Of a stretch of DNA of 64,000 nucleotides, positions 1-64,000 are shown piece by piece; position 1 is the first letter of the stretch, and the number at the start of each line of letters is the position of its first letter. The stretch is from Prostheceraeus crozeri (lineage: Eukaryota > Platyhelminthes > Polycladida > Euryleptidae): contig CAJQUW010000515.1 of the NCBI GenBank assembly GCA_907163375.1, forward strand, positions 1 through 64,000. The letters run 5' to 3'. The notes beneath the pieces are model-generated. The model was given only the letters and a program-made list of their open reading frames with translations. It made no database searches and was not told the DNA's origin. The position numbers and the translations under genes were made by a program.

Positions 1-40
1 TTTGATCCGTTGAAAGGTTCTTTTGTCAATCAAATGCAGT

Positions 41-3000
41 ATGACAGCTGTGATGAATGTTTCCAGACCAGAATCACAACAGGAAGATGATACTAAATTT
101 GCTATGTTTGCCATCTCTTCTCTCCCTGCTGATATGGTATTAAACTTCGATGAATGGTTTGAGCGTCATTTAAAAGCGCTTAAAACACACTTTGAGAATT
201 ACACAATGGGAAGGAGCAACCTTGTGTTTGATAGTGTTGATAAGATCATAATCAAATTGAGTTTAATCGCGGATATGAATGGTTATGGATTTTTCCCTCT
301 TCCAAAGCAGTTGGAAAATAAAAGAGCTGTTATCAATGTGGATTGTTTTTCTTCCTGTTTCAAATATGCCTTGTTGTCAGTCTTGCATTACAAAGACATA
401 ACTGGTTGCCGAAATCGTGTATCAAAGTACAAGCAATGGGAAAGTGAGCTTGATTTCACAGGAGTTAATACTGAGTGTGTAAGCATTACTGATGTCCCAC
501 TGATTGAAAAGAATAATAACCTGAAAATAAACATTGATGTCTATGATCAAGAGGTGTTAAGTTGTCGATACAATAATATGAATGTTCGTGCTCCTACAAC
601 TGTAAACTTATTGCTGGTAGTAAATGATGATGGAAGATGTCATTACTGCGGTATTCCGTCAGTTAAAAGATTGTACTATGAACAAATGAATCACAATAAC
701 GTCTTCACATGTGAACGCTGCTGCAAAAGTTTCAGGCTGAAGAACAAGTTTGAAGAACATCACAAATTCTGTATTAGCGGTAAAGTACAAGTTGAAAGCA
801 TGCCAACAGAAGCTGAATATGTCTATAAGTCTCAGGGTCATGAACAAAGCCCACCCAAAGTGGTATATGCAGATATAGAATGTTACATCGATTCAGAGTC
901 AAATGTGCATAATCCCATTGCCATTGCCTGCTATGATACATGGCATAAACAGCTCACAGATAATGAAGAAAATAAAATGATGTGTTGGCGAGGTGAAGGT
1001 TGTATACTGAAGTTTTTAATGGCTCTTGAAAACATGGCCCTGCAACTACATAGAAAACAGTCCTCCATGTTCTTTAAAAATCCGTCATTGTCCTGTGAAG
1101 AAGAAGAAGCTTTTGAAAAAGCATATTCGTGCTGTCAATGCGCATTGCATTTTGATGATGACAGGTGTATTAAGACTCTCTATTTTTGTCCTATTACTAA
1201 TGAGTTTAAAGGGGCCATATGCAAAAACTGTAAATATCAGGTCATCTCTAAATGTGAAAGTCTTCCTGTTATCTTTCATAACTTTAAGGGATATGATGCA
1301 CATATTATTCTAAAGCATGGCATTGAGAAAATGAAACATTGGAAATTGAAGGTTATAGCACAAAGTCAAGAGAAATTTATGACACTCAGAGCTCAAGTTC
1401 CTGTTTCTTATCGAAAGAATGGAGATAACCATTACTCTGAAATTGTGTTTCTTGATTCCTATCAATTTATGACAAGTTCCTTGTCATCCCTCGTCAAAAA
1501 CTTGGAGTCACTACCCATAACTCAATGTTTGAAGAAAGATTATCCATATCTGACTGATGAAACGATTAACCGCAAAGGCGTTTTTCCGTATTCATACCTT
1601 GATTCACCTAAAAGATTGGATGAAGTGCAACTTCCACCAATTGACTCTTTTTATGATGATTTGACGGGGAAAATATGTTCAGAAGAGGATTACATACATG
1701 CACAAAAAGCGTGGAAAGAATTTGATTGTCAAACCTTTGGTGACTACATGGAATCGTATTTAAAATTGGATGTTTTCCTACTAGCAGATGTTTTCGAAGC
1801 ATTTCGAAGTCTTACACTCAGGGAAGACGGACTGGACCCCGTTCACTTTATAACATTACCGGGTTTGTCTTACATGTCATGTTTTAAAATGACGAAGGAA
1901 AAGATTGATCTTCTAGCAGATCCAGAAATGTACAATTACTCCGAGCGTGGAATTCGTGGTGGACTCACGTTTGTGAATTATCACCATCGCTCTGCAATCG
2001 AAACTGACAAAACAAAGACTCATTTATTATATCTGGACCAGAATAACCTGTACGGTTCAGCATTGAGCAAGCCTCTACCTCATTCAGAATTTAAATGGTT
2101 AACTGAGGAAGAATTGACCATATTCCGTAATCCTCAAAACATCCTTTCTATTGATGCAGTGAGTGAGTATGGATACGTGTTCGAGGTAACACTCGAGTAT
2201 CCAAAAGATATTCATGATGCTACATCGGATTTTCCTATGGCTCCTTACAGTGATGAGGTACATCCAGATCAATTTAGTCCATTTATGTATCAATTAAGTG
2301 AAAAGTTGTGTAATGAAAGATGTGGTAGAGGGCGTTACATACCAAGTCGAAAATTGCTTGTCACACAATATGACAGAGAACATTATATATGTCATTATCG
2401 CGTTCTACAATTTTACTTGAAAATGGGTATGAAACTAAAAAGTGTTCATTGTGCAATCCAATTCAAACAGAAAGCTTTTCTGGAGCCCTATCTTTCTTAC
2501 AATAGTAAGCGACGAGCTGAATCTAGAAACAGTTTTGAGAAAGACTTTTACAAACTGAAGAACAATTCATTGTTTGGAAAAACTATGGAAGATGTGCGTA
2601 AGAGACACAATTACCATTTGATGTTTGATACGGAAAAGTATCTCAATCTATCCCAAAGTCCTTTATTTATCGATAGACATGTCATCACCAGAGCCTTAGC
2701 AGGAGTAAAAACGATGAAACGTAAAGTTTTACTGAATAAACCAATTTATATTTGACAAGCTGTATTGGACTATGCGAAATTGGAGATGTATGAATTGTAT
2801 TACAACATCATCAAGCCTTGCCCACTCATAAAACATGTTGATCTTTTAGGTGGTGATACAGACAGCCTTTTCCTAGCAGTCACAACTGATAAATCTATTG
2901 AGCGAAATGATATCCTTGAAGAACTGAGTTCATATTTTGATGCTAGCAACTATCCAACATCTCATCCATTATATTCGGTAAAGAACAAAGCTCGCCTTGG

Positions 3001-3398
3001 ATGTTTTAAAGATAAAGGTGCAGGACAGGAAATAAGAAGAGATGATTCTTCTTAGACCGAAGATGTATAGCATAAAGTATAAAAGCAAGATGGACTGCAT
3101 AAAAAGGGCAAAAGGTATATCAAAAGCAGCTGTTCGTAAAATGAGTCATGAGAACTACAAAAATGTATTGGACAATCAAAGTGAGAGCTCCATTGAGATG
3201 ACTATACTCCGTTCAAAACATCATACTGTTTCAACTCATAAATTCCGTAAACGTGGCCTCTCAGCTTGGGAGGATAAGCGGTGTTGGATAGATGCAAACT
3301 TTTCTTTACCTCATGGTCATTATGCTACCGGAATACCACCTCCAAAGCGTCGAAGATTGAAAACTCATGATATGCATGATTGTACACTAATTGATTAA
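41..3398 (+). pseudogene. polB: Polinton family B DNA polymerase (DNA_pol_B_2 type), broken
   Basis: Replicative polymerase of a Polinton, expected to act by protein priming. The first ATG of the frame is at 41, 27 bases after an upstream stop. In order: an N-terminal domain that also occurs as stand-alone genes in P2 and P4; a C2H2-like finger (CERCCKSF...H..FC, near 700-770); exonuclease motifs ADIECYID (about 868), HNFKGYDAH (about 1278) and YLKLDVFLLAD (about 1757); polymerase motifs DQNNLYGS (about 2036), KNNSLFGKT (about 2560) and GGDTDS (about 2851). Breaks: in-frame TGA at 2753-2755 and a frameshift near 3040-3055, after which the C-terminal part runs on in another frame to 3398. All catalytic motifs are still visible, so the decay looks recent. 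P4 carries a related polymerase. Confidence 0.93.
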
Positions 3399-4380
3399 TT
3401 TTGTGAGTGAAAATATCCTACCATTGTGAAAAAAATTGATATGAAACTTGAGTATATGTACATACTAACATTTGCTACTGAACTTATGACATCATGCACA
3501 TTGTAACAATGACTACTATTTGTACTAAATTGATTTTGAAATATGTTGTTTTCTTTATATTCGCGCATAATGGGAATCTGATAATAATATAAGTTTGAAT
3601 AACTCATTTGTCAAGGTTTAACAATTAACAGAATTGATGCACAATGCTGTTGGTTTGTTTCCTATATCACACATTTTTAGTACTAATGTCATAACACATG
3701 TCAATGCACTTGATTATTCACTTAAAGTATAGCAGCTTATTGATATTCACATGAATTTTTCGTTTGATGATTCTACTACGGTAAAGTGTGTTCTCATCAA
3801 AACAGTTTGTTCAGTGAAGAAGAGACAATTATGTTTTATGTGTGCGCTTGGCATATGAATGTCTACCTTTGATTCATTTAGATAGATACAGTTCATCTCG
3901 CATATATGTGAGACAAACAGGAAAGTGGATGGGAGAACATGACCGAACGATAGAGGAGATGACATTGAGAACTCATGCGTACTCCATGCTGCTGCTCAAT
4001 AATGAGTCAATCAGTGCAATGGAAATTTTATAAAGTAACCTGTCACTATGTCGTCCTGGTGGTCAGAGTATGCCGTTGAGACGAAAACTTGCAAACAAGA
4101 CGCAGAGAGGTTTCACAAGGATTGTCATTGCCCACGTCCCGTGCAGCTACGGACTTCACGGGCGTCTCGAAATCACCAACAGGAAGTATGAGACCGAAAA
4201 CCTTACCATACACCCTTTCAGTGAGTTTGAGAAATGGCCTGATAGCAGAGCCACTGACACTTGCTCAAGGCAAATGTGACCATGAAAGTCAACTCTCTTC
4301 TTTATACTGGATGTTTCCTGAGCTAGGAATCCTCGCTCGTCCAATCAGAACTCTCATACACAGTTACAAATGCCTTCATT
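3399..4380. other. P1 region without recognisable gene
   Basis: AT-rich downstream part of P1. A 63-codon plus-strand ORF (3842-4033) and other short ORFs show no motif I recognise. No TBP-like or PC4-like gene follows the polymerase here, unlike P4. I see nothing else that can be supported. Confidence 0.5.
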
Positions 4381-4760
4381 GACTTCAGCAGGGTCGAAAA
4401 CCCTGGAGAACCTCCAAAAATAACGAATTTAAATTTTCGACGGTTTTGCACTACTTATGAAATGTTATAAGTAGTCTATGACTTGATCCGGATCATGATC
4501 TCTCAAACAAACGTTGAACGAAGTCCATCCGATTCCTACAAGCAGAGAACCATGCCTTTAAAGTTTAGGCCTACTACGATGGCCTGATCTCCAGGCCATC
4601 TCCTGGCTCTCCACTCACTCTTACATCTTCGGTGAGTGCGGCAATTGAAAAATCTGCCTCGGTTTCCTACGGAAACTCGGTTTTTGGAGTCATTTGATGA
4701 GAGAAAGAGAGAGGCGAATGACCCTTTCTCTTCCCACCCAATGCACCTAATGACATGGTG

Positions 4761-5198
4761 TCCCATCACATCTTTATCCACCGATCAGTGGTAACGGTGG
4801 ACAAAAGACATCCACTTCTGCACGTCACCACACAAAACATGCTCCATCCTGGACAAAATCCCTTCTCTGCTTGTAGCCTTAACACATACCCGGCTCATAC
4901 CTCTCTCCCGCTAAGATCAGGTCAAGGTCAATTTAAGGTCACTCCTCTTGCCTCTGCTTGTAGTCCCATCACATCTTACAGTCACAGACCAGTGGTAGCA
5001 GTGGACAAAAGACATCCACTTCTACACAATATGACACAAAACATGCTCCATCCTGGACAAAATCCATTCTCTGCTTGTAGTCTCACCCTCTCTCCCAGAG
5101 AGGTCAGGTCTAGGTCACTCCTCCTACCTCTGCTTGTAGTCTCACCCTCTCTCTCTCCCGGAGAGGCCAGGTCAAGGTCACTCCTGCCTCTGCTTGTA
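4761..5198. repeat. Nested tandem repeats in P1 terminal region
   Basis: Two copies of a roughly 118-bp unit start at 4761 and 4963 (shared GTCCCATCACATCTT, GGACAAAAGACATCCACTTC and ACATGCTCCATCCTGGACAA). Two shorter units of about 59 bp follow (5082-5140, 5141-5198), each ending CTCTGCTTGTAG. The ORFs read through this array are low-complexity and probably not coding. Confidence 0.8.
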
Positions 5199-5335
5199 GT
5201 CCCATTACAATACACTCAGTAATACATCACGCCTTCAGATTTTTCCCCTTTTTAGCACTACTTATAAAACCAGCAGTAGTCACATCACGTATTTCATGAC
5301 GCGGAACGGTAACCTAAGGTCACGCGAGGTCACGG

Positions 5336-5384
5336 CGATGACTCATCGTTGCACATTTTGCACTTGAATTTGGAATGGGATTAC
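5336..5384. repeat. Right terminal sequence of P1
   Basis: Shares GATGACTCATCGTT, a TTTTG/CTTG core and a terminal ATGGGRTTACTAC with the right end of P2 (21333-21384). Polinton ends typically read AG...CT; here the last base pair is less certain because the left end is missing. Confidence 0.65.
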
Positions 5385-5557
5385 TACAAAACGATTTCCA
5401 GGAACGCATCTCTTACGTAAATCGGGATGTTTCTGCACTCTAATCTTATCAATAGAATCACTTGGCCAGTCATGTTGAAATGAATTATGCAGGTATCACT
5501 TAATCAGGGAAGTCCTTTATCATGTTTAACAAAAGAATATGAAATGAGTGTAAGACG

Positions 5558-6463
5558 GTGTCAAGTGCAATCTATGAAGCAATTTTTAGCAACTTAAATG
5601 ATAATTTGAATCCTTGGAATAAGAAAGACAATTATAGAAATATTGAAAATATTTCTGATATAAATCAATCCAGTATCAGTTTAAATGATCCTTCAACTGA
5701 ATTACAATCTTTCATGCTTATCATGACTGATGAAGATAACTATGATTCAAGATATTTTACGCGTCTGAGACCACCCAAATCGGGGTGACATATGTATATA
5801 GCACCCCCGATTTGGGGGGTCGCAGGCGCGTAAAATACATACTACTACCCGTATTGTGTTACTTTAATTCGCGCTCGATTTTTAATAAATTAGATGAAGT
5901 TTATCTACTTGTTTCTCAATATTCAGCTGACGTCATTTGTGTCACAGAATCATGGTTGGACGATTCGATTAATGATACGATTATTTCCATTCCTGGATAT
6001 ACTGCTCATCGTGCCGATCGAAGTGGTGGCAACAAAGGTGGCGGTCTCATCTGCTGGGTAAATTCAGCCTTTCAATCAACAAAGTTATTTGATTCTTCTG
6101 AATTCAAAGACGTTGAACTTCTTATTGTTCGTGCCACTTATCGTCGTTTCAAATGCTTCTTCGTGATCGTTTTATTATCCAAAGGGCCGATCATTGAATA
6201 GTGATACTAAACAGCGTTTGAATGAATATGTATACTCAGTAATCGATGACTTACTTACACATCTTTTGGATCACGTTGTTTATGTGCTAGGCGACTTTAA
6301 TCAAGTCCATCCTACAATATTTGAGATGTCGCTAGGGTTGCAGAATGTAATTGTTGAAGCTACCCGCCTGGATGCGATATTGGATTTAATCCTGATGAAT
6401 ATATTAACCATTATTTTGAACCCATCACTCTTCCGCCAATCAGTACCAGTGACCATAATGTGA
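5558..6463 (+). pseudogene. LINE endonuclease domain (APE-like), broken
   Basis: The frame from about 5850 to 6190 contains FNSRSIFNKLDEV, DVICVTESWLDDS (catalytic E of APE nucleases), GYTAHRADR and GGGLICWV. It continues after a frameshift near 6190 with VYVLGDFNQ (GDFN motif) and, at 6440-6460, the start of the SDHN-like end. The upstream ORF from 5558 is probably the preceding part of the same protein, separated by the hairpin insertion. The enzyme would nick the genomic target for target-primed reverse transcription. Confidence 0.75.
5752..5843. mobile_element. Small hairpin element inside the LINE
   Basis: Near-perfect inverted repeat with arms of about 36 bp: ATTTTACGCGTCTGAGACC, then CCCAAATCGGGG, a short AT-rich spacer, then the reverse complement ending GCGTAAAAT. 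The LINE coding sense resumes after it, which suggests a miniature foldback insertion. No transposase. A clear target duplication was not found. Confidence 0.5.
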
Positions 6464-6708
6464 TTATCCTAAAGCCTAAACAGAATATCATATGGAATTC
6501 TGAATATGTTCGCGTATTGGATTTGCGTAATTCCAATTTACGAAATGCCTGGCAGTATCTTTCTCATATCGAGTGGAGTTTGACATTTTAAAATGTTACT
6601 CTTGACGAAGTATGTGAATGTTTCTACTTTTACTTAAATGAAGCTCTGAAACTTATTCCGTTCAATTACATAAAGCGCAGCAACTCTGACAAACCATGGA
6701 TAACAAAT

Positions 6709-9168
6709 GTGATTAAAGTGCTCATTAATAAGCGCTACTCGGCATATCGAAATAGAAACTTCGACCTCTACAGATATTATAAAGATAAGGTGAAATGCGC
6801 TATTTTCGAGGCAAAGTTGCAGTGGAGTCGATCTTTTCTTTCAATAAATGGTAAAAGCATTTGGGATGTTTATAAAAGTGTTATTGGTATTACAAATAAG
6901 TCTGACAATTGGCTTCCTCCATGTAAACCTGGTGAACCAGTAGCTACGATACTGAATGAACTGAATCATCGACTGTCTTCGAATTTCATAGATCATCCTA
7001 TAGTTGCACCCATACCAATAAATCCAAGTCCCGTCAATCTGCTTTTCGATGTGATATCATTGGTAAAAGATTTAGAACGTGTAAACCCTAAATCTTCACC
7101 TGGGTCGATGGAATCCCGTCAATTGTATGGACTAAATTAGCAGGCGCTATCGCAGAACCACTTACTGTAATTTTCAATATGTGTATTTTACATGTTGACG
7201 TCCCTAGCAGATGGAAATGCACCGATGTAATGCCCTTCCCTAAGACAAATCCTCCCAAACTGTCCAGTGTGCGACCGATATCATTGCTTCCTGTCCCTGA
7301 ACGAATCTTTGAGAAGAAATTTCTCAGGCATATTGGCATTGAATTCTCAGGCAGGTTCGACAATAAGCAATATGCATACCGAAAGAAAAGTTCTACTGTT
7401 TGTGCTTTACTGGAACTAGAAAACTTTTAGTCCGGCAGCCAGAGCGAGTTTCTGCAGGGAACGAGGCCGAAAGTGAGACTTTCACAGAATGTTGTACACC
7501 CTATGCCTACTACGAATCGTCACGTCTGCCGTGTCCTAGTGAGTTCCTCTTCTTGTCAGACAGGATCAAAGAAAAACACATGCAAATCCAATGGGATGCA
7601 GATTGCAGTTTTTGGCTAAAATGAAATTTTGTATGTTTTCTCTGATTAAACGAAAAGTACTAAGCCCAGAGTCATAATTTTTGGCATGGAATATCTTCAG
7701 GTCATTTCCTATGATGGGCATGTGCTTTTATCATGCATCTGATCGACAATGTATGTGAGAATGTGGTTGAATGTGGATAAAGTTGCTAAAAATGTTTGTG
7801 TTTGCCGACATTAAGAGGCTCGCCAAATCTGAATGTGTTTAGCTTCATAGACTGAAGTGCATGAACATGAAAGGAAATGACCAGAAGACATTCCATGCCA
7901 AAAATTATGACTCTGGGCTTAGTACTTTTCGTTTAATCAGAGAAAACATACAAAATTTCATTTTAGCCAAAAACTGCAATCTGCATCCCATTGGATTTAC
8001 ATGTGTTTTTCTTTGATCCTGTCTGACAAGAAGAGGAACTCAATAGAACTCGGCAGACGTGACGATTCGTAGTAGGCATAGGGTGTACAACATTCTGTGA
8101 AAGTCTCACTTTCGGCCTCGTTCCCTGCAGAAACTCGCTCTGGCTGCCGGACTATTTATCACATCAAGTCTCCAAGATCGTGATGTCATCGGGTGTCACA
8201 TGGTCATATTGGACATTGAAAAGGGTTTCGATAAATTGTCACACAAATGTCTTATTGATAAGATGGTTGCCGATGGTTTCACCAACTTAACCGTCAAATT
8301 CACGATGAACTACTTATCGTCGCGATATCAGCGTGTGAAATGGAAAAATGATTACGGAGATTATTCACCGGTTGAAAGTGGCATCCCACAAGGGTTTTGT
8401 ATTGGCCCGGTGGTATTTGGCTATTTCTGTGCGGATATCCCGGTTGCAAACAACTCGGATGTGTTAGTGATAAAATATGCCGATGACATCATCATCATAG
8501 CTAAATTACGTCGTGACTGCGCGCAGTCCTATACTTTCAGTCTATCAGGATATGTCAAGTTGGGCGATCACTAACAAGATGTGCATTAAAGCGGATAAGT
8601 GTCTACAGATGCTTTTCACGTCATGTCTTTCACGGAATTTTGTACATTATCAAATTACGGGTATTGAAGTCAAAGATTATATTCAAGTACTTGGTGTTAC
8701 TTTTGATTCGTGTTTGAATTTTAAACAACATGTGCGCTGTATCACCAAGAAAGCTCCTTCGTGGATACATATTTTGCGTCAATTGAGGCCGTTTCTATCT
8801 GTTCCCGATTTGGTTAAAATTCATAACAATTGTGTGAGGAGAATACTTGGGTATGCAGCCCTCTTTTTGCCAGCACAAGCGCTTTGAACAACAATATGAT
8901 GAGTAAGGTACAAGACCATGCGCATAGAATCATTTGTGGGACTTCTCAATGCACTTGCAAGCATTTCATTCCATTGGAATACCGTCTACTTATGATCGGC
9001 CTTCGCATTTTCAAATCCTTCACGACTGAGTCTGATCATCCCCTACATCACCTAACACCCAGACGACTTACCTTCTCCGACAAGTATTGTGTTCCTGTAT
9101 GCAATTCTTCTATGAGAGCGAACTCTTTCATCATGACAATGATACGACTATCAAACAGTGGCTTTTGA
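6709..9168 (+). pseudogene. LINE reverse transcriptase, broken
   Basis: Order: a linker region (6709-7140), RT N-terminal part with SVRPISLLPV (about 7266) up to 7427, interruption by a foldback element, then ILDIEKGFDKLSH (about 8205), ESGIPQGFCIGPVVF (about 8375) and KYADDIIII (about 8473; the YADD catalytic motif). The C-terminal part lies in two further frames (8513-8887, 8830-9168). Frameshifts lie near 7110, 8550 and 8860. Removing 730 bases at the foldback would restore frame across the insertion. Confidence 0.85.
7428..8154. mobile_element. Foldback/TIR DNA element, 727 bp, in the LINE
   Basis: Arms of about 280 bp (7428-7709 and 7872-8154) are inverted repeats of each other, starting TAGTCCGGCAGCC and ending GGCTGCCGGACTA, with a 160-bp unrelated centre. 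Flanks show TTT on both sides (7425-7427 and 8155-8157), a candidate 3-bp target duplication. Loss of element plus one TTT leaves the LINE frame intact. An alternative 2-bp TA duplication would not keep the frame. No coding capacity, so non-autonomous. Confidence 0.8.
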
Positions 9169-9296
9169 TTTTATCTATCACTTGACATTCTTTATTTCTG
9201 TAAATCATTATGATCGTAACTTCCGTATATGTACCAGCCTCACGATTCACAGTACTGAGGCTTTGTTGATAAATATAAACGTCAATATTATTATTA

Positions 9297-9520
9297 TTAC
9301 CTTTGCTCGAAACAACGCTTTGCTTGGCAGCACTTTTGCTCCACACGTCGCTTTTCCTTGGGCACGTCGTTTTGTTTGTCAGTACTTTTGCCCGAAACAT
9401 CGCTTTGCTTGGCAGCACTTTTGCTTGTCACGTCGCTTTGGCTTGCAGCTCTTTTGCCAGACACATCACTTTGCTTGGCAGTACTTTTGCTCGACACGCC
9501 GCTTTGCCTGACACGTCATT
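9297..9520. repeat. Degenerate 33-bp tandem repeats
   Basis: About six imperfect copies of a 33-bp unit with CTTTGCTTGGCAG and ACTTTTGCT. On the minus strand the repeats stay open as an 11-residue repeat (for example SAAKQSDVSGK). It may be a minisatellite rather than a gene. Confidence 0.6.
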
Positions 9521-10084
9521 TTTGGTACTTTTGACAACACTTTTGTTCAATAGCACATGATACTTTATTTCTTTTTGCATTTATGTCTCTTCTAGCATTC
9601 AAGCTGAAGATACAATGCAAAGATAGCGACTTGTGGCTCTTAAGACGCTTAATTTTGTTTTTCTTTTAATTCTGTTGAGATCCAAATTGAAAACTGAATC
9701 AGCAATACAAGAGAGACAAGACTGGAACATGAATACGTGTTGTATAGCAAAGCAACGAGTCGAACAAAAAGAATGGATCCATAGAGATTACCATGGAATT
9801 AGTGCTTTCATGTCAAACTGTTTGATAAAGAAATCGATGGGTCGATGTGGTCATCATGAATGACAAAAATTTCATATAACAATTTGATTGAGGAAAGGTT
9901 GAACTGTAAATTGAAGTACAATAATGATAGGAATGTCTGATTGTAATGCTAACAAGCCATTTAGGGAAAAATCTCCTTTAATGGTTCTTATGTTGGCATG
10001 CTTATTAATGAGTCTCATCTATCATCCGCTTGAGCAGATAAGAATAAAGAAAATGTTAACTATAGTGTCAGATAAGTTGAATAA
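9521..10084. other. Intergenic, no recognised gene
   Basis: Short ORFs (for example 9633-9863) show no motif and no relation to neighbours. This is the DNA into which P2 inserted; the AAGGCT at 10085-10090 is the target site. Confidence 0.5.
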
Positions 10085-10090
10085 AAGGCT
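10085..10090. repeat. Left target site duplication of P2 (AAGGCT)
   Basis: AAGGCT lies directly before the AGTAGTAACC terminus and again directly after the opposite terminus at 21385-21390. Six-bp duplications are characteristic of Polinton integration by a retroviral-type integrase. Confidence 0.85.
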
Positions 10091-10330
10091 AGTAGTAACC
10101 CCATGGCAGGCGCAAGGACAAAATGCGAAACGATGAGTCATCATGCTGACTCAGTCCCCCCCTCTGGCGAGAGGAAGTGGCCAAGGATGTGCTGGGAGGA
10201 ATGGGTCCGAGAGGAGGAAACAGGTCCCTACCTCCCCCCTCTGGAAGGAAGGAAGGAAGGAACTGAGAGGCAAGGGATGGGGAGGAAGGTGATGTGTGAG
10301 GGATAGAGTGAGGAAAGGGTGGGTGTTGAT

Positions 10331-10976
10331 GGTGTTTGGGATGAGAAAAGTCGTTTTTCGGGCAGAAGGAGGGTTCGGATGGGAAAACGGAGGCCAGATT
10401 CGGAATCTTCGTGAAATGTTGGGTTAGGAAGGATGTTTCCAGCGACATCGGAGAGAAAAAAATTTGAGGACGGCCCCCCCCCTCCTGCCAAACTTCCAAC
10501 TTTGGTGTTAGAAATCGTAGAAAGTCATGTGATAGCTCATTTAAAGGCTAAGAGTGAGAAAAATGCAGTGGAAAGCTCAGTTTGGACTACTTTTCCTGGG
10601 TTCAGGGAGGAAAATGGCAGGAAACGTCAGAGTTGGAAAAGTCGGGTGTTGGAGGTTTTGGGATGAGAAAAGTCGTTTTTCGACAGGAAGGAGACCTCGG
10701 ATGGTAAAACGGAGTGGAAATTCGGACGTTTTGACCAATTTTGGGTCTAGGAACTTCTTCCCAACTCCATCGAAGAGAAAAAGTTCTGACACCCCCCCCC
10801 TCGGTAGCGATCTTCCAACTTTGGTTGTAGACATCGTAGAAAGTCGTGCAATAGCTCGTTTGAAAGCTAAGAATGAGAAAAATGCAGTGGAAATTATGGC
10901 TTGTTCCTACCTGCTTTCGTTTAGAGGTGAGACGTTATTGAAAATTTGGAGCATTGGCGAAAAACGACAGAGTTAG
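10331..10976. repeat. About 320-bp subterminal repeats, two units (left)
   Basis: Units start near 10341 and 10663 with GGGATGAGAAAAGTCGTTTTTC and share GTAGAAAGTCRTG, AGCTCRTTTRAAAGCTAAG and a C-run. The right arm holds three units (period about 320). Related units lie at 47390-48060 in P4. ORFs through these units (for example 10554-10976) follow the repeat and are probably not genes. Confidence 0.8.
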
Positions 10977-11108
10977 AATTCTTACGAAAATCGCTCTAGC
11001 AGGTGAAGCAAGCCTCGGACGGGAAAACAGAGACCAGATTTGGAATCAGCGTGCCATGTTACACCTGAATGTCATTTATGCTATGTCTCCAAAGTGAAAG
11101 GAAGAAAG

Positions 11109-11531
11109 ATGACAGAAGCAGTAAAGTTTACGAATGAATTTTGTTCACTACGTTTTCATCAACAAAGGCTTCGTGGTGTGATTAGGGACTACATCATCTC
11201 ATTTCATCATGAAATAGCAGACTTAGAATTTGCTATCGCTAAAGGTTGCTTCGTTTTCCAACAGCTCATGGACAGTTTGATGAATAAAGATGTGAAAGGA
11301 CGATTAGTTGCAGAGATTGAATTTGAGAAAGTGACTGATGAACGTGCAGGTGAACGTGTAGTGTTTAATTTTGCATCCTATTCTGCAGAGACGATACATG
11401 ATCCCAAACATTTCTATCAGCAACACATGACGAAAATTGCATCTCGACTAGATTCATTTCATGAGCATGGATCCAACTTGCTCTTATGTCTAATAAAACA
11501 CATTCATATTCAACTCAATGTGCTAAACTAG
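11109..11531 (+). CDS. Stand-alone polymerase N-terminal-like domain protein
   Basis: Intact frame; I take the ATG at 11109 because P4's counterpart starts at the same place in the alignment (MSFSNDCG... against MTEAVKFT...). The core FNFASYS...H...F..QHM.KI..RLD.F..HGSNLL...I.HIHIQL matches the N-terminal part of the P1 polymerase (SLPADMVLNF..WFERHL..L...F.....). So this is a domain that elsewhere is fused to Polinton polymerases, here free. Function unknown; a replication accessory or DNA/protein-binding role is inference. Copies: 13854, 20041 (minus) and 62909 (minus). Confidence 0.65.
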   Translation: MTEAVKFTNEFCSLRFHQQRLRGVIRDYIISFHHEIADLEFAIAKGCFVFQQLMDSLMNKDVKGRLVAEIEFEKVTDERAGERVVFNFASYSAETIHDPKHFYQQHMTKIASRLDSFHEHGSNLLLCLIKHIHIQLNVLN

Positions 11532-11669
11532 ATTTAACTACAAGATTTGGGAAAAGCATTCATGAGTCAGACGTCCGCGTGCCTCCTTTTCTCTGCCCCA
11601 ACGAAGTCAGGGGAGAAACGGAGGTCTCTGATTGGCTCACATAGTGTCAAATGTGGATTCGCAGGAGAC

Positions 11670-11677
11670 TATAAAAG
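11670..11677 (+). promoter_or_regulatory. TATA box (TATAAAAG) with inverted CCAAT upstream
   Basis: TATAAAAG about 105 bases before the ATG at 11778. ATTGG (inverted CCAAT) lies about 40 bases upstream in CTGATTGGCTCAC. The same TATA plus ATTGG arrangement precedes the gene at 14693. The 11547-11771 ORF spans this promoter and is probably spurious. Confidence 0.6.
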
Positions 11678-11777
11678 CAGACGTCTCCCCATTTTCTCTT
11701 CATTTCATTCTCTTGACTTGGAAAGCGTGTGTGACTTGCCAAAGCCATTCTTCCCTCTCAACTTTGTCTGATCAATC

Positions 11778-12041
11778 GTGTTTGCAAATTTGCAAGTGAG
11801 TGTCATGACGGTGTGGCCTAAACCTTACCAGCATTTTAGAAGAGAGACGCAGGAGAGTGTGTGGCCGATGATTGTACAGGCTTATTTTGTTGAACCATCA
11901 CCACCACCACCACCGCCTCCACCACCTAGACGCTTTACCTTTAAGTCTTTTAGGGAATTGAAACTCAATTCGGGTCCTAAGCCCAAGACATTTAATTTAC
12001 TGGACGATGACGAAGACTTAGACTTTGGTGATAAGCTTTAA
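11778..12041 (+). CDS. Small proline-rich, acidic-tailed protein
   Basis: 87 codons, or 78 from the in-frame ATG at 11805. It has a run of nine prolines (EPSPPPPPPPPP), then RRFTFKSFRELKL and an acidic end LLDDDEDLDFGDKL. I recognise no family. An acidic tail of this kind could be an activation or interaction region (inference). It has its own TATA promoter and a histone-type stem-loop 20 bases after the stop, so it looks like a separate transcription unit. The other arm carries the same ORF with one visible difference (YQHF to YKHF). Confidence 0.6.
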   Translation: MFANLQVSVMTVWPKPYQHFRRETQESVWPMIVQAYFVEPSPPPPPPPPPRRFTFKSFRELKLNSGPKPKTFNLLDDDEDLDFGDKL

Positions 12042-12061
12042 ATCATGTGAACGCCCCAAAA

Positions 12062-12077
12062 GGTCCTCTTAAGGGCC
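12062..12077 (+). terminator. Histone-type 3' stem-loop
   Basis: GGTCCTCTTAAGGGCC folds as a 6-bp stem with a 4-base loop, exactly the 16-nt size of the metazoan histone mRNA stem-loop. It is preceded by CCAAAA and followed by ACC, the flanks typical of histone genes. It starts 20 bases after the stop codon at 12041. A purine-rich downstream element is not obvious here. Confidence 0.65.
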
Positions 12078-12119
12078 ACCTCATATGTCACTGCTCAGCT
12101 AACAATTTTCTTTTCTCTG

Positions 12120-12848
12120 ATGATCATGAATGTACTTAGTGGTATTCTTTCGTTACAGACTGCCATGGCCATGAATCCTACTCCAACTGCTGCATCACTG
12201 AATCCTCAACATCTCGAGCTGTGGAATCCGAAAATTGAAAAGGTAATTCACGGCTATCCTACCTACAAACAACAAGTGCGCTACAACGGTGTTCGACTCT
12301 ATCTTCAAACGCCGGCGGTATACTTACCAAAAGTGAATGCGCAAGTAAATCGTTGCGATTAAAACCTGAGTATCCCTATTGATAATTGGTTGCGTCAGCA
12401 GCTTGACATTTTAGAAGACTTTGTGAGGCAAAAGGCTCTTATTCCTACTGAACTATTACAGTTGTGGCCAGAAAAGAAAACTTCCGATTGTAAACCTTTG
12501 TATCGCGGCACTCGCTGCTATATTTTGCAAAGCAAGTATTGTAAAGTCACTTCAGGAGTGACATTTGAACAGTCAGTTGAAACAGAATTGACATCGTTAG
12601 GTGCAGGCTTTTATTCCTTTCATATTGAGGTACCTGCTTTTTATGTGGGACCTCATAAATCTGACGGTAATTTGATTTCTCTCAATTTGCGCATTGCTCA
12701 AATTCATCATCAACCTGAGTTAACAGGACTTGATCACATTGAGGAAGTCATTGATTCTTGTGTCAAAGAGTGTCAAGAACCTGTCACCAAACCTAAACGT
12801 CGTCGCACATCAAAGAAAGATGGTGTTACCACCAAAGAGAAATCTTAA
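12120..12848 (+). pseudogene. Family X protein, paralog A, with an in-frame stop
   Basis: One frame from the ATG at 12120 to 12848, interrupted by a TAA at 12360-12362. The TAA is also present in the other arm, so it predates or was copied with the palindrome. The C-terminal core LGAGFYSFHIEVPAFYVGPH...L.SLNLRIAQI matches paralog B (GKGFYSFEIKIQTIYMSP...LFTLNPYLVSI) and the partial P4 gene at 63748-64000. The basic tail KPKRRRTSKK looks like a nuclear localisation signal. Function unknown; beta-rich, possibly nucleic-acid binding (inference). The last 29 bases overlap the start of the next gene. Confidence 0.6.
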
Positions 12849-12999
12849 GTATTGTAATCAGTTAGTATGTAGTGAATGTGGAAAACGCGGCCTTGCGCGC
12901 TATGTTCAAATAAAACATTGTAATCATGTTGTATGTATCTTTTGTTATGTAAAGGACAGACATCCTTGTAAAGTTCCTGCTCATTGTATTATCTTGTAA
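12820..12999 (+). CDS. Small zinc-binding (RING-like) protein
   Basis: ATG at 12820 lies inside the end of family X, in another frame. P4 repeats this overlap (63785 inside the X gene ending at 63748), which supports the start. Cysteine/histidine pattern: CSEC near residue 15, then CNHVVCIFC, then C and C near the end (HPCKVPAHC). The spacing resembles a short RING or treble-clef finger, but not enough is visible to call an E3 ligase. Missing from the right arm of P2. Confidence 0.6.
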   Translation: MVLPPKRNLKYCNQLVCSECGKRGLARYVQIKHCNHVVCIFCYVKDRHPCKVPAHCIIL

Positions 13000-13021
13000 T
13001 GAAGTCTTTTTGATATTGTAG

Positions 13022-13585
13022 GTTGTCATCTTCATAGACAGTGAGGGAACACCCATGCAGGAATTGAGTGCTATTGCAATGAGAGAAAGTGATCAAACTG
13101 TTGTTAGTGTATATCATAGATTTGCCTACTGTCCTCCACACAAAGACGAATGGTCACGACGTCATGTGCATGGACTTGATCCTTCTATTTTGATTCATAT
13201 TGGATTTGTGAATGAAACGTATTTGATAAATGATTTCAAACGGTGGCTGTCAGGTTTTCATATTGTTAAAATATTAGGAAATGATTCTGAACGAGAAGCA
13301 GCAACACTTCAGTTGCACAATGATAATTTATATTTACCATGTTGGGTAGATCGTGTAAAACAAGACTATCATATGCATTGTGATCGAAAGAAGTTCAGAC
13401 ATGAAATGATTTTTGACATGGCTATATGTTTCGGTGAGAGTCATCACCTGTACAGACCACCATCCCATTGCAATGCTAGAAATAAAGCTACCTACATTGC
13501 AAAACTCTCTTCACGCTGGCATTGTAGTCTCTATAACGCTTATGAACTGCATCTATATTATTGTCAACAGCATGGGTCTATGTAA
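13022..13585 (+). CDS. DEDDh-type (DnaQ-fold) exonuclease-like protein
   Basis: VIFIDSEG at the start of the open frame matches exonuclease motif I (DxE), GNDSEREA near the middle is the candidate second motif, and HCSLYNAYEL near 13520 matches H-x4-D of DEDDh nucleases, except that the final acidic residue is Asn here; the P4 copy has Asp. So the fold is likely, but this copy may be inactive. The open frame begins right after TAG at 13019-13021, preceded by a pyrimidine-rich stretch. P4 shows the same arrangement, which suggests a splice acceptor and an upstream exon. The first ATG is at 13055, after motif I. AATAAA follows near 13667. Confidence 0.65.
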   Translation, partial: VVIFIDSEGTPMQELSAIAMRESDQTVVSVYHRFAYCPPHKDEWSRRHVHGLDPSILIHIGFVNETYLINDFKRWLSGFHIVKILGNDSEREAATLQLHNDNLYLPCWVDRVKQDYHMHCDRKKFRHEMIFDMAICFGESHHLYRPPSHCNARNKATYIAKLSSRWHCSLYNAYELHLYYCQQHGSM

Positions 13586-13853
13586 AGCTTTTTTTTATTC
13601 CTTGTGAATGAATGATGATCATTTTATGAAGTGTATTCTGTACTTGTGAATTTTGTCTGGTGTTGAATAAACTTACAGTGGAACATGATTGTTATTTCTG
13701 TTTTATTCATAGTGGAAGTCATTGAAGCAATGTGAAATCTATAGTCACAACGTTTATGATGGCGCATCGTACACTAAGTAACGAGGTATGTGTTTTGACA
13801 CTTGATCAACAAGGATTCGATGGATTTTACAAGATTGGAAACTTACATTTAAA

Positions 13854-14177
13854 ATGAAGATGAATGATATGAAAGTAGTGCTCACTGAAAGCCTTCCTCT
13901 CTTCAAAAGATTGATGGAGAGTTTACAACCTCAAGATGTGAAGAGTGGACTCGTTGCTTATATAGAGTTGAAAGATTTGCAAAAACCACTTCGTTTTGGA
14001 TCTTATTGCACAGAATGGATTACTCTTAGTGATCAATTTTATGTCCGTCATATGGAGAAAATTATGGAGAGAATAGAAGAGCCGTTGGAAGGAAATGCGT
14101 ACGTTGTTAAACATATCATGATTCAACTGAGTGTGTTTAGATCCACGACTTTGTTTGATGCTCGACACATTGCGTAG
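13854..14177 (+). CDS. Second stand-alone polymerase N-terminal-like domain protein
   Basis: 107 codons. SGLVAYIELKD, FGSYCTEW, FYVRHMEKIMERIEE and VVKHIMIQLSVF align with the proteins at 11109 and 62909 (minus). It lacks the N-terminal 30 or so residues of those. AATAAA follows 13 bases after the stop. In the right arm only the first 34 codons remain (18269-18369). Confidence 0.6.
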   Translation: MKMNDMKVVLTESLPLFKRLMESLQPQDVKSGLVAYIELKDLQKPLRFGSYCTEWITLSDQFYVRHMEKIMERIEEPLEGNAYVVKHIMIQLSVFRSTTLFDARHIA

Positions 14178-14227
14178 ATGCAATAAAGATTTCTTTTCAC
14201 TGAGTATTTTGTAATGCTGTATAGAGC

Positions 14228-14491
14228 AACATGAGTCATTGCGCTTTGTGCATTACTATCAGGCTCTTTGTTAGATAAATGAATGCGTCTTTGTTCGAGA
14301 AAAGGGGCGTGTCATAACATGAGTCATTGCGCTTTGTGCATTACTATCAGGCTCTTTGTTAGATAAATGAATGCGTCTTTGTTCGAGAAAAGGGGCGTGT
14401 CATAACATGAGTCATTGCGCTTTGTGCATTACTATCAGGCTCTTTGTTAGATAAATGAATGCGTCTTTGTTCGCTAGAAGGGATGCGTCAC
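14228..14491. repeat. 88-bp tandem repeat, three units
   Basis: Units start at 14228, 14316 and 14404 and are near-identical: AACATGAGTCATTGCGC... to ...AGAAAAGGGGCGTGTCAT. Each has the AP-1-like core TGAGTCA. The third unit diverges at its end (CTAGAAGGGATGCGTCAC). The right arm has two units, so copy number changed after the arms formed. It sits upstream of the paralog B promoter and may be regulatory. Confidence 0.85.
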
Positions 14492-14640
14492 TAAAGTCTT
14501 TGTGAGGACTAGAACGACTTTGTAAGAGGGAAGGTTTCCACCCACGCAGTCAAAAGTTCACGTGTGATAACTCTTTGTCATGCAACAAAGACAGGGAAAA
14601 CGAGAAAAGGGAAACGCATGTGATTGGAGCTAGGTTTGGT

Positions 14641-14647
14641 TATAAAA
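14641..14647 (+). promoter_or_regulatory. TATA box (TATAAAA) with inverted CCAAT upstream
   Basis: TATAAAACAGACG with ATTGG 20 bases upstream (GTGATTGGAGC). Both this TATA and the one at 11670 are followed closely by CAGACG. It lies 52 bases before the chosen ATG at 14693. Confidence 0.6.
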
Positions 14648-14692
14648 CAGACGACTGAGCTCATGGCAATCATTTCCGTCCTTGCGCTAACC

Positions 14693-15259
14693 ATGCAGTT
14701 GCTCGAAGCCATCAACTCCTCTGCTCTCGCACTGGGTACACTGAACTCCCTTACTTTAGCATCGGGTAAAAATGCTTTCAATCAAAAGATAACTCATCAT
14801 GGAGAAGCCGTGACCATAAAAACTCCAAGTCATCGGATAGATTATCTAAAAATTATGTCAACAAAGCATGGACTGGCCGTGTGTGTGCCGTTAGACTATT
14901 GGACACGGTTACAATTCAATACTCTTGAAACATTCCTGAAAGAAAATCTCACCATTCCCAAAGAAATTGTTCGACACAATGGGAAGCGGTCACAAGTCCC
15001 CATCATGGAAAGACGATACATGTATGTTCATATGGATAGACACTGTCTCATCATCCATGAAAAGGAGGGCAGCGAATTCGACTTACTCAATTGCAAACCG
15101 CTCCCCATTTTGGGAAAAGGATTCTACTCCTTCGAAATTAAAATTCAAACCATCTACATGAGTCCGCGCAGGGACGGAAGGTTGTTTACGTTGAATCCCT
15201 ATCTTGTCTCCATCACCTTTAAAAATGATGTCCATGTTGATGATGATCAACTACAGTAA
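14693..15259 (+). CDS. Family X protein, paralog B
   Basis: Intact. I choose the ATG at 14693 (MQLLEAINSS) because upstream ATGs at 14624 and 14663 fall before or too close to the TATA box. The C-terminal core ILGKGFYSFEIKIQTIYMSP matches paralog A, and LAVCVPLDYW..L.FNTLETFL matches LSIPIDNWLRQQLDILEDF there. No signal peptide or membrane segment is obvious. Function unknown; co-inherited with exonuclease and polymerase-domain genes. The stop is followed 30 bases later by a histone-type stem-loop and a CAAGAAAGA element. An almost identical intact copy lies in the right arm. Confidence 0.65.
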   Translation: MQLLEAINSSALALGTLNSLTLASGKNAFNQKITHHGEAVTIKTPSHRIDYLKIMSTKHGLAVCVPLDYWTRLQFNTLETFLKENLTIPKEIVRHNGKRSQVPIMERRYMYVHMDRHCLIIHEKEGSEFDLLNCKPLPILGKGFYSFEIKIQTIYMSPRRDGRLFTLNPYLVSITFKNDVHVDDDQLQ

Positions 15260-15288
15260 CACTCTCCACACACTGAGAACGCACCATC

Positions 15289-15335
15289 GGTCTTTATGAG
15301 ACCACGGCCTAACGGCCACCGTATCAAGAAAGAAA
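15289..15335 (+). terminator. Histone-type 3' stem-loop plus CAAGAAAGA downstream element
   Basis: GGTCTTTATGAGACC (15289-15303) can form a 5-bp stem with ACCATC before it. A second small hairpin GGCC-TAAC-GGCC lies at 15306-15317. CAAGAAAGAAA is at 15325-15335, identical to the U7-binding downstream element (CAAGAAAGA) of animal histone genes, 21 bases after the stem. The loop is one base off the canonical histone size. Confidence 0.65.
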
Positions 15336-15357
15336 ATGTACACTCACCTCGCCACAC

Positions 15358-15748
15358 ATGAACATGACTCTCTCTCCTTCTTTCTTAGGCATACCCTTCT
15401 TCACTCAGGTTTTAATCATGTGGAAATTATCAGCATGGCTCCATGTATCATGGAAAAGTCAGTGTGTTACATTTCATGATACGAAACGTCAACTTCAGAT
15501 AACTCTAGAACGCTTTCATCTACGAAGGTTGCAATCGCGCAATCCTATCCAACTCTTGCCGTGTCATTAACGTAGGAGACGGCATTGTATTTATTCGCAT
15601 TCAAGAGATGATTCTACATAATGATCACTGCTACATTGTGATTCCAAAACCCTCATGGGAAAAGTATAAAAGGGAAGTTCACTCAACCCTCATGTCATTT
15701 GTGAGTCATGCTCCCCATCCGCATCATCAACGCCATGCGCGAAATGAA
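15358..15748 (+). pseudogene. PC4-like protein (two frames)
   Basis: A first frame 15358-15570 (MWKLSAWLHVSWKSQCVTFHD...) and a second frame from about 15570 (VGDGIVFIRIQ...CYIVIPKPSWEKYKREVHSTLMSFVS). Together these match the domain pair upstream of the P4 TBP (SWKLDSLQHVEIG... and ...IYHSQLSICFTF..., NWEKYKRWIHRSIMSF). Four strands followed by a helix would fit the single-strand-binding PC4 fold, but that is inference. A frame change near 15540-15600 separates the halves. The second frame stays open into the TBP gene up to 16048. Confidence 0.45.
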
Positions 15749-16235
15749 TCTCAGAAGAGACATCGATTTAGAACAGTTGCATACCCATCTTCCCGATTCA
15801 GTATATCATCGCGGTCGTCCGCAAATGTTGGTCATTCGCATGAGCAACGGTCGAAATCTTCAAATCTTTCACTGCGGCAAAATCCAAGTCCTAGGAAACC
15901 TTTCTCATTTCGTGATGCAGTCCATGTGTTACGAAGTCGTCAAGAAAATGCGAACACTCATGCCTCAACTACACCTCAGTCCCCTGACATTGAAGAATAT
16001 AGTAGTGTCTGTTCAATTGAAGATGTTAGTGAATCTAGCCAACATTAAAACCAGTAATCATTGTATATTTTATGAAACTGAACTCTTTCCTGCTGCTCTG
16101 ATTCGGAAGTGGCATCCTGTACATATTCCATTGTTTCACAACGGACATTGTATCATGACTGGTTTACGTGATATCGGTAAAGTGGCTGACACTGTTAAAT
16201 CTCTAATGCGTTATCTGTATGAGTCACACAGTTAA
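15708..16235 (+). CDS. TATA-binding-protein-like protein
   Basis: 176 codons, the size of the TBP core domain, intact. Two direct repeats are visible. Repeat 1: RDIDLEQLHTHLPDSVYHRG, then LQIFHCGKIQVLGN. Repeat 2: LKNIVVSVQL, then YETELFPAALI and IPLFHNGHCIMTG. These align with the two TBP repeats, including YEPELFPG and IF.SGK..xTG. Three of the four DNA-kinking phenylalanines are kept; the first is replaced by Pro (HRGRPQM). Expected role: binding TATA-type promoters of the element or redirecting host transcription (inference). It lies directly behind a PC4-like gene, as in P4. Confidence 0.88.
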   Translation: MLPIRIINAMREMNLRRDIDLEQLHTHLPDSVYHRGRPQMLVIRMSNGRNLQIFHCGKIQVLGNLSHFVMQSMCYEVVKKMRTLMPQLHLSPLTLKNIVVSVQLKMLVNLANIKTSNHCIFYETELFPAALIRKWHPVHIPLFHNGHCIMTGLRDIGKVADTVKSLMRYLYESHS

Positions 16236-16258
16236 TAGAATCGTGTTAATCACATGAT

Positions 16259-16317
16259 GCCCTTTTCACTGACAAGAGTGTGGGCGATAGTTCATTGCGA
16301 TGACTCATTCAAAACGT
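16259..16317. other. Unique centre (loop) of the P2 palindrome
   Basis: A 59-bp sequence present once between the arms. It contains GCCC...CACT-GACAAG-AGTG...GGGC, a small hairpin, and TGACTCA at 16299-16305. It is the turn-around point of the snap-back structure. Confidence 0.8.
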
Positions 16318-16326
16318 ATCATGTGA

Positions 16327-16866
16327 TTAACACGATTCTATTAACTGTGACTCATACAGATAACGCATTAGAGATTTAACAATGTCAGCTACTTTACTGA
16401 TATCACGTAAACCAGTCATGATACAATGTCCGTTGTGAAACAATGGAATATGTACAGGATGCCACTTCCGAATCAGAGCAGCAGGAAAGAGTTCAGTTTC
16501 ATAAAATATACAATGATTACTGGTTTTAATGTTGGCTAGATTCACTAACATCTTCAATTGAACAGACACTACTATATTCTTCAATGTCAGGGGACTGAGG
16601 TGTAGATGAGGCATGAGTGTTCGCATTTTCTTGACGACTTCGTAACACATGGACTGCATCACGAAATGAGAAAGGTTTCCTAGAACTTGGATTTTGCCGC
16701 AGTGAAAGATTTGAAGATTTCGACCGTTGCTCATGCGAATGACCAACATTTGCGGACGACCGCGATGATATACTGAATCGGGAAGATGGGTATGCAACTG
16801 TTCTAAATCGATGTCTCTTCTGAGATTCATTTCGCGCATGGCGTTGATGATGCGGATGGGGAGCAT
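16327..16866 (-). CDS. TATA-binding-protein-like protein, second copy
   Basis: Mirror copy of the gene at 15708, also intact (180 codons). Differences seen: MPQLHLS to MPHLHLS, DIGKVADT to DISKVADI, and a 2-base deletion near the end that changes the last residues to ESQLIESC. All other TBP features, including three of the four phenylalanines, are the same. Confidence 0.88.
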   Translation of the reverse strand: MLPIRIINAMREMNLRRDIDLEQLHTHLPDSVYHRGRPQMLVIRMSNGRNLQIFHCGKIQVLGNLSHFVMQSMCYEVVKKMRTLMPHLHLSPLTLKNIVVSVQLKMLVNLANIKTSNHCIFYETELFPAALIRKWHPVHIPLFHNGHCIMTGLRDISKVADIVKSLMRYLYESQLIESC

Positions 16867-17216
16867 GACTCACAAATGACATGAGGGTTGAGTGAACTTC
16901 CCTTTTATACTTTTCCCATGAGGGTTTTGGAATCACAATGTAGCAGTGATCATTATGTAGAATCATCTCTTGAATGCGAATAAATACAATGCCGTCTCCT
17001 ACGTTAATGACACGGCAAGAGTTGGATAGGATTGCGCGATTGCAACCTTCGTAGATGAAAGCGTTCTAGAGTTATCTGAAGTTGACGTTTCGTATCATGA
17101 AATGTAACACACTGACTTTTCCATGATACATGGAGCCATGCTGATAATTTCCACATGATTAAAACCTGAGTGAAGAAGGGTATGCCTAAGAAAGAAGGAG
17201 AGAGAGTCATGTTCAT
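16826..17216 (-). pseudogene. PC4-like protein, second copy
   Basis: Mirror of 15358-15748 with the same frame change. The second frame again stays open across the TBP start (to 16526). Confidence 0.45.
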
Positions 17217-17238
17217 GTGTGGCGAGGTGAGTGTACAT

Positions 17239-17285
17239 TTTCTTTCTTGATACGGTGGCCGTTAGGCCGTGGTCTCATAAAGACC
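17239..17285 (-). terminator. Mirror histone-type stem-loop and CAAGAAAGA element
   Basis: Reverse complement of 15289-15335: stem-loop 17271-17285 and TTTCTTTCTTG (CAAGAAAGAAA on the minus strand) at 17239-17249. Unchanged between the arms. Confidence 0.65.
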
Positions 17286-17314
17286 GATGGTGCGTTCTCA
17301 GTGTGTGGAGAGTG

Positions 17315-17881
17315 TTACTGTAGTTGATCATCATCAACATGGACATCATTTTTAAAGGTGATGGAGACAAGATAGGGATTCAACGTAAACAACCTTCCGT
17401 CCCTGCGCGGACTCATGTAGATGGTTTGAATTTTAATTTCGAAGGAGTAGAATCCTTTTCCCAAAATGGGGAGCGGTTTGCAATTGAGTAAGTCGAATTC
17501 GCTGCCCTCCTTTTCATGGATGATGAGACAGTGTCTATCCATATGAACATACATGTATCGTCTTTCCATGATGGGGACTTGTGACCGCTTCCCATTGTGT
17601 CGAACAATTTCTTTGGGAATGGTGAGATTTTCTTTCAGGAATGTTTCAAGAGTATTGAATTGTAACCGTGTCCAATAGTCTAACGGCACACACACGGCCA
17701 GTCCATGCTTTGTTGACATAATTTTTAGATAATCTATCCGATGACTTGGAGTTTTTATGGTCACGGCTTCTCCATGATGAGTTATCTTTTGATTGAAAGC
17801 ATTTTTACCCGATGCTAAAGTAAGGGAGTTCAGTGTACCCAGTGCGAGAGCAGAGGAGTTGATGGCTTCGAGCAACTGCAT
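17315..17881 (-). CDS. Family X protein, paralog B, second copy
   Basis: Mirror of 14693-15259, intact, with the start chosen by the same reasoning. I see no amino-acid difference within this span by eye. Confidence 0.65.
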   Translation of the reverse strand: MQLLEAINSSALALGTLNSLTLASGKNAFNQKITHHGEAVTIKTPSHRIDYLKIMSTKHGLAVCVPLDYWTRLQFNTLETFLKENLTIPKEIVRHNGKRSQVPIMERRYMYVHMDRHCLIIHEKEGSEFDLLNCKPLPILGKGFYSFEIKIQTIYMSPRRDGRLFTLNPYLVSITFKNDVHVDDDQLQ

Positions 17882-18082
17882 GGTTAGCGCAAGGACGGAA
17901 ATGATTGCCATGAGCTCAGTCGTCTGTTTTATAACCAAACCTTGCTCCAATCACATGCGTTTCCCTTTTCTCGTTTTCCCTGTCTTTGTTGCATAACAAA
18001 GAGTTATCACACGTGAACTTTTGACTGCGTGGGTGGAAACCTTCCCTCTTACAAAGTCGTTCTAGTCCTCACAAAGATTTTA

Positions 18083-18268
18083 GTGACGCATCCCTTCTAG
18101 CGAACAAAGACGCATTCATTTATCTAACAAAGAGCCTGATAGTAATGCACAAAGCGCAATGACTCATGTTATGACACGCCCCTTTTCTCGAACAAAGACG
18201 CATTCATTTATCTAACAAAGAGCCTGATAGTAATGCACAAAGCGCAATGACTCATGTTATGACACGCC
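18083..18268. repeat. 88-bp tandem repeat, two units (right arm)
   Basis: Mirror of the array at 14228-14491 with one unit fewer. It ends in GACACGCC at 18268, directly joined to the truncated second N-domain gene. Confidence 0.85.
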
Positions 18269-18369
18269 ACGAGTCCACTCTTCACATCTTGAGGTTGTAA
18301 ACTCTCCATCAATCTTTTGAAGAGAGGAAGGCTTTCAGTGAGCACTACTTTCATATCATTCATCTTCAT
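18269..18369 (-). pseudogene. Truncated second N-domain gene
   Basis: Only the first 34 codons of the 13854 gene remain. The sequence then jumps to the 88-bp repeat, so about 370 bp were lost in this arm. Confidence 0.75.
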
Positions 18370-18539
18370 TTTAAATGTAAGTTTCCAATCTTGTAAAATC
18401 CATCGAATCCTTGTTGATCAAGTGTCAAAACACATACCTCGTTACTTAGTGTACGATGCGCCATCATAAACGTTGTGACTACAGATTTCACATTGCTTCA
18501 ATGACTTCCACTATGAATAAAACAGAAATAACAATCATG

Positions 18540-18613
18540 TTCCACTGCAATTTTCGTCATGTGTTGCTGAATATTGAATATGAATGTGTTTTATGAGACA
18601 TAAGAGCAAGTTA
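18540..18613. other. Deletion junction with patchwork filler
   Basis: Where the left arm has 12538-13682 (end of family X A, zinc-binding gene, exonuclease), this arm has about 70 bases in at least two pieces copied from the N-domain gene: CAATTTTCGTCATGTGTTGC (as at 19710-19730) and TGAATATGAATGTGTTTTAT...AGAGCAAGTT (as at 19635-19675). Confidence 0.75.
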
Positions 18614-19030
18614 CTTGCTTTGCAAAATATAGCAGCGAGTGCCGCGATACAAAGGTTTACAATCGGAAGTTTTCTTTTCTGGCCACAACTGTAATAGTTC
18701 AGTAGGAATAAGAGCCTTTTGCCTCACAAAGTCTTCTAAAATGTCAAGCTGCTGACGCAACCAATTATCAATAGGGATACTCAGGTTTTAATCGCAACGA
18801 TTTACTTGCGCATTCACTTTTGGTAAGTATACCGCCGGCGTTTGAAGATAGAGTCGAACACCGTTGTAGCGCACTTGTTGTTTGTAGGTAGGATAGCCGT
18901 GAATTACCTTTTCAATTTTCGGATTCCACAGCTCGAGATGTTGAGGATTCAGTGATGCAGCAGTTGGAGTAGGATTCATGGCCATGGCAGTCTGTAACGA
19001 AAGAATACCACTAAGTACATTCATGATCAT
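18613..19030 (-). pseudogene. Family X paralog A, truncated second copy
   Basis: Mirror of the first part of 12120-12848 with the same in-frame TAA (at 18788-18790). The C-terminal core is lost in the deletion at 18613. Confidence 0.7.
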
Positions 19031-19072
19031 CAGAGAAAAGAAAATTGTTAGCTGAGCAGTGACATATGAGGT

Positions 19073-19088
19073 GGCCCTTAAGAGGACC
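19073..19088 (-). terminator. Mirror histone-type stem-loop
   Basis: Reverse complement of 12062-12077, unchanged, 20 bases after the minus-strand stop at 19109. Confidence 0.65.
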
Positions 19089-19108
19089 TTTTGGGGCGTT
19101 CACATGAT

Positions 19109-19372
19109 TTAAAGCTTATCACCAAAGTCTAAGTCTTCGTCATCGTCCAGTAAATTAAATGTCTTGGGCTTAGGACCCGAATTGAGTTTCAATTCCCTAA
19201 AAGACTTAAAGGTAAAGCGTCTAGGTGGTGGAGGCGGTGGTGGTGGTGGTGATGGTTCAACAAAATAAGCCTGTACAATCATCGGCCACACACTCTCCTG
19301 CGTCTCTCTTCTAAAATGCTTGTAAGGTTTAGGCCACACCGTCATGACACTCACTTGCAAATTTGCAAACAC
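19109..19372 (-). CDS. Small proline-rich, acidic-tailed protein, second copy
   Basis: Mirror of 11778-12041, intact, one residue different (YQHF to YKHF). The TATA box is mirrored upstream. Confidence 0.6.
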   Translation of the reverse strand: MFANLQVSVMTVWPKPYKHFRRETQESVWPMIVQAYFVEPSPPPPPPPPPRRFTFKSFRELKLNSGPKPKTFNLLDDDEDLDFGDKL

Positions 19373-19618
19373 GATTGATCAGACAAAGTTGAGAGGGAAG
19401 AATGGCTTTGGCAAGTCACACACGCTTTCCAAGTCAAGAGAATGAAATGAAGAGAAAATGGGGAGACGTCTGCTTTTATAGTCTCCTGCGAATCCACATT
19501 TGACACTATGTGAGCCAATCAGAGACCTCCGTTTCTCCCCTGACTTCGTTGGGGCAGAGAAAAGGAGGCACGCGGACGTCTGACTCATGAATGCTTTTCC
19601 CAAATCTTGTAGTTAAAT

Positions 19619-20041
19619 CTAGTTTAGCACATTGAGTTGAATATGAATGTGTTTTATTAGACATAAGAGCAAGTTGGATCCATGCTCATGAAATGAATCT
19701 AGTCGAGATGCAATTTTCGTCATGTGTTGCTGATAGAAATGTTTGGGATCATGTATCGTCTCTGCAGAATAGGATGCAAAATTAAACACTACACGTTCAC
19801 CTGCACGTTCATCAGTCACTTTCTCAAATTCAATCTCTGCAACTAATCGTCCTTTCACATCTTTATTCATCAAACTGTCCATGAGCTGTTGGAAAACGAA
19901 GCAACCTTTAGCGATAGCAAATTCTAAGTCTGCCTTTTCATGATGAAATGAGATGATGTAGTCCCTAATCACACCACGAAGCCTTTGTTGATGAAAACGT
20001 AGTGAACAAAATTCATTCGTAAACTTTACTGCTTCTGTCAT
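19619..20041 (-). CDS. Stand-alone polymerase N-terminal-like domain protein, second copy
   Basis: Mirror of 11109-11531, intact; the visible change is HHEIADLEF to HHEKADLEF. Confidence 0.65.
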   Translation of the reverse strand: MTEAVKFTNEFCSLRFHQQRLRGVIRDYIISFHHEKADLEFAIAKGCFVFQQLMDSLMNKDVKGRLVAEIEFEKVTDERAGERVVFNFASYSAETIHDPKHFYQQHMTKIASRLDSFHEHGSNLLLCLIKHIHIQLNVLN

Positions 20042-20169
20042 CTTTCTTCCTTTCACTTTGGAGACATAGCATAAATGACATTCAGGTGTAACATGGCACG
20101 CTGATTCCAAATCTGGTCTCTGTTTTCCCGTCCGAGGCTTGCTTCACCTGCTAGAGCGATTTTCGTAAA

Positions 20170-21140
20170 AATTCTAACTCTGTCGTTTCTCGCCAATGCT
20201 CCAAATTTTCAATAACGTCTCACCTCTAAACGAAGGCAGGTAGGAACAAGCCATAATTTCCACTGCATTTTTCTCATTCTTAGCTTTCAAACGAGCTATT
20301 GCACGACTTTCTACGATGTCTACAACCAAAGATGGAAGATCGCTACCGAGGGGGGGGGTGTCAGAACTTTTTCTCTTCGATAGAGTTGGGAAGAAGTTTC
20401 TAGACCCAAAATTGGTCAAAACGTCCGAATTTCCACTCCTTTTTACCATCCGAGGTCTCCTTCCTGTCGAAAAACGACTTTTCTCATCCCAAAACATCCA
20501 ACATCCGCCTTTTCCAACTCTGACGTTTTCCTGCCATTCTCCTCCCTAAACCCAGGAAAATAGGACCAAACCGAGCTTTCTACTGCACTTTTCTCTTTTT
20601 TAGCTTTCAAACGAGCTATTGCACGACTTTCTACGATCTCCGGAACCAAAGTTGGAGGATCTCTACCGAATGGGAGGGGGGTGTCAGAACTTTTTCTCTT
20701 CGATGGAGTTGGGAAGAAGTTCCTAGACCCAAAATTGGTCAAAACGTCCGAATTTCCACTCCGTTTTACCATCCGATGTCTCCTTCCTGTCGAAAAACGA
20801 CTTTTCTCATCCCAAAACCTCCAACACCCGACTTTTCCAACTCTGACGTTTCCTGCCATTTTCCTCCCTGAACCCAGGAAAAGTAGTCCAAACTGAGCTT
20901 TCCACTGCATTTTTCTCACTCTTAGCCTTTAAATGAGCTATCACATGACTTTCTACGATTTCTAACACCAAAGTTGGAAGTTTGGCAGGAGGGGGGGGGG
21001 GACGTCCTCAAATTTTTTTCTCTCCGATGTCGCTGGAAACATCCTTCCTAACCCAACATTTCACGAAGATTCCGAATCTGGCCTCCGTTTTCCCATCCGA
21101 ACCCTCCTTCTGCCCGAAAAACGACTTTTCTCATCCCAAA
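20170..21140. repeat. About 320-bp subterminal repeats, three units (right)
   Basis: Units carry CTTTTCTCATCCCAAA near 20487, 20808 and 21128. This is one unit more than in the left arm. C/G homopolymer runs vary in length between units. Confidence 0.8.
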
Positions 21141-21384
21141 CACCACCAACACCCATCCTTTCCTCACTCTATCCCTCACACATCACCTTCCTCCCCATCC
21201 CTTGCCTCTCAGTTCCTTCCTTCCTTCCTTCCAGAGGGGGGAGGTAGGGACCTGTTTCCTCCTCTCGGACCCATTCCTCCCAGCACATCCTTGGCCACTT
21301 CCTCTCGCCAGAGGGGGGGACTGAGTCAGCATGATGACTCATCGTTTCGCATTTTGTCCTTGCGCCTGCCATGGGGTTACTACT

Positions 21385-21390
21385 AAGGCT
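21385..21390. repeat. Right target site duplication of P2 (AAGGCT)
   Basis: Identical to 10085-10090 and directly next to the GGTTACTACT terminus. Confidence 0.85.
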
Positions 21391-22421
21391 CCAAAAACAA
21401 TCGATGTCTGCCTTTCAAATGCTTTTACAGAAAATGTGAAGTTAATGGCAATTTAAACGTTAGAACTGAAATTTCGAAAGCAAATGCGTCGAACACAATA
21501 ACGAGGTGTACAGGTGAATAAACAGCTAAATGGAAATGACTGTTGCGGTTTTCGTTATCAAAGCATAAAACCATCTGAATCATCGTTATCCCGGAAAAAA
21601 ACGATTTCCTCATTATATTATGCCACATTTATGATATCGGATAAACATAAACGCATACTATAAAGAAGATTATTCCACACGGTGTAGGATAGAAAATCAC
21701 AACCGATCGTGCGAAAAAAGTGAATTCTTACCAAGCGTGGCGCATGAGATCAATCATCACACTAGACCGATTTCTATGTTATTTCTTTAGCTGTACCAAT
21801 GCCTCAGGGTCAATGAATATGCATTCACAGAGTCGTCACTTACAAAACATGTTTATTTAATATTAACACAAAGTTGAATTTTGAGAAATGTGAATTTTCG
21901 ACTGAATTCTACGCCAACACAGCCCATCTGAAATTCTCTGAACCTCACGACCAAAGTCCATGGGTTGCGATCACAGAAATTCCACTTTTCGATTTGTTTA
22001 AGTTAGTGGGACAATGGAGTGCCAGATTTCTATGGTTGCGGTAGTTTGACGGATGATAGTCTAATGAGCGATAGTCAAAAAATGCTCTAAATGACAATTG
22101 CTCTCATGGAATTCTCACTACATGCTTGGTGTGAGAGCTCAGAACAAACCGGTGTTAGGTCATGTCCAATCTCTTTAAGTTCCAGTCACACTTCGAGCTT
22201 TTCCAAGCGTTTCCGAGCAAATTGCTTTGCTGAAAATATAAAGTCATCATTGCAGCAGTTGTAGACTACCACAATGTACAAAGTGGGGCTGCTCGCGCTG
22301 CACCGGCTATCAGATCGGGGCACTGAAATGTGCGAATTTCCTTTGCAGGCTCTGTGGCCTTGTGGTGGAGTGTTCGTTCTGCATCCAGGAGACCTTGGCT
22401 CAAACCTTGGTCAAGTCAAGC
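21391..22421. other. Host-like DNA, nothing recognised
   Basis: No coding motif, RNA gene or repeat structure found in this stretch. Confidence 0.5.
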
Positions 22422-22863
22422 CTTAGGCTGCGTTTACACGTGCAACTTGATTGCTGCCACTTTTCGATCCATGATGAGTCAGAAAAGAATGGACAAACAA
22501 TTGAAGTAAATGCATGCCTTCAATCATCGTGCTTCGTGCGTCACCAGACAAAAGCAATCTAGCAAATGGTAATGAAGAGAAAAATGCATTGATTCATCAG
22601 CTCATCATCCTCTGAGTGTCAACTAAAGTTCAGCCGTGTTGAACTTTAGTTGCCACTTTTTACTGACACTCAGAGGATGATGAGCTGATGAATCAATGCA
22701 TTTTTCTCTTCATTACCATTTGCTAGATTGCTTTTGTCTGGTGACGCACGAAGCACGATGATTGAAGGCATGCATTTACTTCAATTGTTTGTCCATTCTT
22801 TTCTGACTCATCATGGATCGAAAAGTGGCAGCAATTAAGTTGCACGTGTAAACGCAGCCTAAG
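22422..22863. mobile_element. MITE/foldback element, about 442 bp
   Basis: CTTAGGCTGCGTTTACACGT at the left, its reverse complement at the right, and near-perfect pairing of the whole length except a short centre around GTTCAGCCGTGTTGAAC. No coding capacity. A target duplication is not evident. Confidence 0.75.
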
Positions 22864-25068
22864 ACTTTTAAAGTAGGCACACTCTGCATTCTTGCTATAG
22901 TGGAGCTGTGGAGAAAGTCAACAACTGTATCCGCTACCGAGCAATGTTTGTCTCCACCAAAACCTTGCTATAGGTTGCAAATTTGAAAAATTGCAATTTT
23001 AGGCTTTGTATTTTATTCTTGTCACAATATGCCGAATGATGCACTGACATCGTTGACAAAATATCCATGAGTTTCGTCTGTTTTTTTAAATGCTCTGTCA
23101 CGAATTTCTTGAAGCCAGACAATGTTATGATGCACCAGTTCAGAGAATGCTCTATAATGTAATATAACAATCAACAAAGTAAAAAAGTAAGCAATTTGAT
23201 TATCTAAGAAAACTTCAATGTCCTGTCAGTTCTTTATTTGCTTTTGCAAAAGGATGTGTTCGATGCTACAGCCGACAACCTCGAATGTTTTTGTTAAGTA
23301 GAAATAAAAAATAACAATGTTCCTGCCTTGAGAATACGATGCGTGGTGATTCCCAAAGAAATTGGATACTTTATTTATACATTCATATTTGAATGCACCC
23401 TTTGATGAAAAATAAAGCAATTGAAAAATACAGTGTGCAGCGAAATACACACTGTGTCTATTACAAATTTTCAAAATTTTGTAAAATATTTATTGCAAAT
23501 TCTCGCTGATAAAACGGCTATTTCACGTAAAAAGGAGACACAAAATATAGATGTTTTGCTCGCCATGATTTTTCTTTATTGCTGAGTCAAGGCTTCACAG
23601 ATTTTATCATAATGGCCTCTCTAAAGCGCAGATTCATGCTGGTAGTGTATCAAGCTATGTCTTTCACTGTGAGCGGGAAAACTATGTCAAGGGAGCAATT
23701 TTTGTCGATAGCTAAATGCACTTGAGTCCTTGAGTGATCTCTGATCATTGTGTGGAGAGAACGGACTATTCCCGGTGCAACTCATGTGTACATTGTACGA
23801 ACGCGCTTTAGACAGGCCATCACGTAAAACCTATGAAAACTTAGCTTCAATGCCAAAGAAGAATGCAAAGCATTGTATTTTAGCTCTTATGTAATCCTCC
23901 CCGTGTATATCTGCGAAAATTTGTCGCAAATTTTAATGCAGCATAATTTTCTTTAAGCACCATGTTTGCAAGAAAATATAAATGTACGTATGCCAAGCTG
24001 CTTTATAGAATCCACAAAATCTACATTTTTTTACAAATGTTCAGCTAGAAAAGGATTTTTCAAAATGCTAAGCAAATATCTTCATTATATCAGAGCTAAA
24101 ATACTAATGCCTGATATGCTGTGCACTCGTCTTTGTTGTTGAGACTTGGTTTCATGGATTTTGTTAGTATAACCTCTCTGAACCGCTAATTATAAGATCC
24201 TATGATTTTTATATCAAAAGGAAACACTAGGCTGACGGGAGCAGCTGTGGTGATACTTAAATATGCTGTAGTCTCTATTTTTGGCATGCTCTATAATCCG
24301 CATGTAAGCTTATTTTCAAATGCTCATTGACTCTTCCCAACCAATGGCTTGAAAACATTGAGTCATCATTGATGGCTACTTAAACTCTTCTGACATCCAT
24401 GGATATCGTGGAGATAACCATTTAACGACTAAATTGCTTTGTGCATAAATGTAGTCTTTTATATTAATACTTTTGTTAGTTTTATTAATTATATACTTTT
24501 CGTTAGATTTAGCACGTATGGTTCTTTGGAATATAAAACTTCGTTTCTTCCATTGAGGCTATTCAAATGTGTAGTTTCTACGTGTCCGCATAGTACATGT
24601 ACAGCACAAGCAAACATGAGGTTGTATTACGAGCGGTCTTTCTTCGGACTCGCTATTCATTCACCTGGTGAAATTATTTTTAACTTTTGAATAATCATCA
24701 TCACGTTAGCCTTGGTTGGTCTATGGGAATGGATGTAGAAGTCTACGGAGAAAGAAACGAATAGCCAGATGAAAATGAGAGAGAACCAGAGACACAGATT
24801 TTCTGCCGACAGCAGAAAAAAGCAGAATTGCTACTATTACGAAAAATAGGCCGCATGTGACTCTTCTTCTTTGGCAATTCTAGGACAGTTATCATGTCTT
24901 TAGGCAAAGATTATCCTTGTTCGAGGTACACGTAATGATTTGGCTTCTTTACCACTAATATGCTGTATATTGCGCTCTTAGTTTCAGAAATTTGGAAACT
25001 CTAGAACCAAACCCTTTTTGATTCTTATTCGTCAACGATTTCTTGTATGTAGTTTATGAGGATGTACA
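22864..25068. other. AT-rich host-like DNA, nothing recognised
   Basis: Short ORFs only (for example 22934-23170 minus, 24439-24690 plus), with no motif or repeat I can name. Confidence 0.5.
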
Positions 25069-25258
25069 ATGATTTTGACGGTTGCACACCAAAAGTTGAG
25101 CAAGCACTTGGAGCGGGATGCGGCCTTGGAATATCTCGAAACATTCAGTGTTAGGATCCCACGCAAATGTTCAGAATGGATCACGGCATCCGAAAATATT
25201 CGTTGGTACGTGGATTTTCACTGCCTCATCCAAAAAGTGACTTCTCTTGAAGTTGGCT

Positions 25259-25460
25259 GATAAAGTGGTTTCTCGAGATGAAGGCAAAATACCGATGATC
25301 GCAGCCATTGCAAAGGCCACACAGTCTATCAGAGTTGCTTTCAGATACCGCTGTAGAGAGATCCTTTAGCGCACGCAATCTCGTCGCCATTGGTCGTCGG
25401 AATAGACAGTGCATTGAGCATCTTAAAACTTCTGTTTTTGTTATGTACAACAAAATCTAA
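25259..25460 (+). pseudogene. hAT transposase C-terminal fragment
   Basis: The end of the hAT dimerisation region is visible: DTAVERSFSARNLV...IGRRNR...EHLKTSVFVMYN, ending in TAA near 25460. The preceding bases (VVSRDEGKIPMIAA...) are in another frame, so the fragment is broken. An 11-bp Penelope target site follows at once. Confidence 0.6.
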
Positions 25461-25611
25461 GAATATAATTCACAACACAAAAGTCGCAGAGATAGCACTT
25501 TATTGGGCGAGCGCTTTCGAGTATTTCCACTCATCTACAGGCATCATTCAACGGTAAAAGCAAGCCTAAATACAATTTCAGGTGGCGCGAGTTAAAATCA
25601 AATCAATCCAA

Positions 25612-26229
25612 TTAAAATAAGAACAATTCTTCTGATGTGCTGTGGTTGTTCAGTAGGCTTTTATTCTTTGTGATGTATTGTTTGATGAAAAGGGTTTCTG
25701 TTATTTTTGTGTCGTTTGTGCGCATGAGTATTCTGAAGCTGTTGTGTGTTGGTGGGTGAATGTGTGTCGAGATTTCTGACAGTGGGCGACCTTTGATATG
25801 TTCGTTAATGCGGGTTTGCAGGTGACGGCGCGTCTCTCCGATGTAACACTTGTCACAGTGTTCACATTTGAATTCATATACTAAGGAGGAGCACACGTTA
25901 GAGGGGATAGTATCTTTGTTTTTGAAAATTTGTTGGGTTTTGTAGGTTCTGTAATACGGTACAATTTTGGTTTTATCTAAAATTCTGTTAATTTTATGAA
26001 TTTCTTTAGCCATGATTTTTTCACATTCCTTGATGAAAGGAAGGCCATAAAAGATTTTGGTTTTGTCTTCACTAGACTCATCAGAATTCTGCTGTGTATT
26101 TTGGGACCTTTTTTCGCTCATGCATTTTTGAATATATTTTGGGTGGTAGCCGTTCCTTTGGAAGATTTCTTTTATGATTTTATCATTTTCGATTTTATCG
26201 CAACTATAAGTAGTAAGCCTTTCCGATCT
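25612..26229 (-). pseudogene. Penelope GIY-YIG region, 5'-truncated inverted copy
   Basis: Encodes the linker and GIY-YIG domain from KNRSERL onward in the minus direction; the ORF 25612-26121 is open. Differs from the plus copy at few positions (for example ITKNKS against ITQNKS). Confidence 0.8.
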
Positions 26230-27084
26230 AGGGATGAAGTTGATACTTTTCTAAGACAACTTAATTCTAAGGAAAAAAACATTCAATTCACTGTCGAGCA
26301 TTCGATAAATGGCTCTATCAACTTCCTTGACATGACCGTTACTCTCAATGATAACAGTCTTAGATGTAAATGGTTCATTAAGCCTACTAACAGTGGCCTG
26401 TATATCCCGAGTAGCTCATATTGTCCTTCGCAATACAAAAAGAACACCATTGTGGCCTTGAAAAATAGATCGGAAAGGCTTACTACTTATAGTTGCGATA
26501 AAATCGAAAATGATAAAATCATAAAAGAAATCTTCCAAAGGAACGGCTACCACCCAAAATATATTCAAAAATGCATGAGCGAAAAAAGGTCCCAAAATAC
26601 ACAGCAGAATTCTGATGAGTCTAGTGAAGACAAAACCAAAATCTTTTATGGCCTTCCTTTCATCAAGGAATGTGAAAAAATCATGGCTAAAGAAATTCAT
26701 AAAATTAACAGAATTTTAGATAAAACCAAAATTGTACCGTATTACAGAACCTACAAAACCCAACAAATTTTCAAAAACAAAGATACTATCCCCTCTAACG
26801 TGTGCTCCTCCTTAGTATATGAATTCAAATGTGAACACTGTGACAAGTGTTACATCGGAGAGACGCGCCGTCACCTGCAAACCCGCATTAACGAACATAT
26901 CAAAGGTCGCCCACTGTCAGAAATCTCGACACACATTCACCCACCAACACACAACAGCTTCAGAATACTCATGCGCACAAACGACACAAAAATAACAGAA
27001 ACCCTTTTCATCAAACAGTACATCACACAGAATAAAAGCCTACTGAACAACCACAGCACATCAGAAGAATTGTTCTTATTTTAA
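26230..27084 (+). pseudogene. Penelope RT C-terminal part with GIY-YIG endonuclease, 5'-truncated
   Basis: The longer ORF starting at 25996 is chimeric: its first 78 codons are antisense of the inverted copy. True Penelope sequence begins at about 26230: INFLDMTVTL (post-catalytic RT), a lysine-rich linker, CEHCDKCYIGETRRHLQTRI (CxxC plus GIY-YIG core with the catalytic Arg) and a downstream ...ETLFIKQY containing the expected Glu. The RT catalytic core (YADD) is missing. The nuclease would open the target DNA for reverse transcription. Confidence 0.88.
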
Positions 27085-27134
27085 TTGGATTGATTTGATT
27101 TTAACTCGCGCCACCTGAAATTGTATTTAGGCTT

Positions 27135-27196
27135 GCTTTTACCGTTGAATGATGCCTGTAGATGAGTGGAAATACTCGAAAGCGCTCGCCCAATAA
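27135..27196 (+). ncRNA. Possible hammerhead ribozyme remnant in Penelope 3' region
   Basis: CTGTAGATGAG...CTCGAAAGCG resembles the hammerhead core (CUGANGA, stem II GAGT/ACTC, GAAA). One invariant core position is changed (U instead of A), so activity is doubtful. Penelope-like elements are known to carry hammerhead motifs. Confidence 0.3.
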
Positions 27197-27314
27197 AATA
27201 TAATTCACTCTACGGAAATTTCTCTTGAGACTAATGGCGGGCGCGACTTGATTTTCGTGCGATTCCGAATGGTGTGACTCAGCGCACGATTACTCGAAAA
27301 TCGCGCGATTCGAA

Positions 27315-28133
27315 ATACCGTATTTACTCTAATAGAACCCGGACCTCTAATAGAACCCGGGTCTCCAATAGAACCCGGGTCAGAGCAATCTGAATTAATA
27401 GAACCCGGGCCTCTAAGAGAACCCGGGGTCTCTGATAGAACCCGGGTGAGACTCAGTAGCATCTTATTGACCTTGTAGGTGAACCAAAAAGTATTTTTTC
27501 AGTAACAAAATTTTTTTTGTTTAAGGAAATAAAAAAAGAGAAAGAAAGAATGGCAGGAAGATGGATTGGCCCATGCCATGATGATGCCCCCCTCGCGCTT
27601 GATGCGTGTGTTGTGTTTGTGATCGATGAAGAAAAAAACGAAAGAGAGAATGATGATGATGATAGATGAGAAGAATGACTCGACAGGCTTCGAATTATCT
27701 TTTCAATATATAGAGACTTTCAATATAGAGATAAGATAGAGATTTTTTAGACTTTTATCCCTTTCTAGAGTTTTTTCCTTTGTTTTTTTTTTTTTGCGAC
27801 TTTTATTTTTTAAATAAGTGTAGCTTTAATTCGTTCATAATCATCTCACATCATACCACTATCATCTGCCATGAGCATATAAATGTAAAAAAAGAAGTAA
27901 TAAACAATATAAACACTGTTAACTAGCAAAAAAAAGATAAGCAAAATTATGTACTTTTTATAGCCCGCAACGAATTGTAGGTTTTGATCATTTTTTTTTA
28001 ATTTTTTTGTCATTTTTTTTTAATGTAATTAAAACAAAAATATTTTAAAATAGATAGAGACCCCGGCCTAAGAAAGAACCTATTCAGAGCGAATTAATAG
28101 AGCCCCCTAGAATTATTTTGGTAAATACGGTAT
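27315..28133. mobile_element. Small TIR element with internal repeats
   Basis: ATACCGTATTTAC at 27315 and its reverse complement GTAAATACGGTAT ending at 28133. No transposase inside; the interior is low-complexity A/T with poly-T runs. Near both ends are TAATAGARCCC motifs. Confidence 0.5.
27332..27450. repeat. TAATAGAACCCGG short repeats
   Basis: Six or so copies of (A)ATAGAACCCGG separated by GTCTC-like spacers. A related AATAGAGCCCCC occurs at the other end of the element near 28096. Confidence 0.7.
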
Positions 28134-30240
28134 GTTTAGATTTAGTGATTAGAAGTTCATGATTAGTCCAGCTCGCATCATTTTTAATTTTCAGAGCAAT
28201 TTTCTTTAAAAGTGTGATAATTTTTACAAAATTGAGAATATGAGACACAACACAGTCTATGTCGACTCAAATTATAACTACTCTACTAATTTATGTGATA
28301 CTCTAATTGTAAAATTGATGTGCAACACATCATACATGTATATTCTTTATTCGACGTGCAGGAAAAACTACAATATTTCAAGTCTAGTCCTTGCAATAAC
28401 ACCATGATTAATTTCCACTCAGCACGCCGTGACATTTTCCTAAAACTATTTGACAAATGCCAAATACGAATGTTATCCTCTATTTTCAATGGTTTCACAC
28501 CGAAATAATTGTCGTGTATCAGTACCATTCTGCAAGACAAGCCGTCGATAAAATTGTTTTGCTGCTGTGTCAACTCTTGCATATAATTAACTGTCTCACA
28601 GAACACTTTAAAAGTACAGTGTATTGTAAAAGAGCCTGATTTTAGTTATATTACTTAATTTATGTTGTATTTCTGATTTTCATTTTTGACAAATGCAAAC
28701 TTGTTCTATTCTCAAAATGTCTGGGGGAGTATCATAATCAATCAAAAGACGTGTACGAGTATAGTAAATAAGTCACAGGCGAGGCATGAAAAGTCTTGAT
28801 AATCTATTTTCTTGCAAATGTGCTATCATAGAAGCACCGCAAAGTACGCTACATGCACCTACCATGAATATCAATAATATTTTCATTTCCCAGTTTTATT
28901 TTTTCTGGTCTTTATCAATCATATTTTATCGAATATGCTTGTAGGTTTTTGCCGTTACTTCTATCAGTCTTTTGAAATATGGATAATTGTAAGTCAATTA
29001 AATCAAGCCATTAGGTTTATAACGTTTGTAAAACATAAGCAAATTTGATAGAAAAATGTCTTCAGACGTGAACATTTTCAGCACAAAAATTCCTCGGCAG
29101 TTGTAGACGCTCCGTTTCACCCTACAACGGCTCATCATCACAACTAAGAATGGTTCAAACTAGCTTAGAATATCTAGAACCGGCATTCTATGATTTTTGT
29201 GATTATCAGCCGCACTGCAAAGCCGCTGTGCGTCCTTAAGCTTTTTCAGCCATTCCAGATATTTTAAGCTAGTTCGAGCCCCTTTGAGCCGTGCTGACGA
29301 GCCCTTGTGTCCGTCTACTGCTGCCACGGAAGTTTTGTGCTCAAATTGTTCAAGTCTGAGGACATCTTATACATGTACTCTATGCCCGCAGGCCAACTGG
29401 CACGCTACTATCTATATGATTAGCAAATCTGCATCATGTGCATACATGGCCTAAATGAGATTGGAATTTGTTGCCGGGGATGCTCATACTGTGCATATTA
29501 AATGGAAATCACGCAATAATGCGTATTGTTATCAATTTTTTAATATGATTCCAATACGGAGACATAATATGACAGGGATCCAGTGCTTAATTAAATATGC
29601 TTGCGAATGTGTTTAACGTAATTGCATGAATTAATGCATTCCTTCGTTGTGGGGTGTCTCCCATAGAGATTTACAATTTCATGGGAATGAAAAATCGCGG
29701 CACACGGCAATTCTGCCTACCTGTGGATGATCTCATCTACGAGCATCCGCGCATTGCAATTATCTCAAACGTTGAAAGAGTGAATAGAAACATCATCAAG
29801 CAAATTTCATTGAGAAGTCACATTGCACAAAAAACCGCACGATTCTGGTCATTCAAGAATCGCGCGATTGATTCTGTCGCACGATTAATCGTGCGGAATC
29901 GATTAACTGTTCCCGCCACTGTTTGAGGCTTCTGAATGTGTGTGAAGCGTGCATACATGATTGTAATTTGATTTTTATCAACAAAATAGCTTGTGAGAGA
30001 ATTCAAATTGCTTGAAATCATGCTAACAAACTGTAATAAATAGATGAACCAAACTTAATTTATTATTTATCCTAAAATATTTCACTAGCAGGCTTAGATA
30101 TCATGCATAAAATGTATTCAAGTCATGAATTATTTCAGGAATTCAACTTTAACACCATTTATGCAAGTATGGTACGTTCAGAAAATGTAGCAGCTTCATC
30201 ATAATATTAGATATAAAATAACAATCAGATACCAGTATGT
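28134..30240. other. Host-like DNA, nothing recognised
   Basis: Short ORFs on both strands (28286-28606 minus, 29654-29926 plus) are without motif. A TCGCGCGATT/CGATTAATCG-rich patch lies near 29850-29900. Confidence 0.4.
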
Positions 30241-30774
30241 CATTCGAAAGTGTCGCTACATCAAAGCATCAAATGTATAAAGAAAGAAAATCCGAAGATA
30301 TGCGTAGAACTCGAGCAATTATGTCACAATATTACAGTCACAAATTTTCGGTCGAAGCCTTCATCAGATGACATTCAGACGCAGTTGGAAGTGTCAGTGG
30401 TCTTGGGGAGGCAATCACAAACGTCACATGATTTAGTGAAGCAGACGCTTCATGGGTAGGTACATCAATGGTTATCACTTTTGATTCATACTTTATATTC
30501 ATGCAAAGCATTTTTGATGTCGAGATCATTTTTCCCTTTACTACAACATGAAACCGCTCTGCTTCTAAAGCAAAGTTATGCTTGGATGCACGAAAAAGGA
30601 GCAAGTTACAAAGACTGCTGAGTGAGTCTTATGATGATGGTCATAATCTGGGGGTATTTGTGCTGAAGTACTTATTAATTTTGATCCTATACCTCCCATT
30701 GAGGTGATTAATAAATCGGATGTTATATTATTATCTTTTCAAATGGTCCAAGCTTTGTTCCGCGCATTGATAAA

Positions 30775-31425
30775 ATGCATTATACAAATTTTGACGGAAT
30801 ACTTGGAAACATACAACACGTTGTAGACCGCCTGAGAAGGTCTAATTCACAGGAATTGCATGACATTAATTCCACTGATGCAGAGTCATCTTCTGCTAAG
30901 AAGTATTCTCTTAGTCAACATGAAAATATTCCTCCCAAATCTGCGGATGTGCAATTGGAATTTCAGCTGAAATCTTTAAGTGTCGGTCTCACTAATTTAC
31001 TGAACGATACCAAGGAAAGATTATCTTCACGCAATATAACGGCAACATCTTATGTGTGAAGAGATATTTCTTCTCTTAAACGGGATTCTAGGATTGCTAC
31101 ATTACCAAGTGACAAAACGAAACGAATGATAGTTATGAGCCGTGATGAATACAGCGATTTAGTTAATGAGGAAAGTGATAAATATACAAAAATTTCGTCT
31201 AGTCCTGTACCAACGACTTTGCAAGCCAAATTTAACAGGAAAATTTCGGATATTGCTCGTTGTTATCATGAAACCCATCTCGCAGATACATTGTGTGACT
31301 TGCGATTGAGCGAGCCTTTACCTGGGTCACTCTATTTAACAATTAAAGATCACAAACCAGGGGCAATCAAAGGAAGTCCAATTATTTCTGCGATGGATGG
31401 AGCCAGTGCTCCCACGCACACCCGG
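30775..31425 (+). pseudogene. Penelope-like reverse transcriptase, N-terminal fragment
   Basis: After an in-frame stop near 31059 the frame continues with SSLKRDSRIATLPSDKTKR and IVMSRDEYSDLV, then GSLYLTIKDHKPG and SPIISAMDG. These match the early RT blocks of Penelope elements (lpsDK, vvmd..Y, P..Yg..KiHK). It ends near 31425, before the catalytic blocks. It is not part of the 25-27 kb pair. Confidence 0.6.
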
Positions 31426-32688
31426 CCCGAATTTTCGGGCCGGGTGCGAAAATTTGGGCCGAAGTATTATTAACTGCATTTAGTCAAATGTGATGTATTT
31501 CCAATAATACTCCAGTATATGGGTGTAACTGGTCCTCCATTCATATTTTATAGGAGACCTATCTAAAGCCCATTTCTAGTAAATCAGAACATCTAAACCA
31601 GTATGTAATCTAACTGAAGATTAAAGAAAAACTAAATTATGAAATACAGCATCATATTCCGACTCAAAAGCATCAAAATTGATCAAAGACATACACAGAT
31701 ACCGTGCATTATAAAGACCAGCTGTAATTGTTTTTTCAACAGGCCTTCATACCCGCATGAGTAGGCCCCTGCCCGTTTTTAGTTGTTTATAGCATACTCA
31801 GTTCTAGATATTCAACTAGACTAGCTGGAGTAAAATAGCTGTCATATTTAGAACAAGATCATTTCGAGGAGAGGTTTTTTTGAAACTTTTTTTGTATTCG
31901 GACAAAGCTCATCTTTCTGTCCGATGAACTTTCGTTAAAAGTTAGAAGAAAGTGCACACCCTAGACCCATATGCACGATTGTACATAAATGAAATAATAA
32001 CTACATCATCAATGGGTTCGAATATATCAATGCATTTTAGGAATTTTCACAAAATCATTTAAAACAATTAGAACAAATTGCAAATCGCAAGAATTACTGT
32101 TAGTTATGATATGGAATGGATCCAATAGTGAAGTTATTATGAAGTACATACAAAAGACCCAGTCCACCCAATATTTCATGCTGCTCTGTTTTGATACTTC
32201 GTTTTGTCTGAAGAAGTCCATGCACATTGATAAACTAACTGCAATAAGACTCTCACTGTCGAGCAGACAATACTCAAGTTTGCTGAATATTGACATTAGT
32301 CGTGACGGCAAAACGGTAAAATAACTACTTGACTGCCGTTGGTAGTAACCAGTGGTAGTTAGTTCACTTTAATGAAATGTACGACTATTACGGCCTACTA
32401 CAAGGTGTAGGCACTGATCAAAACGTGTAGATCATTAAACTCAAGCTGAATTACGGTAATTGAGCAAAAACAGAAATGAATTTGGACGGACTCGGTCTTT
32501 AAGTAGAGAAGAGCACAGAATCAGTATACGGATATGAAACTTAATCACGCATGAGTCGGATCCTCTTTTCCTGTGGTTCTTCGTTTGTCGACGCCATCAT
32601 TTTAGCAGTTCGCTTAATAACAGCGTCCGTGATCCGCTGAGCCTCCTTTTACTTTTTCTTCTGCAGCTTCTCCTGCTCTTTTCGCAGA
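31426..32688. other. AT-rich host-like DNA
   Basis: Opens with an imperfect GC palindrome (CCCGGCCCGAATTTTCGGGC, 31423-31446). ORFs at 32027-32324 on both strands carry no recognisable domain. Confidence 0.4.
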
Positions 32689-34384
32689 TCATCCAGTTCC
32701 TGTTCTTTCATTTTCGCAAACTTGGATTTCCTCCATCAGTTTGAGCGCCTTCTCTTTCTCATTTATCTTTTCCTTTATCTGAATTCCCTTCTTATCGAGC
32801 TCCTCTTCAACACTCGCAAACGTCTTGCTTGCCTTTTTCTCTGAGGCCACCTCATTGAAAAGAACTGCTTCCATTTTCTTTCTACGAAGTTCCTCCTCTT
32901 GCACTGCCTCCTGCTTCAGCCGCTGACAATAAACGGCATGAGCACTTGCGCACAGATTCAGAAGTCTCTGACTGATCGGCAGAGTTGCGGCGGTCCACCC
33001 TTTGCTTCGTAGGCATGACTGTACTACAATCAATGATTTCACTGTAAGGGGTTTCAAGCTCCTTCGTTTCTTTGTGACGGTGTCATTGAGATGGCTGAAT
33101 ATTCGCTCAACTTCAGCATTTCCATGAGAAAGAATTAGGAGTGACCGAATCAAACGCATCAGCAATGGCCGTTTCCCCGTTCGATCGATGGCTTGCCAGA
33201 ACGTCGGAGCATCGGGTTCGCCATCGACTTGTTCGCCAAGTTTCTTCAGGAAATCTTGTAGCTCGCTCTGATGTAGCCCCATTTCTACTTCTAAACTGCC
33301 AATTTCCGTATCAAGGATGACACTGGGAGATGGATAGCTATGGTTTTTACCCATTTGATTACCTTAGAGTTCTTCTGCTGCTGGGGATCAATTACCTGAC
33401 AAGATTGGAGCAATTTGCTATTAAAGGGCAGATATTCGCGCAGTTTTGCAGTACCAGTTTCGAAAAACGAACGGACAGACTAGAGCGATTCCTTTTGGTC
33501 AGCAGATGACATATTGTTGAATAGACGTCGAGCGTTTTCTCCTATGATTATCTTGTATGGCGACAACTGATTTGCGGGATCTTTCTCGTCAACTTTCCAA
33601 CACTTCTTAAGCAAGCTGAATTCGGAGCAAATTTCACCGAGTTTATCGTCTTCTCCAGCACAGTGGCAATAGACGCTCCGAACAAACTTTTCAACAGCCA
33701 CACCCAGCTTCGCCGAGTCACAGGCGTGCCTTGCGACATTGTGTATATGGTGCAGACTGCAGCCACCGATGTCTACGACGTTGGAGGACCCTAAGTCCTT
33801 TTTCAAACGAACAACAACTCCTGACTTCGATCCTCTCAGTTATCCTCGCAGTTATCGATCATCACTGAGAGATATTTCGTCTTCGCTAGACCGCAGTCGA
33901 CAGTCATTTGCACAACAGCAGTAGCCAAGCTTTCAGCTGAGGTAGTTTGGAGATCAGGGAGGTCAATACAGACGCTGCGAACGTTGCATGAATCTTGAGG
34001 AAGGTATCGTAATACGATTCCAAGATATTTATTTTTCTTGTTGCCTTCGTCCAGATGTAGGGCATACCAATCAGCGTCCTTCACTTCAGTCAGTATAACT
34101 TCACGGAGATGCGGAAATAGTGCCTCAGTTATGAAATTTTGGTCGAATGGAGTTGCATTTTCGAAGGAATAGTCGAATCAGTACAAATGGCTTTAAGGTC
34201 CTCGCAGAGATCAGACTCAGATTCAAAGCTACGTCCCTTCATAACGATACGCGTAACACATCGTATTTCAGCTGCCCTGGCAGCAGAAAGGCTATTTTCT
34301 CCTCATCAGGCCTATCTCGATCACATCTTCCGATATCAACGAAATCCCTTTTTTAAGACAGCAGCCGTGCCGGGAAACATTTAA
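32689..34384 (-). pseudogene. hAT-like transposase, broken
   Basis: The C-terminal part (32689-33354) has LILSHGNAEVERIFSHLND and TKKRRSLKPLTVKSL, the typical hAT dimerisation block, followed by a long charged coil. Upstream segments 33480-33806 (GGCSLHHIHNVA) and 33836-34084 (KDADWYALHLDEGNKK) are catalytic-region pieces in different frames; remnants reach about 34384. Stops and frameshifts separate them. Cut-and-paste transposase, inactive. Confidence 0.7.
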
Positions 34385-35945
34385 TCTAATTCAATTAGTA
34401 AGTCTTAATGAATCTGAGATATTCTGTTATACGGTGAAATACGGGATCATTCTAAAAGATCGAAAATACCTCATTAATTTTTACACCGCATGTCTGAATT
34501 TCTATTGGTAAGGTGTGGGTAAGATAAAGCAGAAAAAAATACTTCAGTTTCAGCAATATGCTCATCTTAATATGTGCATAATATGGATGCACCGGTCGCT
34601 GAAAGGGAATTTCCTTAGTCTCCTTTTTGCTTGAACAAAAGTGTTGACAAAAACGTGTTCGTGAACAACTGGTTGTATCATTTTGTATTTCATGCATTTT
34701 ATCTTTGTTTTACTTACAACTTTACTTTTGTGAATGTACCACCGCCCTTGTGGAACAAATGTTGATTATTTCTATTCTATTCTATTGGTCATCGCCTGAA
34801 AAATCCGTTTCACCCGCCCGGGCGGGTGTTTCGGGCGGGATTTTCAGGTTTATCCTCTGATACCTTATCGTGTAAGAATCTTTGTGGTTCTCAGCATCAT
34901 CTTCGCAAAATGACCGATCATAATTTCGAGATGCCTAAAAGTTAAACGAGTTGTTTACAAGAGAAAACATGTTAGCATAGATGTAGGATCCCAGGGACTG
35001 GGATGGATGGCCTGACCTTCCACATTATAAGCAAGTAATCGCTGACAGCCTTTCCTACTGTGGTGCTCAGTACATAACTGAAGTCAGCTTGGCCCTGCCA
35101 AGTACGTTGCAAAGGTGACGGCCGTTGCAAATCCTAAAACTTCTGCAATTATGATGACATACAGTCGCCATCTTTTCATTTGTCGCCATCTTCAGTAGGC
35201 ATTGAGAGAATGTTCTACAGATTGGTTAAATCAAATTTATTCTTCAACCTAAGATTCCTCGAGTAATTGAAGATATTGCATTCCGGTTAGAGAGTAGAAA
35301 ATATGTATATCCTAGATACACGTTTCCTATACTGTATTTATGGATACCAGGATATCGACTTGGCGAGTTCAGATATAGGTGATTGCATTAAATATACAGT
35401 ATAAACCTATAGCCATTTTGATAATGCAAGAACGCATATTTTAGAACTGCAGATTGCGGGATGTATATTTTCACCAAGGGATTATGAGCCCAATATGCAT
35501 ATACATGTAAATGTATTTCCTACCGATGAATAATCAAAAAGTGCCAGTATATGCATATTTTGAAAATATAAATTTGATCAACAGGTCAATGATTATTGAC
35601 ATTATTACCCTATGGTGGGCCTCTATTGACTTTATGGATGATCAGTAGGCATACAACAAAGTAAATGCGACTAGCAAATAGAAAGAATAAAAATAAAATT
35701 AAAGCTAATGAAAATTCTTAGTTCTAAAATGCTTTATTTCTATGAGTACAATGTAATGTGTAATTATAAATAGTTGAAGTTACACGAACCTCTTAAAGTG
35801 TCATAATTACACTAAGTTCATGCTGAGTTTCTAAACGTTCTACCTATACGCATATTTCAAGAAGCCTAATTTCACGCAAAATATTGGATGTGGTACATAA
35901 ATAATGCATAGCTGATATTTTTCAAAGACTCTTTTACTGATGACA
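34385..35945. other. AT-rich host-like DNA, nothing recognised
   Basis: Contains a GC palindrome CACCCGCCCGGGCGGGTG near 34810 but no coding or RNA feature I can support. Confidence 0.4.
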
Positions 35946-36545
35946 GTAATGTATATATGACCGGTCCAGGACAACTAAAAAAAATAAGATACCTCAAAAA
36001 TGCAAAAAAATGCATATATGACCGGTTCAGGACAACTAAAAAAAAATAAGATACATCCAGAATGCAAAAACGGAATATTTCATATACTGAAAAAGACCTA
36101 TAAAAAAAATAATAAAATCAAAAAAAAGTTTTAAGCTCGTTGGGATTTTTTCATATACTGAGAATGAGTATAGGAATATTTCATATACTGAAAAAGAGTT
36201 TTATAAATAAAAATAATATTAAGGATAAAATCAAAAGAAAGTTCTAAGCTCGTTGGGATTTTTTCATATACTGAAAAGAGGTTTCAAAAATATCACGTAG
36301 TCGAAAATTTACGTAGTCTAAAAATATCAAAATTTCACGTAGTCAAAAATTTAGGTAGTCTAAAAGTTTTATGGGGTCGAAAATTTAGGCAGTCTAAAAA
36401 TTTCACGTAGTCGAAAATTTAAGTAGTCTAAAACTTTCACGTAGTCGAAAATTTACGTAGTCCAAAAATTTAGGTAGTCTAAAAATATCAAAATTTCGAA
36501 ATTTCAAAAATCTCAAAATTTACAAAATTTATGTAGTCTTTTCAC
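35946..36545. repeat. Short AT-rich tandem repeats at P3 left side
   Basis: Two copies of ATATGACCGGTYCAGGACAACT, several copies of TTTCATATACTGA(A)AA, and about ten copies of CACGTAGTC/TAGGTAGTCTAAAA. Probably the subterminal region of P3. Confidence 0.7.
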
Positions 36546-36592
36546 ATGGTCTAAAAATATCAGAAGATTGTATTCAAAATATTCATTAAAAA

Positions 36593-37272
36593 ATGGAAAC
36601 CTCTAAAATGGAAGAAACTTCGAGGATATATCCTTCGTTAATATATGAACGCAGTTCTACTTTAATGGACATTGAAAAGATGAACATTGAAAAGATGAAC
36701 ATTGAAAAACACAAAGATAGAGTACGTTATATGAAAGATAAGGAATCTCAATTATTATTAAGATTAGAACATTATAAAAAATTAAGAAAAAGATGGTCTA
36801 AAGTTAAGAATGTAACACAAGGTATTTGAATATTTTTAACAGTAAGTTTAGGCGCTATGACTATTGTCATTTCCTCTGGCGCTCTTTCAATTCCTATTAT
36901 TGCTACTGCTTTAACAGGTACGGGTGTTTTTACATCTTCGCTTGTTACAATGTTAGATAAATCTTTAATAACTAAGAAACGAAAATCATTAAAAACTAAA
37001 CATTTACATATTAAAGAAGTTTATGACAAATTACATTACTACTTTCAAAGAGTATGTGATGATAATGTCATTACATTGATGAGATTGAAAAATTTGATCA
37101 AATAGCTAATGAAGTAGATCAAATATCATTTCAATTACAGTCAGAAAAAGTTGATGACAAGAATAAACAGGATGGAAAAACTTCTATTGAGGGAACTGAC
37201 AAAGTTTATTTTAGAAGAACTAAAAACTTTAAGCGAAACTTTCAGCAAGACTTTATTAAACAAAACTTTTGA
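36593..37272 (+). pseudogene. Polinton coiled-coil/hydrophobic protein, broken
   Basis: N-terminal charged coiled coil (EKMNIEKMNIEKHKDRVRYM, LLLRLEHYKKLRKRW), then a glycine/alanine-rich hydrophobic stretch (SSGALSIPIIATALTGTGVF) that could cross or enter a membrane, then another helical region. Breaks: in-frame TGA at 36827-36829 and a frameshift near 37085. Proteins of this build are common in Polintons; the role is unknown, possibly virion or membrane related. Confidence 0.55.
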
Positions 37273-37402
37273 CGCCAAAGCAATAAAAAAATAATTTGTT
37301 CTGTAAAATGTTTTTGTTGTATACCCATGATACCATAAAATTCAAATATTATATTTTTTAAAAAAAATTTAAAAAATAATATGAAAAAATATAATATAAA
37401 AA

Positions 37403-38201
37403 ATGGGTAAAATTAAAACTGATAATCAAAGAAGAATTCAACAATTAGTAACAATTAATAAAACAACAAAATATTATAAAAGAAAATCATAAACAACATA
37501 GAATGTATAAAGCTGGTATTCAATTTGATATGTTAGAAAAAATGCAGCAAACCGAGCAAGTAAAAACTGATTTTGAAAAAACTATGAAACCATTTAAAAC
37601 TCTTGAAAAAGAACTTACAAATAATGATAAACAAATTAATATAGCAGATCCAGTACAGAAAACTATATTAGATAACTATGGATAACTAGAATCAAACATT
37701 ATTAAGAAATTACCAAAATCTAAGCAATTTGAACATTCTATTTCATTTATAGATGGAAAAACAATAACTAGATTTTCTCTCGGACAAAAAGAAATATTTC
37801 CACAACCTTTTCGAGGTTTAGTTTTTTCACCAGATAAATCTCCTTTTAGTTTAGATAGAAATTTTGTTGATCTTTAAGAGGAGCAGATTTAAAAAATTAT
37901 GCTGTAGAAGATCTCATAAAATATAAAGCTATGTTAGATAGAGTTGATGTAGTAAAAACATTTAGAAGATCTAGTTTCAACAGGGGTTAAAGTAGGAAAA
38001 GGTTTTAAAACAGAAACAACTATATTCTTACCAGATGATCCACAAGAATTACTAAATAGATTCAATACTTTATTATCTGCAATAAAAGAAGGACATAATT
38101 CTAGTTTCAATGAAATTCATGCTATATTGAAAAGATTATTAGAAAAGAAGATTATAAATGAAGAGGATTATAAAAGTATAGCTGAAATATGTCGTTTTTA
38201 A
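37403..38201 (+). pseudogene. Unnamed Polinton-type protein, broken
   Basis: Starts MGKIKTDNQRRIQQL and ends ...LPDDPQELLNRFNTLLSAIKEGHNSSFNEIHAILKRLLEKKII..., in pieces over several frames (breaks near 37470, 37685, 37877, 37970). The C-terminal helical part resembles a conserved Polinton gene without a known function. It sits directly upstream of the penton-like gene. Confidence 0.5.
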
Positions 38202-38245
38202 TTTTTTTATAAAAAAATATATAATAAAAATTTTTTTGTAAAAAA

Positions 38246-39058
38246 ATGTCTTCGAGAGAATTATCATCAGCAGAACTAGAAAAAAATAATAATCATTTAG
38301 AAAATCTAACAGAAATTTTTGGTTCATCAAAATTTAGTACGACGCTAAAAATTATAAGAACTACTTCATCACACACTTGTAATTTAGAACCCATTCTACA
38401 TTTGGAACAAAATATAAATTATCAAATTGCATTGACTAGCTTCTCCACATTTAACACTATTCAAAATGTCATAAAAGATGTGAATGATCAATTTAGATAT
38501 TCTACTGATAAAGGTAAAACGTGGAAAATACTAACTTTTCTTCCTGGTTCTTACGAAGTTGAATCAATATCAAATGAAATTAAGAGACATTTAGGGATAC
38601 CATTTAAAGATAAGAAACAATTACATTTTGCAGTTGAACCGGCAGTTAATAAATTTTCTCTTATTTTAGACGAAAATCATCAAGTTGATTTTAATCATCA
38701 TAGATCATTGTCAAAACTATTAGGATTTAATATACAAACCTATAGGCAAGGTTATCATTTAGGTGAGAAGATTCCAAAAATAACTGAAATAAATTCAATT
38801 GTTGTACATTGTGACATTATTGAAGGAGTATATATAAATGGTAAATTGTCAAATTTAATATTCAGTTTTCCAGCTTTTACTGTACCCATTGGTTATAGAC
38901 TAAATGTATTTCCACAAACATTAATATATTTCCCTATTACAAGAAAAACTATTAACAGCATTAACATTAGAATCACTGATGAGAAAGGAAAGGAAATTAA
39001 TTTTGGAGGTGAAGAGATTATGATAGATCTTTTGATTAGAGAAGTTTACTTTTCTTAA
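38246..39058 (+). CDS. Minor capsid (penton-like) protein
   Basis: 270 codons, intact, beginning at AAAAAATG. Beta-rich: LNIN/IALTSFSTFNTI early, a GF.IQTY.. turn near residue 170, and an ending NINIRITDEKGKEINFGGEEIMIDLLIREV that matches the C-terminal jelly-roll strands of Polinton penton proteins. It would form the vertices of the virion. One of the few intact ORFs in P3. Confidence 0.65.
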   Translation: MSSRELSSAELEKNNNHLENLTEIFGSSKFSTTLKIIRTTSSHTCNLEPILHLEQNINYQIALTSFSTFNTIQNVIKDVNDQFRYSTDKGKTWKILTFLPGSYEVESISNEIKRHLGIPFKDKKQLHFAVEPAVNKFSLILDENHQVDFNHHRSLSKLLGFNIQTYRQGYHLGEKIPKITEINSIVVHCDIIEGVYINGKLSNLIFSFPAFTVPIGYRLNVFPQTLIYFPITRKTINSINIRITDEKGKEINFGGEEIMIDLLIREVYFS

Positions 39059-39074
39059 AAAAGTTTTATTAAAA

Positions 39075-39831
39075 ATGAGTGAAGAAATTTTTACAAAATT
39101 ACCATTATATAAAAAAAACTTAAATTTATTCATCATTCAAATTTATCTAATAAAGTTTTGTCAGTTATTTGTGGAAGATCAGGATATGGAAAAACATATC
39201 TATTATTTAAAATTTTAACGACTCCAAATTTTTTGGATTATAACAACCTTATAATTTATACAGCAACAGCAGAACAGCCCGTCTATCAATTTTTAAAATG
39301 TGGATTTGAAAATAATCTTACAAAAACAGCAATTTTGCTTCATTATTCAAAGAATTTGAAAAATCTGAATATGAAGAAGAAATAAGTTCGTGGTGTGAAG
39401 AAGCAGCAAAAAATAATCAACTAGTTGAAACCAATAAAAATAAACACATAAAGATACAATTAATAGATAATAGTGGTAATATGCAAGATCCTAGTAAACT
39501 AGATAAAACAATGAAACATTGTGTAATTTTTGATGATTGTGTTAATGATAGAAATCAGTCAGTTCAGAGAAATTATTTCACAAGAGGTAGACATGACAAC
39601 TGTAGTGTTTTTTATTTGACACAAAGTATGCATTCATTAGATGGAAGTGTTATTAGAAAGAAAGCCAATATATTTATACTATTTGAAATAAATGCAAGAA
39701 AAAGTGATTTGTCAAGAGATTTATGTATAAGAGATAAAGATGAATTTAAACATTCGTGTACTGATGCTTGGTGAAAAGATTATGGCTTCATTACAATTAG
39801 TATTGATAAAAAATACATGATAGAGTTATAG
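39075..39831 (+). pseudogene. Genome-packaging ATPase (FtsK/HerA type), broken
   Basis: Walker A CGRSGYGKT near 39170, Walker B CVIFDDCVND near 39520, and the arginine/sensor region YFTRGRHDN...FYLTQSMHSL (about 39575-39640). Breaks: a frameshift in the A-run near 39115, another near 39360, and an in-frame TGA at 39772-39774. It would pump DNA into capsids. Located next to the penton gene, as expected for a Polinton. Confidence 0.8.
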
Positions 39832-39887
39832 AAAATACTTTCGCGGAGTGATCGAATAATTTATTTTTTTCTCTTAATCTTTAAAAA

Positions 39888-42800
39888 TTAAGAAATTGAA
39901 AAATTAGAAAATTTAAAAGTTAAAGTAGTTATTCCATCAGGTAAAATTCTTCTTTTATCATCAAATGGATCTAATGCTAATTTATGTTCCTCTTTTAAAT
40001 ACATTTCATGTTCTTTGAATTAAGTCTATAATTACATGCTTTTTTTATTTCATTATTAAATAATGCATTGTTATCATCTGGAAATGTTATTTGGTTAGCC
40101 ACTGATGCCTTTGAAATTCCTTTTAATGTTTTGGATGTTTTTGAAATTGTTTTAGATGTTTTAGAATTTGTGTTATAACAATAACATTTAGATTTTAAAA
40201 ATACAGCATCTGTTATGTACTCTTCATTTCCTTCTAGTTCATCTTTTACTTTACATAAATCAGAAGGATGAATGATATCTTTTATTTTACCAATTTCTTT
40301 ATCAAGTGAAGAATTATACGGTATTGTTAATTCTAAGAAAACGCTATCAGTATCTGTAAAGTGTATTTATAGCTTTCGCCATAAGCAGGTGCTAAATAAT
40401 CATATATAAATCTATACATAAATAGTTTAGCTAATTCTAACATAGTGAATCCTGTAAAATTAAACTTATCATGTTTTATAATGTTTCGTCTTAGATGCAC
40501 TGCACATAGTTCATCACTGAATCTAGTAGTTCTTTTATACATGTATGTAGGTTTCCTTGTTAAATTTTGAAACCTATCTTTATCATAAACTACTTCAATA
40601 TTTTGTCTATTACGCACATTTTCTAAAGTCTTACCATAAAAGGCATCATTCATTAATTTAAAGAACACGTTTCCAAAATCATCTTTATTTCTTTTAGCTA
40701 TTTTACGTTTTTCAATATTGAAATCTATATAATCTTTTAACCACCTAGATTTTCTATACACTAGTTTCCGGTGAATTTTAAAAAGAATCATTCCATGATC
40801 TAAATACCAATCTAGCATTCTTCCTTCAAAAAACATACTTTCCTTTATTACTTTGTGTTAACATAAGTTTTCTTGTTGGCCTGTATTTCTTAGGAATTAA
40901 AGATTTTTGATAATCTGAAAAATCTTCTATATTGGGAATTTTATTTTCGGGACAGAAAGGATAATATTGTGTTGTGCCTTTTATATAATCAGGGTATGCT
41001 AAATCAACTTCACATATATAACCATAATTATTTTCACCATCTAATGTAGGTTCGTATTCAAGAATGGTACTCCATTCCATCTCACTTGTTGGTAATTCTT
41101 GTATCATGCAAGAAGAATATAAGCTATTAAAATCATAATATAAGAAATAGTTTTCTCTCATAAATTCATCAATTGCTGCTTGATTCTCTTCATTTGATAT
41201 AAGTCCTTCTATATTTTGATTAAGCAATTTTACAAATTGATCGCTTTCTTCTAGAGATAAAGGTTTATATATTCCATAATCATCAGGATTTACTTTCTTA
41301 TTATAACATTTAACATATCTATTACCTAGAACAGATGAAACACCACCTCTAATTCCAGATTCCAAAAATAATGATTTATCATAAGAACTTTCTTTATTAT
41401 ATTTAAGTTTAACATTTGTATGTTTCAAACCCTGCTAACCATGTTAATCCTGATGTAGAATAACAATAACATGGATCTGTTCCGTAATATTCTACACACA
41501 TGTTACGAAAGTTTTCAAAAAGATCAGCAAGGATTAATACATCTATCTGAAGATATTTCATTGTATAATCATACATTGTTCTACAATTTAACTCTCTCCA
41601 ATTCTTTTCAGCTTCTGCATGATCTTCTTCAGATAGTTGTGATTGTTTTAATGTTGATTTAAATTTATCACGTGAAGAAAGTTGATGTTCTTGCATTATT
41701 TCATTTATTCTATTTATATCTCCAGTTAAATATTCGTAGAGACAAATACCTTATAGAGGTTTTAAATTATATTTATTTAATATTTTACATTGTTCAGGTT
41801 TCAAAGTTTTCCCATGACCTCTAATGAACAAGGATTATAAAATCTAAATGCATCTAATATTCTAATACAACCAAATTGCATTTAAAATATTCTTCTTCTG
41901 TTTTACATAATACGTTTGTTCTTAGTTGTTGTAATTTTTCAGATGAGAATAAATCTTTTATTATTAGATGGAAATAATATTTAGAACCATTGTAGAAATG
42001 TAAAGGTACAAAGTTATATCTAAATTTATTAGCATTAAGATTACAAGAATTATGTGCTGCATCTCTATATAATCCATTTAGATGATCATGATCTTTTACT
42101 GTATAAGTTGTAAATTCTTTTCCACATTAATAGCAATGTCTTTCATTATCAAACTGTACTAATTTGTCATACGTTAATGGAAGCATTGGTTTATTTGTTT
42201 TAAGCAATTTTGAAAATATTTTTGTAATTCTTCTATTTTCTTTGTAAACATTTCTGAACTATCTTCACCATAGTATTGATAATATTCTGATTTAAATAAT
42301 TCAAGATAATTTGAATGAATGTACATCCCCCAACATAATGGTTTTTGTTCAAGCAAATGCTTACCAGAACTTTGTGTCATGTTAACATTATATGCTTCAA
42401 AATCACAATATACAATAAATGGTACTTTATTTTTGTAATACCATTTATTATATACTAAATAATCTTCTTTAGTAAAAGTATTTTAACTGCTTCATTTTGC
42501 TGACAATTCTCCAAATATCTATTCATTTCTTCTTTATTTCTAAAACTCGTCATACATTGGAGACAGGGGAAATTAGCATTATCTGAAGTTTTTGTAAATA
42601 TAGAAATATCTTTACACAATATGTAATGACCTTGATAATATAGTATATTCACTTGTGCTGGTTGCATTAACTGCTGCTTTAACATTTTTAACTTTTGTTG
42701 ATATTCCTGTTGTAATATTTCTAACTGTTCTTGATATTGTTCTTGATATTTTTTTTGAATTGTTCTTCATATTGTTTTCGACATTGTTCTTCATATTGTT

Positions 42801-44390
42801 CATGATATTCCTTACTTAGCATATTTATACCCATATGATATTCTTGTAGATTTTTTTGTTGACAATGTTCTTTATATTGTTGTAGATTTTTTGGATGACA
42901 TTCTAGTTCATTAAATTGAGAATTACATTGTTGGTAGACTATGTATGATAAATTTTAATATTCTTTATCTTCAAGATTCCATTCGTCTTCAATATATTTG
43001 CGAAATAATGTAGTCACTTCTTGTTGATATTCTTGTAGATATTGATTATGTAACATTTGTACCTCTTGTTGATATTTTTGTTGATATTGTTTTTTATATA
43101 GTTGCGGTAACATCTTTAACTTATGTATATATTCTGGCAATAGAGACGAACGCTCGGTTTCGTACTCATAGGGAAATCCACATCCTTTATAACTATTATG
43201 ATCAATCATTATTGGTGATAATGTTTTATACTTTCATATTTTTCAGTACGTATTACATTTCCTTTGTAAATAATATTATGATGCATGTAATTTCCTTTCA
43301 TTGTATACTATTTCTGTTTGGCATAAATTTTTGTTATTCAAATAAAATTCTTTTAAGTTGTTATAAACAATGTTATTAACTTCAATATCTCCGGGAACAT
43401 ACTTCACATTTAATTCAAAAACATTTACTTCTATTAAATTTTTATTCTTTTTATGAAACTTTATTAACCTATTATAATCATATGAAAATTCATCTAAGCC
43501 ATCAGAGAGATTAAATTCATTTATATATTCTTCTTTATTATAATGACTTAGTCTTCCTTTGTGATATTTTGCAGGATGTAAATGTGCTATAACACTCCAC
43601 AGAAAACAATATTCATCTTCATTCTGTATGTTGATTATTTGTGGAGAACTGAAAGGAAGGGGTATGTAACTACCACCAGTATTATTTTTGTATTTGTCAA
43701 TTACTATTTTCTTAGATAGTATTGCAATAAATCTCCAACCAGATTCACGTAACTGAGCTTCAGTTATAGCATCTTTAAAATTATTTATCATTGTTTCAAA
43801 TATGGGTTGTATATCATTTACATTATGAATTTCTTGTGTCTGTGTAAAATGTCCTTGTACTATTTCTTCAGTCATTCCATCGGATCCAGTTTTTGTATAA
43901 AGTACTTCTACATTCATATAACATTTGAAAGATTTCTTAAATATGTTATAGAAGTTTGTTAATACATCATAAAAAGTTTCATCGGTTTCATTATGTTCAA
44001 CAGATTCATCAAATAAATATTTTATATCTATTACAGCTTCGTCGGTTTCGTCAGTTTCATTAAATAAATATCTTATATCTGTTTCAGGGGAAGTACTAGA
44101 ACCTTCGGGCGAAGTACTAGAACCTTCGATTTCCCCAAAAAAAATTTCACTATTGAAAACTTTTTTATATTCCGAATGTGAATAATCATCAAATATTTTT
44201 TTAACTTTTATATCAGTAGTAATGTATCTAGATAGTTTTTGAAATCATTTAATTTTGATATATTTCCTTCATCAGCTCAATCTACATTTTGTAAATGCAT
44301 TTTGCTTTTTAAATGAGATTGATAACTTCTTTTTGTTTGTAACTGTCTTTTACATAAGACACAATAAAACTTGGTATTTTCAATTATTTA
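39888..44390 (-). pseudogene. polB: P3 family B DNA polymerase with extra zinc finger, acidic and Gln-rich regions
   Basis: From the N-terminus: a U1-like C2H2 finger (FYCVLCKRQLQTKRSYQSHL, about 44300-44370), an acidic region (ETDIRYLFNETDETDEA), the usual N-domain (ESGWRFIAILSKKIVIDKY, about 43745), a long Gln/Tyr-rich coiled coil (about 42600-43200), exonuclease motif CDFEAY (about 42400), FYNGSKYYFHLII (about 41970), YLQIDVLILAD (about 41540), polymerase motifs DFNSLYSS (about 41110), MNDAFYGKT (about 40640) and DTDS (about 40350), and a C-terminal end at 39888. At least five frameshifts or stops break it. The coiled coil between N-domain and exonuclease is unusual. Confidence 0.85.
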
Positions 44391-44451
44391 TTTTTTAAAG
44401 AAAAAATTTCCGTTTTAATTTTAGATATATATTTTAGATCTCATAAAATTT

Positions 44452-44988
44452 TTAGATGAAGGCAGGAATATTTAATTGTTGCAATGTTTTTAAATCATAG
44501 ACTGTTAAACGTTCTTTATCAATTAACCACCATAAATTATTATATGCCAAAAATACTCTGAAACTTCGCAAACAAAGTGGAAAATCATTTGTTTTAGTGT
44601 ATTTTAATATACCGTGTTTTATTTTGTAATCTTTGACGAACTGCATGTATTTATTGGATATTATTGGTGTTGCTTTTTTCAAGGCATTTCATACATCATC
44701 AATTCCAGATTTTAGACATTTTAATGTATTATTATTTTCTAATATACTAGCTATTGGTATACCAAATTTTGCATTTAAATAATCATCAAAATAAAAATAA
44801 AATGTTTCAGGAATAATTGTTAGTGGTACTTTTGCTTCATTTTCTAAAAAGATAATTATTTCTTCTATAGGTTGAGGTGCTACATTTTTTACTTTTGCAT
44901 ACATTCTAATATCAAAGTCTTGAGAGTTATTATATATTTCACGTTCAGCATCTATTAATATATTCAAATCTTCATCATATACTTGCAT
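44452..44988 (-). pseudogene. Unknown P3 gene with one in-frame stop
   Basis: One frame from 44988 (MQVYDEDLN) to 44452, interrupted by TGA at 44689-44691. Contains EEIIIFLENEAKVPLTIIPE and a C-terminal FRVFLAYNNLWWLIDKERLTVYDL. I recognise no family. It lies between polymerase and zinc-finger genes in the same orientation. Confidence 0.5.
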
Positions 44989-44996
44989 TTGCTCAA

Positions 44997-45945
44997 TTAT
45001 AGATTACGACAAAGTGTTACATGTCGCAGAAAGTTTTTCTTCAATATAATTTTTTGACAAACTCTACACTTTACTTTTTCTTTTAAACAATGCTTGCACT
45101 GATATTTACTATCATAAAACTCTGTCTTAGGTTTAATAATTTGACGATTTGCACATTGTTTTGTAGAATTTATACAAGAATTATAATGATTAGTAATTCC
45201 TTGACTTGTAGAATATTTATTACAATTAGGACATAGCTGATCTTTCATTTTATATTTTATTTTATCTTTTTTTAGCCTCCTCTGGTTGCTCACATAATTT
45301 TAAATGACGTGCAAAATTTTTAGACGTTATATTTTTATTACAACCAGAACATATTTTTTCGTATTACATTGCATAGATTGTCGTGCATCAAGCTAGCTTG
45401 AAGAATTTTATTTTTTTGTGGCATGTGAACTTCTTCCTGATTTTGATCTACATGATTTTGATCTACATGATTATTCTGTACTAGATGATTATTTGGAACT
45501 ACATGATTATTCTGTACTAGATGATTATTTTGAACTAAATACTTATTATTTGGAACTACATGATTATTCTGTACTAGATGATTATTTGGAACTAAATAAT
45601 TATTATTTGGACCTACGTTATTTTTTCTAGGTGTATAAAGATTTTGTCCTTGTTGAGGTATAAACAAATGTTGTAATTGTTGAATATTTGTCATAGATTG
45701 AATTTCTTGAACAGGTTGAATTTCTTGACCTTGTTGAGGTAGAAATAAATTTTTTAATTTTGTGATTGACGAATGTATTGCCTATATGTCATAGGTAGTA
45801 ATTGTTGCATACTTGACGTAGGTTGCATATTTTGTTGAGATTGTTCTATAAGTTGACCACATGGTGTATATTTCATATGTGAATATAAGAACGCTTGATT
45901 TGTAAAACGCATATTACAAACTTGACAAATTTGAGTCATTTCCAT
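44997..45945 (-). pseudogene. Multi-zinc-finger protein with Asn/Gln repeat tract, frameshifted
   Basis: Three frames read on into each other. Finger 1: CQVCNMRFTNQAFLYSHMKY (45945 side). Then Gln-rich sequence and about seven copies of an NNH(L/V)VQ/P-type heptapeptide (45430-45630). Then CSGCNKNITSKNFARHLKLC (about 45350-45290), then CPNC...H...C, CKHC and CRVCQ...FLRHVTLC. Probably one DNA- or RNA-binding protein broken by frameshifts near 45700, 45340 and 45280. A regulatory role is inference. Confidence 0.65.
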
Positions 45946-46034
45946 TTTTTATTTTTTATTTCTATGTGAGAAAAATTTATTTTTTATTTTCATGAGAAAA
46001 TAATTTTTTATGACATATCTTTTATTGTTGAAAA

Positions 46035-46285
46035 ATGATGTTGCCAAATGTTGGTGGAGGTGCATATATCCCGAATAATCGTGAATCAGAAATAGAAATA
46101 GAAAATTATATCATGAAAACTGGAGACGTTTTATTTGGTCCATTACATCTTTCTATTCTTCCGCAACAAAATACAGAGTTAACAAATAAACAATATGTTG
46201 ATACACAAATCAATGACTTAAAAGAAAAATATATAAACAATGTTTTGGTTCCACTGATGAATGAATTAAAGTTGCTAAGACTTAA
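46035..46285 (+). pseudogene. P3 gene truncated by LINE insertion
   Basis: Starts MMLPNVGGGAY, with KTGDVLFGPLHLSILP and ELTNKQYVDTQI, a pattern like the collar or shaft motifs of phage fibre-like proteins. It runs into the LINE (GAAA)n tail at about 46286. Function uncertain. Confidence 0.45.
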
Positions 46286-47310
46286 TGAAAAAGAAAGAAA
46301 GAAAGAAAAAATGCTTTATTCACTGTCAATACAAAAGCGGTATATGACATTATTTTGCGATACATCTTCTCAAACACATTTTGAATACTTTACAAAAGAA
46401 TTAGTGTACAGTGCAGAGGAACGTTTAACAGGGAACATTATTCTTGTTTGTCGAAGATCATACATGCTTTTGCTCCGAAAGGTGAAAAACTGTGACAACG
46501 GGTGACAATATCTGTTAGTAGCAACTTTCCTGGCTAGTTTTATGCAAGGTCTTTGAAGCATTTCATGCACACTACTGTTGTTCCGCAGTCCAGTTCCTGC
46601 CCATCTTCTCGCTAATCTATCAATTTTGAAGATCTTCTTCATGTGCTTCTGGCGAAGGTCACATATTCAGGCCATGAATACAAAATTTTTGAAAAAACCA
46701 AGCTGACATAGGCTTGCCAGATAACAGCTCTCTTGTTGCGGTTGCTTCTGAGCTTCTTAATAAAAGACATGGTGCGACAACACCGTTTATGTAGCTCACT
46801 AAAATGTTTGTCCCAACGAAGGTCATTTTCAAAATGCACACCAATCACTTTGACCGAATCAAATTGCTCGATACACGAGTCATTTACACGTATGTTCATC
46901 ACAGGTTTATTTGACACATTTCTTGAAATAGACATGCATTTTGTCTTGTCTACATTGATCACAAGCTTTTTTGTTCTAACCCAGGCACAAAAATCATCCA
47001 CATCAGTTTGAAAATAGCTAGCATTATCATCCACAAGATGCAGCAAAGTTATGTCATCAGCATATGCAATCACACGAGAATTAGAAAAATTCGGTAAATC
47101 ATTGATCAAACTGACAAACAGTAGCGGTCCTAAAACCGAACATTGTGGAACGCCACTTGAAACAGTCTTCCACGGGCTACTATAACCAGAAGATACAACA
47201 CGCTGGAATCGACGAGACAGAAAACTTTCTATCAAACAAACAGCATATGGTTGAAGATGAAATTGTTGGATCAAATTATTGAGAAGAGTCAGGAGTAGTA
47301 AGCAAACCTC
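46286..47310 (-). mobile_element. 5'-truncated LINE, minus strand
   Basis: The 3' tail is (GAAA)n read on the plus strand at 46286-46310. The RT has VVSSGYSSPWKTVSSGVPQ, GPLLFVSLINDLP and IAYADDITLLH (about 47060), followed by the C-terminal thumb; a frameshift near 46640 separates the end. The 5' side stops near 47300 and the ORF then runs into P4 repeat sequence. It sits exactly at the P3/P4 boundary. Confidence 0.8.
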
Positions 47311-47389
47311 CACAATAAACATAGCGCCCCCCCCCTCGGGAGAGAGTCTTGGTCGGCCGTCCAGGTTGACTTGGGCGGCCGACCAGGTT

Positions 47390-48060
47390 GGCAGATGTTG
47401 AAAAACGACAGAGTTAACGGTGAATTTGGGATGTTTTTGGGCTGTAGAGCCAAAACGAAGCATCGGATGGGAAAACGGAGGGCAGATTCGGAATCTACGT
47501 GAAATTTTGAGTTTTGGGTTGGGAAGGTTGTTTCCAGCGAAATCGGAGAGAAAAAATTTTTGGGACGTCCCCCCCTCGGCAGCGTTGCTTCCAACTTTGG
47601 TTCTAGAGATCGTAGAAAGTCGTGCAATAGCTCGTTTGAAAGCTAAGAGTGAGACAAATTCAGTGAAAGAAACGGCTTGTTCATATCTGTTTTTGTTTAG
47701 ATGTGAGACGCCATTTAAGATTTGGGAAATTGGCGAAAAACGACAGAGTTAACGGCGAATTTGGGATGTTTTTGTCTCTCGCGTCTAAACGGCTGCTCCA
47801 ATGGCAGATCTGAGACTAGATTTGGAATCAGCGTCAAATTCTGCCTTGGTAGGGTGATTTCCAGCTCAATCGGCGAGAAAACATTTTCAACATTTTTCGG
47901 AAAAACGACAAAGTTAACGGCGAATTTGGGATGGTTTTGGGCTGTAGAGCCAAAACGAAGCATCGGATAGGAAAACGGAGGCAGATTCGGATTCAGCGTC
48001 AAATTCTACATTGAAGTGGTGAATTTCCAGCTCAATCGGACCTCTAGAATCGGTGATAGA
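47390..48060. repeat. P4 subterminal repeats
   Basis: Three units begin near 47398, 47735 and 47900 with GAAAAACGACARAGTTAACGG. 47468-47660 is closely similar to 10380-10560 of P2 (GGGAAAACGGAG, TTTCCAGCG, ATCGTAGAAAGTC, AGCTCGTTTGAAAGC). This ties P2 and P4 to one family. Confidence 0.8.
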
Positions 48061-48735
48061 AGCGTTTAAAGTTTTTGGATGATGGATATTGCGTCATCAG
48101 CTGATCGCCACAAACTATATAAGCTGGGAACCGAATGAGACTTTTCATTAAGACGAGAGATTGTCAACGGTAGGTCGCCTTTCTGAGCTCTGATGATAGC
48201 ATCGAACATTCCAAATTTCGGGTTTCTGTAAGAAGCCGACTTAGAAAATTTCATTGCTGATATCAGCTAAGGCGTCAGACTTAAAGGTTAGCCAGGAGAT
48301 TAGCCTTATAAGATTTCATAAGTAGTGCTGAATGCCGAAAAATTTAAATTCGCTATTTTTGGTGATTTTTGGGGTTTTCAAACCTTCTGATTTCAATAAA
48401 GACCTTTATAAAGTTGTCAGAGGCGAGCTTCGGCTCGAGACCTGCTTCCTGATGTAAATAACTCTACCGGTTTTCATGTCAAAATCGGGGTCCGAATACC
48501 AACACAGTGATATGACGCACGCTCTGTCCGTGGGAGGTTGGATTTGAGGGCCGAGGCCTTGGAGTCGGGATAAGATCCCCTCTGAGTAATGCATGTAACG
48601 GATTCATCAGTCTAGCTTGTCTATCCTCAAGGATTGAATGACATATTACTTGTATTTTTAAAATGATTGTCATTGTATTCATTCGTTGAAGTTATAAATG
48701 GTATAAGTAGTAATTCTATTTCATCCTTCCTTTAC
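48061..48735. other. P4 non-coding stretch with TATA-like site
   Basis: ACTATATAAGC at about 48113. 48318-48410 is an inverted match to 4375-4450 of P1. A pyrimidine-rich splice-acceptor-like TTCCTTTACAG lies at 48727-48737. No gene recognised. Confidence 0.4.
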
Positions 48736-48737
48736 AG

Positions 48738-49318
48738 AAAATGGGAGGAAATTCCAGATTTTTACTTAAAAAGGGCTCTTGTGGAGAGATTAAGAGAGGC
48801 GGCGAATTTAAACGCCACATTGACAAATATAAAAATACTCCTCACTTTCACGAGGAAAGAGGTGTTATTTCCACCTCAAGGGTCAGGTAGCCGAGATTCG
48901 GGCCGTGAAGACTCAAGTCCTAAAATTAGAACCTTTCCGCGAAAGAGCGCTTAGCAGCGAAAAACGTGTCACTGAGCACGCTACCTACATAAAGACACTA
49001 AAATCTCAGGAAGAGACGTCAAAGTTGAAACTTGAACAACTGAAAATAAGCCTCACTGAAAGCCAAAAGAAAGAGGAGAGACGAACAACGCTCCACCTTC
49101 CCGTCGTCAACAGCAGAATTGTTGATAATATAATAATAGAAAGTGAGGACTTGGACACCACATTCGAGTGCTACGATGGGGCGATGGCGGAGATGCGCTG
49201 CCTACACATCTCTATCAAGCATGATGGTGACATTAAGGAATTGCGCCACCGCAAGCGGAAACTACCGGCCAAATATCTTCCCCATCCACCGCCATCGAAG
49301 GTTCAACGCACCGATTAA
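48738..49318 (+). pseudogene. Coiled-coil protein of P4, frameshifted
   Basis: Frame 1 (48738-48890): KWEEIPDFYLKRALVERL. Frame 2 (48905-49318): LKLEPFRERALSSEKRVTEH, KLKLEQLKISLTESQKKEER and a basic proline-rich end. Heptad-like coil in the middle. No family recognised. A 62-bp intron-like GTAAGT...TTTTCAG (49330-49391) follows the stop, and a histone-type stem-loop lies directly behind its acceptor. Confidence 0.4.
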
Positions 49319-49394
49319 ATTAACTTATGGTAAGTTAATATCATCTCTATCACTTGAATATAATTTCATCTATTTTCTTTCTATTTTTCAGATG

Positions 49395-49500
49395 CGACGT
49401 GAACGAACCAACGGCCTTTAAGAGGTCACCATGGGGAAAAAGTGATAGTGCCTCCACGTGGTTTGCCCTGGACAGACTTCGGTTTGACTGAATCTATCAC
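49395..49500. repeat. Direct repeat with histone-type stem-loop, copy 1
   Basis: About 105 bp, repeated at 49858-49965. Contains GGCCTTTAAGAGGTC (49413-49427) flanked by ACCAAC and ACCA, a purine-rich GGGGAAAAAG, then TTTGCCCTGGACAGACTT and GACTGAATCTATCACA. Confidence 0.75.
49413..49427 (+). terminator. Histone-type 3' stem-loop
   Basis: GGCCTTTAAGAGGTC: 5-bp stem with one G-T pair, flanks ACCAAC before and ACCA after as in histone genes. A purine-rich patch follows 7 bases later. Confidence 0.5.
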
Positions 49501-49540
49501 ATAATTAGAAAGACTGAGTCATGTCTTTGTATCAGAGGGG

Positions 49541-49548
49541 TATATAAA
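49541..49548 (+). promoter_or_regulatory. TATA box (TATATAAA)
   Basis: Lies 45 bases before the ATG at 49586, with TGAGTCATG about 25 bases upstream. A likely target for TBP or the element's TBP-like protein. Confidence 0.6.
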
Positions 49549-49585
49549 CCATTACCTCTCTTTCATTTTCATTCTATACTCCATC

Positions 49586-49849
49586 ATGAAAACACCTAAG
49601 ACGACAGTCAGCTCTCCTGACAAGCCTCGGCTTAGACCGAGAAATTTATTTATTGAGTTTCTAGAGATGGAGGAGCGAGAGCGAGTCTATAACAATCTTG
49701 CTCGAATCGGCTCATCGGTTACCGATGATGCCGATTCAACAGAGTGGAGATATATTCCGCCCTCTGACAGTCGGATGGAAGTAGAGGAGGTCGATGCCGC
49801 TGACGTAGAGAGATTAAAAGTCTCTCTCAGCGGAATCGGCCAAATCTAG
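49586..49849 (+). CDS. Small charged P4 protein
   Basis: 87 codons, intact: basic start (KPRLRPRNLFIEFLEMEERERVY), then an acidic half (TDDADSTEW, RMEVEEVDAADVERL). No family recognised. It has its own TATA box and a histone-type stem-loop 25 bases after the stop, so it forms a compact single-gene unit of about 350 bp, like the proline-rich gene of P2. Confidence 0.6.
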   Translation: MKTPKTTVSSPDKPRLRPRNLFIEFLEMEERERVYNNLARIGSSVTDDADSTEWRYIPPSDSRMEVEEVDAADVERLKVSLSGIGQI

Positions 49850-49873
49850 ACATGCATCCGAGAACGAACCATC

Positions 49874-49888
49874 GGTCTTTAAGAGACC
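49874..49888 (+). terminator. Histone-type 3' stem-loop
   Basis: GGTCTTTAAGAGACC, a perfect 5-bp stem with a 5-base loop, flanked by ACCATC and ACCA. It is within the second copy of the 105-bp direct repeat (49858-49965). GGGGCAAAATG follows. Confidence 0.6.
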
Positions 49889-49965
49889 ACCATGGGGCAA
49901 AATGTGATAATACCTCCTCGTTGTTTGCCCTGGACAGACTTTGGTCTGACTGAATCTATCACACA

Positions 49966-50524
49966 AATATACAAAATATAATCACAAAGTTATATCTGCT
50001 ATCAGTCAGCTTTAGCGTTGCATGGCACGGAGAACTTCGGTATAATTCTTCCTGTTGGTGGGAGATCTCTCTTGAGACAGCGGATGATATCGTAGTGATG
50101 AGTGTGACAAGGGCTTGAGACTTACCCTAATCCGAATTTCCAACGGTCGTCGTGGTCTCTTCGCTCAACGTAGCACTTTGAACGCCAATCGGTTGAGTCT
50201 TAGCTATCTGCCGCAGGTTACTTTTTAAATTCTCCATTGCATACGTTATCTGAGAATGAATCATGAGTTCTTTTAAAAACTGCCTCCATTATTGAGGCTA
50301 AATGATGAAGGAATGAAATGGGAGGGCACTCTTGCGCCACACGCAAACATATACATCTTCTCTCTTTACTAATGATACGATCTCTTTTGATAGAAAAGTA
50401 GACCGATAATAAATGTGATGACATTCGCAACCATGTATACAATAAACCCCATATCTAAATTCTTCCCTTTATTTCCATTTCTAGATCAATACATTGCAAA
50501 ACAAAGACATGTAGCTCTTTAGAT
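49966..50524. other. P4 stretch without recognised gene
   Basis: Short ORFs such as 50218-50442 (minus) show no motif. AATAAA for the minus-strand gene at 50525-50800 lies near 50468. Confidence 0.4.
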
Positions 50525-50800
50525 TTATTTATCAAAGTTCAGTGGGACTGGTTTCAAGTCATTATAAATCCTGTAATATACCACTCGCTTTGGTGCATCC
50601 GGCACTCTTCTGAGTCGCATCGTCTTTGGTGTGAACTCGCCCTCACTCCATACAACTTGGGTGATGTCACTTTTGCTACCACTCTTCTCCTCGACATTGG
50701 CGAATTTGGGTTTATTGCCACTGTTCACATCCTCGTCCCATTCATCGACAACTTCGAAAATTTTGTAGAAAATATTCAAGGCTTCAGAAGAATATGCCAT
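50525..50800 (-). CDS. Small P4 protein with WSEGEFTPKT/RRVPDAPKR motif
   Basis: The ORF is open from 50884, but a TATA box (TATATAAA, 50852-50859 minus) lies inside that part, so I choose the ATG at 50800 (MAYSSEALNIF). Acidic N-terminal half (VVDEWDED), then VVWSEGEFTPKTMRLRRVPD and YRIYNDLKPVPLNF. A second, partial member of this family lies on the plus strand at 50965-51123. Function unknown. Confidence 0.55.
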   Translation of the reverse strand: MAYSSEALNIFYKIFEVVDEWDEDVNSGNKPKFANVEEKSGSKSDITQVVWSEGEFTPKTMRLRRVPDAPKRVVYYRIYNDLKPVPLNFDK

Positions 50801-50964
50801 ACTAGACTGTTCGATCGTATGATGTGAATGAGAAGTGCTACAATCTTCTGATTTATATAGGATATTCAACAATACTTTCCTCAACAGCCAATCAGAATCA
50901 CTCTAATTTAGATAAAGTCTGTTAAAGTCAGAAGATTGCAAGATATACCAATCTCAGTTAAAAT

Positions 50965-51123
50965 GACAATTTTGTGATCGTCAATGAGTGCGATGAAGGC
51001 ATGAGTAGTCAGGAGAGTGGTAACAAAACTGTAAGAATTATCTGGACAGACGAAGAGTGGACACCGAAAACAACTCGTGAGAGAAGAGTGTCAGATGCTC
51101 CCAAACGATCAAGTATGCTTTGA
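50965..51123 (+). pseudogene. Partial paralog of the 50525-50800 gene
   Basis: IIWTDEEWTPKTTRERRVSD and APKR match the minus-strand gene, in opposite orientation, ending in TGA at 51121. No convincing start or full N-terminus; likely a decayed or spliced second copy. Confidence 0.55.
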
Positions 51124-51340
51124 TTTTAAATAAATCTAAATAACCACATGTCACTAATTTTTGATATTTTCCCTCAGTGATTGAGGTAGTATTTAGGAAA
51201 AATGATAGTGTCTAGCATCAGCTGCTATGATTTATACTGAGCTGTCAAATGATTAGATTTTCACTATGATGTTGATAACTACATTACCCAGAAATAAGTG
51301 AAAACACACAGATATAACAAATGAAACATATATTCAGAAA

Positions 51341-51739
51341 TTACAAATAATTTAGAAGTTCTTCAGTACTGATATTGTCCCACAGCGATTCACAGTTACT
51401 ACAGTCACATTTCAATTGTCGCAGTCTTTCCTCCGCTGCAGCCAGCACACCAAAAACGTACTTCCATTCCACTTCGTTTCTGGGTTGGGACGATGGGCTG
51501 TACCATCTCCGTATGTCATGGAGAAGACTGATATCATCCTCCTTCGACACATCCTCCTTGTTGCATAGTAGGTGCTTCCACCTCACATGCACCATTTCCA
51601 TCTCCTCTTCCTCAGTCAGAGTCGGATACTCCAAGCTTGGAATATCCTCCACTGTTTTCTTCTTCTCCAACTTCACCTTCTTTGTAGCGGGAGGGCAAGT
51701 TGATGTGTCCACGGAGAGAGTTGCTGTTGGTGAATTCAT
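51341..51739 (-). CDS. Small P4 protein with nuclear-signal-like start
   Basis: 132 codons, intact. PPATKKVKLEKKK near the N-terminus looks like a nuclear localisation signal, followed by an acidic TLTEEEEMEMV and a tryptophan/helix-rich C-terminal half with CDCSNCESLW. No family recognised. Divergent from the C2H2 gene, sharing a promoter region with CCAAT boxes. Confidence 0.5.
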   Translation of the reverse strand: MNSPTATLSVDTSTCPPATKKVKLEKKKTVEDIPSLEYPTLTEEEEMEMVHVRWKHLLCNKEDVSKEDDISLLHDIRRWYSPSSQPRNEVEWKYVFGVLAAAEERLRQLKCDCSNCESLWDNISTEELLNYL

Positions 51740-51837
51740 GTCTTCAAATTGTATGCTATAAACTTGATTTCCTAGTGCTCAAGTACAAGTAAGTAGCCAA
51801 TCAAATGAATAGCCAATGAATGCCGAGTATGAGAGTG

Positions 51838-51845
51838 TATAAAAG
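51838..51845 (+). promoter_or_regulatory. TATA box (TATAAAAG) with two CCAAT boxes
   Basis: GCCAATCA and GCCAATGA lie about 25-45 bases upstream; CAGAC follows within 15 bases, as at the P2 promoters. It would serve the C2H2 gene downstream. Confidence 0.6.
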
Positions 51846-52145
51846 GGGGAAACAGACTTATTTTTCATTCTATATATTTTATACGTATTGAGAATAAGTG
51901 AAAGTGTCTATTTTGATAAACTATACAATTTTCTGACATTGAAGTATCATACTTAAACTTGTTTTCGTTGAATTGGTAAGTTGAAGATTTCCTCACTCAT
52001 CTCCCTCAAACGTTTGGCTAATAGCATCTTTCTCAATTTCAGCCATCTACTTCATCACCAAAACGCTCCCTTCTCGAATAACTTTAGAGCTGTTAAGTGA
52101 AGGTAGGTTGAAACAATAAACTTTAACTTTAATAGAAATGATAGA

Positions 52146-52517
52146 ATGATTTCTCTTTCAGGTGATGTTAGTACCAGCTCAAGCGGTCAGTCGCGGGAAT
52201 CTAATGAGCGGGAATGTGCTGATTGTGGTCACATCTTTACAAGGAAGCGTGATCTCGCCCGACACATCAGACGACGTGTATGTCAACCCAAGACATCATC
52301 AATCTCCCGAGGTGAGGATGATTCTATTCAACATGTCTCCTTTACTTGCGACTTTTGCACTCAATCTTTTGAAACACAATTTGAATTATCTTCACATAGA
52401 CTTCACCACACGCATACAAATGATAGTTATGGTAACAGCACCTCCTCTATCCGTCTAACTGAAGTGTCGCTCAATAATGTAGTGAGAAATTACCATATGG
52501 AATCCTCAGAAACCTGA
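52146..52517 (+). CDS. C2H2 zinc-finger protein, probably spliced
   Basis: Finger 1 ECADCGHIFTRKRDLARHI and finger 2 FTCDFCTQSFETQFELSSHR. The coding frame continues upstream across intron-like sequences: GTAGGT...TTTCAG (52103-52161) joins an open exon 52043-52102 in frame, and GTAAGT...TTTCAG at 51976-52042 precedes that. No ATG is visible in that exon, so the true start is open; the ATG at 52146 lies in the intron. Probably a regulator of element genes. Confidence 0.6.
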   Translation: MISLSGDVSTSSSGQSRESNERECADCGHIFTRKRDLARHIRRRVCQPKTSSISRGEDDSIQHVSFTCDFCTQSFETQFELSSHRLHHTHTNDSYGNSTSSIRLTEVSLNNVVRNYHMESSET

Positions 52518-52559
52518 TATTGATAGATGCGCTCTTTAGAAATTTAGACAACTTTAGAA

Positions 52560-55516
52560 TAAAAGCGCTCATCTATCTTAAAATAAAATATGTTAAAGTT
52601 GACCATCATACTGGTGAAATAGTGCAGAGGTTGGAGGTTCACATACCTCTCCTGCTACAGAGGTAGTAGATAAAAAAGTATGGTTAAATTTTCACATTCA
52701 AGGGCAAAAATCAAATATTGATAACTTTAACGAGCGCGATAGTAGTCTGATTTTTGATGGTGTAGAATCTGCCATGTTTAAAATTACTCTATTAGAAAAT
52801 TACAGTGGACGAGGCTCCTTCAATCTTCCAAAAATGTTAAAAGATAAGAAAGCAGTCATTTCTATAGATTGTGAATCGCACTGTTTTAAGTATGCGGTTT
52901 TATCCATTCTCCACTATCATGATGTACAGAACAACCGTTTCCGTAAAATCAAATATCATCCATGAGAGAATGAATTGAAATTTGATGACTGCAATAGTGA
53001 AGATATGAAATTGAAAGATATAGAGAAATTTGAAAAATTAAATGAAATTAAAATAGTTGTTCACGTCTGGCAAAAAGGTCTTAAAGGTGTACGCTACAAC
53101 AAACGTTCATCAACTTATGATCGTGTTGTCAACCTCTTGTTGGTATATGAGGATAGCAGTCAACAATAGCATTACTGCGGTATTCCAAATATTCATCGAC
53201 TATATTCCCACTTAACATCCAAAAGGGGGGAGCATTTCATGTGACCGTTGTATGAGATCCTTCTGGTCAAAAGATAAATTTCAAACACACTATTAAGCGA
53301 GGTAAATTGCAAATGGAACGCATGCCCAAAGATAAAATCTTTTCATATAGAGAGAATGGTAGTGAATTAAGTCCTCTTCGTGTCATCTATGCTGACATCG
53401 AATGCTATATTGATGATAACATCCACAAGCCAGCAGCCATATCCTGTTATGAGGTATGGCATAATCATTTCCAAGATAAAAATAATAAAATGCACGTCTG
53501 TCAAGGTGAGGATTGTACACACAGATTCTTGCAATTCCTGGAAAGTGCTAGTAAATTTCAACAAAAATATGATAGTGAACTCTATCACAGATCATTAAAT
53601 ATGACAGCAGATGATCAGGTAAAATTTGAAAGTTGTGAAGTCTGCCTAAAATGTAATAAAACGTTTGATGAGGTTAAGATTAAGAAAGTACGCGACCATG
53701 ATCACATCACTGGGAAATTTAGAAACGCACTGTGTTCAAGATGCAATTTTCTCTAAGAATAAAACGGCGTACTCTGCCCGTAATTTTTCATAACTTCAAA
53801 GGCTATGACAGCCATATGATAATAAAAGGGGGGTTAGGAAAAATGAAGGGGTGGTTGATGAATGTTATAGCTCAAACGAGAGAAAAGTTTATGTCCATGA
53901 CAGCAAAAGTACCAGTTGATAAGACTAAAGAAAAGAAGACAGTCTACTTTGATATAAAATTTTTAGATTCCATTCAATTCATGACTTCATCACTAGCATC
54001 TCTCGTTCAAAATCTTAAGTCTCTTCCACTGACTCAAAATTTGAATAAACAATATCCTAACTTGACAGATGAAGTCGTCACATGCAAAGGAGTGTTTCCA
54101 TATGCATACTTTGACAACATTTCTAAACTTCCATCAATAGATAAATTTAAAAATGATTTGACTGGTTTAGAATGTAAGGTAGAAGATTACAATCATGCCC
54201 AAGTTGCATGGACAAAATTTGACTGTCAAACGTTTAGCGATTATATGATCGCCTATCTAAAATTAGATGTATTTTTGCTGGCTGATGTATTTCAGGAGTT
54301 TCGACGAGTGAAATTAGAAGAAGATAAATTTGACCCTATCCACTTTGTCAGTTTTCCAGCCATGTCATTCCAGTCTGCTTTTAAAATGACTGGTGAGACC
54401 ATTCATCTTTTACAAGATCCAGAGATGTATAACTTATTTGAGTGAGGAATTCGCGGTGGTCTCGCATTTGTAAATAGACATCAAATAAAATCAAAAATAG
54501 TAGATGATGATCAGATTCATCTAAAGTACTATGACCAGAATAATTTATATTTTAGTTCACTATCCAAACCTCTACCTCACTCTGAGTTTGGCTGGCTAGG
54601 TGATAGTAAAATTCAACAAATCCAATCCTTCAAACATACTAGCTATTCCAGATGATGGTGATTGGGGATATTATTTTGAGGTAGATCTTATCTATCCAAA
54701 CAGTATTAAAAATAAAACTGTGGATTTTCCACTTGCGCCCGAATCAGGTGAAGTGACTGAAGATATGTTTTCGGACTTTATGAAACAATTTCATAAAGAT
54801 TTAGAGGGGAGTGGACAGCCCAAGTATAAGCCTTGTCGCAAACTTTTGCTTACTCAATTAGATAAAGAAAATTATCTAGTCCAGTTTTCCATCTTAACAT
54901 TTTATTTCGAAATGGGCATGATTTTAAAAACAGTTCACCGCATCATCAAATTTAGACAGAAAGCCTTTCTGAAACCATATATTGATAGCAACAGCCAGAA
55001 ATGTGCACTAGCCCAAAATAATTTTGAAAAGGATTTTTGTAAATATAAGAACAATAGTCTTTTTGGTAAGACGATGGAGGATGTTAGAAAATGTATAAAC
55101 TATAAACTTGTGAATCATAATGATAAATTTCAAAAGTTAGCAGCATCACCTCTCTTTATTGATAGAGATATTATAGATGATGAGTTGTTTGGTGTTAAAA
55201 TGATAAAATCAGAAGTAGAGTTGTGCAAGCCCATCTACATTGGACAAGCTGTATTAGATTATTCCAAGCTTGAAATGTATCAACTCTTCTATAAATATTA
55301 AAACCATGTCCACTAATTAAAGACGTGCGTTTGCTGGGTGGTGATACAGACAGTTTCTTTTTAAGTATCGCTGCTCAGAAAGAGTTAAACTTCAATGAAA
55401 TAGGAAAATCTTTAGAAAATTATTTTGATACGTCAAATTATCCTACAGATCACCCACTATACTCTGCTAAAAATAAAGCAAAATTAGGATGCTTCAAAGA
55501 TGAACAAGTTGTGTGA
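52560..55516 (+). pseudogene. polB: P4 family B DNA polymerase, broken, C-terminus missing
   Basis: Same order as in P1: N-domain remnants (about 52560-52770), AVISIDCESHCFKYAVLSIL, exonuclease ADIECYIDD (about 53391), HNFKGYDSH (about 53790), YLKLDVFLLAD (about 54255), polymerase motifs DQNNLYFS (about 54533), KNNSLFGKT (about 55043) and GGDTDSFF (about 55338). Breaks: stops at 52965 and 53169, frameshifts near 53240 and 53745, a stop in ...NLFE*GIRGG (54443-54445), frame changes near 54600 and 55300. After GCFKDE (55500) the C-terminal part seen in P1 is gone and the PC4-like region starts. Confidence 0.9.
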
Positions 55517-55629
55517 CCCCTACTTCCCACTCTCCATTCAGCTGTTGTATATTATCAATGGGAGTAGAAAAGACAGCGGCTCGATTACTACCAAATCTGT
55601 TTGTTGCTGCATTGCTATGCAAAATATGG

Positions 55630-56397
55630 TAAAACGACATTTTCATATTCTGGTGATCTATACATTACCAATTTCCATAACATCACGAAGACTTGGATTT
55701 TGGATTCTCAACAATACATCAAAGTTGATCGCAATGGAAACGTTCATTTCAAAAATTCTCATGGAAATACATCGAGAGGAATTACATTAACATGGCGACA
55801 ATTTTTTAATCTTAATGACATCATGAGGGATTTGGAATATTTTGAAGCGCTAAAATTCATCTCTTTGGGTAATCAAGTTTGGCTTCAACATTACAGAAAT
55901 GAAATTCAAATCTGTCATTCTGATTCCTCAATCTATTTTTCATTTCGCAAATTGGGAAAAATATAAAAGATGGATACATCGCTCCATTATGTCATTTATT
56001 CGTCGAGAGTTCATCGCTTTGCTATGCAAATCTTCATCAGACACCACCTTCAACACAATGTCACCCTCCATCATGAAGAGTTGGAAATTAGATTCCCTAC
56101 AACATGTTGAGATTGGTTATGATCAAAACGTTTATTTCAAAGACTATACTGGAAATATGAGAAGAGAATTTGCTTCATCATATCGACATTTTCAGTGCCT
56201 AAATCATATCATGAAGGACTTGAAATACTTCTATATGAAAAGACATTCACGCATAGGAAATCGCATCTGGTTGCGACTAAAAAAACAACGAATACAAATC
56301 TATCATTCCCAACTTTCTATCTGCTTCACATTTCATCAAGGTAGTTGGGAAAAAATTTAAAGGAAGATACATCGCTCTATTTACTCATTTCTTCATC
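55630..56397 (+). pseudogene. Two tandem PC4-like proteins, frameshifted
   Basis: Copy 1: WILDSQQYIKVDRNGNVHFK, GITLTWRQFFNLNDIMRDL, then QVWLQHYRNEIQICH and, after a frameshift near 55950, NWEKYKRWIHRSIMSFI. Copy 2: SWKLDSLQHVEIGYDQNVYF, FQCLNHIMKDL, IWLRLKKQRIQIYHSQ, SWEK then a frameshift in an A-run at about 56355. Each has two strand-rich halves and a helix with a conserved W, like the PC4 (transcription coactivator p15) single-strand-binding domain; this assignment is inference. Copy 2's end leads in the TBP frame directly into the TBP start. Confidence 0.5.
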
Positions 56398-56943
56398 ATG
56401 AGACGTCATCGTTACACCATCGTCAACATTCTCCGCTGCATCAGAATCTATACCAAAATCGATCTCGCAACATTACATCAACAAATTCCAAACAGTAGGT
56501 ATTATCCGGGTCGATCGCAAATGTTAGTGGTGAAGATGAGCAATTTACGGAACCTTCAACTCTTTCCAAACGGGACGGTACAAATTCTCGGCGCCCTTTC
56601 TCATTCATCGGCGCGGTTAATGCGCTTAGAACTACAGAAGCTACTACGTCGGATATGGAAGAGGGAGAAGTGTGTGATGTCGAATCTGACTGTGAGCAAT
56701 ATGGTGATCTTTACTCAATTGAGTGAAAATGTATCGTCTTCGAAGATTCATAGCAGCAGCTACAATTTGTGTTATGAGCCAGAACTTTTTCCTGCAGCTC
56801 TCATTAATTGTTGGAATCCTGTGCATATTGCAATCTTTCACAACAGTAAAGTAATCATTACTGGACTGAAATCAGAAGTGCAAGCAGATACAATCCTAGA
56901 CCGTTTAATCGAATATGTACATACCCAGCGGATTGTGAAATAA
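56398..56943 (+). CDS. TATA-binding-protein-like protein
   Basis: 181 codons, intact although the polymerase and PC4-like genes before it are broken. Repeat 1: TIVNILRCIRIYTKIDLATL, then LQLFPNGTVQILGA. Repeat 2: LTVSNMVIFTQL, then YEPELFPAALI and IAIFHNSKVIITG. YEPELFP is identical to eukaryotic TBP. Three of four DNA-intercalating Phe are kept; the first is Ser (PGRSQM). The rest of the TBP N-terminus is absent: the protein is the core only. Role: probably recognises the TATA boxes of P4 genes (inference). Confidence 0.92.
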   Translation: MRRHRYTIVNILRCIRIYTKIDLATLHQQIPNSRYYPGRSQMLVVKMSNLRNLQLFPNGTVQILGALSHSSARLMRLELQKLLRRIWKREKCVMSNLTVSNMVIFTQLSENVSSSKIHSSSYNLCYEPELFPAALINCWNPVHIAIFHNSKVIITGLKSEVQADTILDRLIEYVHTQRIVK

Positions 56944-56973
56944 AAACAATTTTTATTCCAATATGATGATGTT

Positions 56974-57346
56974 TTATTTCAAATCATTATAGAATTTACA
57001 AATCATTTTTTCAATAGAAGATGGGTTACATGAAAAGTTTTGAATAACAGATTTAAATCGATGTACATGCAAACGTTTTAAAATGAAGTACAATACGAAA
57101 GCACCACAAGTTGATGAAAGTGGATGTTGTAGTATGCGCTCATTTCGTTGATATTGACGAGTATGTTTCTCAACCACTGCTGTGTTGGTATATTTGGAGG
57201 TTGAGAAAGAGAGTGAAATAGTTCACCGCGTCTGTCTTTTCCAATAAAGATAGCTTTCCAATGTTCACTTTCTAAATTCTTTGACTGAGTGTTCAATAAT
57301 TACGCTGTACTTTAGCTTTAATATCGTCAGCATTCAACCAACTCAT
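56974..57346 (-). pseudogene. Adenain-like maturation protease, broken
   Basis: The ATG at 57346 overlaps the capsid stop (TAATG). SEHWKAIFIGKDRRGELFHS holds the catalytic His; the Asp expected after F is His here. STCGAFVLYF (near 57090) holds the catalytic Cys. Breaks: an early stop/frameshift near 57295 and a frameshift near 57115. Enzyme would cleave capsid precursors. The location directly behind the major capsid gene fits. Confidence 0.75.
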
Positions 57347-58638
57347 TAACGATTATAGTGAAGAATCACGTCACGATACTTAGTTATTTCAATATTTGAA
57401 TCAAAAACTGCATAAATCAATACATTGATCGTCTCCGTTAGCGCTGTCTTGAACTCCAGATCCAAGCGAATATTATGAGGAACGTTAGCTTTACGATAAG
57501 GTGCACTAATATCACTGTCGGCGGTCAAATCAAATGCATAAATAGTATGGCCATTCTTAAACTCTTTCATTGTAAGCCCGTTGGTGTCGTCTGTGTTGTA
57601 AAAGCCAAAGACATTCATATAGTCAACATAGCTGCGCAAAAATTGATAAGAAGAGAAGGCTGGTCTATAGGGCGGTCCAGGATGACTGACACCATTTACA
57701 CGTAAAGCAATTTCACTCAAACTGTTGTGTTTGAAGTTGAAAGGATTCTTCTTGATATTGCCATTGAATGCATCATTTTCAACCATTTCAACCATTGCTA
57801 CCACTAGGAGTTTTGGTGCTTCTGATGGAAATAAACCATCTTTCATAAAACTCGTTTGATCTTTAGGAATAGTAAATGTGAGAAGCTTTGTATGTTGAAT
57901 GGGATAAATAGGATTGCTACGGTTAAGACCCTCAGCATGTCCTCTAATTACACTTGGATTAGCCACCACTCGACGAATGCATAGCGTAAGATCTTCCACA
58001 TGGATTTTAAAATTGACATATTTAGCATATGCATTCAACAAAAATTCAGGCTTGTTCAATGTAAGTTTGACTCGCATGCTGGTATTACAGAGTAAAAGCT
58101 TTGACTGTCTGAAGAAGTCAAGATTTAGTGGACCATATAGCTGACATACATGTACTTTACTATCTTTAATCAAAGCAGATCGCTTTACAAAACCAGTGTT
58201 TGTCTCACTATCAAATTGTGTTGCTTCATCTCTATACCATCCCATTGCTTCCATATGACTCTTTTGTGCTGACGGATGAAACTGTGATAGGGCATTGAAA
58301 TATGCTTTATAGGGATAATCGCTTTGTCCACCTTCTACCTGTTGCTCTCCAATAGTTAGAGAAACATCACGAAATAGTGTTGCCAGCGGTAAATTGTTCA
58401 GACCAACTTTATGTGCAGCATCGATGTCAGCACCATGTGCTTGCTGAATTCTGAACCGCACATCAACCATCGCATAACTTAAATCAATGTAGTCATCACC
58501 AGCGCCAGGAATGACAAATTCAATTGGGCCAGTATTCTCAGCAGTTCGAGGATGATAATCTACAATACTTGAACTAAGAATATCTGTCTGTATCGCTTGT
58601 TGATCAAACAAACAAAAATTTGAAGTTTTACACTCCAT
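57346..58638 (-). CDS. Major capsid protein (double jelly-roll, Polinton type)
   Basis: 430 codons, intact. Motifs typical of Polinton capsid proteins: NNLPLATLFRDVSLTIGEQQ, SDYPYKAYFNAL, KSHMEAMGWYRD, DAFNGNIKKNPFNFKH and IRLDLEFKTALTETINVLIY. This family is often annotated as F54H12.2-like in invertebrate genomes. It forms the hexagonal lattice of the virion. Intactness contrasts with the broken polymerase, ATPase and protease of the same element. Confidence 0.85.
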   Translation of the reverse strand: MECKTSNFCLFDQQAIQTDILSSSIVDYHPRTAENTGPIEFVIPGAGDDYIDLSYAMVDVRFRIQQAHGADIDAAHKVGLNNLPLATLFRDVSLTIGEQQVEGGQSDYPYKAYFNALSQFHPSAQKSHMEAMGWYRDEATQFDSETNTGFVKRSALIKDSKVHVCQLYGPLNLDFFRQSKLLLCNTSMRVKLTLNKPEFLLNAYAKYVNFKIHVEDLTLCIRRVVANPSVIRGHAEGLNRSNPIYPIQHTKLLTFTIPKDQTSFMKDGLFPSEAPKLLVVAMVEMVENDAFNGNIKKNPFNFKHNSLSEIALRVNGVSHPGPPYRPAFSSYQFLRSYVDYMNVFGFYNTDDTNGLTMKEFKNGHTIYAFDLTADSDISAPYRKANVPHNIRLDLEFKTALTETINVLIYAVFDSNIEITKYRDVILHYNR

Positions 58639-58640
58639 GA

Positions 58641-59104
58641 TTAGAAGTTATGACAGCGTCGTCGTTTAGCACGCGATGAAGGATTAGAGCGCGCACGGCG
58701 TTTGCGTGAATGCCTTTTCTTAGATTTGCGTGACGTTCGCCTCTTACCAGCTCCGCGCTGTTTTCTTTTTCTTCCAACATTCATTCGCTTAGGTGCTTTC
58801 TTTTGTCGATTACGAGTTAAGGATTCCTGTAATGTTCTTAAACCGAATTCCTTCCCACGATTTAGTAAAGTGCTCTTTACATTTTTTCAACTGGCAATAT
58901 CATTGACAACATCACCAGCAAAGCCAGCAGCATTACTTAAAACAGATCGTTTTAAAGTTTTTCCGACAGTAGATAAGAGAGGAGTTACAACAGATTTCAG
59001 CGCGCCAAATATACTACCTCCAGGTTGACGGCGACACCACTGTAAATTGTACCCGCGCCACTTACATAGGAGGGCCGTGAATAAAACGATGCAGTCAGAT
59101 TCAT
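58641..59104 (-). pseudogene. Minor capsid-type basic protein, broken
   Basis: Starts MNLTASFYSRPSYVSGAG (59104), frameshift near 59020, then QPGGSIFGALKSVVTPLLST, an in-frame TGA near 58890, and an Arg/Lys-rich end (RKSKKRHSRKRRAR). The G-rich start, amphipathic middle and basic tail are typical of the second capsid-cluster protein of Polintons (compared by others with adenovirus pVI/core proteins). Lies between integrase and major capsid. Confidence 0.6.
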
Positions 59105-59144
59105 TACTTAAATCTTGAACTCACAAGTTATAGTTTTGCATAAA

Positions 59145-60405
59145 TCACTTGCGATCACTTTGATGAAAAATGTCTGCACGACGCATCCAAGAGCTCATAC
59201 TTGAAGGATAACCGAGCCATTTAACAAGACACCATTCTTCACCTTGACGTTTTTTGCAACGGATGATTTTCTCTACTAAATATGTTTCACTTTCAGTGAC
59301 TACCTCAATCTCATCACGGTAAAAGCTACCATCTATTTCTTCATTATCGTAATCTTTTAACTTGTAAGTTGTGGGAGAGTCTTCTTTATTGATGTTTGAA
59401 ACTGTAAAAATTTCTTCTGTCCAATTCGGGAGACAACCTTTGGCCAAAACACTCTTCACTTTTGATATGCAAACTTTATCGCCTATTTTTACATCACTTT
59501 TTGCATTATTACGCTTACGCTGGAATGTTTTACGCACTTCATCTACATTGTCAGCATTCACATCTACTGGTCTGAGTCCAATAGAGCGATGCACAGAGTG
59601 ATTGTAGGCATGTACCGTATCTTGTAGAATCTTTGTCCAATTTTGTGTCAAGTTGGCAGTAAAATGTTGCCACAAGCGATTTTTCAATGTGCGGTTAAAA
59701 CGTTCAACTAATGCAGCCTTATGGGCACTCTTTACATTAAACAACTCAATGTCATATGTCTCAAACAATCTTCCCACATGCTGATTTTCGAACTCCTTTC
59801 CTTGATCACTCTGAATTCTCTTTGGAATGCGACCCTCTTGGAAAATTGACTGAAATGCCTTTGCTACTCGTTTACCTTCTTTAGTTTTTAATGGTTGAGC
59901 CCACGCATATCGCGAGAAAATATCAATTACTGTCAAAATAAAATTATTTCCCGAGTTATGTTTTGAAATAGAGGCAGCGTCACACAAATCTGCCTGCCAC
60001 TGTTCATCATTGTCCTGAGTAATATAATGACGGGTACGGTACTTCTTTTTCGCTTGTTTGTGGAGTGTATAGGTAGCCTGACCCTTTAACCATTGTTTAA
60101 CTTCCGATGGTGGAAGACCACTCGCTTTTGACAATTTCTTTATAGATGCAAATCCTGCTGGATGTTTTACATCATAGCATATTGATTTTAAAAGTTCATG
60201 TGATGACGACTGACTCTTCCTCCTTCTTCTCATCTTTTTGCTTTCTTGCCTTTTTACACTTACAACAGCCACAAGATTTAGCAGATTTACGTTCATGTTC
60301 ACATTGCTTAGGAGTCTCACTGTTACAGCTGGCACAGCAAGTACATGTTACATCAACATGCACCTACGGCGGTTCATTACATGGCATGCAACACATCTGC
60401 TTCAT
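59145..60405 (-). CDS. int: Retroviral-type integrase with chromodomain
   Basis: The rve core is intact from 60335 or within it: DLCD (first Asp, about 59995), QSDQGKEF (second Asp, about 59805) and ALVERFNRTL (Glu, about 59705). After an SH3-like region comes a chromodomain: YLVEKIIRCKKRQGEEWCLV and KWLGYP. Upstream (60225-60405), a Cys-rich stretch (CTCCASC...CGCCKC) is separated by a TAG and a frameshift near 60220; it may be the broken zinc-binding N-terminus. The enzyme inserts Polinton ends and makes 6-bp duplications. Confidence 0.92.
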
Positions 60406-60406
60406 A

Positions 60407-61122
60407 TTAATAGTCTGAGAACATATATTTCTTTGGTGGAGATCTTCTACGTCTATCTCTTTCTCTTGTTTGCCTAGAGGGTTTACATCTACGTCGTTCT
60501 CTTCCTCTTGTTTTCTTAGTAAGTGTGGAAGGAGATTTAGAAGGTGAACTCTTAAACCAACTTCTTGGCATTGTAACATTCCTAATTTTAGGAACAGAAT
60601 TAACATTTGAAGTAGTACCAACTTCTGAAGTAGAATCAAGTTCTTTCAATGTTTCATTATTCAATGCAAATTTTGGAACATTATGCTTTTTCAATAGTTG
60701 AAGAAAATATGGCCAACCATGGTGGGACCTTGTCGACGTTTTCTACAAGATGCATACTGAGTCAAGTCTTCATAACGCGAAGCGCCAAAAATTTTATCAT
60801 CATCTGCAATGATTTCACCTCTATCATTCACATTGAGATATGGTTCAATGTTGTTGAAAAGAGCTATTGCTTGTGCACGAGATGCTAAAGGTGTAGCAGT
60901 CGTAACAGAGTCACGCATCTTATTCTTTAAACTTTTCAATTCTTCAACAGTTTCTGATTGTAATAAAACTGCACGATATCGATCTTTAATATGTGCATTT
61001 TCCTGATAATCCAGTTCTTTCTTATAAATTTGATTTGCTAGAGGATGCTTTAGTTGCTGTAAAGCAGTCAATTGCACATATTCATCCTGAGGAATAACAA
61101 TCATGCGAGAATGGGAGCTCAT
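60407..61122 (-). pseudogene. Unnamed conserved Polinton protein, one frameshift
   Basis: Starts MSSHSRMIVIPQDEYVQLTA (ATG at 61122, overlapping the ATPase stop by ATGA). Helical middle (SETVEELKSLKNKM), then GASRYEDL; a frameshift near 60720 leads into NVPKFALNNETLKEL and an Arg-rich end. Proteins of this form occur next to capsid genes in Polintons; function unknown. Confidence 0.55.
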
Positions 61123-61784
61123 AGTTTGTAGATAATCATAGGCTTTTTCAAAATATCACTTCGAAATCTGAATTCTAACGGACACTCTTGTGTAAAATCA
61201 ATAAATAAGTAACCGTGTGGTTTTTCAGCTGCTGCTTGAAAAATTTCAATTAAGGCTTTTGAACCTCTTGGCGAAACTTGTCGCGCTAAAATTTCAAATT
61301 GACTTCTATCTCGTGGATTCTTAAAGATAGCGTAATAGTGCGTATTCAGGTTTCGTGTGCGGGCTTCTTTCCCATCAGGAAACAAATTTTGCGTGATATA
61401 GATTATAAAGCACCTTTTGTGATGTGCTGCGCGAGTGAACATATCTGTAGCGTCATTAGAATTCTTGCTTTCCTTCAATAGATCATCCAATACAACGACA
61501 TCGTTGGACTTTATCTTATCAGCTCGAATAATTCCTTTATTTCGAATAAAGTTACGACGTTGCAATTCCTGAAAGAGTGACGGCTGATAAATACCATAAC
61601 ATCAAATAACTCGATTGATAGGTTCCCTAAACAATTCTTTTCTTTTGTCTAGCAAATTCAGAGTGAAAACAGTTTTACCTGCATGGGATGGACCTGATAC
61701 AGTCAGAACTTTATCACATTGAAGTCTGAAATCCATTTTAATACTTTGAGACTCAACATTTGCATAATTAACGCTTGAAGTCAA
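61119..61784 (-). pseudogene. Genome-packaging ATPase (FtsK/HerA type), one break
   Basis: Walker A VSGPSHAGKT (about 61695), Walker B NDVVVLDDLL (about 61500), then TRAAHHKRCFIIYITQ (sensor). A stop/frameshift at about 61566-61602 separates A and B. The ATG at 61784 overlaps the previous gene by 17 bases; a later ATG (61736) is possible. Packages DNA into the capsid. Confidence 0.85.
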
Positions 61785-62122
61785 AGATATTACCCAATAG
61801 GTTGCCCACTACAGGAGCCAACATCGAAAGTATTGCTGAGAGGAAACCACCCTTTTGTGACAGAGTTTTCCTCTTTCTTTGAAGGGTGATTTTAGGATTG
61901 GAGATGAATCGTAATTTTGTAGTATATCGCTTAAGTAACTTTCGTTGTTGTGGTGATAATTTCTTTGTCCTCAAACTTCTCACATGAGAAACAATTTCTC
62001 GAATAAATAAATTTATCATTAGCATGTCGTATAGCATTATATCGATGATTTCCTTTCATTCGTTGAAGAGCTCGAATGGCTGCAGAAAATTTTGAAGACT
62101 TTCGACTTTTACGTCTCGCCAT
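61768..62122 (-). pseudogene. Basic protein with hydrophobic tail (core-like), one frameshift
   Basis: MARRKSRKSSKFSAAIRAL in one frame (to about 61985), then HVRSLRTKKLSPQQRKLLKR and QKGGFLSAILSMLAPVVGNL in another. The basic body plus a C-terminal glycine/hydrophobic helix is characteristic of a small Polinton protein near the ATPase; possibly DNA condensing or membrane active (inference). Confidence 0.55.
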
Positions 62123-62172
62123 TTTTCTCTTTACCATTGTCACAACTTGAGTTTTCCATATTTGCATAGGTA

Positions 62173-62385
62173 CTAACCTTTATGGCAGAAGTGACACTCA
62201 AAATGAGCTATATCACATTGGCTACATTGACAGAGTTGAATACAGCAGCGTATGAAACAGCGCTGGCAGAAAGTATGCTTACATCTCTTAAAGATGCGTT
62301 TTTCACTTCCATCCTTTCGCTTACATACATCACACATATTTTCACTCTTACTAACAACTTCTAAAGCAAGTCTTTTTGACGACAT
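62173..62385 (-). CDS. Zinc-binding (RING-like) protein
   Basis: I choose the ATG at 62385 (MSSKRLALEVV); an upstream ATG at 62484 gives a hydrophobic extension. CDVCKRK, then CKHTFCQRC, CCIQLCQCSQC and FECHFC: eight or more Cys/His as in RING or treble-clef domains. Related by pattern, not clearly by sequence, to 63588-63785. Confidence 0.55.
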   Translation of the reverse strand: MSSKRLALEVVSKSENMCDVCKRKDGSEKRIFKRCKHTFCQRCFIRCCIQLCQCSQCDIAHFECHFCHKG

Positions 62386-62498
62386 GAACTTGCTAGCCTT
62401 TTCTAAATAATAGACGCATGTACAGAAGGAAAATACTTCGAGAGTAAGTAGACATAACTCGAAAACCAATTGTGCTACGATCAAGTACTATTGCATCT

Positions 62499-62909
62499 TT
62501 AAGTTTCTTTTATAGAAAGCTCAATGTGAATATGTGAAATTGCTTCAATCACTAGACGGCTACCATGATGGTTAAATGCATCAAGACGTTGAGCAATTTT
62601 TCCCATATGTCTTTCAAAACATTCTTCAGGATTATCTACAACTTCCATTGAATAGGAAGCAAAGTGGAAGAAGCGATCTCCTACCTCTTCTTTCCCAAAA
62701 TGACTGAAATGAATTTTCGCAACTAATCGCGCCATTACAATTTTATCAGAAAACGTATCCATTAACTTCAAAAATAGTGTGCTAGTATCACCAATAACTG
62801 ATTTGATATTGATCTCATCTCTATGAAATGTTATCACATAATCTTAAATAGTCCCTTTTAAACTTTGCCTATGAAAACGCAATGTTCCACAATCATTTGA
62901 GAAAGACAT
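62499..62909 (-). pseudogene. Stand-alone polymerase N-terminal-like domain protein, one stop
   Basis: ATG at 62909 (MSFSNDCG), in-frame TAA near 62845, then open to 62499. FHFASYSMEV, CFERHMGKIAQRLDAFNHHG and SRLVIEAISHIHIELSI match the P2 gene at 11109 over the whole length. The stop replaces an Arg codon position of the P2 copy. Confidence 0.65.
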
Positions 62910-62968
62910 TATCATCCTGCATCTATCCCTCCAATTGCATGAAAAACAGCAAGTCTTTACATAAAGCT

Positions 62969-63544
62969 TTAATTGAATGACTTCTTCAAACATGCATTAC
63001 AAATTTTGGTTTGAAACAAATAAAATAGATACAGTTGGTAAGTATCATACAGAGAGCAATGAAAACCAAACCTTACTTTGCCAGTCTTGAGGTAAGGAGG
63101 AAAAGAACATTGATTATGAATGTAACTACTACAACGAACATTTAAAATGGGAACACTCAGTTCCTTGAAACGTTTCGTAACTTCATGATAGTGTTGATTA
63201 ACTCTACTATCCCAAGGGGGAAGTAGAATATCATTAATGACTAGATTAGGAAAAAGCTTTCTCTCCTTGGAGGGATCATTACAAAAGATACGTACAACAT
63301 TGAAGGCTGCTAGCCATCTTTTAAAATCAATAAGAAGAGCACTTTCACTAGGAAGACCAAAGTCTTGTAAATATTGTTGAATAAGACCATGAATATGTTT
63401 TCTCGCCCATCCATCATCTTTGGGATCACACTTGGCATGATGATGATAAACACTAACAATCTGATATGAGCAATTGTCCATGGCAATAGCACTGAGCTCC
63501 TGTACAGGTTCACCCTCACAATCCATAAAAATGATGGTGGATGA
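62969..63544 (-). CDS. DEDDh-type (DnaQ-fold) exonuclease-like protein
   Basis: IIFMDCEG (motif I, D and E present), VVRIFCNDPSKE (candidate motif II) and HCSLYDTYQL near 63050 (H-x4-D complete). FKRWLAAF, HIHGLIQQY and the P2 gene at 13022 align throughout. The open frame begins directly after TTTTCTTTTTAG, the same phase and position as in P2, so a splice acceptor is likely; otherwise the first ATG is at 63526. Proofreading or recombination nuclease (inference). This copy keeps all visible catalytic residues. Confidence 0.7.
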   Translation of the reverse strand, partial: SSTIIFMDCEGEPVQELSAIAMDNCSYQIVSVYHHHAKCDPKDDGWARKHIHGLIQQYLQDFGLPSESALLIDFKRWLAAFNVVRIFCNDPSKERKLFPNLVINDILLPPWDSRVNQHYHEVTKRFKELSVPILNVRCSSYIHNQCSFPPYLKTGKVRFGFHCSLYDTYQLYLFYLFQTKICNACLKKSFN

Positions 63545-63587
63545 CTAAAAAGAAAATTACATAGTTTTACTCATCGGATGAAAAATC

Positions 63588-63785
63588 CTATAACATATTA
63601 CAATATGAAGAAGTGCAACGATGCTGCTTACGACAAAATACACAAATAACATGATGACAGCGAAGAAGTAAAATATATCTGATAAGACCGCGTCTACGAC
63701 ACTCAAAGCACATAAGCGAATTGTCATAAGGTAGAGATAGGAAAGGATTAGTGATTCTCCTTTGATTTGCGTTTTCCGGTAACAT
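63588..63785 (-). CDS. Small zinc-binding (RING-like) protein
   Basis: CFECRRRGLIRYILLLRCHH, then CVFCRKQHRC and C near the end. Same Cys/His pattern and the same overlap with family X as in P2 (12820). Intact. Confidence 0.6.
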   Translation of the reverse strand: MLPENANQRRITNPFLSLPYDNSLMCFECRRRGLIRYILLLRCHHVICVFCRKQHRCTSSYCNML

Positions 63786-64000
63786 TCTTCTCTAACTTGT
63801 GCTTCCCACCGCTCTCGTTGAGGATTTGATCAATAATGTTATTAACATCTGGTTGCTTTGGTATATATAGGATGGATTGAGTATGCATTGCTATAGAGGC
63901 CAATTTATTATCCTTATGATAACCATAATATAGTCCGCTTATTGTGAAACGAATATTCCAAGTGCCTTCTGCGAGCTCTTCACACCTGATGGGCGTTATT
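63748..64000 (-). CDS. Family X protein, C-terminal part (start outside window)
   Basis: Open to the window edge. ELAEGTWNIRFTISGLYYGY, then HKDNKLASIAMHTQSILYIP match the core of P2 family X (GAGFYSFHIEVPAFYVGPHK). Basic end GKRKSKENH. TAA at 63748-63750. Function unknown. Confidence 0.55.
   Translation of the reverse strand, partial: ITPIRCEELAEGTWNIRFTISGLYYGYHKDNKLASIAMHTQSILYIPKQPDVNNIIDQILNESGGKHKLEKNVTGKRKSKENH

Follow-up and report, generated by a model that had tools for sequence, protein, structure and literature searches.

Gene organization of the locus

The window analysed here, a 64-kb stretch of Prostheceraeus crozeri DNA, contains an inverted duplication around a 117-nt centre (10090–21385), the right arm of which lacks about 1.1 kb, and a Polinton at 47.4 kb, the right end of which lies outside the window. 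The duplication carries ORF A (78 aa; 11805–12041, plus strand), ORF B (198 aa; 14663–15259, plus strand) and a TATA-binding-protein (TBP)-like gene (15705–16232, plus strand; PF00352, 72.8 bits). Hairpin A (12062–12077, plus strand) lies behind ORF A and hairpin B (15289–15303, plus strand) behind ORF B. Mirror copies of both are present on the minus strand within the duplication (19073–19088 for A and 17271–17285 for B), as the earlier note on this DNA had stated.

The Polinton at 47.4 kb encodes a piece of DNA polymerase B (PolB; 53723–54442, plus strand; PF03175, 29.6 bits), a TBP-like protein (56281–56940, plus strand; PF00352, 70.4 bits) and an rve integrase (PF00665) with a chromodomain (59148–60347, minus strand). 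The last coding stretch of gene C (48833–49318, plus strand; delimited from stop to stop) is followed by a predicted 3'-UTR intron (49330–49391), hairpin C (49413–49427, plus strand) and a candidate HDV-like ribozyme, ribozyme C (49433–49499, plus strand). ORF D (87 aa; 49586–49849, plus strand), which has its TATA box at 49541–49547 (plus strand) on the 3' side of ribozyme C, is followed by hairpin D (49874–49888, plus strand; 24 nt 3' of the stop codon) and a second candidate, ribozyme D (49894–49961, plus strand). PolB, the integrase with its chromodomain and the repeated termini are as in known Polintons/Mavericks, whereas the family studied here also encodes a two-lobed TBP. A P-loop-like stretch is seen by eye near 61.7 kb of this element. 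The stretch 57349–58647, which belongs to a large family, has no Pfam match, and a sequence search of solved structures on the question of a capsid gives weak matches only, mostly to designed ankyrin proteins.

The attribution of genes A and B to a Polinton, made in the earlier note, holds in part. The duplication has a TBP-like gene and has repeats and genes in common with the Polinton at 47.4 kb; its outer part shares repeats with 47400–47981, and repeats are common to 47.4–48 kb and 10.3–11 kb. However, a Pfam scan of ten ORFs from the left arm reveals neither PolB nor integrase.

Histone-type hairpins behind stop codons

Hairpin A (GGTCCT-CTTA-AGGGCC) is flanked by CCAAAA on its 5' side and by ACC on its 3' side and lies 20 nt 3' of the TAA stop codon (12039–12041), so that the sequence confirms the exact 16-nt histone stem-loop described previously. 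Its loop, CTTA, is that of the four host H3 genes with a hairpin, and it is preceded by TGAACG (12048–12053, plus strand), a 5'-flank motif common to host histone 3' UTRs. Hairpin B (GGTCT-TTATG-AGACC), 29 nt 3' of its stop codon, had been called similar; it is histone-like and has the host-type flank, but it is a 15-nt variant that folds into either 5 bp with a 5-nt loop or 6 bp including a U.G pair with a 3-nt loop. Hairpins C (GGCCT-TTAAG-AGGTC) and D (GGTCT-TTAAG-AGACC), additional to those in the earlier note, are also 15 nt long. A 6-bp stem with a 4-nt loop, 16 nt in total, is thus found in hairpin A and not in B, C and D, and the latter three are therefore termed histone-like rather than members of the class. 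At the position of hairpin C, many relatives have GGCTCT-TTTA-AGAGCC.

The hairpins are real and histone-like. The 2.05-Gb genome contains 919+877 matches to the pattern GGTCTTTANGAGACCAC with up to one mismatch, compared with 10+7 for the reversed pattern, and this excess indicates that the hairpins are not due to chance. Among 98 hairpin modules of relatives, 68 are of the 16-nt form and 23 of the 15-nt form, and seven are unparsed. Pairs 3–5 covary between subfamilies: in the 68 16-nt forms, pair 3 is C-G in 43 and T-A in 21, pair 4 is T-A in 41 and C-G in 21, and pair 5 is C-G in 46 and T-A in 20. The flank [AT]GAACG precedes all four window hairpins (expected 0.0066 for each) and seven of ten host histone hairpins. 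A scan for this flank together with any hairpin shows no enrichment, 7 of 42 motifs having a hairpin (six of them those described here) versus 6 of 54 in the reversed control. The distance from stop codon to hairpin is 20–32 nt for A–D and 26–38 nt for the host histone hairpins. No AATAAA is present within 400 nt 3' of the four stop codons, and the single ATTAAA lies behind A.

In the covariance-model search that the earlier note had named as a check, hairpin A aligns over the full length of the Rfam Histone3 model (RF00032) with 21.6 bits, the curated cut-off being 34, and its E-value is 0.21 for all 4227 families over 64 kb and 0.04 over 12.5 kb. Hairpin B is absent from the Rfam listing at E-values up to 10, and B, C and D are all unlisted in the scan of 64 kb. 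Genome-wide, Polinton copies account for 28 of 30 fetched RF00032 loci and for seven (34.3–36.1 bits) of the nine matches above the curated score, these relatives occupying the C and D positions; one host H3 hairpin scores 31.1 bits. Hairpin A and most relatives resemble the 3' end of replication-dependent histone mRNA in the 16-nt 6+4 hairpin, the CCAAA-type and AC flanks, the spacing from the stop codon, the host histone flank and the absence of AATAAA. In contrast to that system, the Polinton genes are not histone genes, the window hairpins B, C and D are a nucleotide shorter, a U7 element is not recognised, and two of the Polinton genes have a ribozyme-like block at the position of the U7 site.

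It is highly improbable that the hairpins derive from copied host histone genes and are now mere relics without a role. Hairpin A and its flank together come close to a host histone 3' UTR, many dispersed histone copies exist in the host genome, and among 16 young hairpin A copies chosen by the ORF on the 5' side, several have substitutions in hairpin and flanks alike. However, the hairpin occurs at a similar distance from the stop codon in four different genes, and compensating changes between subfamilies are seen in the stems of both the hairpin and the ribozyme. In giant viruses and virophages, a palindrome fixes the site of tail addition, and Polintons are related to virophages. Hairpins directly 3' of stop codons in a Polinton would suit this hairpin rule, but it does not need the sequence and flanks of a host histone hairpin, both of which are present, and there is hardly any likelihood that the hairpins act in this way.

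CAAGAAAGA (15325–15333, plus strand), 3' of hairpin B, had been proposed as the U7-binding element of animal histone genes. This assignment is unsupported and was set aside, because inspection by eye reveals no purine-rich element behind ten host histone hairpins. In the window, CAAGAAAGA is present behind hairpin B only. A weak test for U7 RNA with Rfam gave six sub-threshold matches (E-values from 4.9 to 9.4), none of them recognised as U7. The block 3' of hairpins C and D resembles an HDV-like ribozyme, so that U7 is not necessarily required for 3' end formation at these two sites.

HDV-like ribozyme architecture behind hairpins C and D

A conserved block of 67–68 nt adjoins hairpins C and D on their 3' side and has HDV-like architecture. 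In line with the general layout of HDV-like ribozymes (HDV, CPEB3, R2 and L1Tc), it consists of a 7-bp P1, P2, a 3-bp P3 and P4, with a C in J4/2, a 7-nt L3 in which U and G are five apart, GG behind P1, and an expected cut on the 5' side of P1. Unlike them, it is found where protein-coding genes of a DNA element end, directly behind a histone hairpin, and its cleavage is predicted. The predicted cuts in the window fall before 49433 and 49894. One pair is broken in ribozyme C (P1 pair 5) and two in ribozyme D (P2 pair 7 and P3 pair 3).

In 57 modules, 93.8% of 1230 cells are paired, compared with 20.6–41.8% when the fold is slid along the sequence, and 41 cells are changed on both sides, compared with 20.3 in shuffles, none of 500 shuffles being as high. 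P1 pair 3 is A-U in 24 and G-C in 24 modules, and P2 pair 1 is G-C in 35 and A-U in 17. By two further measures, the shuffles are not exceeded: two pairs are changed on both sides (2.6 when shuffled), and there are 12 further pair types (14.6). Because the C and D modules are paralogues, gene conversion could also shift both sides of a pair together. The L3 U is present in 57 of 57 modules, the L3 G in 55 and the J4/2 C in 56, the latter also in 37 of 38 parsed copies of a second set of 40. These residues agree with the HDV-like signature given in PMC3386971 and PMC10879173, although the J4/2 C is second as drawn in the Polinton block and first in PMC10879173.

With up to three mismatches, the ribozyme core has 707+727 (1,434) genomic matches, compared with 0+0 for its reverse. 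When 40 copies were picked by this core alone and a hairpin was then sought near the cut site, one with at most one unpaired position was found in 39 (30% in shuffles) and a fully paired one in 28 (3.3% in shuffles), 27 of the latter being histone-type and L089 the exception. In 37 of the 40, 4–5 nt separate the hairpin from the cut site, so that the predicted cut falls at about the position at which histone pre-mRNA is cleaved.

A strict descriptor recovers 16 of 54 modules in L041–L068, with no other site there and none in the reversed control, and misses the window copies because of their broken pairs. A relaxed descriptor gives 23 window matches, including D and not C, versus 11 in controls and is thus non-discriminating. 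The CPEB3_ribozyme model aligns with C over its full length at a sub-threshold 14.6 bits (E-value 0.63 over 601 bases), outranked there by a SNORA12 match (E-value 0.26), and no HDV-family model is listed for D or in the 64-kb scan. Sequence conservation was rejected as proof of selection on the ribozyme, because its neighbours are conserved equally or more between subfamilies (ribozymes 88–89%, ORF D 90%, promoter spacer 92%). All comparative data for hairpins and ribozymes come from one genome, as pattern and protein scans of viral_contigs gave no confirmed locus.

Behind A and B, the window descriptor scans name no ribozyme site. A scan for P1 only finds one weak P1-like pairing behind A and none behind B in the window; of seven hairpins outside Polintons, those of five histone genes and of L039 and L040, the hairpins of two H4 genes have two weak P1-like pairings apiece and the remaining five have none. 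The rest of the ribozyme fold is absent by eye from all these sites.

In R2 and L1Tc retrotransposons, HDV-like ribozymes serve the downstream RNA, a known role in mobile elements (PMC4035085). That the ribozyme releases the 5' end of the following transcript, with the hairpin incidental, is nevertheless barely credible here, since a separate TATA box for gene D lies 3' of ribozyme C and the hairpin keeps so constant a distance from the cut site.

Proposed mechanism of 3' end formation

From sequence comparison, we estimate a probability of roughly two in three that a histone hairpin and a self-cleaving ribozyme together make SLBP-type, non-polyadenylated mRNAs from genes C and D, with A and B using the host histone pathway. 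At least four genes (A, B, C and D) of a TBP-encoding Polinton family end in a histone-type hairpin. In most copies of genes C and D, the ribozyme begins 4–5 nt 3' of the hairpin, and the cleavage predicted at this point would leave a tail-less mRNA ending in hairpin-ACCAU or hairpin-ACAC. The host genome encodes an SLBP domain (PF15247), and host SLBP would bind the hairpin to stabilise the mRNA and support its export and translation. Cutting, which U7 snRNP and CPSF73 carry out for histone pre-mRNA, would be done by the ribozyme. Because no ribozyme is seen behind A and B, these genes would need the host histone pathway for cutting. Expression of such mRNAs may be linked to S phase and may benefit the element.

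Alternatively, the host histone pathway alone (SLBP and CPSF73, with or without U7) could process hairpins A–D alike, in which case the block 3' of hairpins C and D would be a structured RNA with a different role. The presence of the SLBP domain, the close likeness of hairpin A to host histone 3' UTRs, the lack of a visible ribozyme behind it and the broken pairs in the window copies are consistent with this possibility. However, the block has every part of the HDV-like fold with its predicted cut just behind the hairpin, and the host hairpins themselves show no visible U7-type element, making this alternative unlikely.

The theta ribozymes of gut phages (PMC10879173) are likewise small viral HDV-like ribozymes that occupy the 3' ends of functional RNAs and have been proposed to take part in forming these ends. 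They are located at phage tRNA 3' ends, and their cleavage has been shown in vitro, whereas the Polinton block lies at mRNA 3' ends of a eukaryotic DNA element, has a P4 and is predicted to cleave. None of the papers covered by a library search pairs Polintons with SLBP, or Polintons/Mavericks with HDV-like ribozymes, or describes the mechanism proposed here.

The broader proposition is evenly balanced: that a eukaryotic virus-like element has evolved protein-free histone-type 3' ends, in which a ribozyme cut would dispense with U7 and the cleavage complex and yield tail-less mRNAs bound by SLBP. Together with its own TBP, such ends would give the element a system of gene expression that is in part its own. 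If the mechanism is true, it would be a further natural way to make a eukaryotic mRNA 3' end, with a ribozyme as a natural stand-in for the histone cleavage machinery, and an example of an element escaping the poly(A) machinery. Self-cleavage and the use of SLBP by a non-histone message become testable with a short RNA. The DNA element would have histone-like, tail-less expression, which could follow replication.

Histone-type hairpins behind four Polinton genes

The hairpin behind gene A (hairpin A, 12062) has the exact histone geometry that the earlier note claimed, 20 nt behind the stop codon. Its loop, CTTA, is that of the host H3 hairpins, and its flank is GTGAACGCCCCAAAA. The Rfam histone 3' UTR stem-loop model (RF00032, Histone3) aligns with it over the full length but scores 21.6 bits, below the curated 34 (E 0.21 over all Rfam families in 64 kb). 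Hairpin B (15289), 29 nt behind its stop, resembles a histone hairpin as proposed, but it is not an exact one because it is 15 nt long, and Rfam does not list it; the expected CAAGAAAGA was located behind it at 15325. Both hairpins are indeed repeated in an inverted duplication at 10090-21385, of which the right arm lacks a stretch and is about 1.1 kb shorter. This duplication has a 117-nt centre, has repeats in common with the Polinton at 47.4 kb and may consist of two long terminal arms that have lost their core.

A second, partial Polinton runs from about 47.4 kb to the end of the window, with a PolB piece, an integrase with a chromodomain and a TBP-like gene. The outer part of the duplication matches the repeats of this element at 47.4-48 kb, and the duplication also contains homologues of several of the element's genes. 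Hairpins C (49413) and D (49874), 15 nt each and similar in their flanks, lie on this element, 32 nt (without a predicted 3'-UTR intron) and 24 nt behind their stops, and one block is present both directly behind hairpin C and behind hairpin D. Within 400 nt behind the four stops there is no AATAAA and one ATTAAA, 317 nt behind the stop of gene A; because 0.79 of either is expected per 400 nt, the missing poly(A) signals are weak evidence. Gene D does not have to be transcribed together with gene C, since its TATA box, at 49541, lies behind the block of hairpin C.

The two-lobed TBP-like genes of the window (15705-16232 and 56281-56940) have 64 homologues in the protein collection. A candidate capsid protein of 433 aa is encoded at 57349-58647 on the minus strand; it has 795 homologues and matches no Pfam family. 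A 732-nt inverted repeat at 25499-27197, 100% complementary around 235 nt, carries GIY-YIG-like ORFs just under the Pfam cut-off. The 204-nt inverted repeat at 22418-22867 (78.2 bits against MIR5048, under its cut-off) is probably a palindromic repeat. The region 36000-46000 is an AT-rich island with a GC content of about 25%; it weakly matches DNA polymerase B at 40829-41434, under the Pfam cut-off, and is perhaps another virus-like insertion.

Host histone genes and SLBP

Among 30 host H3 loci, 29 have a readable end and four carry a hairpin, always GGCCCT-CTTA-AGGGCC and 26-30 nt behind the stop. Hairpins also follow 5 of 11 fetched H4 ends and 1 of 8 H2B ends (a ninth H2B-set stretch, an H3 fragment lacking the hairpin, was left out). 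The motif [AT]GAACG stands a short way 5' of 7 of these 10 host hairpins, with GTGAAAG or GTGCGAACG in the other three, and of all four window hairpins (expectation 0.0066 each). By eye, no purine-rich element was seen behind the 10 host hairpins. The SLBP RNA-binding domain (PF15247) is found in the host genome as two pieces, presumably exons, that are separated by 29 kb and score 52.7 and 32.9 bits, the latter with one internal stop.

Dispersed H3, H4 and H2B copies are numerous (L009-L038, L073-L088): 735 and 287 first-look candidates yielded 150 and 151 matches, respectively. The hairpin is absent from 25 of the 29 readable H3 ends; 20 of these 25 keep the 3' UTR to GTGAA[AC]G and diverge from the expected hairpin start, and several H4 and H2B copies diverge at the same point. 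The copies that diverge there look like retrocopies ending at the hairpin base.

Hairpins across the host genome

With at most one mismatch, the B/D-type hairpin occurs 919 + 877 times in the 2.05-Gb genome, against 10 + 7 for the reversed pattern. RF00032 gives at least 74 matches, at least nine of them over the curated score, both lower bounds because scoring covered only 75 of 295,389 first-look candidates. Twenty-eight of 30 fetched loci (L041-L068) match window-Polinton ORFs and have the hairpin at the C or D position, GGCTCT-TTTA-AGAGCC in 27 and GGCTCT-TTTT-AGAGCC in L044. The other two, L039 and L040, matched none of the H3, H4 and Polinton ORFs looked for; theirs are the top Rfam histone hairpins of the genome among the candidates scored (38.2 and 36.6 bits). 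No relatives turned up in a viral contig collection.

Covariation was followed in 98 modules (hairpin plus block), 40 picked via the ribozyme core and 58 from the fetched loci and the window, the latter biased towards paired forms because most were located via their own or a neighbouring module's hairpin. They comprise 68 16-nt, 23 15-nt and 7 unparsed forms. In the 16-nt forms both sides of pairs 3 (C-G 43, T-A 21, T-G 4), 4 (T-A 41, C-G 21, T-G 6) and 5 (C-G 46, T-A 20, C-A 2) vary in concert.

A putative HDV-like ribozyme behind hairpins C and D

The block behind hairpins C and D contains all parts of an HDV-like fold and is a putative ribozyme. P1 (GGGGCAA/TTGCCCT or GGAGCAA/TTGCTCT, 7 bp, opening with a G.U pair in 52 of 57 modules) is followed by GG; P2 is GTGATAG/CTATCAC, P3 is ACC/GGT and closes L3 (TCC[AT]CGT), P4 is CAGAC/GTCTG and J4/2 is ACTGAAT. 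Across 57 distinct modules, 93.8% of cells are paired, against 20.6-41.8% with a slid register, and 41 cells are altered on both sides; shuffles give 20.3, with none of 500 as high. P1 pair 3 (A-U 24, G-C 24, unpaired 9) and P2 pair 1 (G-C 35, A-U 17, G-U 2, unpaired 3) vary on both sides; neither the number of pairs altered on both sides nor that of further pair types exceeds shuffles. The C and D modules are paralogues, and gene conversion could therefore move both sides of a pair jointly. Over 27 loci, between-subfamily conservation of the ribozyme sequence is no higher than that of ORF D or the promoter spacer. In J4/2, 56 of 57 modules have the C that is the catalytic base of HDV-like ribozymes according to PMC10879173; it is first in J4/2 there, whereas it is second here as drawn.

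In L041-L068, a strict descriptor of our own design picked out 16 of the 54 modules and no other site; it found none in the reversed loci. In the window it missed both copies; P1 pair 5 is broken in ribozyme C, and P2 pair 7 and P3 pair 3 in ribozyme D. With a relaxed descriptor the window gave 23 sites, ribozyme D among them, and controls gave 11. The Rfam CPEB3 ribozyme model (HDV-like) aligns end to end at 49421-49499 with 14.6 bits and E 0.63; this match to ribozyme C is suggestive only and ranks after one to SNORA12 (E 0.26). No HDV-family model was listed for ribozyme D. Descriptor scans of the window and a P1 scan revealed no ribozyme behind hairpins A and B.

Position of the predicted cut

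With at most three mismatches, the ribozyme core occurs 707 + 727 times in the genome, against 0 + 0 reversed. Adjacency was examined at 40 plus-strand sites out of 100 core matches listed, all exact; these 40 sites share descent and do not count as independent of each other. P1 is fully paired (7/7) in 37 of these 40, and the gap from hairpin to P1 is 4 or 5 nt, likewise in 37. Among hairpins that end 3-7 nt ahead of P1, 28 of the 40 sites have a fully paired one, a chance pairing in L089 included, and 39 have one with no more than a single unpaired position; in shuffles the figures are 3.3% and 30%. By eye, the histone hairpin is gone from L089 and L127. Cleavage by ribozyme C or D is predicted to leave ends of the form hairpin-ACCAU or hairpin-ACAC. 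Histone pre-mRNA is cleaved at about the same distance behind its hairpin.

Precedents and proposed mechanism

Our literature search, largely confined to papers that need no subscription, found none that pairs Polintons with stem-loop binding protein, or Polintons or Mavericks with HDV-like ribozymes. For histone stem-loop and SLBP in viral mRNA, it yielded one paper, on an engineered system. HDV-like ribozymes occur in transposable elements, for instance trypanosomatid retrotransposons (PMC4035085); these ribozymes and related subjects are covered in PMC4870747, PMC3386971 and PMC10879173. Of the literature found for ribozymes with Polintons, the available portions of PMC11071296 and PMC6431247 do not treat hairpin-ribozyme mRNA ends, and no title among the best 20 of 100 from a broader search has them as its subject.

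We infer a chain leading from transcription through ribozyme cleavage and SLBP binding to the use of tail-less mRNA. TATA-driven transcription would copy the hairpin into RNA, and in genes C and D the folded ribozyme would cut 4-5 nt behind it. SLBP would then bind the hairpin, binding to the 15-nt forms being the least secure part of the chain, and the tail-less mRNA would be exported and translated. Genes A and B, behind which no ribozyme was seen, would rely on host histone processing.
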